This document shows positions 1 to 38,001 of a stretch of 38,001 nucleotides of DNA, in pieces (position 1 is the stretch's first letter; each line of letters begins with the position of its first letter). The stretch spans positions 14,842-52,842 of the forward strand of contig CACYQI010000041.1 in assembly GCA_902776455.1 (NCBI GenBank), written 5' to 3'. The notes under the pieces were generated by a model, which made no database searches, was not told the origin of the DNA, and worked only from the letters and a program-made list of their open reading frames with translations. Source of the stretch: an uncultured Bacteroidales bacterium (GTDB lineage: Bacteria; Bacteroidota; Bacteroidia; Bacteroidales; Bacteroidaceae). A program made the position numbers and the translations under genes.

Positions 1-34
1 ACCGGGGGCTTGCGCCCCCGTCTGTGGTCTCTCG
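1..34. repeat. Hairpin repeat, copy 1 (followed by tctgtggtctctcg)
   Basis: A 7-bp stem (3-9 with 14-20, loop 10-13) is followed directly by tctgtggtctctcg. The same arrangement recurs at 32977-33008. In both places it is followed by a gaca(c/t)caata motif and then by an 'acggattaaacgg' inverted repeat, so the three parts seem to travel as one composite intergenic element. The left edge of the copy may lie outside the window. Confidence 0.6.
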
Positions 35-167
35 TCCCTTGACTTCGTCGACCTTTGGTTCGGGACTTTAGAGTAAGCCCCCATGAGCTGCTTTTCGTCA
101 GGTAAGCCGATGGATAGGAGCATCAATTTAGGTGCGCATGCTTTTCCCCGGACACCAATAGTTTTTA

Positions 168-377
168 ACAACGGATTGAACGGATTAAACGGATAACCTC
201 TAACATCGAAAGACACGAAAGACTTCGCACGCAACTCCCCTCCCCTCTAAGGGGAGGGGTAAGGGGGTGGGGTACATCACACGGAAATATAACCACAGAT
301 TGAGCTGATTAAGCTGACTATATCATTTTATTATTGTCGGCTTCTGACTAATCCGTTTAATCCGTTCAATCCGTTGT
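168..377. repeat. Element bounded by perfect 27-bp inverted repeats
   Basis: Bases 168-194 and 351-377 are exact reverse complements over 27 bp. Each arm contains repeated 'acggatt(g/a)aac' units. The 156 bp between them carry no gene, but include a palindromic G/C-rich repeat (about 237-273) followed by a 'tcacacggaaat' motif that is also found near 28384 and, inverted, near 32500. A related shorter inverted pair lies at 33051-33135. The size and symmetry suggest a MITE-like or REP-like intergenic element. No transposase is present, and no target-site duplication was established. Confidence 0.6.
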
Positions 378-423
378 TTCTTACACGAACCCTGTCCTTG
401 AAATGTACGTTTCGCACAAGGAG

Positions 424-712
424 TCTGTCAAAAGTTTTCGCAATCGCCCTCGTTCTGACGGCTTCTTTGGGGCGCGGTGGCACTTTTGAACCCCGAAGGC
501 GGGAAATGCGCTTTAATCGAATCGCTGCTGGTAATCAGTCTGTTACAACGCCGCTCTTTACGACCCTTTGTTAAGAAAACAGCAACACGATAGGCTTTGT
601 TGCAAACAAAGGCATACTTTCTTGCCAAAAATGCCGTAAAACGATGGCAAAGTCAACGTGGAGAAAAACTCGACACAACGTGCTGTGTCGGCCTACACTC
701 CACGTTGCATTG
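424..712. repeat. Interspersed element, copy A
   Basis: This is one of three degenerate copies of the same intergenic sequence, all in the same orientation (others about 13573-13895 and 32530-32830). The first module runs from 'agttttcgca' through 'ggtggcact', 'ggaaatg' and 'aatcgaatcgctgctg'. The second module, about 230 bp further on, has repeated 'caacgtg' motifs and 'tgtcggc'. Short open frames in it (for example 374-574 and 571-873) resemble frames in the other copies only because the DNA is repeated. I do not call them genes. Confidence 0.6.
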
Positions 713-989
713 ACCGATGCCCCTTGAAGCCTCCGCCTTTTCACCGTTAAGCGGCAGCTTTTCATGTAAAGGATTTTCTGATGCACCGAGAGGCGTAATT
801 CCCAACGCGCACAGAGCGGACGCTTTGACAATAGCGGCAATCGTCGCCGTCCTCGCAGAAGTAGCCTGAGCAAAGACGACTTATTTCACCAAACGCAAAG
901 CTTTCACCGATTTATTCCAAGCAAAAGGACATCGTTTGCCAGAATTGTCTGACATTTTGTTCTTTTCGTCCCTCTATCGGCCTCTAAAA
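713..989. other. Non-coding stretch, no feature recognised
   Basis: Between interspersed element copy A and the efflux-operon promoter I see no convincing gene, RNA or repeat. The open frames here lack signal peptides, family motifs or a plausible start context. Confidence 0.5.
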
Positions 990-1021
990 TTTGGAAGAGA
1001 ACGATAAAAGTTGTACCTTTG
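990..1021 (+). promoter_or_regulatory. Bacteroidetes-type promoter of the efflux operon
   Basis: TTTG at 990-993 and TACCTTTG at 1014-1021 are separated by 20 bases. This fits the Bacteroidetes housekeeping consensus TTTG-N19-21-TAnnTTTG exactly. The ATG of the TolC-family gene lies 30 bases downstream, leaving a short leader. No other promoter of this quality was found between 1022 and 11219 on this strand, so it may drive the whole rightward run. Confidence 0.75.
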
Positions 1022-1051
1022 CATAGCAAAAAGCATACGAAACACAGATAA

Positions 1052-2383
1052 ATGAAAGCAAAAATCCTACTTCTCTTACTGCTCTGCACGGCATCGGCCT
1101 TCGCTCAGCAGACATGGACGTTGCAAGACTGCCTCGACTATGCGCTGAAGCATAACATCCAAGTGCAGAAGAACCGCATCAACGAAGAACGCGGCGAGGT
1201 GACACTTTGGCAAGACAAGGGCGCACTCTTCCCCAGCCTCAGCTTCAGCACGAACCAAAGCGTGGGCTATCGCCCGTTCACGGAAGTCATCAGCGTAGTG
1301 CAAGGCGACCAGGTGACGAGCACACGAAGCAACGTCACCTATCAGGGCACATACGGCCTGAACGCCAACGTAACCCTTTGGAACGGCGGCATCAACTACA
1401 AGAACATCAAGCAGCAGGAGCTGCAGAACCGCATCACGGCCCTCACTACCGAGCAAAGCGAGCTGACCATCCAGGAGCAGATAGCGCAACTCTACGTGCA
1501 AATCATGTACACGAAAGAGGCCGAGAAGGTCAACGAACAGCTTCTCTCTACCGCGCAAAGCCAGTACGACCGAGGCGTGGAGATGATGAAGCAGGGACAG
1601 ATGGCGAGGGCCGACGTCGTGCAGCTCGAAGCGCAACTGAGCAGCGCCAAGTTTTCCGTAGTGAACAGCAGGACGCAACTCGCCAACTACAAGCGGCAGC
1701 TGAAGGCGCTCCTCGAACTTGACCTCAACACGGCCTTCGACGTGGCTGGCACCATTCCGACGGACGAGCAGGTGCTGGCCGTCGTGCCGAGCGCTCAGGA
1801 AGCATACGCCAAAGCCATCGACGTGCGTCCAGAGATAAAGAGCGCTGAACTCAGCATCGAGGCAGCCGACATGCAGCTCAACATCGCCAAGCGGGGCTTC
1901 CTGCCCACCATCGGCGCAAGTGCAAGCCTGGGCAGCAACCACACCACCGGCAGCAAGAACGGATGGGGCGAACAGATGAAGACGAACCTCAACATGAGTG
2001 CCGGTCTGAACTTCAGCGTGCCTATCTTCGACAATCGTCGCAACCAGTCGAACGTCAAGACGGCCAAGCTGCAACAGCTCAACTCGAAGCTCGACCTGCA
2101 GGACAAGAAGAATGCGCTCTCAAGCACCATTGAGCAGTACTGGCTCAACGCCTATAACGGTCAGCAGAACTACATCGCAGCAAAGAGCCGCGTGAAGAGC
2201 CAGGAGGCAAGCTACGAGTTGCTGAACGAGCAGTTCCAGAACGGGCTGAAGAACACAGTCGATGTGCTGCAAGGCCGCGACAACGTCATCAGCGCCGAGC
2301 AAGACATGCTGCAGAGCAAGTACATGGCGTTGCTCAACATACAGCTCCTAAAGTTCTACACAGGAGAGAAGATTGAACTATAG
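1052..2383 (+). CDS. TolC family outer-membrane efflux protein
   Basis: This is the outer-membrane channel of a tripartite efflux system. The 443-residue protein starts with a clear signal peptide (about residues 1-18, ending SAFA before QQTWTLQDCL). 'TLQDCLDYALKHNIQVQ' is the typical opening of Bacteroidetes TolC-like proteins. It is followed by two long helix-rich halves with Gln/Ala/Asn-rich coiled coils (about 60-230 and 250-430), matching the internal duplication and usual length of OEP-family proteins. It is the first gene after a good promoter and is followed 116 bp later by the membrane-fusion lipoprotein, the ATPase and the permease. That context assigns it as the TolC partner of a MacAB-type pump. 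The substrate cannot be read from sequence. Confidence 0.93.
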   Translation: MKAKILLLLLLCTASAFAQQTWTLQDCLDYALKHNIQVQKNRINEERGEVTLWQDKGALFPSLSFSTNQSVGYRPFTEVISVVQGDQVTSTRSNVTYQGTYGLNANVTLWNGGINYKNIKQQELQNRITALTTEQSELTIQEQIAQLYVQIMYTKEAEKVNEQLLSTAQSQYDRGVEMMKQGQMARADVVQLEAQLSSAKFSVVNSRTQLANYKRQLKALLELDLNTAFDVAGTIPTDEQVLAVVPSAQEAYAKAIDVRPEIKSAELSIEAADMQLNIAKRGFLPTIGASASLGSNHTTGSKNGWGEQMKTNLNMSAGLNFSVPIFDNRRNQSNVKTAKLQQLNSKLDLQDKKNALSSTIEQYWLNAYNGQQNYIAAKSRVKSQEASYELLNEQFQNGLKNTVDVLQGRDNVISAEQDMLQSKYMALLNIQLLKFYTGEKIEL

Positions 2384-2386
2384 GAC

Positions 2387-2490
2387 TACCCTACCCCCTT
2401 TAGGGGAAAGCCTCTCCCGTGGGAGAGCGGGAAGTAAAGTTAAATTGCTAAATCGTACATACATTGTAAATCGTAAATCGTCAAATAGTA
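2387..2490. repeat. Short hairpins and aaatcgt repeats in the tolC-MFP spacer
   Basis: The spacer holds two small palindromes, cccctttagggg (about 2396-2407) and ctctcccgtgggagag (about 2411-2426). Then comes an A/T-rich run with repeated 'aaatcgt' (about 2446-2480). The hairpins resemble the palindromic G/C-rich repeats dispersed elsewhere in the window. They lack a T-run and are more likely repeat debris or mRNA-stability structures than terminators. Confidence 0.45.
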
Positions 2491-2499
2491 ATTAAAGTG

Positions 2500-3675
2500 A
2501 TGAGAAAGCACACATTCATCAAGGCAGCGTTGCTGATAACTGCGGCAGTCATTGTGAGCAGCTGCGAGAAGAAGATTGAGTTCACCTACACCGAGGTGGA
2601 GGCAGCAGTACAGGACGTCACGACGAGCGTGACGGCGACCGGCACCATCGAACCCGTGACGAGCGTCGATGTCGGCACACAGGTGAGCGGCATCGTCAGC
2701 AAGCTCTACGTCGATTACAACAGCGTGGTCAAGGCCGGCCAAATCATCGCAGAGCTGGACCGCACCAACCTCATGAGCGAGCTGAGCAGCGCACAGGCCA
2801 ACCTGAAGAGCGCACAGAGCGACCTCGACTACCAGAAGACCAACTACGAACGCTTCAAGGCGCTCTACGACAAAGGCCTCATCTCTGCCAACGACTACGA
2901 GCAGGCTCGCCTCTCGTACATCAAGTCGCAGCAGACGGTAACGCACCAGAAGGAGAGCGTCAAGAAGGCACAGACGAACCTGGGCTACGCCACCATCACC
3001 AGCCCCATCGACGGCGTCGTGCTGAAGAAGGAAGTGGAGGAAGGACAGACAGTTGCTTCGAGCTTCAACACCCCGACCCTCTTCACGATAGCCCGCGACC
3101 TGACCGACATGCGCGTCATAGCCGACGTTGACGAGGCCGACATCGGCGAAGTGAAGGAAGGACAGCGCGTCAGCTTCACGGTCGATGCCTTCCCCAACGA
3201 CACCTTCGAGGGAGCCGTGACGCAAGTGCGACAGCAGCCTACGACGGAAAGCAACGTCGTGACCTACGAAGTAGTCATCAGCGCGCCCAATCAGGACCTT
3301 AAGCTCAAGCCCGGCCTGACTGCCAACGTCAACATCTACACGCTCGAAATGCCCGGCGTGCTTACCATCCCCAACAAGGCGCTCCGCTTCAAGCCCAGCG
3401 AGGCAATGCTCAACGAGGGCGAGACGATAACAGACATCGAAAGCCCCGTGAAGGTGTGGACGAAGGAAGGGCCGAACCTCAAGGCCATCGCCGTGCAGAC
3501 AGGCGTCACCAACGGCACGCTGACACAAGTGACGGGCGGCTTGCAGGCAGGCACAAAGGTCATTACCGACGTGCAGAGCAACATGCCCGACCTCGAAGAC
3601 GAGCAGCAGCAGAACAGCAACCCCTTCATGCCTAAGCCCAGGAACAGAAACCAAGATAAGGATAAGAAGAAATAA
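2500..3675 (+). CDS. Periplasmic adaptor (membrane-fusion) lipoprotein, HlyD/MacA type
   Basis: This adaptor connects the inner-membrane ABC transporter to TolC. I chose the ATG at 2500. A GTG at 2497 immediately precedes it and would add only one residue. A lipoprotein signal ends in VSSC (Cys22), so the adaptor is probably lipid-anchored. Family layout is clear: first half-lipoyl domain (about 45-84, 'VSGIVSKLYVDYNSVVKAGQ'), an alpha-hairpin (about 85-150), the second half-lipoyl ('ITSPIDGVVLKKEVEEGQ'), beta-barrel and membrane-proximal domains, and a polar Lys/Asn-rich tail. Its 391 residues are normal for MacA-like adaptors. It sits between the TolC-like gene and the ABC genes. Confidence 0.92.
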   Translation: MRKHTFIKAALLITAAVIVSSCEKKIEFTYTEVEAAVQDVTTSVTATGTIEPVTSVDVGTQVSGIVSKLYVDYNSVVKAGQIIAELDRTNLMSELSSAQANLKSAQSDLDYQKTNYERFKALYDKGLISANDYEQARLSYIKSQQTVTHQKESVKKAQTNLGYATITSPIDGVVLKKEVEEGQTVASSFNTPTLFTIARDLTDMRVIADVDEADIGEVKEGQRVSFTVDAFPNDTFEGAVTQVRQQPTTESNVVTYEVVISAPNQDLKLKPGLTANVNIYTLEMPGVLTIPNKALRFKPSEAMLNEGETITDIESPVKVWTKEGPNLKAIAVQTGVTNGTLTQVTGGLQAGTKVITDVQSNMPDLEDEQQQNSNPFMPKPRNRNQDKDKKK

Positions 3676-3683
3676 ATCGTGAC

Positions 3684-3785
3684 TAGAGGTTAGTGGTTAG
3701 AGGTTAGTGGTTAGAGAATACCTTTGGACCCTAACCCGCATCCCCAACTATCCTCTAACCTCTAACCCCTAACCTCTAACCTCTG
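3684..3785. repeat. Long inverted repeat of ggttag units between adaptor and ATPase genes
   Basis: Left arm 3684-3716 is built from repeated 'aggttag(t/a)g' units. Right arm 3752-3785 is its approximate reverse complement built from 'cctctaac' units. About 35 bp separate them. The arms can form a hairpin of around 30 bp. The right arm ends four bases before the ATPase start codon, so in mRNA the structure would lie over the translation-initiation region. It is both a tandem repeat and an inverted repeat. Confidence 0.65.
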
Positions 3786-3789
3786 AACT

Positions 3790-4542
3790 ATGAATTCAAA
3801 TAAGGTAGTCATCGAGCTGCAGGACGTCCGTCGCGAGTTCCATGTAGGCAGCGAGGTGGTGAAGGCACTCCGAGGCGTCAGCTTCAAGATATGCGAAGGC
3901 GAGTTCGTCACCATCATGGGCAAGTCTGGTTCGGGCAAGAGCACGTTGCTCAACCAACTGGGCTGCCTCGACACACCCTCCAGCGGCGAGTACATCCTGG
4001 ACGGCGTGCCTGTGCGCAAGATGAAACGCAGCGAGCGAGCTGTCCTCCGCAACCGCAAGATAGGATTCATCTTCCAGAACTACAACCTGCTGGCCAAGAC
4101 GACGGCAGTAGAAAACGTGGAGCTGCCCCTGATGTACAACAAGACGTACAACGCCCGCCAGCGCAGAGAAGCAGCCGTCAAGGCGTTGCAGGCCGTGGGA
4201 CTGGGCGACCGTCTCGACCACAAGAGCAACCAGATGTCGGGCGGACAGATGCAACGCGTCGCCATCGCACGCGCTTTGGTCAACAACCCGGCCGTCATCC
4301 TGGCCGACGAAGCGACGGGCAACCTCGACACGCGCACTTCGTTCGAGATTCTCTGCCTCTTCCAGGAGCTGCACCGACAGGGACGCACCATCATCTTCGT
4401 CACGCACAACCCCGAAATAGCACAGTACAGCAGCCGCAACATCACGCTCCGCGACGGTAAGATACGCGAGGACGTGGTGAACCCGAACATCCTCGATGCC
4501 CGGGAAGCCCTTGCGGCCCTGCCAAAGACAAACGACGACTGA
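3790..4542 (+). CDS. ABC transporter ATP-binding protein (MacB/LolD type)
   Basis: This is the nucleotide-binding subunit powering the efflux system. All ABC motifs are intact in 250 residues: Walker A GKSGSGKST (44-52), Q-loop Gln96 in FIFQNYNL, signature MSGGQMQRVAIARAL (149-163), Walker B VILADEATGNLD (169-180, catalytic Glu174) and H-loop His206 in VTHNPE. The signature and 'DEATGNLD' are typical of the MacB/LolD/FtsE subgroup, which partners four-TM permeases. Here ATPase and permease are separate genes rather than the fused MacB of Proteobacteria, as is usual in Bacteroidetes. It lies between the adaptor and permease genes on the same strand. Confidence 0.95.
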   Translation: MNSNKVVIELQDVRREFHVGSEVVKALRGVSFKICEGEFVTIMGKSGSGKSTLLNQLGCLDTPSSGEYILDGVPVRKMKRSERAVLRNRKIGFIFQNYNLLAKTTAVENVELPLMYNKTYNARQRREAAVKALQAVGLGDRLDHKSNQMSGGQMQRVAIARALVNNPAVILADEATGNLDTRTSFEILCLFQELHRQGRTIIFVTHNPEIAQYSSRNITLRDGKIREDVVNPNILDAREALAALPKTNDD

Positions 4543-4564
4543 CCGGACAAAGCACGCTCTTCCC

Positions 4565-4630
4565 ATTGCTCCTACATGAAGGAGTGATTGCTCCAACATG
4601 AAGGAGCAATTGCTCTTACATGTAGGAGCA
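4565..4630. repeat. Three 22-bp palindromic tandem repeats
   Basis: Three contiguous 22-bp units (4565-4586, 4587-4608, 4609-4630) follow the pattern attgctc(c/t)(t/a)acatg(a/t)agga. Each is a near-perfect palindrome, because the consensus reads almost the same on both strands. They fill the spacer between the ATPase stop and the permease start. There are no variable spacers, so this is not CRISPR. They could be an mRNA processing or stability signal or a dyad protein-binding site. Confidence 0.7.
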
Positions 4631-4670
4631 ACGAACCAAACAGGTTAAACAGAACATAACAACACAAGAA

Positions 4671-5894
4671 ATGAGCATAACCAACCTATTGAAAGTGGCC
4701 ATGACTGCCATCATGAGCAACAAGTTCCGCTCCTTCCTAAGCATGCTTGGCATCATCATCGGCGTGGCGGCCGTCATCATCATGATGGCCATCGGACAAG
4801 GTTCGAAGCAAAGCATCCGCGAAGACCTCAGCAAGATGGGCACCAACTTGCTCACCATCCGACCGGGCGGCGAGATGCGAGGCGGTGTCCGACTCGACCC
4901 GTCGGCCATGCAGACGCTCAAACAGGCTGACTACGAGAGCATCCTCAGCGAAGCAACTCTCGTCACGCACGTCAGCCCCGAAGTGACCAGCGGCGGACAA
5001 GTCATCTATGGCTCCAAGAATACAAACAGTACGATGTACGGCGAGAGTCCCGACTACATGACCATCAAGCTCTGGGACATCAAGAGCGGCGACTGCTTTA
5101 CGGAAGAAGACGTACTGAAGAGCGCCAAGGTCTGCGTCGTCGGCACCACGATTGTGAAGGAACTCTTCGGTAGCGAAGATGCCGACTGCGTGGGCAAAGT
5201 CATCCGCTTCAAGAGCATACCTTTCCGCATCGTCGGCGTGCTGAAGTCGAAAGGCTACAACAACTGGGGCATGGATCAGGATAATGTGATGATTGCGCCC
5301 TACACGACAGTAATGAAACGCATAGCAGCCCAGACCTTCTACAGCAGCATCGTGATGAGCGCCCTTGCCGAAGAACTGAGCGACGACGCCATCGAGGAGG
5401 TGACGCAGATACTGCGCCGCAACCACAAACTCAAGGACGATGCCGAGGACGACTTTACCATTCGCTCCCAAGCCGAATGGATGGAGACGATGTCGTCCAC
5501 TATGGACACCATCACGCTCATACTCGTCGTGGCAGCCGCCTTCTCGTTGCTCGTGGCAGGCATCGGCATCATGAACATCATGCTCGTGAGCGTCACGGAG
5601 CGCACCAAAGAGATAGGTCTGCGCATGAGCGTCGGTGCCCGAGGCATCGACATTATGAGCCAGTTCCTCATCGAAAGCGTGCTCATATCGCTGACGGGCG
5701 CCTTGCTTGGCGTCGCCCTCGGCTACGGGGGCAGCTGGTTGGCACGGGATGTACTGATGATACCCAGCAGCGTTCCCTTCTGGAGCGTGGGCCTCAGCTT
5801 CTGCATCTGTGCCTTCATCGGCATCTTCTTCGGCTACGTTCCTGCCCGCAAAGCAGCGCTCATGGACCCAATCGAGGCGATAAGATATGAATAA
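4671..5894 (+). CDS. ABC transporter permease, MacB/FtsX family
   Basis: This is the transmembrane subunit of the efflux pump. The 407-residue protein has the MacB layout: TM1 (about 21-42, 'LGIIIGVAAVIIMMAIGQG'), a large periplasmic MacB_PCD domain (about 45-275), then three C-terminal TM segments (about 280-308, 325-350, 368-392) forming the FtsX domain. Family hallmarks include 'GIGIMNIMLVSVTERTKEIGLR' (in part) and the terminal 'PARKAALMDPIEAIRYE'. With the upstream ATPase, adaptor and TolC-like genes it completes a MacAB-TolC-type exporter. Such systems move peptides, lipids, siderophores or drugs. Nothing here decides which. Confidence 0.94.
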   Translation: MSITNLLKVAMTAIMSNKFRSFLSMLGIIIGVAAVIIMMAIGQGSKQSIREDLSKMGTNLLTIRPGGEMRGGVRLDPSAMQTLKQADYESILSEATLVTHVSPEVTSGGQVIYGSKNTNSTMYGESPDYMTIKLWDIKSGDCFTEEDVLKSAKVCVVGTTIVKELFGSEDADCVGKVIRFKSIPFRIVGVLKSKGYNNWGMDQDNVMIAPYTTVMKRIAAQTFYSSIVMSALAEELSDDAIEEVTQILRRNHKLKDDAEDDFTIRSQAEWMETMSSTMDTITLILVVAAAFSLLVAGIGIMNIMLVSVTERTKEIGLRMSVGARGIDIMSQFLIESVLISLTGALLGVALGYGGSWLARDVLMIPSSVPFWSVGLSFCICAFIGIFFGYVPARKAALMDPIEAIRYE

Positions 5895-5936
5895 GAGACC
5901 CTCCCCGACCCTCCCTTAAAGGGAGGGAGACAGATG
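5893..5936. repeat. Palindromic G/C-rich interspersed repeat
   Basis: ccctcccttaaagggaggg forms a hairpin just after the permease stop. It belongs to the same family as copies near 237-273, 14308-14345, 14425-14461 and 28341-28380. A related stretch lies within the next gene (6001-6030). Confidence 0.55.
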
Positions 5937-5976
5937 GCAAATGATTAAATGTTAAATATAATTAAATATATCGATT

Positions 5977-6669
5977 ATGAAAACTAACTCATTATTAAGT
6001 ATCCCCTTTAAGGGGAGGTTTGGAGGGGTCTTTGTCCTTCTGTTCTGCCTGCCCCTCTGCCTCATGGCAGGGAAGAGAGACTACATGAAAGACCCGAAGT
6101 ATCTGCTCGGAGCCGTGCCCGAAGTGGATGGCATCGTCACCTTCCAGAAGAACTTCACCGTGACGGACAAGAGCGAACAGCAAATCTACAACATCCTGGC
6201 CGCCTACGTCAAGAACTCACTCGTTGCCGGAGCCATCCAGTTCCCTAAGTCGGAATACACACGCGTCATCTCCGAAGAGAGGGAGAACGGCACGATAGTG
6301 GCCCGCGTGGACGAGTACATGACCTTCAGCCATGTGTTCCTCAACCTCGACCGCACCCGCTTCCGCTACCTCTTGAGCGCTACCGTCAAAGAGCAGAAAG
6401 TGAGCCTCGTAATCACACAAATCTCGTACTACTACAACGAGGACATGGACGGCAACAACGGCGTACACTACAAAGCCGAGGAATGGATCTCGGACAAGGA
6501 AGCCGTCAACAAGAAAGGCACCCGCCTCTATCCCCGTAGCGGCAAGTTCCGCCACATGACCGTGGACCGCGTAGAGGCTATCTTCAATGGCTTCATGGAC
6601 GCTCTCTCCTCAATGGAGATCGAGGATCAGGTCCTGACAAAGAAGAGAAAAGGTATCGTAGAAGACTAA
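5977..6669 (+). CDS. Secreted DUF4468-like protein
   Basis: The 230-residue protein has an N-terminal signal peptide (hydrophobic about 19-31, FVLLFCLPLCLMA). The mature part opens with 'VPEVDGIVTFQKNFTV' and continues with 'EQQIYNILAAYVKNSL', the pattern I associate with DUF4468 in Bacteroidetes (from memory, unverified). DUF4468 has no established biochemical role. The oddity is that codons 9-18 (6001-6030) read through a palindromic G/C-rich repeat found in intergenic DNA elsewhere in the window, giving an unusual SIPFKGRFGG stretch ahead of the hydrophobic core. It lies 82 bp after the permease and 6 bp before the next gene, so it is probably cotranscribed. Confidence 0.7.
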   Translation: MKTNSLLSIPFKGRFGGVFVLLFCLPLCLMAGKRDYMKDPKYLLGAVPEVDGIVTFQKNFTVTDKSEQQIYNILAAYVKNSLVAGAIQFPKSEYTRVISEERENGTIVARVDEYMTFSHVFLNLDRTRFRYLLSATVKEQKVSLVITQISYYYNEDMDGNNGVHYKAEEWISDKEAVNKKGTRLYPRSGKFRHMTVDRVEAIFNGFMDALSSMEIEDQVLTKKRKGIVED

Positions 6670-6675
6670 ACAGCC

Positions 6676-7407
6676 ATGAACACCCGACTTCTATCGCTCT
6701 GCTTGCTCTTGCTCACGGCTGCCGATGCCCTGAGCCAATGCAAATACTGCAACTCGTACGAAGACTTCGTCAAGGACAAGTGGCAGCCGCTGGACACCCT
6801 CTACAGCAAAAAGCACGGGAACGGCTATGTGTTCCTGTGGGGAGTAGGTGGATATAAGCTGACCACGGGAGACAAAGCCACCGACGCGACAGTGAAGAAA
6901 TCCTTTGCTGCGATGCAAGGAGATAATCTCTTCGTAAATGGTCACAGGCTAAAGTGCGGCAAGCAGAGTATGGGTAAAGGCTTCTGCAAGGCAGCCCGCA
7001 TCAACCGCTACAACATCGTCTTCACCAGCAACATCATGCCGGCCGATTACAACTCCTCCCAGATGGCGGGAGCTATGGCGGCTACAATAGGAGCAATGGC
7101 AGTACAAGGAGGAGCAATAGGCGGTGCCGTGGCAGGCTTAGCAGGAGGCATTGTCGGAGGCACCATGAGCGGAGTGCAAGCCACTAAGACCATGAAGCAT
7201 CCCGTTTGCCACATCGTTGCTCCTTCATCCGAAGACGAGAAGCAAACAACCATAGTGCCCCTCGACGACCAGCTTATGGACAAGCTTCTCCTGAGCCGTA
7301 ACCTCACCAAACTGCACGACAAATACTACGCCGAGAAGGACAAGGACAAACGCATGCAAGCCAGCCGCGTCATCCCCATCCTCGAGAAGGCAGGCATCAT
7401 CGAATAA
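6676..7407 (+). CDS. Secreted glycine-zipper protein of unknown function
   Basis: I do not recognise a characterised function. The 243-residue protein has a signal peptide (about 1-20, ending ALSQ). It then has a globular region with six cysteines (CKYCNSY near the mature N-terminus, KCGKQ, FCKAARI, VCHIV) and a strongly hydrophobic Gly/Ala segment (about 130-166, 'GGAIGGAVAGLAGGIVGG') resembling a glycine zipper that could insert in a membrane. A Lys-rich helical tail ends it. The middle region ('GYKLTTGDK...GDNLFVNG') recalls the Bacteroidales family DUF6563, but only from memory. It starts 6 bp after the DUF4468-like gene and probably forms a functional pair with it. Confidence 0.6.
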   Translation: MNTRLLSLCLLLLTAADALSQCKYCNSYEDFVKDKWQPLDTLYSKKHGNGYVFLWGVGGYKLTTGDKATDATVKKSFAAMQGDNLFVNGHRLKCGKQSMGKGFCKAARINRYNIVFTSNIMPADYNSSQMAGAMAATIGAMAVQGGAIGGAVAGLAGGIVGGTMSGVQATKTMKHPVCHIVAPSSEDEKQTTIVPLDDQLMDKLLLSRNLTKLHDKYYAEKDKDKRMQASRVIPILEKAGIIE

Positions 7408-7430
7408 AATCCATCAAACCCTTCAGCCCT

Positions 7431-8414
7431 ATGAAACACCTCATCATTATCCTGTCCCTGTGCTGCATCGCAACAACGGCTGACGCAAAGAAGAAAAAGA
7501 CAAGTGGAAATCCCATCTTCCAGGGTTGGTATGCCGACCCCGAAGGTGCTGTCCTCGGCGGCAAGTACTGGGTGTTCCCAACCTTTAGTGCTCCCTACGA
7601 CGAGCAGTTGCACTTCGACGCTTTCTCCAGCAAAGACCTCGTCAACTGGACTAAGCACGAGAACGTCATCACCAAGGCAGACATCCCCTGGCTCCGCAGG
7701 GCACTCTGGGCGCCTGCCATCATCGAGGCGAACAACAAGTACTACCTCTTCTTCGGCGGCAACGACGTGCATGAAGGCGAGGTGGGAGGTATCGGCGTTG
7801 CCGTCAGCGACAAGCCCGAAGGCCCGTACAAGGACGCTCTCGGCAAACCGCTCATCAATGAAATCGTGAACGGAGCACAGCCTATCGACCAATTTGTCTT
7901 CCGTGATGACGACGGACAGTACTATATGTTCTACGGAGGTTGGCGCCATTGCAACGTCTGCAAGCTGAGTCCAGACCTGCTTTCCATCGTGCCTTGGGAA
8001 GACGGACAGAATTTCCATGAGATAACGCCGAGCAAGGACTACGTTGAAGGCCCCTTCATGCTGAAGCGCGGCGGCAAGTACTACTTCATGTGGAGCCAAG
8101 GCGGCTGGACCGGCCCCGACTACTGCGTGGCCTACGCCATCAGCGACACGCCCTTCGGCCCCTTCCAGCTCAAGGGAAAGATACTGCAGAGGGACGAGTC
8201 GATAGCTCGCGGCGCCGGCCATCACAGCGTGATTCAAGTGCCCGGCAAGGACGAGTACTACATCATCTACCATCGCCGTCCGCTCGACGAGACCGACGGC
8301 AACCACCGCGTCACCTGCATCGACCGCCTCATCTTCAACGCCGACGGCACCATACAGCCCGTCAAGATGACCTTCGAAGGCGTCAAGAAGAGCAAGATAA
8401 AGAACAGAAAGTGA
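7431..8414 (+). CDS. Secreted glycoside hydrolase family 43-type protein
   Basis: This is a predicted exported glycosidase (327 residues, signal peptide about 1-19). The five-bladed propeller signature of GH43 is visible: 'GWYADPEGAV' with the likely catalytic base Asp36, 'PIDQFVFRDDDG' with the pKa-modulating Asp153, and 'YVEGPFMLKR' with the likely general acid Glu206. Blade-like repeats such as 'YYLFFGG', 'YYMFYGG', 'KYYFMWSQGG' and 'YYIIYHRR' support this. GH43 enzymes usually act on arabinose- or xylose-containing polysaccharides, but the exact subfamily and substrate are not determinable here. It carries no extra binding module. It is flanked by unrelated small proteins, not by a SusC/SusD pair. 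Confidence 0.87.
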   Translation: MKHLIIILSLCCIATTADAKKKKTSGNPIFQGWYADPEGAVLGGKYWVFPTFSAPYDEQLHFDAFSSKDLVNWTKHENVITKADIPWLRRALWAPAIIEANNKYYLFFGGNDVHEGEVGGIGVAVSDKPEGPYKDALGKPLINEIVNGAQPIDQFVFRDDDGQYYMFYGGWRHCNVCKLSPDLLSIVPWEDGQNFHEITPSKDYVEGPFMLKRGGKYYFMWSQGGWTGPDYCVAYAISDTPFGPFQLKGKILQRDESIARGAGHHSVIQVPGKDEYYIIYHRRPLDETDGNHRVTCIDRLIFNADGTIQPVKMTFEGVKKSKIKNRK

Positions 8415-8436
8415 TTCAACAAAACTATACTCAAAC

Positions 8437-9426
8437 ATGTTTTCTGAAAATCTGAAACAACTGATTGAGGCCTCGCTCGTCGATGGTGTGCTGATGCCCA
8501 ACGAACGTGCCATCATTCTGAAGAGAGCGATGCTGGAAGGCATCGATGCCGACGAGGCCAACCTCCTTTTGGATGCCGAGGTGCAGAAGATCAAAATACA
8601 GAAGCAGGCGAAGGAACCGAAGCTACACAAGTGCCCTGCTTGCGGCGAGATATTGCCTGCTCTGACAGCCATCTGCCCCTCGTGCGGGACAGCGATTGAG
8701 AACAACGAAGAACCGAAACAACATGAGCTGGACTTCCTCATCGAGCAGATGAACCGCGGCCTTTCGCAGCTCAAGTGCGGCACGACGGTCGCCCCGATGG
8801 TCATCGCCGCACTCGACGAACACCGCCGACGCGCCATGATGCTCTACGGCGACAACGCGAAGATAAAGAAGCTTGGAAGCGAAATAGAAGAGGCCATCGA
8901 TAAATACAAAAGCGAGGAGGCCAAGAGGCAGGAAGAAGAGAAGGAGCTGAAACGGATGGAGACTCTGGCGAGAATAGAAGCAGCAAAGAGCCGTGGAGGA
9001 TTAGGCTACTTGACGTTGAACCACGGTTGCATGAAGGGATGCCTCATCTCTATGGCCATCATCATCGCACTGGGCATTTTCGGTGGCATAGCGGGAAAGA
9101 GCGACAACGAAAAGGCCGACGATCAATACGCCGAACTTGTCGGACGTTTGGACTCGCTGAAGGCGGAACCGCTGACCATCGAGAACTATGCAAGGAAAGA
9201 AGCTATCGCCATCGACCTGATATGGGTGGAAAACAACGAATACTCCTCCTACGAAAAGAGAAAGAAGGAAGCATTCAACAAGCTGCTGGACAACTATATC
9301 GACCAGCTAAGCACCTTCTATGCCCTCAAACACACAGAAATCGACAACTACAACGGCTACGTCCTTCACAACCTCGACGAAGCAGAACAGGAGGAACAGC
9401 AACAGAATAACGTCACAACGGAATAA
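8437..9426 (+). CDS. Zinc-ribbon membrane protein of unknown function
   Basis: The 329-residue protein has four parts. An N-terminal helical domain (1-50, 'LIEASLVDGVLMPNERAIIL') resembles TerB-like modules common in Bacteroidetes. A double-CxxC zinc ribbon follows (Cys66, Cys69, Cys80, Cys83; CPACG and CPSCG). Next is a charged coiled coil (about 145-185) and a single TM segment (about 201-220). A Glu/Gln-rich helical tail completes it. There is no signal peptide, so the zinc ribbon is probably cytoplasmic. It precedes the SPFH-GYF_2 gene by 66 bp, and zinc-ribbon, SPFH and GYF_2 modules tend to co-occur. A role in a membrane-associated assembly with its neighbours is inferred; no enzymatic activity is suggested. 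Confidence 0.7.
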   Translation: MFSENLKQLIEASLVDGVLMPNERAIILKRAMLEGIDADEANLLLDAEVQKIKIQKQAKEPKLHKCPACGEILPALTAICPSCGTAIENNEEPKQHELDFLIEQMNRGLSQLKCGTTVAPMVIAALDEHRRRAMMLYGDNAKIKKLGSEIEEAIDKYKSEEAKRQEEEKELKRMETLARIEAAKSRGGLGYLTLNHGCMKGCLISMAIIIALGIFGGIAGKSDNEKADDQYAELVGRLDSLKAEPLTIENYARKEAIAIDLIWVENNEYSSYEKRKKEAFNKLLDNYIDQLSTFYALKHTEIDNYNGYVLHNLDEAEQEEQQQNNVTTE

Positions 9427-9490
9427 CTTTTTAACCTTTTAACCCTTTTAATTTTTTAACTTTTCAACCTTTAACCTTTTAACCTTTAAT
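9427..9490. repeat. Degenerate aacctttt tandem repeat
   Basis: The spacer before the SPFH gene consists almost entirely of 7-9 bp units of the form (t)tttaacc, continuing to the start codon. The run is low complexity, single-stranded in character, and could affect translation initiation or be prone to slippage. Confidence 0.6.
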
Positions 9491-9492
9491 AT

Positions 9493-10851
9493 ATGGGACT
9501 CTTTGGAAGAGGCAGCGGAGGCGGCCTGATGAACGTCATCCGCTGCGACGAACAAGACTATTTAGTATGGAAATGGCGTCCGAAGCATCAGGAAGCTAAC
9601 TCCACGAGCCGTGAAAACAGCATCCGCTGGGGCAGCAGCCTCCGCGTGAAGGAAGGCGAAGTGGCTGTCTTCGTCTATCCGCAAAAGGACGGAACGCTGC
9701 AGGACTTCATTCTCGGCCCATTCGACAAAACCATCAAGACAGCCAACCTCCCCGTCCTGACGAACATCCTCGGAGCTGCCTACGGAGGCGACTCACCGTT
9801 CCAGGCTGAAGTCTATTTCATTAACCTCCAGCAGAACAACCAAGTGCGCTTTGCTGTACCCTACTTCGATGCCTTCGACCCGCGCCTCCCCGACCACGGA
9901 GTGCCCATCGCGGTGAGAGGCACGCTGACCTTCAACATCACCGACTACCGGCAGTTCATTAAGTTCAACCGACTGGTGAACTTCGACAAGGAACAGTTCG
10001 TCCTGCAGATTCAGGATGCTATGCGCCGCAATGTGAAGGAAGTGGTAATGAACATGCCGCAGGAGATGGGCTTGCCCCTCGTACAGGTCGAAAAGCAGAT
10101 CTCGGCCGTCAACGACAGGGTGACGGAGAGGATGAAAACGCGCCTCGAAGGAGACTTCGGTGTCAACCTCAAGGCCATCGACATCTCGGCCATCGAGATT
10201 AACAAGGAAAGCCCCTACTACGAAGAGCTGCGACAGCTCACGGCCGACATCACAGCACGCACCATGCAAGCCCAGACCGACATAAACATCAAGAACCTGC
10301 AGGACACGCAGCGCATCAATGCGGAGAACCTGGAAGACACCTTGCGCCACCAGCGCGAAGAAGCTGCACGTGCTCAGCGCCTCCAGACAGAAAGCAACTT
10401 CACAGGAGCCTTCGGCATCGAACAGCAAACGGAAGTCCTCAAGGCCGCCGCACAGAGCCTTGGCAACATGGGCAGCAGCGGTGGAGAAGGCGGAGGAGGC
10501 ATGAACCCCGCAGGCATGATGACCGGCATGATGATGGGCGGAGCTATGGGACAGCAGATGGCAGGCATGATGGCAGGCATGGGACAGACCATGCAGAACG
10601 CCATGAACACACCGCCACCGATGCCTACCACACAGTACTATGTGGGCGTCAACGGGCAGCAGGCCGGCCCCTTCAGCATGCCGCAGCTCACGCAACTCGC
10701 ACAGAACGGGCAGCTTACCCAGCAGTCACTTGTTTGGAAACAAGGCATGGCCGGATGGGAGCAGGCAGGAAGCGTGGCTGAACTCTCCAGCCTCTTCGCG
10801 CCCTCCACGCCAGGAAACGGTGCCACACCGCCACCCATGCCTAATCCTTAA
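9493..10851 (+). CDS. SPFH-domain protein with C-terminal GYF_2 domain
   Basis: This 452-residue protein resembles the YdjI/virion-core-protein branch of the SPFH superfamily (from memory). The N-terminus 'MGLFGRGSGGGLMNVIRCDEQDYLVWKWRP' (in part) and the following PHB-like region (about 30-260) are characteristic. Next come a coiled-coil segment (about 250-320) and a Gly/Met-rich linker (about 325-375). The C-terminus has a GYF_2 domain (about 381-435, 'YYVGVNGQQAGPFSM...VWKQGMAGWEQ'). GYF_2 domains bind proline-rich ligands, and this protein itself ends in a proline-rich tail (ATPPPMPNP). SPFH proteins form ring-like oligomers or membrane microdomains. The adjacent gene carries a second GYF_2 domain. 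No signal peptide is seen. Confidence 0.85.
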   Translation: MGLFGRGSGGGLMNVIRCDEQDYLVWKWRPKHQEANSTSRENSIRWGSSLRVKEGEVAVFVYPQKDGTLQDFILGPFDKTIKTANLPVLTNILGAAYGGDSPFQAEVYFINLQQNNQVRFAVPYFDAFDPRLPDHGVPIAVRGTLTFNITDYRQFIKFNRLVNFDKEQFVLQIQDAMRRNVKEVVMNMPQEMGLPLVQVEKQISAVNDRVTERMKTRLEGDFGVNLKAIDISAIEINKESPYYEELRQLTADITARTMQAQTDINIKNLQDTQRINAENLEDTLRHQREEAARAQRLQTESNFTGAFGIEQQTEVLKAAAQSLGNMGSSGGEGGGGMNPAGMMTGMMMGGAMGQQMAGMMAGMGQTMQNAMNTPPPMPTTQYYVGVNGQQAGPFSMPQLTQLAQNGQLTQQSLVWKQGMAGWEQAGSVAELSSLFAPSTPGNGATPPPMPNP

Positions 10852-10868
10852 TCCTTAAATACACCACT

Positions 10869-11219
10869 ATGAACGACCAGAATTTCTTCTCCATAGACAG
10901 GCTCGTCGAGTTTGGCATGAGTGTTGCCATTGCCCAGCAAATGGTGCAGTCGATGAACCAAAGCATGCGGAACATGTTCGTCCCGGGTTCTATACAATCC
11001 ATGCCACAGCCCGTTCCGTCCATCTACTACGTCGTCATCGACGGACAGCAGACAGGTCCTCTCAACGAGGCCGAACTGACAAGGCTCATCATGCAAAAGC
11101 AAGTCAACAAGAACACGATGGCATGGATGCCCGGAATGACAGCCTGGCAGCCCATAGAGCAAGTGCCGGCCATCCTCAAGGTCATCGCTCTCACGCCTCC
11201 GCCCCTGCCGGCAAACTAG
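10869..11219 (+). CDS. Small GYF_2-domain protein
   Basis: The 116-residue protein begins 17 bp after the SPFH gene. Residues about 54-105 form a GYF_2 domain ('YYVVIDGQQTGPLNEAEL', then 'MAWMPGMTAWQPIEQVP'), closely matching the one at the C-terminus of the upstream SPFH protein. The first 50 residues are Met/Gln-rich and helical. It also ends in a proline-rich tail (TPPPLPAN) like the SPFH protein. A partial gene duplication or a partner competing for the same proline-rich ligand are both plausible. It has no signal peptide. Confidence 0.8.
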   Translation: MNDQNFFSIDRLVEFGMSVAIAQQMVQSMNQSMRNMFVPGSIQSMPQPVPSIYYVVIDGQQTGPLNEAELTRLIMQKQVNKNTMAWMPGMTAWQPIEQVPAILKVIALTPPPLPAN

Positions 11220-11248
11220 GGCAAAAGCCCCTATAGGCTCGCTCTCCC

Positions 11249-13414
11249 CTACTCACGGGTGACTTCGACGATGTGGCTCACGAGGTCGTTGGTCGAGGTC
11301 AGTTTCACGCCGACCTTCATTAGGAAGTCGCCTGTATAAACCTTGTCGTTGCAGGAGAGCCAGCTCTGTCTGCCAGGCATGAGGCATATCTCCTTGACTT
11401 TGTACTTCGCCTCAGCATCAAGCCCTTGCAGGCGGGTGGGCAGTATCCACTCGCCGTAGCGCGGATGGATGTCGTAGGCAAAAAGGATGCTGTGCGACTT
11501 GTCGTCGCTGACACGCTGGAGGACGCAATGCTGCCCTTCATAGGGCGAAACGAGGCGATAGAGGTTGGGCGACCAGATGACGTCCTTCAGCCGCTTGTAC
11601 TCCTTGATGGCTTCGCGACAATACGTGCGGTCGTCGTCGGAAAGTCCCTTGAGGCCGATGTCGAAGCCGAGTTTCCCTTGGAAGGCAACATCCACGCGGA
11701 ACTTGATGCTCGTCCGCCTGTTCCACTCCGTGACGTGGGCGCACATCGCCTTGGCTGGCATGAATTGCGAGTAGCCCCATTGGATGAAGAGCCGCTCGAT
11801 GGGGTCGGTATTGTCGCTGCACCAGAACTCCGTGAAGTAACTCAGCCCTACGACGTCGCTGCGTCCGCCGCCGCCCGAGCACATCATCATGTAGAGGTCG
11901 GGGTACTTGGCCTTGACGCGGTCGAGCACACGGTAGAGTCCGCGCACATAATCGACGTAGAGGTTGCCCTGATTCTCCTTGAGGTAGGGCGAGTAGATGT
12001 TCGTGATGGGCGAGTTGCAATCCCACTTCATGAAGCGTATCTCCGGGTTCTCCTGCATGAGACGGTCCACGACGCCGAAGACGAAGTCCTGCACCTGGGG
12101 ATTACAGAGGTCGAGCACCATCTGATTGCGGAAGTAGTAGGTCTCGCGAGAGGGCAGTTGTATGAGCCAATCCGGGTGTTTCTCAGCCAGTTCGCTCTTC
12201 GGGTTGACCATCTCCGGCTCTATCCAGATGCCGAAGTTCACGCCGTTCTCCTTGGCTTTCCGTACAAGGTAAGGGATGCCTTGCGGCAGCTTGTCCTTCG
12301 TCACCTCCCAGTCGCCCAGGCCCGCATGGTCGTCCTTTCGCGGGTACTTATTGCCGAACCATCCGTCGTCGAGCAGGAAGAGATCGACGCCCAAGTCCTT
12401 TGCCTCGCCGAAGAGCGCCACGAGCTTCTCTTCGTTGAAGTCAAAGTAAGTGTTCTCCCAATTGTTGAGGAGCGTCATGCGGTCGTCGTTGGCTTTGTGG
12501 AGCTGATGCGTCATCATCCACCGCTGGAAACGCCGGCTACCCTCGCCTGCACCATTATTGGACAAGGTGAAGAAGAAGTCGGCCGTGCGGAAGACGTTTC
12601 CTTTCGGGAGAAGATAAGTGGAGGCATCGTGGTTGATGCCGCTCACGACGCGCAGAACATGCTGGTTGTCAACCTCGAAGGTGAAGCGGAAGTTGCCCGT
12701 CCAGCCCAGCGTGCCCATGAGGACCATGCCTTTGTTCTCCTGCACGGGATGGCCGAGGCCGACCTCGAAGAAGGGCTGAGCCATGAGGTTGGCACGGGTG
12801 CCGAGGCGGCTATCGACCACCTTCTTGCCGAACTGCAACTGCTGGCTCTGCATCTGCATCTCTTTTGCCCAGTCGCTGGCGAACTCGGTGAGGTAGTAGG
12901 CGGGTGCCTCGAAGTAGAGCATCGACGAGGCATAACGGCCGAGACTCACTTTCCCTTTCTCCTCGTGACGTATCTCCGTCCACTGCTGGATAACGTCCTC
13001 ACGCTCGAATACCTTATAATATAATGTCACTTCTACGGGATACAGCTCGTCGCGAAGCGTGATGGCCGTCACGCCATCGTACTGAGAATGACTCACATAC
13101 TTCAACACGGAGGTCGGGTTTCCGTCGGAGTGGCGAATCTCGAAGGTCGGCTCATAGTAGTCCTCGGTGCCCATCACGGGATAGGCCTCCAGTCCCTTGA
13201 TGCACGAACTGCTCAGCCCGACCATCGGCATGGCGAGCTGCGAGAGGTCGGTCGAACTGGAAAGGCGCTCTCCGAGGTACGTCTGGCAAAGCCGCTTCTG
13301 CGCGTTTACCTGCAAGACCAGCTGCGTGTGGTCGGTCGCAATGCTGATGGTCTGAGCCTGAAGAGACAGTAAGATAATGAGGAAAGAAGAAAAGAAGAAA
13401 GCTCGCTTGGTCAT
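11249..13414 (-). CDS. Alpha-galactosidase, GH36 family
   Basis: This enzyme releases terminal alpha-1,6-galactose from oligosaccharides such as raffinose and melibiose. The open frame extends to 13573, but I place the start at 13414, where a signal peptide begins (MTKRAFFFSSF...LSLQAQT) just downstream of a promoter. That gives 721 residues, normal for GH36. Catalytic motifs are intact: nucleophile Asp465 in FMKWDCNSP, and the acid/base in WCSDNTDPIERL (Asp534). Other GH36 motifs include 'FLLDDGWFG' (346-354), 'GIWIEPEMVNP' (395-405) and 'CSGGGGRSD'. The signal peptide places it in the periplasm or outside. It is monocistronic and convergent with the GYF_2 gene. Confidence 0.95.
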   Translation of the reverse strand: MTKRAFFFSSFLIILLSLQAQTISIATDHTQLVLQVNAQKRLCQTYLGERLSSSTDLSQLAMPMVGLSSSCIKGLEAYPVMGTEDYYEPTFEIRHSDGNPTSVLKYVSHSQYDGVTAITLRDELYPVEVTLYYKVFEREDVIQQWTEIRHEEKGKVSLGRYASSMLYFEAPAYYLTEFASDWAKEMQMQSQQLQFGKKVVDSRLGTRANLMAQPFFEVGLGHPVQENKGMVLMGTLGWTGNFRFTFEVDNQHVLRVVSGINHDASTYLLPKGNVFRTADFFFTLSNNGAGEGSRRFQRWMMTHQLHKANDDRMTLLNNWENTYFDFNEEKLVALFGEAKDLGVDLFLLDDGWFGNKYPRKDDHAGLGDWEVTKDKLPQGIPYLVRKAKENGVNFGIWIEPEMVNPKSELAEKHPDWLIQLPSRETYYFRNQMVLDLCNPQVQDFVFGVVDRLMQENPEIRFMKWDCNSPITNIYSPYLKENQGNLYVDYVRGLYRVLDRVKAKYPDLYMMMCSGGGGRSDVVGLSYFTEFWCSDNTDPIERLFIQWGYSQFMPAKAMCAHVTEWNRRTSIKFRVDVAFQGKLGFDIGLKGLSDDDRTYCREAIKEYKRLKDVIWSPNLYRLVSPYEGQHCVLQRVSDDKSHSILFAYDIHPRYGEWILPTRLQGLDAEAKYKVKEICLMPGRQSWLSCNDKVYTGDFLMKVGVKLTSTNDLVSHIVEVTRE

Positions 13415-13437
13415 GGTTTTTAGTATTGATTGCTGCA

Positions 13438-13467
13438 CAAAGATACGAACTTTTCGTGAGAAACAAG
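13438..13467 (-). promoter_or_regulatory. Candidate promoter of the alpha-galactosidase gene
   Basis: Read on the minus strand, TATCTTTG (13438-13445) matches the -7 box TAnnTTTG. CTTG (13464-13467) lies 18 bases upstream, a one-mismatch -33 box with slightly short spacing. The ATG at 13414 follows 24 bases after the -7 box. This supports the internal start chosen for the gene. Confidence 0.6.
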
Positions 13468-13572
13468 CCTGACAAGCGAAGAAATTTGGTGAAAAAGAGT
13501 GGTTTTTGTATCTGATGAGCCGCAAGGGTAAGGCCATCGTATCTGCTTGCGCTCCTCCTGCTGCCAGTAACA

Positions 13573-13895
13573 TCTGTAAATACTTTTCGCATATCGGCTC
13601 GCCCTGGCGGGCTTTTTTTGTTCTGTGGCACTTTGGTCCACCGAGAGCAAGAAAAGGGCTTATTTTGAATGGCAGTTGATAATCAACAGATTACAATGGG
13701 GGATTTTGAAGCACGAAGCAATGAAAATGTCAGCACTCCGTTCTGCTGGGGCAACATCTGCATAGTTTCAGGCAAATTTCGACGTAAAGGAAGGGGGAAA
13801 GCAACGTGGAAGATTGGTCGATGCTCCACGTTGAATCGGCCGACACAACGTGGAGCATCAGAAAACGTGGCATGGAGCATCGGCGATTTACCCAC
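13573..13895. repeat. Interspersed element, copy B
   Basis: This is the second copy of the family seen at 424-712 and 32530-32830. Conserved points are 'acttttcgca', a small G/C hairpin followed by a run of seven T (about 13599-13619, which reads as a rightward intrinsic terminator), 'tgtggcact', 'gggctta' and 'gaatggc'. The second module has 'caacgtgga' and 'gctccacgttg' motifs (about 13802-13870) and 'gagcatcggc'. The open frame 13669-13941 is repeat sequence, not a convincing gene. Confidence 0.6.
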
Positions 13896-14005
13896 GTGGC
13901 GAGGCAAAATCATGTCGCCTTTTTTCGGGGAAAAAGGATGAGGCAGTTCGAGGAACCATTATCACTATAGGCTGAACAAGCGCCAAACAAAAAATCAACG
14001 AACAG

Positions 14006-14272
14006 CCGCGGGCAATGGTACGCAGGCGTCCCGCCTGCGAGATAACAGCCAGCCATCAGCCGCGGGCAATGGTACGCAGGCGTCCCGCCTGCGGAATAAC
14101 AGCAATCCGACATCCGCGGGCAATGGTACGCAGGCGTCCCGCCTGCGGAATAACAGCACCCGCCTGCGGAATAACAGCAATCCGACATCCGCGGGCAATG
14201 GTACGCAGGCGTCCCGCCTGCGGAATAACAGCAATCCGACATCCGCGGGCGAGACGCCCGCGTACCAACGGG
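14006..14272. repeat. 54-bp tandem array with internal hairpins
   Basis: Units start at 14006, 14060, 14114 and 14189, each with 'ccgcgggcaatggtacgcag'. They are 54 bp long, except the third (75 bp), which carries a 21-bp internal duplication. Each contains the hairpin cgcaggcgtcccgcctgcg (8-bp stem, 3-nt loop). A terminal degenerate unit (14243-14272) carries the hairpin sequence in the opposite orientation. Open frames on both strands arise from the repeat. No variable spacers are present, so it is not CRISPR. Confidence 0.8.
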
Positions 14273-14307
14273 AAAGCAGCCAAGGAGCGAAAGAACACCG
14301 GCGGGGA

Positions 14308-14590
14308 CTCCCCTCCCCTCGTAGGGGAGGGGTCGGGGGTGGGGTAAGCCCGAATCCTTCATCCATAGGCTCCTTCAGTTCCACAGCGTTTTATATTTCT
14401 ACGGAGATAATGGAGGACATGGAGACCCCACCCCTTACCCCTCCCCTGCGAGGGGAGGGGAACCGCCGCTGAAACACGCGCCCAAACCTTGGCCCCTACT
14501 ATGCGAGGGAAGGGGAAGTGAGGCGGGAAGGCAAGGATACAAAGAACCCCACCCCTGGCCCCTACCCTGTGAGGGAAGGGGAAGAGAGGT
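14308..14590. repeat. Inverted copies of the palindromic G/C-rich repeat
   Basis: A copy at 14308-14345 (ctcccctcccctcgtagggg...) is followed by an inverted copy at 14425-14461, about 80 bp away. A third, more divergent copy in the same inverted orientation lies at about 14547-14583. Each is a hairpin in itself, and the facing copies form a larger inverted repeat. The array lies between the end of the M6 protease gene and the 54-bp tandem array. It could act as a transcription stop for the protease operon, but there is no T-run. Confidence 0.6.
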
Positions 14591-14617
14591 GGGGAGAGGG
14601 AAGTAGCTGGTAATGAA

Positions 14618-17176
14618 TTACTTCAGAAGCAGCTTGCGGCCGTCGCGCACCACGATGCCCTTGAAGCCAGCACCAACGCGCTGACCCTGCAGGTTGTAGA
14701 GGACGTCGGACGAAGACTGCTGGGACAGCGGCGCACTGATGGCATCAGGGTCCTGACCCTCGACCGGAGAACGGAGGATATACAGCTCGTCAATGATTTC
14801 ACCATCAAGGTCATCGGTGCCATAGATGCCCGTGACATCGTAGTACTTATCGGCTATCTTCGAGGGGAGGCTTATCTTGGGCGACTTAATCTGGAACTTG
14901 TTCCACAGACGCACTCTGTGGTCGTCGCTGACGGCAAAGACGCCGCCATCGCGCACAAGCGTCAGGCCTCGCACCACGACAAGGTCGCCATAGCGGTCGG
15001 GCGTGAGTTCGAAGCCAAAAATTTCAGTAGGCAGAGGCTCGTCGCCGCTGCTGATGTTGATTTCCTCCATGTCCGAGTCGCCGTCGGCGGGCGTGAACTG
15101 CGGCATGCGAAGGCTATAGGTCAGCCTTCCGTAGATGAAGCCATTGAGCACATCGCCACGCTTGACATTGAGGTCTGTGCCTTTGAGTACCAAGCTACCC
15201 GAGGCGTCGCGAAGGTAGATGTTGTCCTCATAGACATAGAGCACCTGGGCATCGGAGAGCGTGAGCAAGGCATCGTTGCCTTCCTCCATGGCTCGGAACG
15301 AAGCGATGTCAGGCATTTCCCTGAGTTGTGTCACAGTCACGGTGCAGGTGGCACTGAGTCTGTCGTTGGCTACGACAGTGATGTGGGCAACGCCTTCGCT
15401 GTGGGCCGTAACCAGTCCGCTGCCATCGACAGTAGCCACCGACTTGTTGTCGCTGCTGAAGCTGAGTATGGCAGTGGCGGACTCAGGGTCTTGCACCGTG
15501 TTGAGCTGCAAGGTGGTGCCCAGACTGAGCCGGTAGTTGTCGCTGGTGAAAGCGATGGAGGAGAGCACGTCCACCTCGTAGGCTTCGAAGGTGATGACGC
15601 CGCTGTTCTCCTTGATTCTGCGCAGACCGAGGCTGGAAAACTTGCCCGACCACGTCTTGAGGCTTGGCGAAGTCTCGTTGTTGATGGTCGTGATGCCTCG
15701 CGTACCAGGGAAGGGGTCGCTGGCTGAACCGGCAGAAACGAAATAGGTACCTGGTCTCACTCCGCCTGCACGCAGCAGTTCGTAGTAGGGATGCTGTGGG
15801 TTGTCGTTCACGCTATTCTCATATAGCCAAGCAGATTGCTTGGTGGAATCGACGCGGAAGATGAGCATGCCGTGACCGGGCAGGGCGCTGTCCCACTTGG
15901 TTCTTTGGCGGTTCTCAATGAAGAAGGACTCCTTCTTGACGGGAGTGTTCAAGCGGTAGCCGGTGTTGCTCACGTTGAGCGCTTTGAGGCTGAACGAGCC
16001 AGGCTCGGTGATGACCTCTGGTGTAGCAAAGCCCAGAGCATAGCGCTCGAAGAGCGAGAAGCCGCAGGGCGTGCGTCCGTAGTTAAGGTCGCCACCCATC
16101 GCCATGAGCGACCATGTGTCGGGAGTCACGCATTCGCCGTCGTACATGTTGCCAGTGTCGTAGAAATCGGGCAGCCCGAGCACATGGCTGAACTCGTGGC
16201 ACATGGTGCCGATGCCTTCAATCACGCTCCAGTCCGAAGTCCCAAAGAGTTCGTTGGAACAGGCGTAACGACTGAGATAGACGCCGTCCTTACGCACATT
16301 ACGGTAGTAGCTGATGTCAGACTGGTGGGGCCAAAGCAGTCGGCTGTCGTTGCCCTGGACGTACGACCCGATTCCGGAGAAGATGAAGTAAATCATGTCG
16401 ACCACGCCGTCGCCATCGACGTCGTAGTCCTGAAAGTTCACCTCAGAGTCGGCTGCCGTGCAGGCATCAATCATCAGCTGTATAGCATTTTCCGACCCTT
16501 GAGGGTAGTACTGGCTGCGGTTCACTTTCACCGGCCCCACGACATCGAAGGTAGGAACGAACATACCGTCGGAATTGTCGCGGAAGTAGTCGCGTATGCT
16601 GCCCGTGCAGCGTACATTCATACCATCTGCATAGAAGTTTGTGCGATTGTTCCCCGTATAGTTGTCAGCATTAATCATGTCCTCCATGAGCGCGGCATAG
16701 TCGTTGTAGCGGAAAGGACAGTCGTTGTACTCAACGAGCAAAACCAGTCCGCGAAACTGCGAGTAGTCGTAAATGTTGGCACGCCGCTGGCTGAGTGCGC
16801 GTGCCCGCTGCGCCCTGTTCTGGCGTCGCAACTGTGCCATCTGCGTCGTAGGCTGCGGCGCCAGACGACCCGCACTTGCCACATAGGAGCGTTCCTCTGC
16901 CGTGCGCTCGCCGGCATCGTGTGCCAACAGAGCCGTCGGTTCTAACTGATTCTCAGCATTCAGCTGGGCATAGACGTAGGCGCCATCGTCGCGACGCACC
17001 AGCGAAAAGCCGTCTTCCGTGGTATTATAATGGAGGTATTCGTCACCCACCAGACGGATGGTGACGAAAGAGCCGTCAGGCTGGGGCACACGCGTGGTGC
17101 CCCGATAAGCCGGACGAGCATATAAAATGGCGATGCCAAAGAGCATCGCCATTAATGTTAATGTGAGACTTCTCAT
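14618..17176 (-). CDS. Secreted M6-family metalloprotease with Big_2-like domain and C-terminal sorting tail
   Basis: This is a predicted secreted zinc endopeptidase (852 residues, signal peptide about 1-20). A pro-region (about 21-135) precedes the M6 catalytic domain (about 140-470). The zinc motif is HEFSHVLGLPDFYD (His327, Glu328, His331, likely third ligand Asp337). A DxDxDG-type Ca-binding loop lies at 251-260 (YDVDGDGVVD). An Ig-like Big_2 domain follows (about 540-630, 'SVATVDGSGLVTAHSEGVA'), then a further beta-rich domain. The last 26 residues (YNLQGQRVGAG...DGRKLLLK) match tails in three other secreted proteins here. It is the last gene of the SusC/SusD operon, 34 bp after the large acidic protein. 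Its likely role is generating peptides for import. Confidence 0.9.
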   Translation of the reverse strand: MRSLTLTLMAMLFGIAILYARPAYRGTTRVPQPDGSFVTIRLVGDEYLHYNTTEDGFSLVRRDDGAYVYAQLNAENQLEPTALLAHDAGERTAEERSYVASAGRLAPQPTTQMAQLRRQNRAQRARALSQRRANIYDYSQFRGLVLLVEYNDCPFRYNDYAALMEDMINADNYTGNNRTNFYADGMNVRCTGSIRDYFRDNSDGMFVPTFDVVGPVKVNRSQYYPQGSENAIQLMIDACTAADSEVNFQDYDVDGDGVVDMIYFIFSGIGSYVQGNDSRLLWPHQSDISYYRNVRKDGVYLSRYACSNELFGTSDWSVIEGIGTMCHEFSHVLGLPDFYDTGNMYDGECVTPDTWSLMAMGGDLNYGRTPCGFSLFERYALGFATPEVITEPGSFSLKALNVSNTGYRLNTPVKKESFFIENRQRTKWDSALPGHGMLIFRVDSTKQSAWLYENSVNDNPQHPYYELLRAGGVRPGTYFVSAGSASDPFPGTRGITTINNETSPSLKTWSGKFSSLGLRRIKENSGVITFEAYEVDVLSSIAFTSDNYRLSLGTTLQLNTVQDPESATAILSFSSDNKSVATVDGSGLVTAHSEGVAHITVVANDRLSATCTVTVTQLREMPDIASFRAMEEGNDALLTLSDAQVLYVYEDNIYLRDASGSLVLKGTDLNVKRGDVLNGFIYGRLTYSLRMPQFTPADGDSDMEEINISSGDEPLPTEIFGFELTPDRYGDLVVVRGLTLVRDGGVFAVSDDHRVRLWNKFQIKSPKISLPSKIADKYYDVTGIYGTDDLDGEIIDELYILRSPVEGQDPDAISAPLSQQSSSDVLYNLQGQRVGAGFKGIVVRDGRKLLLK

Positions 17177-17210
17177 TTACAAATATGCTTGAGTAAGCTC
17201 AGAAGTGTCA

Positions 17211-20069
17211 TTATTTAACAAGAGCCTTCTTGCCGTTCTTCACTACAATGCCCTTGTAGTTCTTGCCAACCTGCTGGCCTGCTACATTGTAAGCACGGCT
17301 GTTCTTGACGGGAGTCTTCTCGATAACAGTGTGAATGCCATCGGGATCGATGTCCTGCGTAACGGTGACTGTGAGGCGGGCACCAGTCTGGAAGAAGACA
17401 ATCTTACAACTGCGGTTCTCGATGCCTTCGGGAAGAGCCTCGACATTGAACACGAGGTCATAGTCGATGCCATTGACGAAGTACTCGTATTCTTCGCCTT
17501 CTTCATCAGTTGCGGTAGCAGTGGTGTAGTCCTCATTGGCAACCTCGACGGTAAGCCATTCGGGCAGTTCCTCTGTTTCATCACCGTCCACGATGATGCT
17601 CTCCGGTTCGAGAAGGTAAGTGGGTTCTTCGGTTTCTTCGTCCACATTATAGTACATGGGATCTACATGGATGGAAGAAGAGCCGCCGTCCTTAGCGAAG
17701 AGAAGGTCTGTGTCGTCCTCGGTGTAGAGATAGCCATAAGTTGCATCAATGAGGCCGATGAAGAGCTGGGGGAACCATGAGGTGTAGTAGTGCAATCTGC
17801 CTTCTTCCTCGCCAGTCTGAGTAAAGTAAGTGGATGGAACCTTGCTGACATCAATACCCTGACTGCCAAGCACTCCGCTGAAGGTGCCGTTGTCCCAGCC
17901 CTCGATAGCTATGATAAACTCGTCCTCGATGAACAGGTAATCTACAGTTTCGCTCATGCCAAACTCATCTTCCACATAAAGTTCTGTGAACTCAACAGCA
18001 GTGAGGCCGGCATCATATTCGGCATTCACGTTGTCTGTTGTTGCATCACCTTCGGCAATGATGTCGCCCAACGTGATTCTTCCACTTGAACTACGCTGGC
18101 ACTTGTAAATCTTGATATGCAGGTTGAAGTCTTCTTTTGCTTCAAACTTTAGCAAAGGCAGAGTGACGCCAGTGAGGAAAAGAGGAGCGGAAGGCTTGCC
18201 CTGATAAGAATAAATTGTGGACATGCTGGTACGTTCATACAGGTCAGGTGTAGCCCAGTTGGTGTAGAAAGTCAGATCGCCATCGGGGTTCTGACGTGTC
18301 ATCGTGGCATACGTACCATCACCATAGGAGAAGAAGCTGGCTCCACGACCTGCATAAGCACGAAGATTCTCATAACGTGCAGCACCTTCATCGGTCAGAG
18401 TTTGTCCTGTTCCCCATACAAACGGTTCAGAAGCCACAGTCTCGTTGATTCCGACAAGTGAGAGATTCTCATAGACAGATCCGCCCTTGGCGTAGAGGCT
18501 GAAGTTCCTCTTATTGCCGGTGATGGTCGTCTCATTGTCCTCATCGTCATACTCCGTAACAGACCATTCGAAGCCTGTCGCAATATCCATAGTGTTATTA
18601 TGGAAGGAGGTGGGAGCATAGGCACCGACGACTGCAAGGTTGTCGTTGTAGCCATAGCCCGACAAGCCTAAGCCTGCGAACAGTACCAATTCCTCTGGCT
18701 CACAGGAAACATCTGAAGGTGCTTCAATAGGAGCATCAGCAAGACGATACTTCACGTTTTCCATATAGACATAGCCTCCCAAATAGGACTCGAAAGTGGG
18801 ATCGTACTCCTCGGTACTCCATGCACCAAGAACGATGCTTTCATCTTTGATGGTTGCCAAACCATACTCCTCTTCTGTAAGCACAATGGAGCCATCATCG
18901 GAAGTACCACTGAAGAGCATAACATAGACTGTACCTTCTTCTTCGTCCTCGTAGCTGGCAATGACTTGGGGCTTGACAGTAATCGTGCTGCCTTCCTGCT
19001 CATATTCCACGTCGATGCCGTCGGGGTAAAGATTAGCGAACATGTCAACCATAGGAGTCATGTTGACAAAGAAGTGTGTCTCATCGTCGTCCATAGCGGT
19101 TGTACCGCGCTGCATAATCCAGCTAACTGATTTATCTTCCTCTTCGGAGAAAGCGTTTGTGCCATGAGCCTTATACTCCTCGTCGATGCGGGTCTCAATG
19201 CGATAGTAGTATCTTACGCCAGCTATCAATTCGTCATAGCCCAAGAAGGCTTCGCTATCGCCCATGTCGGGGTCAAACTCGACGTTGGCGAACTCTCCGT
19301 AGAGAATCTGATTGCCATCAATGAAAGAAAGCTTTCCGTTTTCATCAATCTCCAGGTGGATGGTGCCGTCTTCGTCATCGCTGTTGGCAGAGAAGATGGT
19401 GATGTAGAACGTAGTATCCTTAGCTTCGTTCTGGAAGCTTGCAACAGCTTGTGGTTCGATGACAATACGATTCTCCTCCTCGACAGTGTACTTCACGGGA
19501 ATGCCATTGGGGAAAAGCTCGCCATAGATGCTTGGAACGGGAATCACATCCACAAACACTTCATGGTCTTCCTCTTCGCCTGTCTCGCTATTGGTGAAAG
19601 TTGCAACCGATGGCCTCATGGTCCACTGCACCGGCTCTCTTGTGCCGTAGTCAACACCCATACCGGTGTACGACTCTGCAAATGCAGGAGCCTTGCGTGC
19701 TGCCTTAGCCCGCGATGAAGCCTGCGGGTTCAAGGTCATTGTAGGCTGGAAGTTAACCATGTTGCGACTCTGCATCTTACCCTTGCTGAAGGGCTTGAAC
19801 TGGCTCTGCAGAACTGGCAGTGAAGATGCGTGCTTTGCACGAGCAACCGGCTGCAGCTTGGCAGGGTCGAGAGTGAGCTTGTTTGTAGGAGCATAAGAGC
19901 TCATCTTCATGTCCTGACGTGGAGCAACGGCTTGGAAAGAACGCTGGCTCTGAGATGCTTTCACCACTTCCTGCTTGGCCTGTGGTGCGACTGATGACTT
20001 GGATTTGAACTGCGCGCTTACAGACAATCCGACTAATGCCATCATGGAAAGAAGTAACAGTTTCTTCAT
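17211..20069 (-). CDS. Large acidic secreted protein, duplicated N-terminal domain, BACON-like domain
   Basis: I do not recognise a named family for the full 952 residues. A signal peptide (1-19, ending SVSA) is followed by a basic Ser/Gln/Lys/Ala-rich segment (20-130). The remainder is strongly acidic. Residues about 147-262 and 315-418 are diverged copies of one beta-rich domain (VQWTMRPSVATF / VSWIMQRGTTAM; LFPNGIPVKYTVEEEN / LYPDGIDVEYEQEGS). Near the C-terminus is a BACON-like domain (about 800-905, 'LPEWLTVEV' to 'RLTVTVTQD'), then the shared sorting-like tail (YNVAGQQVGKNYKGIVVKNG). It lies between the DUF4302-like gene and the M6 protease, with short gaps. Possible roles are substrate binding at the surface or acting as a protease partner. 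Confidence 0.7.
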   Translation of the reverse strand: MKKLLLLSMMALVGLSVSAQFKSKSSVAPQAKQEVVKASQSQRSFQAVAPRQDMKMSSYAPTNKLTLDPAKLQPVARAKHASSLPVLQSQFKPFSKGKMQSRNMVNFQPTMTLNPQASSRAKAARKAPAFAESYTGMGVDYGTREPVQWTMRPSVATFTNSETGEEEDHEVFVDVIPVPSIYGELFPNGIPVKYTVEEENRIVIEPQAVASFQNEAKDTTFYITIFSANSDDEDGTIHLEIDENGKLSFIDGNQILYGEFANVEFDPDMGDSEAFLGYDELIAGVRYYYRIETRIDEEYKAHGTNAFSEEEDKSVSWIMQRGTTAMDDDETHFFVNMTPMVDMFANLYPDGIDVEYEQEGSTITVKPQVIASYEDEEEGTVYVMLFSGTSDDGSIVLTEEEYGLATIKDESIVLGAWSTEEYDPTFESYLGGYVYMENVKYRLADAPIEAPSDVSCEPEELVLFAGLGLSGYGYNDNLAVVGAYAPTSFHNNTMDIATGFEWSVTEYDDEDNETTITGNKRNFSLYAKGGSVYENLSLVGINETVASEPFVWGTGQTLTDEGAARYENLRAYAGRGASFFSYGDGTYATMTRQNPDGDLTFYTNWATPDLYERTSMSTIYSYQGKPSAPLFLTGVTLPLLKFEAKEDFNLHIKIYKCQRSSSGRITLGDIIAEGDATTDNVNAEYDAGLTAVEFTELYVEDEFGMSETVDYLFIEDEFIIAIEGWDNGTFSGVLGSQGIDVSKVPSTYFTQTGEEEGRLHYYTSWFPQLFIGLIDATYGYLYTEDDTDLLFAKDGGSSSIHVDPMYYNVDEETEEPTYLLEPESIIVDGDETEELPEWLTVEVANEDYTTATATDEEGEEYEYFVNGIDYDLVFNVEALPEGIENRSCKIVFFQTGARLTVTVTQDIDPDGIHTVIEKTPVKNSRAYNVAGQQVGKNYKGIVVKNGKKALVK

Positions 20070-20101
20070 AATGATTTTGAATTACAAGGTTGATTAATCA
20101 G

Positions 20102-21469
20102 TTATTTCAATATATATATATTATCGTTTCCAACTCCATGCAACTCACATCCTGTGGGAAGGAAATAGTTGTCGGGAATCATGTCGTAAGTGCCAGAGAG
20201 CGTAGCAGCAAACTGACGCGCCAAAGTCTCTATGTTGCACTTATTGGCCATTGTGGTAAGGTTGCGGTCGGGCTTCTCGTCATCAGAATACGCTATCTTC
20301 ATCTGTCCGAACTGAGGAAGAACGGTGGTCAGCGAAAGGCCGGCCGTGTTGGTCTTATTCTTAACCTTGAATGTGAGCACCAGGCCCTTCACCGCTCCGC
20401 TACCCGTAGAGCGTCCGAGTCCCACTTTATCCAAGGAGTAGTCCTTGTTGAACTTCTTGGCTTCGACGTCAATCTGCGCCAGCAGAGCTTTCTGCTCTTC
20501 AGAGAAGTTGTCCTGGTCGAAGTTCCATACAGAACTGCGAGCATTGACAATGTAGTTGTCCCATGTGGGAATGACCTGCACGCTGTCATTCTCAGAAACG
20601 AGATGTGTCTTGTCGGGTGACAAAGAGAAATCTTGGAACGAAGTGCGGCCGATGCGGTTCCTGTGCTGCAAGCAGAAGCCATTAGGAGTGAACACACAGT
20701 TGACAATGGAAGGGAACAGCGGGTCGTAAACACGCTCACAATAAGTGATGACGCCACTGCGCAAGTTCGTGAAGTAAAGGGTGTCTGTTCCGCAAACCAC
20801 ATAGTAGGACGTAATGACGCTATTGGTTATGTAGTTCTTTGTAGCCTCGGTGTCCTTGATGTAGTCCTGCCAGGGGCGGTCGCAAGGCACGAAGCGCACC
20901 CTCGAAGCATAGCGTTGACCGGAGAACAGGATGTTGTTTCCCTCGTAGCCATGGAAGACAAGGTTCTGGTCTCCACACATGCCTTCACCATTCTTCACAA
21001 GATTGTTGGGAGCAGATGACGGGTCGACGGGGTCGGTAAAGACTGTCAACACGTCATTCCAACTATTGAAGGCCAGCACAGGTCCTTCTTCCTTTACTAC
21101 ATCGTACAGGCTGTTGAATTCTGTATATTTATTGGCATTGCCATTGCGCAGGAAGCGATGATTGCCTGCCAATGTCACTTTGCCGTCATTGTAGAAACGT
21201 CCATAAAGGTTGAATCCTTCGAAATCCACATCACCTGTTCCTGCCACAAAGTACTGAATGACCCAACCATTGTTGCCATTTGTACTTTGCTCCACCAGTC
21301 GGGACTTCAGGCTTTCGTTGAAATGCACAATGCGCAGGGCGGCACTCTCATCGAAGGAATCGTTCTCTTCGAAGCGGCTGCATCCCGTGAAGACGAAAAG
21401 CGAAGTGCTAAGAGCGAAAGAGAACAAAAGCCCAAACACTCCTTTATGATTTATGATGTTCTTTATCAT
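20102..21469 (-). CDS. DUF4302-like lipoprotein of the SusC/SusD locus
   Basis: The 455-residue protein has a lipoprotein signal ending FVFTGC (Cys30), followed by an acidic 'SRFEENDSFDES' stretch that favours surface exposure. The body opens with 'WVIQYFVAGTGDVDFEGFNLYGRF', shortened here, and continues with beta-rich sequence and a helical segment 'FSEEQKALLAQIDVEAKKF'. I associate this architecture with DUF4302, which in Bacteroidetes is found next to SusC/SusD pairs that also carry a HExxH lipoprotein (from memory, unverified). It is the fourth gene of the operon, 50 bp after the metallopeptidase lipoprotein. It probably binds substrate or supports the SusCD complex. No catalytic motif is visible. 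Confidence 0.75.
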   Translation of the reverse strand: MIKNIINHKGVFGLLFSFALSTSLFVFTGCSRFEENDSFDESAALRIVHFNESLKSRLVEQSTNGNNGWVIQYFVAGTGDVDFEGFNLYGRFYNDGKVTLAGNHRFLRNGNANKYTEFNSLYDVVKEEGPVLAFNSWNDVLTVFTDPVDPSSAPNNLVKNGEGMCGDQNLVFHGYEGNNILFSGQRYASRVRFVPCDRPWQDYIKDTEATKNYITNSVITSYYVVCGTDTLYFTNLRSGVITYCERVYDPLFPSIVNCVFTPNGFCLQHRNRIGRTSFQDFSLSPDKTHLVSENDSVQVIPTWDNYIVNARSSVWNFDQDNFSEEQKALLAQIDVEAKKFNKDYSLDKVGLGRSTGSGAVKGLVLTFKVKNKTNTAGLSLTTVLPQFGQMKIAYSDDEKPDRNLTTMANKCNIETLARQFAATLSGTYDMIPDNYFLPTGCELHGVGNDNIYILK

Positions 21470-21519
21470 TTCTATATTCTGCTTAATCCTTTTTTCGTTA
21501 AATCCTTATATACTCACAC

Positions 21520-22794
21520 CTATTTCAAGTCGAAGATGTTGACATCACTCTTGATGTAGTCATTAATCTTGTTCTGACGCTCGCGCACTTCAGCACGAAT
21601 CTCGAAGATGTGGAGTCCCCAGTTCTCTGTGTACCACTGGGTGGCGATGTTTATCTTCTTCAAGATGGCGTTGATGCCTTCAATCTCGTCTGCTGTAGTA
21701 TAAGACACCCAAGGCAGAAAATCATTCTTGAAAGAGGTAAATGTGCGGAAGTCCTCGTACTTGTACATAGGCACATTCGAGCCGCTCTTCGCATTGTAAG
21801 CAACTGCTGTGCTGCGATGAGCTGCCAGGACATAGCGTTCATCCTCCTCGTATTCGCTGGTGTTCTCGTTGAAAGAGTGAGTCTGCTTCAAGAGCTTGAA
21901 GTTGTTCCAAGGTTTCGAAGGGTCATCGAAGTTGGGAATAGCCAACGAATCAATCAGTACCAACACCTCTTCCTTGTCACCTTGACGCATGCCCTTGCAG
22001 CAGGCATTGATAAGGCGATTCATCCAGCGGACATCGTTATCGGTGATGATGCACGACAATGTCTCCACGAAGTCCTCATAGGTAGCCGATGATGCGTAGT
22101 GAGTCAAGAAGCCCAGCTGATGCGTAGTGACGGAGTCACGCTCGTTCCAAGTCATGGGGTCGTACGAGCTGGAAGTCACCTGGCCGAATGCAACGGGATA
22201 GGCTTTAGTCTGGTGCAGGATATGGGAGAACTCGTGGTGCATGGTGTGGAAGTAGTTCTCGTTGAGCACATCCACGTCTTCCTCTGAATAGGGATTGGTC
22301 AGAGTGTTTGTAGCTTGGTCGTACTGAGGACAAGCCTTCATCTCGTTGATCTTGTAAAGCGTAATCTTCACGCCACCTGAAGCAGTACCCAACACCTCGG
22401 TACCCGTACTGGCATTATAGCCGGACGAACCGATGAAGTGGAAGATGCGAGGACCATACTTCTTCATAAATTCTTCGCCTGCATACTTTGTATAAGTATC
22501 ATAGAAAAGATAACGGATGAAATGAGCCAGCAACTGTGAACGGCCATAGTCTGCAGGAGTCAACTGGAACTGGAGGTCAGAGGACATGAAGTCGAAGCGA
22601 TACTTCACATCCACATTGTATGGAACGACAAAGTTGTCGTAGAGCCACTGGTCGAAAGGAGCTGTGGATGAATTCGGGTCAACCACAGGAACTGTTGTGT
22701 CGAAGATGGATTCCGTAAAGTCGTCGTTGGAACGGCAAGAAGAGAACGCTGTCACCACGACAACCAAACTAAATATATATAGTACTTGTTTCAT
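21520..22794 (-). CDS. Zinc metallopeptidase-like lipoprotein (substrate-import-associated HExxH type)
   Basis: This is a predicted outer-membrane lipoprotein (424 residues, lipobox FSSC, Cys20) with a gluzincin-type motif HHEFSHILHQ (His187, Glu188, His191). The signature matches what is known as the substrate-import-associated zinc metallohydrolase lipoprotein family found beside SusC/SusD genes (TIGR04549, from memory). Family members are of a size consistent with this protein. It starts 23 bp after the SusD stop, so it is certainly part of that operon. It may trim captured polypeptides at the surface before transport. Its substrate and activity are untested, and it could have lost activity while retaining binding. 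Confidence 0.85.
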   Translation of the reverse strand: MKQVLYIFSLVVVVTAFSSCRSNDDFTESIFDTTVPVVDPNSSTAPFDQWLYDNFVVPYNVDVKYRFDFMSSDLQFQLTPADYGRSQLLAHFIRYLFYDTYTKYAGEEFMKKYGPRIFHFIGSSGYNASTGTEVLGTASGGVKITLYKINEMKACPQYDQATNTLTNPYSEEDVDVLNENYFHTMHHEFSHILHQTKAYPVAFGQVTSSSYDPMTWNERDSVTTHQLGFLTHYASSATYEDFVETLSCIITDNDVRWMNRLINACCKGMRQGDKEEVLVLIDSLAIPNFDDPSKPWNNFKLLKQTHSFNENTSEYEEDERYVLAAHRSTAVAYNAKSGSNVPMYKYEDFRTFTSFKNDFLPWVSYTTADEIEGINAILKKINIATQWYTENWGLHIFEIRAEVRERQNKINDYIKSDVNIFDLK

Positions 22795-22817
22795 TGTATT
22801 TCTTTATTCGTTTTGCA

Positions 22818-24587
22818 TCAATTGATAGTCAGCTGTGTGGGTTTCGTGGCAAGGCTGCCAGTCTGATTCAGCGAAGGAACGCTACGGTCGGTTGAGGGAT
22901 AGCCAGCCTTCACGACATTCTGCGGAATCTGGAAAACGCGACGGGGGTCATTCCATTGCAGTACATCCTGATGAACTTCGTCCTCTGCCGGTCCGCGGTA
23001 AGCATGCTTGACGGTAATGCCGTAACGCTTGATGTCGAACCAACGCATTCCTTCGAACATGGTCTCGATGCGACGGAAATGGAGGATGCAGTGCAGCACG
23101 CGCATTTCGTCCTCGGCAAGCACGGGCCAAGTATCACTCATGTCCTGAGGATGAAGTTCACTAATATAGATGTTGTTGGCAGAAGTGCCACGATACTTAT
23201 TGTTGATGCCAGCCTGGTCAAGTGGCTTGTCTATCATCTTGGAACTTGTCCAGTAGCCCAAGTCCTGAATAGCACCAGCACGGTCGCCCAAGTAGAGTTT
23301 GGCTTCAGCGCGGCAAAGTAAGGTTTCCTCAGCTGTGAAAGGCTGGTAGAGGATGTGGACAAAGCCGATACCGGCAATCTTGTCAGTATATTCGAAGTAC
23401 TCGTAAACGCGGAAAAGCCAGATGCCGTACTCCTGCTTGCCAAAGAGGAATAAGTTACCTGCATAGGCTGGTAGATAACCCGACCAGTTCGGACCGCCGC
23501 CGTTGTAGAGGATGCCGACCGTGGAGGGCACATTGTAATCGCTGTTGCCGGTGTTGATGGCAAAACGACAAGTGGAAAGCATGCGGTCCTGAAGAGAGTA
23601 TGTAGATTGGATGAGGAAGTTGCAGGCAGCCTTCTCGTCGTTGTAGTCGTTGAGTCGAGAATCCATCGTATTGGTGTTGAGCGAAGCCCATTTGCGAAGC
23701 ATGGATGCCGGATTGGAACCCAAGGCTGCGTTGGCATACTTCACACACTTCTCATAATCGCGCTTAAAGAGATAGAAACGTGCGGCAAAGGCATTGGCTG
23801 CATTGCGGTTGAAGTGGTAGGCAGGCACTTGATACTTAGAGTCGTCGATGAGGTTGATGCCTTCCAGAATATCCTCTTCTATCAGCCTATACACCTCTGC
23901 CACGCTCTTACGGTACTTGGTGTCGCTATAGTCCACAGACACAGTCTCTTCCACTTCCTGCACATAGGGGATGCCCCAGTCATTGGCACTCTGGGCTTCG
24001 TCCTTATAGGCTTCGGCGAAGACATTGACCAAGACGAAGTGGAGGTAGGCACGCAAAACGTGAGCCTCGCCCCATGAATGCGAGAACTCCGGGTCGTGAG
24101 CCGGGTCTTTACTCATCTGGCGCATGGCGTTGATAGCGTGGTTGGCAACAGCGATGCCGGCATAATAGGCTTCCCATACCTGATAGGGTGTGTCCTGTTC
24201 GCTGGTGTTGTAGTTCATGATATCCTTCCACTGGTAAGCTTCCTCGTGGAATAAGGAGTAAGCATCGTTGTGAGTGGCTTTGAGGACGACGTTGTTATCC
24301 ACGAAATTATCGCCGCCCAGCTCGCAGATGACAGCGGGGGTTGCCACCGGGTAAGCCGAAGTAAGCAACTTGCGAACCTTGTCTGCGTTGTCGATTTCTG
24401 TACGATTGTCGGGGGCATCGTCGAGCGCAGAACACGAAACGAAGAGTGAAGAATGAAGGACTAAGAATGCAACACTAAGCAGACTCATCATCCTGTTCAT
24501 GCTAACTTTCCGTTTCAACATATTGTTTTTCATTTCTATCATAATATCTTGTTTCTTTGTCCTACCTTTCTGCGGTAGCATATTCAT
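22818..24587 (-). CDS. SusD/RagB-family nutrient-binding lipoprotein
   Basis: This is the surface lid/binding partner of the SusC channel. The lipobox is FVSC (Cys52 from the first ATG). The first ATG (24587) gives an unusually long 33-residue n-region. Internal ATGs at 24533 (MKNNMLKRK) or 24500 (MNRMMSLL) would give normal signal peptides and may be the real start. SusD hallmarks are the TPR-like helical N-terminal half (about 85-290) and the C-terminal part with 'EDEMRVLHCILHFRRIETMFEGMRWFDIKRYG' (partial), where 'R..E...EG.RWFDIKR' is the family signature. It lies 18 bp after SusC and 23 bp before the metallopeptidase lipoprotein. Confidence 0.95.
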   Translation of the reverse strand: MNMLPQKGRTKKQDIMIEMKNNMLKRKVSMNRMMSLLSVAFLVLHSSLFVSCSALDDAPDNRTEIDNADKVRKLLTSAYPVATPAVICELGGDNFVDNNVVLKATHNDAYSLFHEEAYQWKDIMNYNTSEQDTPYQVWEAYYAGIAVANHAINAMRQMSKDPAHDPEFSHSWGEAHVLRAYLHFVLVNVFAEAYKDEAQSANDWGIPYVQEVEETVSVDYSDTKYRKSVAEVYRLIEEDILEGINLIDDSKYQVPAYHFNRNAANAFAARFYLFKRDYEKCVKYANAALGSNPASMLRKWASLNTNTMDSRLNDYNDEKAACNFLIQSTYSLQDRMLSTCRFAINTGNSDYNVPSTVGILYNGGGPNWSGYLPAYAGNLFLFGKQEYGIWLFRVYEYFEYTDKIAGIGFVHILYQPFTAEETLLCRAEAKLYLGDRAGAIQDLGYWTSSKMIDKPLDQAGINNKYRGTSANNIYISELHPQDMSDTWPVLAEDEMRVLHCILHFRRIETMFEGMRWFDIKRYGITVKHAYRGPAEDEVHQDVLQWNDPRRVFQIPQNVVKAGYPSTDRSVPSLNQTGSLATKPTQLTIN

Positions 24588-24605
24588 CTTTCTTTATACT
24601 TCACT

Positions 24606-27600
24606 TTAGAATCCCAAACGCACTGTTGCGGTAAACTGCTTGTTGATTGGTGTAGCCACGCCGCCTGAATTAATGAACTCGGGGTCCTGACCATTCAGCT
24701 TCTTGTCTGAATAAAGGAGGCAAAGGTTCGTTGCGGCCAACTTTATAGAGGCGGAGTTGATGAACGACCTCTTGATCCATCCGTCGGGCAGCGAGTATGT
24801 GAGGGCTACCTCCTTCAAGCGGATGAAGTCGCCACAGGCGATGCGTTCCGTAGAATAGTTGTAGGCGTTGTAGGCCGTGCGCAAGTCGGTAGAACCGTAA
24901 CGGTCAACCTGGTTGCGAGAAGCAATGACGGGAATGTTGGTGAGCCTCTCGTCGCCGGAAATCATCCAACGGTTCTTGAACTCGCGGGGAAGAGCGGAGA
25001 GGTCGCTGTAGGCATAGGAGAAGACGGGGTCGAGGCGCACGACATTGCCACCGGCATAGGTGATGAAGAGGTCGAGCGAGAGGGTGCCCCAATTCTTGCT
25101 CTTATAGCTGAAGGTATTGTCGAAAGAACCATAGAATGTGGGGTCGGAAGGACCTTCATAGACAAGGAATTTCTGCAGGTTCTCTGTCTCTTGGAAGTTT
25201 ACGTCGCCGACGGTCTTTTCGCCATATTCGTTATAGACCTGCGGCAGGCCTTCGGAGTTGAGGCCGGCAAACTGGTAGCTGAAGATGGAGCGGACGGGAT
25301 AGCCTTCGATGGCATAGCCCAAGCCTGTTACCAAATCGACGGCACGGCTTGCTACCTCGAGCGAGGTTATCTCGTTCTTCGCCTTGGAGAAGATGAAGTC
25401 GGATGTCCATTTGAAGCCGGCTTTGTCGATGTTGACAGTTGAGAGGCCTAATTCCACGCCGTGCGACTTCATGTCGGCCACATTGGCATATTTAGCAATC
25501 TCACCGCCAGCACCTTGCGTGTAGGTACGGCCTATCAGGTCGTAGTTGTTGCGTCCATAGACATCGAAGGTCAGGGCGATGCGTTCCTTGAGGAAACTCA
25601 GGTCTATGCCGAAGTTCCATTCGTGCTTCTTTTCGTACGTAAGTTCCGAATTGCCGAGAGAGGAGATGTAGATCTCCGACTCAGCAGCGGAGGTGAAGGG
25701 ACGCCACGTGTTCTGCGTGTTGAAGATGGCGTTGGCGTTGGTAACCCATGATGGGCCGGTGTCGGCAGTCAGCGAGTAGCTGGCACGGAACTTCACCTGC
25801 GAGAGCCATGACCTTGTGCGATTCATGAACTTCTCGTTGGTCAGGTCGTAGGAACCCGACACGTTCCATGTGGGGAGCCAGCGGCTTCGTGTGCTCTTGC
25901 CGAGGCGGTTAGTGCCTTCGTAGCGGAACGTTCCGTTCAGGGTATAGCGCTGGTCGAAGTTGTAGTTGAACTGACCATAGTAGGCCATCGAGTTGGTCAG
26001 GGTATAGGATTCGCCGAAGTAGTCGGTGTTCTCCTCGTTCATCTGCTTGAGCCAGAGGTACGGCGTATAGGTGATGCCGCCATTGTCGAACTGGTAGCCC
26101 CAGCCTGTCCAGTTCGTCGATGTCCTGCGCACAGAAGAGTATTCGGCGCCGGCCATTGCGTTGAAGGTATGCTCCTTGCCGCGCTTATCTTCGAATACAT
26201 TATTATATTGGCCCATGAAGCGGAAGGTGTTGGAGCGCATGTTATCGTCGTACTGATACTTGATACCGCCTTGAGGCAGAACGGTTTCCGGCAGAGCCAG
26301 CTCGTTGTCGGGGTCGGTATAGAGCAGGCTATTGGCATAGCGGACTGTTGAGTTGTCGTCCTGGGCATCTACGCCGGCACGATAGGCATTGGCCTGGTTG
26401 GCTTTATCCATCACGTTGTGCTGGCGCTTGGTATGCGAGAGACGCGAGGAGATGAGTCCGCTCAGACGCACCGACTTGATGGGCTTGTACTCCAGTTCGC
26501 CACGGAACATCAGCTCCGTCACCTGAATGTCATTGTAGTTGTACTCCAGCTCGTCGAAGATGTTGAAGCCCGTGTAGAAGCGGGTATAATTAATCTTTGG
26601 GTCGAGGCAGCGGCTGGTGTTCAGCGCATAGCTGAAGGGGTTGATGTCGAAGTCGCGCTTCACTTCGCCTGTCACCACGTCGGTGGTGCGGTTGAGCGAG
26701 CCAGGAGCTTCCTGCTTACGATAGCTTCCCTGAGCGGCAAGCTTCACGGCAAGCAGGTCGGCACCCTTCTTGTCCTTCAGTATGTCGTAGGACGTGTTGC
26801 CGTTGAACGTGTAGCGGTTCACGCTGCTGCGATTGACGAACTGGCCGGGATCTGTCAGCACAGACATCGAGAAGTAGGTCTGCGAGCGGTCGGTACCGCC
26901 TGCGATGCTGACGGAGTGGTTCTGCTGCACTTTGTTGGAGAACAGGAGGTCGAACCAGTCGGTGTTGCGGAACTCGGCAGCCTGGAGGTAGGCATTGCGG
27001 GCAGACTCGGTGTTCTGCAAGCCGAAAGTACCCGTGAGGGGATCGTAATTGCGCAGCTGCTGGAACATGTAGCCATAGACGCCCGTGTTCTGGGCATTGA
27101 CCATGTTGTCCAGCTGCAGCCAGCCCTTGTCGTACATTTCTTTATATACGCCCATCATCTCCTGAGAGTTCATGATGTTGTAGTCGTTGTAGCTGGGCTT
27201 GAAGCGAGTGGTGAACTCGCCCGTATAGTTCACGCTGGCGCGACCCTTCGAGCCTTTCTTCGTGGTAACAACAATCACGCCGCCCATAGCGCGGGCACCG
27301 TAAATCGAAGTAGCCGAACCGTCCTTCAGGACCGTGAACGACTCGATGTCGTCGGAGTTCAAGCCTGCCACGGCAGAGGAAATCAACGTCTTGGCATCGC
27401 CTGAAGCCAAGTCGTCGGCGCTGACATCCACGTTGTCCTCGTAGATGACGCCATCCACCACCCACAGGGGCTTGGAGTTGCCGTAGATAGAGGTTGCGCC
27501 GCGCACACGAATCTTAGGCGAAGCACCAAACGTGCCGCTGACGTTCGTCACCTGCACACCTGCCACGCGACCTTCCAGCGAGCGGCTCACGTCGGCCATA

Positions 27601-28001
27601 CCCGAGAGCTTTATCTTCTCGGCATCAACCGTTGTGGCAGCACCCGTGAACAATCGCTTGTCAATCTGCTGCTGGCCGTTCACGATGACCTCCGTCATTT
27701 GCGTGTCTTCGCTGTGCAACAGGATGCGCATGCCGTTCTTGGCCTTCACCTTCTCGGTGCGCATGCCTATCATTGACACCACCAGAACGGCGTTGTGCTT
27801 GACGTCCGACAAGCTGAACTTGCCGTCAAGGTCTGTAATTGCTCTCTTCTGTGTTCCTTCCACCAACACGTTTACGCCCATTAGCGGCTCGTTGTCGTCG
27901 GCAGAGATAACTGTTCCCGATACTGTCGTTTGCGCCAAAGCCATCCCCACAGAAAGGAACAGCAGTGCCACGACCAAACTTAATTTCCTATATATAAACA
28001 T
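24606..28001 (-). CDS. SusC/RagA-family TonB-dependent outer-membrane transporter
   Basis: This is the outer-membrane import channel (1131 residues). It has a signal peptide (1-23, ending MALA), then a CarboxypepD_reg-like domain (about 26-105, 'VSGTVISADDNEPLMGVNVLVEG' in part) and the TonB plug (about 115-240). The plug includes 'IRVRGATSIYGNSKPLWVVDG' in part and 'VLKDGSATSIYGARAMGGVIVV' in part. The 22-stranded barrel ends in an aromatic C-terminus (FTATVRLGF). No STN domain is present, so regulation through a trans-envelope anti-sigma partner is not indicated. It is first in a six-gene operon with a long 5' leader. Partner genes point to peptide or protein import like RagAB rather than glycan uptake (inference). 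Confidence 0.96.
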   Translation of the reverse strand: MFIYRKLSLVVALLFLSVGMALAQTTVSGTVISADDNEPLMGVNVLVEGTQKRAITDLDGKFSLSDVKHNAVLVVSMIGMRTEKVKAKNGMRILLHSEDTQMTEVIVNGQQQIDKRLFTGAATTVDAEKIKLSGMADVSRSLEGRVAGVQVTNVSGTFGASPKIRVRGATSIYGNSKPLWVVDGVIYEDNVDVSADDLASGDAKTLISSAVAGLNSDDIESFTVLKDGSATSIYGARAMGGVIVVTTKKGSKGRASVNYTGEFTTRFKPSYNDYNIMNSQEMMGVYKEMYDKGWLQLDNMVNAQNTGVYGYMFQQLRNYDPLTGTFGLQNTESARNAYLQAAEFRNTDWFDLLFSNKVQQNHSVSIAGGTDRSQTYFSMSVLTDPGQFVNRSSVNRYTFNGNTSYDILKDKKGADLLAVKLAAQGSYRKQEAPGSLNRTTDVVTGEVKRDFDINPFSYALNTSRCLDPKINYTRFYTGFNIFDELEYNYNDIQVTELMFRGELEYKPIKSVRLSGLISSRLSHTKRQHNVMDKANQANAYRAGVDAQDDNSTVRYANSLLYTDPDNELALPETVLPQGGIKYQYDDNMRSNTFRFMGQYNNVFEDKRGKEHTFNAMAGAEYSSVRRTSTNWTGWGYQFDNGGITYTPYLWLKQMNEENTDYFGESYTLTNSMAYYGQFNYNFDQRYTLNGTFRYEGTNRLGKSTRSRWLPTWNVSGSYDLTNEKFMNRTRSWLSQVKFRASYSLTADTGPSWVTNANAIFNTQNTWRPFTSAAESEIYISSLGNSELTYEKKHEWNFGIDLSFLKERIALTFDVYGRNNYDLIGRTYTQGAGGEIAKYANVADMKSHGVELGLSTVNIDKAGFKWTSDFIFSKAKNEITSLEVASRAVDLVTGLGYAIEGYPVRSIFSYQFAGLNSEGLPQVYNEYGEKTVGDVNFQETENLQKFLVYEGPSDPTFYGSFDNTFSYKSKNWGTLSLDLFITYAGGNVVRLDPVFSYAYSDLSALPREFKNRWMISGDERLTNIPVIASRNQVDRYGSTDLRTAYNAYNYSTERIACGDFIRLKEVALTYSLPDGWIKRSFINSASIKLAATNLCLLYSDKKLNGQDPEFINSGGVATPINKQFTATVRLGF

Positions 28002-28131
28002 CTTTTAATTGTAATTTCCTCTTCAAAGGCTCCACTCGCGCCACTCATGCTCAAGCTTTTTACCTTATAATAATATATGTTATATAATATATAATGTATA
28101 GCGCGAATGTGGGGCATTTTATTTCAAGCTG

Positions 28132-28165
28132 CAAAGGTAAGACTTTTTTTTGAATTATTTGCAAA
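28132..28165 (-). promoter_or_regulatory. Candidate promoter of the SusC/SusD operon
   Basis: On the minus strand, TTTG (28162-28165) and TACCTTTG (28132-28139) are separated by 22 bases, slightly above the usual 19-21. This leaves a leader of about 125 nt before the SusC ATG. The leader is very A/T-rich around 28065-28100. No ECF sigma, anti-sigma or hybrid two-component gene lies in the window. Confidence 0.6.
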
Positions 28166-28340
28166 TTGTACGAGATTATTTAAAATAAACTTACAAAATT
28201 ACACTTTTGGGCCTCGTTATGCAAATAAAAAACATGATAATCTGCCTTCTTCGGCACACAAACACGCCCGGCTCGCCTTCTGCCGACAGGAGGATTCTGC
28301 AACAATCCGTACCACCAAAAGTGACTCTCGAAGCGCCGCA

Positions 28341-28622
28341 ACTCCCCTCCCCTCTTAGGGGAGGGGGCAGGGGGTGGGGTGTGTCACACGGAAATCACGG
28401 AAAACACAGAAAAGCCTCTCCTATAGAGAGAAGAAAAGCCTCCCCATAGAGGGGGAGGTTTGGAGAGGGTCTGAGGGGTCAGGAGTGGAGTATCTCACAC
28501 AAAAATCACGGAAAACACAGAAAATCCTCTCCATGAGAAGGAGAAGTCCTTCCCTTTAGGGGAGGATTTAGGAGAGGCTTTGGATGGGTCAGGAGGTGGG
28601 GTGTGTCACACAGAAACCACGG
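28341..28622. repeat. Tandem ~110-bp repeats with palindromic G/C-rich segments
   Basis: After a palindromic copy at 28341-28380, two units of 110 and 111 bp (28381-28490, 28491-28601) and a partial third (28602-28622) follow. Each begins with (g/a)t(g/c)tcacac.gaaatcacgg-type sequence and continues through 'aaaacacagaaaa' and palindromic C/G-rich stretches such as 'ggggaggtttggagaggg'. The same 'tcacacggaaat' motif occurs at about 272-284 and inverted near 32500-32516. The region lies between two minus-strand transcription units and has no gene. Confidence 0.65.
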
Positions 28623-28643
28623 TTCTCTCCGTGCAAAAATAAA

Positions 28644-28702
28644 GGTGTATTCTAATTCTAGAACACACCAAAAATGAAAGAGAACACCGAAGTGCTCTCT
28701 TT
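28644..28702 (-). terminator. Double hairpin, intrinsic terminator of the 28792-32001 gene
   Basis: Read on the minus strand, a stem of 11 bp with one mismatch (28677-28687 with 28692-28702) is closed by a TTCG tetraloop and followed by tttcattttt. A second hairpin lies just beyond (28644-28669, stem with one mismatch). They are about 90 bp downstream of the stop of the large modular protein. Stem, UUCG-type loop and T-rich tail fit an intrinsic terminator. Confidence 0.65.
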
Positions 28703-28791
28703 CCTTTTAGTTTGTTGATGTTGACAATGTATCTGGAAAGTACAAAACTACAGGTTAATAGTAATTATACGTTGTCGCAATCAACGAGAAA

Positions 28792-31700
28792 CTATTTTAT
28801 CGCAATCTTCTTTCCGTTCACGATGTAGAGGCCGGGCTGTGTAGGCTTGTTTACGCGGCGGCCGCTCAGGTCGTAGGTTGCCCCGTCTGCGTCCAGGCCT
28901 GCATCCACAGTCTGGATAGCATCAATCAGGTCATCTTCGCTGGTGCCTGTGTAAACCACTTTACTTTCATTTTCTTCTTCATCATCGAAATAGAAAAGTG
29001 CTTCGAAAGCATCTGCGGTAAATCTTTTCTTATTGACAAGTCCCATGCTACCTTCCTCCAGAACGTAAGCTTGACTTACATTACGTATCGTGTATGAGCC
29101 TGCAAAGGCTCTTGTGAGGGTGCCTCCCAGCGAGACACCCCAAGAAAGTTCTTGTTCTCTTCCCTCGAGCTTGACAAATCCAAAGTTGGGGTTGACGATA
29201 TCGGTGCCGCTCGTATTCCTTATTATATAGGGCTTATTGGCTTTTAAATCAATAACACTTGTGGTGAAGTCGAGGACTTCTATACCGGGCAGGCTCTTGG
29301 ACTCCGTCGATATTTTGAATTCCCTGATATCGCAATCCTGCAGCACGCTGCCAATCCGCTTCACGTTGAACGGCAGGCAAATGGTGCGCCAAGTGCCATC
29401 GCCCTTGATAGTGAGGTTGTTGATGACATAGAAGGCTTCCTTTCCATAGTGGTTGAAGATAAACTCTTCGTTGTCTTGGTAGGCATCAAAAGTAACCACT
29501 TCGACGTCGTCCGGCAGGATGAGCAAATCTGCAGCCACAGAGCCGTCAACATTACGGAATACTTTGTCTGAAAGATAACCGCCCTCAGGAGAATAGAGGG
29601 AGCAATTCTTTAACTCATAGCTGCCGAAGCCAGACAGGGCAGCTCCGGTGCTGCTGATATCCAGCTTGCTACCCGTGACAAAGAGTTTCGCTAAAATGGG
29701 TTGCCCATTAGTGGGTTTGATCCAGTTGAACACCATACCGTTTGTGCCTTTCAGTTTGAGTTGGGTATTATTGATTATGATGGTCGAGCCCATCGATGAG
29801 TTTCTTGTGATTATGACGGCATCATTTTCGTCGGAATTAAGGCTGAGTATGCCAGGACCTTGGAAGGTGAGTGTTCCTATTTTTGCGGAGAGAACACTAT
29901 TGCTTGATCTCAACGTGCAGTTGCCGATGGTGTGTATTTTCAACGTGGCCAAATCTGTTTCGAGGGATGCTATTCCGTTGACTCTGCGCACATAGAGCCT
30001 GTTCGAGAACACGTCGAAGCTGATGGTTCCATTCTCCGGAGTGTAGCTCTGCACCTCGTTGCCGTTTAGCTTCAGGTCGTAGCGCATGTTGGAGATGGAA
30101 ACATCGTCAATTACGGGAATTGTGGTCGGTCCGTAGTTATCGCAATAGACGAGTTCATGGGTAGAGGGGTTGATGGTTATGTCCTGGTCGCTGTCCGGGA
30201 TATTGCCGCACGTTCTGTCGTCCGTTTCCCACATGCCGGCGAGGGGTTTAGATGTGCCTTTGATGGACATCTGGACTAATTGGATAGAGCCGCATGCGTT
30301 GGCCACATTATTGTATATGCCAAGCTGTTTCCCGTCGCCTTCTATGTTTAAGGTGACTTTACTGATAGTGGGCTTCCCCGCTTGGATAAAGGCATGCTTG
30401 GGGCTTCCTTTCAGGGTGAGTTGTTTCGGATTTGTGGTGCCGGAGATGGTCAAATCTCCGCCTGAGTATATCGCATAGTTGCTTTGGCTGGAGGTCGTGA
30501 TTTCGTTTATGCCATTCGCGTTAATCCTCAGCCCTCCCATACCGAACCGGGAGTAAATAGGGATGCTTGTTTCGTTGGCTCTGGATAAGTCAGCCTTTAG
30601 GTTATTCATGGTGAGTATATTTGTGGAGGGGTCAAACTGTAGCGTGCCTGTGGCATCATCGGCGAGCAGGCTGGCGAGGTTGTCCCTGTTCTTCTCGTTC
30701 ACCTGAGTGCCGTTAACATAGAGATCATACTTTTCCCAGCCTTTGATGACAGTCTGATAAGCCCAGGGGGTATTCCCTGAAACGATGGTCGTGTCTTTGA
30801 CGGCTCCGCCTTGAGGCGTTGTTATATCGCATTCATCAAGTTGAATAGATTTTACGTAGATAGCCATATCTTGGAACGAAGAACTGCCATTGAGAGGCTG
30901 AATCGTAACCACTTGATTGCTCGATGGGCTGAATGTGATATAGCCTCCCCTTATGCCATAGGTAGAGCCATAGATATTGACCGCTTCACCTATATTAGCT
31001 TTATTATAGCCGAAGAGGCCGGCAAAGGGACCTTTAAGCGTTATGTTTCGGATAGAAGTGGGGCGACTATTAGAATATGAATGATACAAGCCATATCTAT
31101 TCCCGACGAAGCTGTAGTTGCCACCGTCGATGGTGACGCCCTCTTTCTCTACGGTGATAGCACCCGGATAGGTGTAGTTCGTGGAGGCATCGACACTTGC
31201 ATTCATGGTAAGAGTATTAGTAGAGGCATTCCATCTGCTGTCGCTCGTGAGAATAGGCTCACCGTTCAGACGCACGCCGGTATATTCGCTGCTACGGAGG
31301 ATTACTGCCTTCTTGACTTTCTCTTTCTTTGTTTCGCTTGTATACGTCATGAAATCGTATGAATCGCCACTATAACCATATACATAGTTACCTCCTAAGT
31401 AGCAGTCCACCAAAACTGTTCCGGAATACCATCCTAATGCATAGAAATTAGTATGTAACGTACCTTTGGCGCCCTGCATTGTGACGTGTGAGTCCTTGAA
31501 ATAGACTTTTCCGTACTTGTGCGAGATGCAGTAATCATTCATTGAGGTTAGTTCCAAGTCATTGAAGCCGGAGATCGTCAGCTTTGCATACGTTTCCGTT
31601 TCATTGCTGTATATGCATTCTTCATCGCCATAGCTCCCAAGATATACACGTGTATTGCTCGCGGCTGTCAATGTGGTAGGTACGTCGTAACGTATGACTT

Positions 31701-32001
31701 TGTTCTCACTGTGTATTGAGTTATCGGTACCCACGAAAGCGATTTCCAAATTCTCAATGCCCTTGTTGTAGATTGCAATCTTGTCATTTATTCCTATATC
31801 AACACAATCGAGTGTAAGCTTTTTCTTCTCGTAATCGTACGAAATCCAACCTCTAGCATTCTCGTGGAAGGTCTTTGCTTCCACACCAGTCCAACTGAAT
31901 GTCGTGTTAACTTCTTGGCCAAAAATGTAGAGACCACTGTCTGCCCATGCGCCGCCTATCGCAAAGCACATGAACATAATAAATGAGTAGAATCTTTTCA
32001 T
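28792..32001 (-). CDS. Large modular secreted beta-rich protein with sorting-like tail
   Basis: No enzyme family is recognised in the 1069 residues. A signal peptide (1-20, ending GAWA) precedes four modules of about 180-220 residues, starting near residues 22, 241, 425 and 641. Each opens with a '(Y)xLxxNGxxV...FDPSTNxLTMNN'-like motif (GLYIFGQEV, VRLNGEPIL, YDLYVNGTQV, YDLKLNGNEV) and continues with short beta repeats suggesting a beta-helix. Two end in a 'PQGGAV' / 'PEGGYL' motif. A C-terminal module ('WRTICLPFNV' to 'ANKPYIIRN') is shared with the protein at 35561. The last residues (YDLSGRRV...IVNGKKIAIK) match the other secreted tails here. It is probably a surface adhesin or glycan-binding protein; catalytic residues were not identified. 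Confidence 0.75.
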   Translation of the reverse strand: MKRFYSFIMFMCFAIGGAWADSGLYIFGQEVNTTFSWTGVEAKTFHENARGWISYDYEKKKLTLDCVDIGINDKIAIYNKGIENLEIAFVGTDNSIHSENKVIRYDVPTTLTAASNTRVYLGSYGDEECIYSNETETYAKLTISGFNDLELTSMNDYCISHKYGKVYFKDSHVTMQGAKGTLHTNFYALGWYSGTVLVDCYLGGNYVYGYSGDSYDFMTYTSETKKEKVKKAVILRSSEYTGVRLNGEPILTSDSRWNASTNTLTMNASVDASTNYTYPGAITVEKEGVTIDGGNYSFVGNRYGLYHSYSNSRPTSIRNITLKGPFAGLFGYNKANIGEAVNIYGSTYGIRGGYITFSPSSNQVVTIQPLNGSSSFQDMAIYVKSIQLDECDITTPQGGAVKDTTIVSGNTPWAYQTVIKGWEKYDLYVNGTQVNEKNRDNLASLLADDATGTLQFDPSTNILTMNNLKADLSRANETSIPIYSRFGMGGLRINANGINEITTSSQSNYAIYSGGDLTISGTTNPKQLTLKGSPKHAFIQAGKPTISKVTLNIEGDGKQLGIYNNVANACGSIQLVQMSIKGTSKPLAGMWETDDRTCGNIPDSDQDITINPSTHELVYCDNYGPTTIPVIDDVSISNMRYDLKLNGNEVQSYTPENGTISFDVFSNRLYVRRVNGIASLETDLATLKIHTIGNCTLRSSNSVLSAKIGTLTFQGPGILSLNSDENDAVIITRNSSMGSTIIINNTQLKLKGTNGMVFNWIKPTNGQPILAKLFVTGSKLDISSTGAALSGFGSYELKNCSLYSPEGGYLSDKVFRNVDGSVAADLLILPDDVEVVTFDAYQDNEEFIFNHYGKEAFYVINNLTIKGDGTWRTICLPFNVKRIGSVLQDCDIREFKISTESKSLPGIEVLDFTTSVIDLKANKPYIIRNTSGTDIVNPNFGFVKLEGREQELSWGVSLGGTLTRAFAGSYTIRNVSQAYVLEEGSMGLVNKKRFTADAFEALFYFDDEEENESKVVYTGTSEDDLIDAIQTVDAGLDADGATYDLSGRRVNKPTQPGLYIVNGKKIAIK

Positions 32002-32089
32002 CGCTTTTAAGTTTTAAATTTATTAATAAGTTAGCTATGTTTTTTCGGTTTCGTTCTTGTACAACTTAGCCGGCACTAACTTATGGGTA

Positions 32090-32278
32090 TAAGAAAAGCA
32101 CAGACCTGCCATATTTCCTGCCAGGCCTGCGACAGCCTCAAATTTGTTATGGAGAGATCTGCGCAAAGCGCAGCTCCTATACGAATTTGGTTTGCTCTTG
32201 AAATCCCTTTCGAGGTCGCAGTTCGGCAGGAAAATTGAGCAAACAAACTATGGAAGAGGGCATTTTTGCCCCAAATCC
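32090..32278 (-). ncRNA. Candidate structured RNA or attenuator leader
   Basis: A consensus promoter ends just upstream, and roughly 190 nt of this leader can form extensive structure. A long-range stem pairs 32217-32236 region sequence (tttcctgcc, ctgcgac) with 32113-32136 region sequence (gtcgcag, ggcaggaaa), about 16 bp with one internal loop. Inside it lies a rod hairpin (caaatt...ctgcgc-ttt-gcgcag...aatttg, about 32140-32188). The 3' strand of the long stem also belongs to a hairpin (32099-32108 with 32122-32131, 10 bp including two G-U) followed by cttttctt, a terminator-like element. The two folds exclude each other. I match no known Rfam class; a 6S-like RNA was considered. Confidence 0.4.
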
Positions 32279-32282
32279 AATA

Positions 32283-32313
32283 CAAATATACAATTAATTA
32301 CTTACATGGCAAA
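32283..32313 (-). promoter_or_regulatory. Promoter upstream of the structured leader
   Basis: On the minus strand TTTG (32310-32313) and TATATTTG (32283-32290) are separated by 19 bases, an exact Bacteroidetes consensus. Transcription would start near 32276-32279, giving a leader of about 275 nt before the ATG at 32001. A 9-bp inverted repeat (gccccaaat 32268-32276 with atttggggc 32315-32323) brackets the promoter and could be an operator. Confidence 0.65.
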
Positions 32314-32529
32314 TATTTGGGGCGAGAATTTTCAATTTAATGCTATAAAACATATTGAAACCTCTCTACATCTCCCCCCTGCCTCTTCTAAATCTACTCT
32401 AAGAGAGAGGATTGGACCACCCATCCCCCCTGAGGGGAGAACCGATGGTCGGCTGCCGTAGGAAAAGGCAACGCGCGCTTCTTCGGAGAAGGATTGAGAG
32501 TGATTTCCGTGTGAGATAAATATATTATT

Positions 32530-32830
32530 TGTCAGAAGTTTTCGCATCAAGGCGCGTTCTGGCGGCGTTTTTTTGTTGCTGTGGCACTTGGGGCCAGCGA
32601 AGGCGAGAAATGGGCTTAAATCGAATGGCTGCTGAGAATCAATGGGTTGGAAAGGGGCATTTTGTCGAGGAGGGTTAAGAAAGTGTTAAGGCGGCATGGC
32701 ATGCCGTCAAACGGAACAAAGATTATAATTGAAAATTGAGAATGGAGAATGGAAAGTTAACATGGAGGAAAAAGCAACTCAACGTGGAGTGTCGGCTTAC
32801 AAAACGTGGAGTGTCGAAAAGGATGGCGTG
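32530..32830. repeat. Interspersed element, copy C
   Basis: This is the third copy of the family at 424-712 and 13573-13895, in the same orientation. Shared points are 'tgtcagaagttttcgca', a T-run after a G/C-rich stretch, 'tgtggcactt', 'gagaaatgggctta', 'aatcgaatggctgctgagaa', and a second module with 'caacgtggagtgtcggc' repeated as 'aacgtggagtgtcg'. The open frames 32736-33041 and 32723-32989 lie in this repeat and are not called as genes. Confidence 0.6.
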
Positions 32831-32976
32831 CAGGGAAGGGGATTTCCCTATGGAGAGGCAGAAAATTGTGTTAAGAATTTTCAGAAGCATACGCTTGGCC
32901 TTTCGGAGAAGGCACATGCCGTCCTGGCGGTTTCCAAATCCAACTGAAGGTCGCACTTTACTGACATGTACCTTGC

Positions 32977-33135
32977 CGGGGGTTATCACCCCCGTCTGTG
33001 GTCTCTCGCACCTTCGGTGCTTATTCCACGGACATCAATAATAAGAAAAAACAACGGATTAAACGGGATGCGGATTTAGACCTTGCCGATAAACGGCGTG
33101 CTGATTCAATCCGACAAACACGTTTAATCCGTTGT
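32977..33135. repeat. Hairpin repeat copy 2 plus acggattaaacg inverted repeat
   Basis: The hairpin (32977-32983 with 32988-32994) and the following tctgtggtctctcg (32995-33008) copy the element at the left window edge. It is followed by 'gacatcaata' and then an inverted repeat of 15 bp (33051-33065 with 33121-33135), a shorter relative of the 27-bp pair at 168-377. The region lies between the convergent-free ends of the leader and the carboxyltransferase gene and contains no gene. Confidence 0.6.
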
Positions 33136-33181
33136 TGTCAATCACGACGCGTCCTGACGAAGCAGGTGTCGCTGAAGAAGC

Positions 33182-34954
33182 CTACGCTTCGCGCTCAATC
33201 CAAGCCAGCGTGTCGCCGCGGCGGACGTAAGAGGCTTTCTTGGCCGATATATCGACGAGACGGCCGCCGATGCCTGCCGGGATGGGGATGAACTCGCCCC
33301 ATGTGGCCTGCACGTAGCAGAGGATGTCGCCGTCCTTATACTGCTGACCAACAGATGGTTCGAGGCAAGGAATACCCTCGCCGTCGCCCTTGAACTCGTA
33401 GAACACCTGTCCATCGACGGGGCTGACCACGGCGTCGGCCTTCGCGTGCTTAAAGGCTGCCAGTTCCTCGGGCTTGAGCGAAGCGCCAATCTTGGCTTCC
33501 TTGGCCTTCTGCAGGTCGCTGAGGAAGTTCTTCTTGGCCTGTCCGCTCTTGAAGTTGCGGTACTGTTCGGGGTGCATGGCCAGCTCGAACAGCTCTTCGT
33601 CGTCCTGTCCGCAGTCCCAGCCGTTCTCCTTCATCTCCTTGCGGAAGTCGTCGAGCGCGTTGGGATAGAGCGTGTGCGGGTCGGTGTCGGTGAACTCCTT
33701 GCCCTTCTGTTTGGCAAGTTCCACCAGCTCGGGAGCGATGGTGCCGGGCACCTTGCCGCTCTTGCCCAGGATCATGCCCCACATGGCGTCGTCCATCATC
33801 ACGAAGCGGCCCTTGCCCTGAGCCATGGTGAGCAGGTTCATCAGGGCGATGTTCTTGGTGTATTGGCTGAAGGGCGTCACCAATGGAGGATAGCCTACCA
33901 TCGGCCATACGTACTCCACTTCGTTGAAGAGGGCCACGAGCATGTCGTCGGTGTTCAGTTCGGGTTCACCCTTCTGCTTGCGCAGACTGTTGATGGCAGC
34001 CTGAATGCCGCCGAGGTCGGCCATCATGGAACCCATCATGCCGCCGGGCAGACCGCTACCGAGCAGCAGGCTCGACATGTGTTTGTTCGCGGGGTTGATG
34101 AAGTAGCCCAGCCAGTCGTCGATGAACTCTTGCGTTAGCGAGCGGGCCTTCATGTAGGCGTTCATGTTGATTTCAGGCACGTCGAAGCCTTCGTTCTTCA
34201 GCATCGACTGTACAGAAATGATGTCGGGATGCACCTTGCCCCAAGAAAGGGGTTCGATGGCAGTATCGATGATGTCGGCGCCGTTGTTGCAGACCTCGAG
34301 GATGCTGGCCATGGAGAGACCGGGACCGCTGTGGCCGTGGTATTGTATGATGATGTAGGGATGGTTCTTCTTTATCATGCCTGTCAGCTTACCGAGCATG
34401 GCGGGCTGACCGATGCCGGCCATGTCCTTGAGGCAAATCTCAGCAGCACCGGCGGCTATCAACTTGTCGGCGATGTCGGAGTAGTACTCGGCCGTATGGA
34501 TGGGGCTTGTAGTGATGCACAGGGTAGCCTGCGGTATCATGCCGCCTTCCTTGGCCCACTTGATGCTCGGGATGATGTTGCGCACGTCGTTCAGGCCGCA
34601 GAAGATGCGGGTGATGTCGGTGCCTTGCTTCTTCTTCACCTTGTACATGAGCTGGCGCACATCGTCGGGCACGGGGTACATACGAAGGGCATTGAGGCCA
34701 CGGTCGAGCATGTGGGTCTTGATGCCCACCTCGTTGAAAGGCTTACAGAAGGCGCGTACGGCCTCGTTGGGGTTCTCGCCTGCCAGGAGGTTCACCTGTT
34801 CGAAGGCGCCGCCATTGGTTTCCACACGGTCGAAGCACCCCATCTCGATGATGACGGGCGCGATGCGTGCCAACTGATCTTTGCGCGGCTGGAACTTGCC
34901 GCTGCTCTGCCACATGTCTCTATATACGAGACTGAATCTTACTTTCTTCTTCAT
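33182..34954 (-). CDS. Carboxyltransferase: pyruvate carboxylase subunit B / oxaloacetate decarboxylase alpha type
   Basis: The 590-residue protein carries a conserved-carboxyltransferase (HMGL-like TIM barrel) domain (about 1-300, 'FSLVYRDMWQSSGKF') with the carboxylated-lysine motif KDMAG (Lys176) and the metal-binding YHGHSGPG (His206, His208). A PYC_OADA-type domain follows (about 300-490). The C-terminal 75 residues form a biotinyl/lipoyl-like fold, but the biotin motif AMKM is replaced by ATWG (Trp552 at the Lys position). So this protein cannot be biotinylated there, and a separate carrier protein is probably needed. Bacteroidetes relatives commonly use a separate biotin carrier (from memory). 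The gene is alone here; no other decarboxylase subunit is nearby. Confidence 0.9.
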   Translation of the reverse strand: MKKKVRFSLVYRDMWQSSGKFQPRKDQLARIAPVIIEMGCFDRVETNGGAFEQVNLLAGENPNEAVRAFCKPFNEVGIKTHMLDRGLNALRMYPVPDDVRQLMYKVKKKQGTDITRIFCGLNDVRNIIPSIKWAKEGGMIPQATLCITTSPIHTAEYYSDIADKLIAAGAAEICLKDMAGIGQPAMLGKLTGMIKKNHPYIIIQYHGHSGPGLSMASILEVCNNGADIIDTAIEPLSWGKVHPDIISVQSMLKNEGFDVPEINMNAYMKARSLTQEFIDDWLGYFINPANKHMSSLLLGSGLPGGMMGSMMADLGGIQAAINSLRKQKGEPELNTDDMLVALFNEVEYVWPMVGYPPLVTPFSQYTKNIALMNLLTMAQGKGRFVMMDDAMWGMILGKSGKVPGTIAPELVELAKQKGKEFTDTDPHTLYPNALDDFRKEMKENGWDCGQDDEELFELAMHPEQYRNFKSGQAKKNFLSDLQKAKEAKIGASLKPEELAAFKHAKADAVVSPVDGQVFYEFKGDGEGIPCLEPSVGQQYKDGDILCYVQATWGEFIPIPAGIGGRLVDISAKKASYVRRGDTLAWIEREA

Positions 34955-34999
34955 TTATTTGGTCGTTTGAGAGATTGGTCGTTTAGTCGTTTGAGTTTG

Positions 35000-35007
35000 C
35001 AAAGGTA
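35000..35007 (-). promoter_or_regulatory. -7 box of the carboxyltransferase gene
   Basis: TACCTTTG on the minus strand fits the -7 consensus, 45 bases before the ATG. No TTTG lies 19-21 bases upstream (nearest at 35032-35035, spacing 24), so the -33 box is weak or displaced. The leader contains three 'aaacgac' repeats (about 34959-34995). Confidence 0.5.
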
Positions 35008-35225
35008 CACAAACTTTCCAAAAAAGGAAAGCAAAGTGGCAAGTTTTTTCGCATTAGAGAGCAAAGTGGTAAGAAAGACACAAAAATAATTGTAATTAAG
35101 TAAGGGACAAGGGACAAGTTACTACATCGAAAAACGCTAAACACACGAAACGGAAGGCATGAACATCTGATGCACCTCTACTTATGCGCCTATTATTCGG
35201 CCATTGATTTAAAAATCATAATTGA

Positions 35226-35353
35226 GTCCACCCCGAAAAAGTCCTGTAAGGACTAAAAGCTCTTAGCCCAGGGCATGGCCCTGGACAGCAATCAAGCGGT
35301 TATGCTTCGCTCTGTAAGAGCTAAAGCAGACATCTGGACTTTTTCAAGTGGAC
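35226..35353. repeat. Interspersed element with imperfect terminal inverted repeats
   Basis: The ends gtccaccccgaaaaagtcc (35226-35244) and ggactttttcaagtggac (35336-35353) are near-perfect inverted repeats. Inside are 'ctgtaaggactaaaagc' and 'ctgtaagagctaaagc', a direct repeat, and the palindromic 'cccagggcatggccctgg' (about 35268-35285). Sequences of this pattern are familiar from Bacteroidales intergenic DNA (from memory). A 'tattgatgtccg...cggacagcaata' inverted repeat follows (about 35368-35413). No coding capacity is seen. Confidence 0.55.
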
Positions 35354-35491
35354 ACATAATATTAAATATTGATGTCCGGGGAAAAGCGCCGGCGCTTATT
35401 TAGCGGACAGCAATAATTTTTTTGTCGTAAGGGTTAAAAAATCGGGGATAGTTGCGTATATAATAATAGGACCCACCTCTATATAAGAAAA

Positions 35492-35521
35492 AGGGTGTGC
35501 CCGTTTATTTTGACACACCCT
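35492..35521 (-). terminator. Intrinsic terminator of the F5/8-type-C protein gene
   Basis: On the minus strand the arms agggtgtg and cacaccct (35514-35521 with 35492-35499) form an 8-bp stem with a 14-nt loop, followed by a T-rich tail (complement of 35484-35491). It lies 40 bp downstream of the stop codon, a normal position for a terminator. Confidence 0.7.
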
Positions 35522-35560
35522 CTTGCCTTGCTTCTCAGCGTCAACCGACGCTGTGACGAC

Positions 35561-38001
35561 TTACTTCACCAGGTACTTCTTGCCATTCTTGATGTTGATG
35601 CCCTTTTGCGGCTTGCTCAGGCGCTGACCGGCGAGGTTGTAAATAGAACCCTGTTCCTCCTCAGAGGAGGTTAGGAGGGGGCTAACGCCTGTGATGACAT
35701 CCTCTACGGACATGATGAAAATCTTGACAGGCAGGCTGAGCGAAGCACCATTCCTTGCCGTAGCTGTCATGTACCAGCGGCAAGGAGCAAGAGAACTTGC
35801 GCCCTTCACCAACGCGCCATCCTGAATGATATAGCGATTCGTCAAGGAGGAAGCATCGAGCGTGTTGTATGACCCTGTGAACTCATACTTTGTGCTTGTC
35901 GAAGAGCAGTCAACAGACGCTGTTGTCGTAGGATAGACGGTAACATTCCGGAAGGTGATGGTCTGCTCGCCTGCATTCTTGGCACGGATGAGGTACGGTT
36001 TGTTGGGCGTGGTCATCTGCCCGTTGAAGCCTCTGATGCTAAGGACTGTAAAGTCAACGGTGCCATCATTGTTGTCGTCGTTCTGCACTACGCCGTCAAT
36101 CTCTGCAAGGTCGAAGTCGGCCTTGATGGCATCGTAGCTGGCGGCGAGGGGCAGGTAGAGGGCTTCCCAGTCTCCGCTGAAGGCATGGGTGAACTCTACC
36201 GTCTTTCCGCTTTCTTCCGTTTCGATGCTGAGGGAAGCTGTCTCATCGTTTATGACGTAATTTGGCGATTCCATAACCATAGCCTCTACCACACGGAAAG
36301 TGGAGCCTTCGTCTGTTAGGCTTTTGCTGTCCGACCAGAACTGAAGAGGTCCGCCACTGCCACCTATTTGGTTGATGCTACTATTTTCAGTACCCGTTAC
36401 ACGAAGCACGAAGCCGTCGCCGTTAGGCAACAAATCCCAAATGTAATCGCCAGAGCGCATCACGGCATTATCGTCATCTTTTGTCAGCGTTTCATTCAGA
36501 CCGGTAGTGCGGTTATAAACTTTCACATGATAGGGGTCACCGCCGAAGGCCCACTGATAGGCGGGTGTCGTCAGAGTGGACTCACTGGCGTCCTGTGTGG
36601 GATAGTATGGCTCCGTATCCTGCTTGCTAACGTAGTAGCCGCTGCGGATGTGCATATTGTACCACTTTGCACTGGCCAAAGTCCTTGTAAACTCAAACGG
36701 ACCGTTCCATGTGGCATCGTATGTAACCGTAACATCTTCCGTTATTGTTGTGGGATGCGAACCTATTTCTGTCAAGGTAACGAAGCTGTTGTCCAGTGAA
36801 GCCGGTACTGGAGGCAAAGCACTACCACTGGCCACTTCTTCTGTTGCTGTAGCCACCACATTTCCGTCGAACATCACTTCGTAAGTCACGGTGAAGGTTT
36901 CCGTATTGAACCTTGCCAAAGCCTCTGTCGGGTCGAAGTTTCCTACCTCTTCGATGGTGAACAGGTTGCCGTCGTCGAACCTGTCGGTTAGCGTGCCGTA
37001 ATCATTGATTGCAATGCCAGGATTGCTGTTCACGTTTAATGTGTAGCCTGTTTGGGCAAAGTCGAAGACAAAATGATTGTCGAGCTTGTAGATGTTCATC
37101 TTGTTATCACTGGGCAGTAACGGATAGGCACTTTCGTCGCCATCATTCACAGGAGTGATGAATGCCTTGTCGCGCACACTATATAGATAGTATCCGTCGT
37201 TCTTCTGGATGATGGCGAAGGGACTGGCATCACGAGTTTCATCGAAGGTTGCAGGATAGAGTTGGAACTCAGCAAGGTGACCGTAGCCGCGACCGTTCGT
37301 AGTATTGTTTATGTAGAAGCGGAGGTATCTGTAGCCGTCAGTATTGAAAACGTCTGACGTGCATGTCTCGCCCGAGTGTGTGTATGGTGTTGTAACGACA
37401 GCGAGGCGAGCGCATTCCTCCTTGGAGGCATTGGCGTTGTTTGTTCCATAGACTCCCCATTCCGTTATGTGGTCGTTGGATGCTTGTCGTCTGACAACCT
37501 TAAATACCACGTCGATATCGTCTTGATTCGGCATTTCCACTTGGAAGTAATGCAAACCAGCTTCTACGTCGCCAACACTCCATGTGCTGTGCCAGAAAGT
37601 GCTTGCATCGCCGTCAATCATGGCTGCGAGCGAACCTTCGGTTGGTTCAGTGTTGGGACTGGAGAGCTGGCTTACATTGGTAATGAGCGGATTGTCCGTA
37701 TCCGGAATGACAGGTCTGCATACCCATGGACCTGTAGCAGAGGGGTTGTTGCTGGCCAGATGGTTATCAATCACACCAAGCGTGCCGCGAATCTTATCGC
37801 GTGTATGGATAAGGTATTGCTTGTTGTTGCTGAGTTCACTGAGGTCTTCAATGATTTTGGGAGTATTGTCTATTGCCACAATCAAATCGAAGTATATGTC
37901 TTCGGGGTTGTATGCCTTGCCGTTGACATCTGAGAACTCAATGTTTTTGATGCTGCCCTGTAATGAGGTTGTTACGCTGGAGGCTACTTCGAGGGGCAGG
38001 C
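35561..38001 (-). CDS. Secreted F5/8 type C domain protein with sorting-like tail (5' end outside window)
   Basis: The frame stays open to the right window edge, so the start is missing. The apparent start at 37885 is an internal TTG (Leu), not an initiation codon. Visible are about 812 residues: an N-terminal region, an F5/8-type-C/discoidin-like domain (about 105-255, 'MIDGDASTFWHSTW' and 'GYRYLRFYI'), several beta-rich segments, and a C-terminal module ('WEALYLPLAA' to 'NKPYLIRAKNAG') shared with the protein at 28792. It ends in the common tail YNLAGQRLSKPQKGINIKNG. A linker (35656-35681) reads through a palindromic repeat. Discoidin domains often bind galactose-type glycans. Enzyme domains may lie in the missing N-terminus. 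Confidence 0.85.
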   Translation of the reverse strand, partial: LPLEVASSVTTSLQGSIKNIEFSDVNGKAYNPEDIYFDLIVAIDNTPKIIEDLSELSNNKQYLIHTRDKIRGTLGVIDNHLASNNPSATGPWVCRPVIPDTDNPLITNVSQLSSPNTEPTEGSLAAMIDGDASTFWHSTWSVGDVEAGLHYFQVEMPNQDDIDVVFKVVRRQASNDHITEWGVYGTNNANASKEECARLAVVTTPYTHSGETCTSDVFNTDGYRYLRFYINNTTNGRGYGHLAEFQLYPATFDETRDASPFAIIQKNDGYYLYSVRDKAFITPVNDGDESAYPLLPSDNKMNIYKLDNHFVFDFAQTGYTLNVNSNPGIAINDYGTLTDRFDDGNLFTIEEVGNFDPTEALARFNTETFTVTYEVMFDGNVVATATEEVASGSALPPVPASLDNSFVTLTEIGSHPTTITEDVTVTYDATWNGPFEFTRTLASAKWYNMHIRSGYYVSKQDTEPYYPTQDASESTLTTPAYQWAFGGDPYHVKVYNRTTGLNETLTKDDDNAVMRSGDYIWDLLPNGDGFVLRVTGTENSSINQIGGSGGPLQFWSDSKSLTDEGSTFRVVEAMVMESPNYVINDETASLSIETEESGKTVEFTHAFSGDWEALYLPLAASYDAIKADFDLAEIDGVVQNDDNNDGTVDFTVLSIRGFNGQMTTPNKPYLIRAKNAGEQTITFRNVTVYPTTTASVDCSSTSTKYEFTGSYNTLDASSLTNRYIIQDGALVKGASSLAPCRWYMTATARNGASLSLPVKIFIMSVEDVITGVSPLLTSSEEEQGSIYNLAGQRLSKPQKGINIKNGKKYLVK

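Follow-up and report, generated by a model that had tools for sequence, protein, structure and literature searches.

Among described systems, the closest to the locus analysed here is, as far as its published description goes, the iron capture locus ICS of Capnocytophaga canimorsus with its Riemerella homologue, where SusC, SusD, a zinc metallohydrolase and further genes follow one another in the same order, the ICS order itself being taken second-hand from a report on Riemerella (PMC5429918). The Riemerella cluster is described there as iron-regulated, ICS as using serotransferrin, and the icsE homologue is annotated as a substrate import-associated zinc metallohydrolase (PMC5429918). This is also the name of the curated family TIGR04549, which already states the link to import. 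By published annotation, BT3958-BT3961 of B. thetaiotaomicron is similarly composed (SusC, SusD, a vesicle-enriched protease-like lipoprotein and a DUF4302 protein), but it is reported to respond to mucin O-glycans. RagAB of Porphyromonas gingivalis is described as a SusC/SusD-type pair that is fed by secreted proteases and takes up peptides (PMC11817032). The idea pursued below is therefore not wholly new, its importer outline being present in the TIGR04549 name, in ICS and in the B. thetaiotaomicron locus; what sequence comparison adds is the order of a four-gene core, a SusC lineage and a changing tail. Our best reading is an importer of the ICS kind, adapted here to protein, with glycoprotein glycans and iron as rivals.

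The window, that is, the whole stretch of 38,001 nucleotides that was analysed, comes from a Bacteroidota genome whose close relatives come from ruminant guts. ORF calls bear out an earlier note in placing six minus-strand genes at 14618-28001, a single co-directional unit with gaps of 18, 23, 50, 32 and 34 bp (18-50 bp had been claimed). The first gene (24606..28001) codes for a SusC/RagA-type TonB-dependent outer-membrane channel of 1131 aa (TIGR04056, E 1.3e-174) and the second (22818..24587) for a SusD-type lid lipoprotein of 589 aa (SusD-like_3 PF14322, E 2e-31; SusD_RagB PF07980). Directly behind them lies Mx1 (21520..22794), a zinc metallohydrolase lipoprotein of 424 aa (Peptidase_Mx1 PF15890, E 4.4e-66; TIGR04549, E 1.6e-74), a full member of TIGR04549 by its score (250.5 bits against a cut-off of 75), its HExxH and its place next to SusC and SusD. 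Its HEFSH occupies residues 187-191 (22222..22236), as the earlier note had read it; HExxH is conserved in 92/97 aligned Mx1 proteins, and E244, a possible third ligand, is present in all 97. HExxH by itself is no proof of peptidase activity. The solved relatives of Mx1 are 9urd and 4l7a. The TIGR04549/PF15890 family covers this one lipoprotein, whereas the constant fourth gene (20102..21469), which encodes a DUF4302 lipoprotein of 455 aa (PF14135, E 4.6e-26), and the variable secreted tail fall outside its name and model. The DUF4302 model is confident and beta-rich (pLDDT 88.9). Its structural matches to beta-barrels were no more than partial (fibrillin 5, TMt 0.41; ToxS, 0.59), and sliding clamps had lower E values but TM of 0.08-0.15; we took no function from these structures. 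The lipoproteins bear lipoprotein-type signals.

Behind this quartet, and likewise on the minus strand, the fifth gene (17211..20069) encodes P952, an acidic secreted multidomain beta protein of 952 aa (pI 4.2; D+E 160 versus K+R 67) with a beta-rich model (pLDDT 80). It had been described as lacking a recognised family, and indeed no Pfam or NCBIfam profile exceeded its cut-off; its sequence found nothing among solved structures (best E 0.5), and its model gave weak multidomain beta matches with TM-scores of at most 0.27 among the 50 matches listed. Two repeat copies, at residues 147-287 (19209..19631) and 315-441 (18747..19127), are 32% identical (E 8.6e-19), and residues 831-905 (17355..17579) form a BACON-like stretch that scores 18.5 bits with PF13004, below the 25-bit cut-off. 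The last gene (14618..17176) encodes a secreted M6-family metalloprotease of 852 aa with Big_2 (TIGR03296, E 8.1e-46, 157.2 bits against a cut-off of 110.8; PF05547; PF02368). The full M6 motif is HExxHxxGxxD and the protein keeps it entire, which together with the score places it in the family; the motif starts with the HEFSH previously located at residues 327-331 (16184..16198), and the site is conserved in 36/38 aligned sequences. Sequence comparison also revealed a short C-terminal tail that is common to P952 (17214..17291), M6 (14621..14698) and other proteins. Neither this tail nor the full M6 motif nor the curated family of Mx1 figures in the earlier note. P952 and M6 were judged to lack a classic T9SS sorting domain, as the eight TIGR04183 matches of the genome all lie outside the window's contig; SprA is present in the genome.

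SusCD loci are by default read as sugar systems. A polysaccharide utilisation locus combines a SusCD pair with a glycan-active enzyme in one operon, and the six-gene cluster departs from this definition since profile scans recognised no glycan-active enzyme among its genes; here, and in finding no regulator recognisable beside the cluster in the window, our results agree with the earlier note. The downstream neighbour is a GH36 gene (11249-13573), which was rejected as a member of the system because it lies about 1 kb away and because the close relatives L103 and L104 carry a 717-aa opposite-strand gene at that place; the upstream neighbour encodes a 1069-aa protein without a Pfam match. The Bacteroidales-type promoter motif, TTTG-N17-23-TAnnTTTG, occurs four times in the window, where 0.45 matches would be expected. 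None falls inside the cluster, and two lie just upstream of susC on the minus strand (28132..28165 and 28194..28225), as pattern matches only.

The order SusC-SusD-Mx1-DUF4302 was strictly kept in 91 of 97 distinct loci, which remained from 110 after the removal of two without Mx1 (L063, L169) and 11 duplicates, with genes called by a simple longest-ORF script; as the loci were gathered through Mx1, the figure presupposes that protein. Elsewhere in the class, 11 fetched loci of other families yielded 12 quartets, all in the same order and one with susC split in two. The earlier note had seen the locus as organised around two proteases, a view that did not hold up because what stays constant is the quartet, which has one HExxH lipoprotein, and M6 is an exchangeable add-on. 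Upstream of susC, 7 of the 11 loci from other families carry two genes, of about 200 and 370-410 aa, sizes like those of sigma/anti-sigma pairs. Together with the Riemerella genes B739_0103-0098, described as homologues of icsC-H and as increasing by log2 3.1-3.8 when iron is limiting (PMC5429918), these genes favour iron capture, in which the system would strip or digest an iron-binding host protein and import iron or an iron-peptide complex, as Capnocytophaga ICS is reported to do with serotransferrin. We consider this improbable for the window's locus: BT3958-3959 and BT3961 are reported to drop 2.6-3.6-fold in iron-depleted B. thetaiotaomicron (PMC10434189), and the families listed for the scanned tail proteins included no recognisable iron gene. 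The window further differs from ICS in having P952 and M6 behind the shared genes, the description in PMC5429918 naming no M6 protease.

The tail behind the quartet varies within a common arrangement: P952-like or other secreted proteins come first, followed by a peptidase (M6, C10 or C11) or an Omp28-like protein. Counting genes on the same strand with gaps of at most 700 bp, we found tail peptidases in 40/97 loci (M6 in 34, C10 in five and C11 in one), and a stricter gap of at most 300 bp left M6 in 28. M6 genes upstream of susC (L095, L110, L125) were excluded from the count, and a 613-aa protein of L152 tagged as M6 by BLAST proved to be Omp28-like and was dropped. Seven tails carry Omp28-like proteins whose thioredoxin-type motif reads CGWC or CPWC; three were scanned, one scoring over the Pfam cut-off and two below the NCBIfam cut-off, and the rest were assigned by BLAST cluster and motif. 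No M6, C10 or C11 tail was seen in the other 57 loci, in some of which the contig ends there. When identical profiles were applied to both sides, in a recount of M6 and C10 only, such tails were present in 39/97 loci versus 5/40 control SusC loci without Mx1 (Fisher p 0.0013), the controls being hand-picked out of 102 SusC without Mx1 and 35 of the 40 having a tail protein beyond SusD. Weak M6-profile matches (three case, one control; E ~1e-12 to 1e-10) were left uncounted, since the shared tail probably caused them. The Pfam scan of the case tails omitted 104 of 192 proteins, whose clusters (P952, second-type and M6) are known via some representatives, and the tail scans, in two sets, are read from the first 25 families listed of 68 and of 74, so rare peptidases or glycosidases may hide on either side. 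Furthermore, closely related importers are followed by different proteases: four C10 loci, whose SusC are 83-88% identical to that of the window, form a clade (support 99) nested in a larger supported one whose 25 rows include 15 M6 loci, and a direction for this M6/C10 change would be inferred rather than observed.

The tails also bear on whether proteases open mucin-like or plant glycoproteins so that SusCD can import the released glycans or glycopeptides. Four related loci have a GH2 gene downstream (630-641 bp away in two of them) with no peptidase seen, and one GH127 match occurs in the tail set, among the families listed; additionally, the B. thetaiotaomicron locus whose published order matches has been reported as a locus for mucin O-glycans that core 1 disaccharide induces. 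The GH2 loci, however, are those in which Mx1 has lost its HExxH zinc site (REFAN/REFAT), and BT3960 is a putative Mx1 protein. A fifth Mx1 without HExxH, in L102, has no GH2 seen with it. With no glycoside hydrolase in the window's operon, and with the recognised tail enzymes of close relatives being M6, C10 or Omp28-like, we regard a glycan-importing role as unlikely, though a serious competitor.

In a tree of 76 hand-picked rows, a branch with a support of 100 separates all 36 sampled quartet-locus SusC from 40 others (our trees being quick searches without bootstrap), so that by sequence the sampled Mx1-linked SusC, including that of the window, are a separate lineage. The solved SusC nearest to that of the window are 8ypu and 8ypt (8ypu, E 1e-92), with RagA further off (E 9.7e-57); no paper on 8ypt, 8ypu or 9urd turned up in text searches. 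The analogy with RagAB that had been drawn from the sequence can consequently be kept for function only, and RagAB is not known to include Mx1 or DUF4302.

The data fit best an outer-membrane protein-utilisation system in which a fixed importer core has secreted M6 and P952 in front of it, and we judge this somewhat more probable than not. The SusC channel, SusD lid, Mx1 and DUF4302 lipoprotein would form the core as a complex at the cell surface; P952 may bind or present the substrate, M6 would cut it, Mx1 would trim it, and SusCD would import the peptides with TonB energy. The earlier proposal that a polypeptide is captured, cleaved and imported is supported in part, by the co-directional unit, the conserved HExxH sites, the enrichment of M6/C10 tails and the separate SusC lineage; peptide import is something we infer. 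The earlier suggestion that P952 sets the choice of substrate is conjecture. That the channel instead imports a folded or toxic protein of inter-bacterial competition, with the proteases guarding or processing it, seems highly improbable; the families listed for the scanned tail proteins contained none of a toxin or immunity kind. More broadly, and tentatively, the quartet could be a class-wide, anciently fixed base for general protein capture to which each lineage adds an interchangeable front end: P952 or another secreted protein that binds the client, together with either a protease from one of the unrelated families M6, C10 and C11 or a protein resembling thioredoxin. Substrate range would then shift by tail swap with the transporter unchanged; we put this at somewhat less than an even chance. 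If protein utilisation is correct, annotators could recognise probable loci of this kind by the SusC lineage, the metallohydrolase/DUF4302 pair that is fixed with it and a protease tail, candidate enzymes for protein breakdown by rumen Prevotella-like bacteria would be at hand, and the Capnocytophaga-type iron capture locus and the mucin-linked Bacteroides locus could join one family of machines.

Lastly, an exploratory comparison that we count in favour of protein utilisation covered 17 genomes from the genus sample: SusC genes were fewer where Mx1 was present (mean 4.0, n=7) than where it was absent (8.2, n=10; p 0.008).

The six genes at 14618-28001 described in the earlier note, all on the minus strand and separated by gaps of 18-50 bp, were borne out in every position by ORF calls. 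Family scans assigned the first to SusC (TIGR04056), the second to SusD, the third to Peptidase_Mx1/TIGR04549 (a HExxH lipoprotein, Mx1), the fourth to DUF4302 and the sixth to M6 metalloproteases (TIGR03296, plus a Big_2 domain); the fifth product, an acidic secreted protein of 952 residues (P952, pI 4.2), does lie outside recognised families, with zero families above cut-off. Two Bacteroidales-type promoter patterns were matched upstream of susC and none within the cluster, a placement that would be in keeping with one transcript. As previously stated, no regulator was recognised beside the cluster within the window; among the loci collected for comparison (L-numbers), L116 has an ECF-type sigma factor gene directly upstream of susC and L098 a FecR protein upstream of susC.

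TIGR04549 was found in 81 of 301 genomes of the family (77 above cut-off) and in 23 of 395 in a class-wide sample (17 above cut-off). The 110 fetched loci (40 + 70, many of the 70 being rumen or other ruminant-gut MAGs by record title) gave 97 distinct ones. A proposed neighbourhood search for the same six-gene order upheld it for the first four genes, since the strict order SusC-SusD-Mx1-DUF4302 (the quartet) was present in 91/97 loci, whereas the fifth and sixth genes vary. In the exceptions, SusD was split in two (L124), gene calls on the two strands conflicted (L090), or a DUF4302 BLAST match was absent behind Mx1 (L071, L099, L100, L102); four proteins in the scan of genes further downstream matched the DUF4302 Pfam model, without assignment to particular loci. 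Other families of the class kept the order in 12/12 quartets (11 loci, 10 genomes; susC split in two in L221) and HExxH in 12/12 Mx1. Furthermore, the SusC tree shows the quartet SusC to be a separate transporter lineage by sequence: the 36 sampled SusC of Mx1 loci fall on one side of a branch and 40 others, taken from loci lacking Mx1 in genus-sample genomes, on the opposite side (support 100). The nearest solved SusC is 8ypu (315 bits).

TIGR04549 bears the curated name substrate import-associated zinc metallohydrolase lipoprotein, so the link between HExxH lipoproteins and import was already known to curators. Literature searches covering few subscription papers turned up none on 9urd, which with 4l7a is a solved relative of Mx1, and none treating the function of the family. 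HExxH was retained in 92/97 aligned Mx1 proteins, and all 97 have E244, which may be a third ligand. HExxH was lost in L102 (QLTRR) and L164-L167 (REFAN or REFAT), and these last four are the loci with GH2 downstream. The gaps before GH2 are -4 and -1 bp in one pair of these loci, and 630-641 bp in the other pair. In L164 the fifth protein has a dockerin domain.

Behind the quartet, the same-strand genes within gaps of up to 700 bp (the downstream genes) differ among loci. For the fifth gene, P952-like proteins make up the largest BLAST cluster, with 49 entries (two being pieces of one gene); a second type, 386-1382 aa long, accounts for 20 entries (two being pieces), and elsewhere the gene encodes other proteins. 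A simple lipobox pattern was found in 91/98 Mx1, 85/98 SusD and 79/93 DUF4302 proteins, and in 0/44 P952-tagged and 0/19 second-type proteins. A downstream peptidase was present in 40/97 loci (M6 34, C10 5, C11 1); two C10 loci were scanned singly and five counted in the scan of downstream genes, which also gave five I69 inhibitor-domain matches alongside the C10 matches and, among the matches listed, one each of GH127, M49 and S13. In the M6 set, the two histidines and the glutamate of the site, with G334 and D337 downstream of them, were retained in 36/38; the HExxH exceptions are L152, which is Omp28-like, and L083, a 332-aa match cut by the locus end. Omp28-like proteins with a CGWC or CPWC motif occur downstream in seven loci (L152-L157, L076) and, standing in the protease's place, suggest that the substrate undergoes disulfide handling. 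In 40 hand-picked SusC loci without Mx1, the 80 downstream proteins gave three C10 and two M6 matches and, among the matches listed, GH92, GH53, GH85, amylase and GH76 (two each) and GH66 and GH97 (one each). With the same profiles, M6 or C10 was found in 39/97 Mx1 loci vs 5/40 control loci (p 0.0013); peptidases are therefore commoner behind the quartet, yet not exclusive to it. These counts leave out three case matches and one control match, all at E about 1e-12 to 1e-10, which probably reflect cross-matching through a shared C-terminal tail.

The C10 loci L116, L122, L148 and L150 form one clade of the SusC tree (support 99). It is nested in a larger supported clade of 25 rows, of which 15 are M6 loci and six are loci in which no peptidase was seen. 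The SusC of the four C10 loci are 83-88% identical to that of the window. Therefore the importer stayed close while the protease differs; M6 may have preceded C10. Another C10 locus, L077, is placed far from these four in the tree.

With its parts, their order, the SusC lineage and the differing downstream genes established, the system most likely cuts and imports protein, because the recognised, mutually replacing downstream enzymes mostly act on protein. Additionally, genomes with Mx1 averaged 4.0 SusC (n=7) vs 8.2 without (n=10; p 0.008), a difference found after looking, in incomplete genomes, which fits a protein-leaning life and proves nothing. Glycoprotein glycans and iron are both serious rival substrates, because quartet relatives, as judged from published descriptions, have been reported with both. 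Published work assigns BT3958/3959 to mucin O-glycans (PMC5238430, PMC13088901); BT3960 is reported as a putative calpain-like protease enriched in vesicles (PMC6222051). For iron, serotransferrin is reported as the source used by the Capnocytophaga iron capture system (icsACDEFGH), and Riemerella B739_0103 to 0098, which match icsC to icsH, with the zinc metallohydrolase as the icsE match, go up under iron limitation (PMC5429918). Against iron, BT3958-3959 and BT3961 (DUF4302) are reported to decrease at low iron (PMC10434189). A literature search, with most subscription papers outside its coverage, found no paper on quartet function.

P952 contains a domain of about 130-140 residues in two copies (32% identity, E 8.6e-19) and a weak BACON-like stretch. 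Its domain number varies, because with two shorter relatives the alignment begins no earlier than residue 314-325. The AlphaFold model is multidomain and beta-rich (pLDDT 80, pTM 0.65), and a structural search with it gave no useful match; P952 may bind or present the substrate. Its C-terminal tail of about 26 residues (17214-17291) is shared with M6 (14621-14698) and with the C-termini of two further window proteins (28792-32001 and 35561-37885), following the pattern Y-[DN]-x-x-G-x-x-[VL] ... G-[IL]-x-[IV] ... G-[KR]-K ... K, and matches to the P952 end place it on many proteins of genus genomes. The T9SS sorting-domain model did not match this tail, though the genome has SprA; the tail may act as a short signal for export or anchoring.

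Lastly, the window's own genome has a second SusC-SusD-Mx1 cluster (L071, contig C5), in which Mx1 is of a short form and the neighbours are tail-bearing, and another M6 gene upstream of a run with two SusC genes (L177, contig C15), in which no Mx1 match was found. In the window, GTACGCAGGCGTCCCGCCTGCGG-type repeat units were seen by eye at 13995-14260, between the GH36 and M6 genes.
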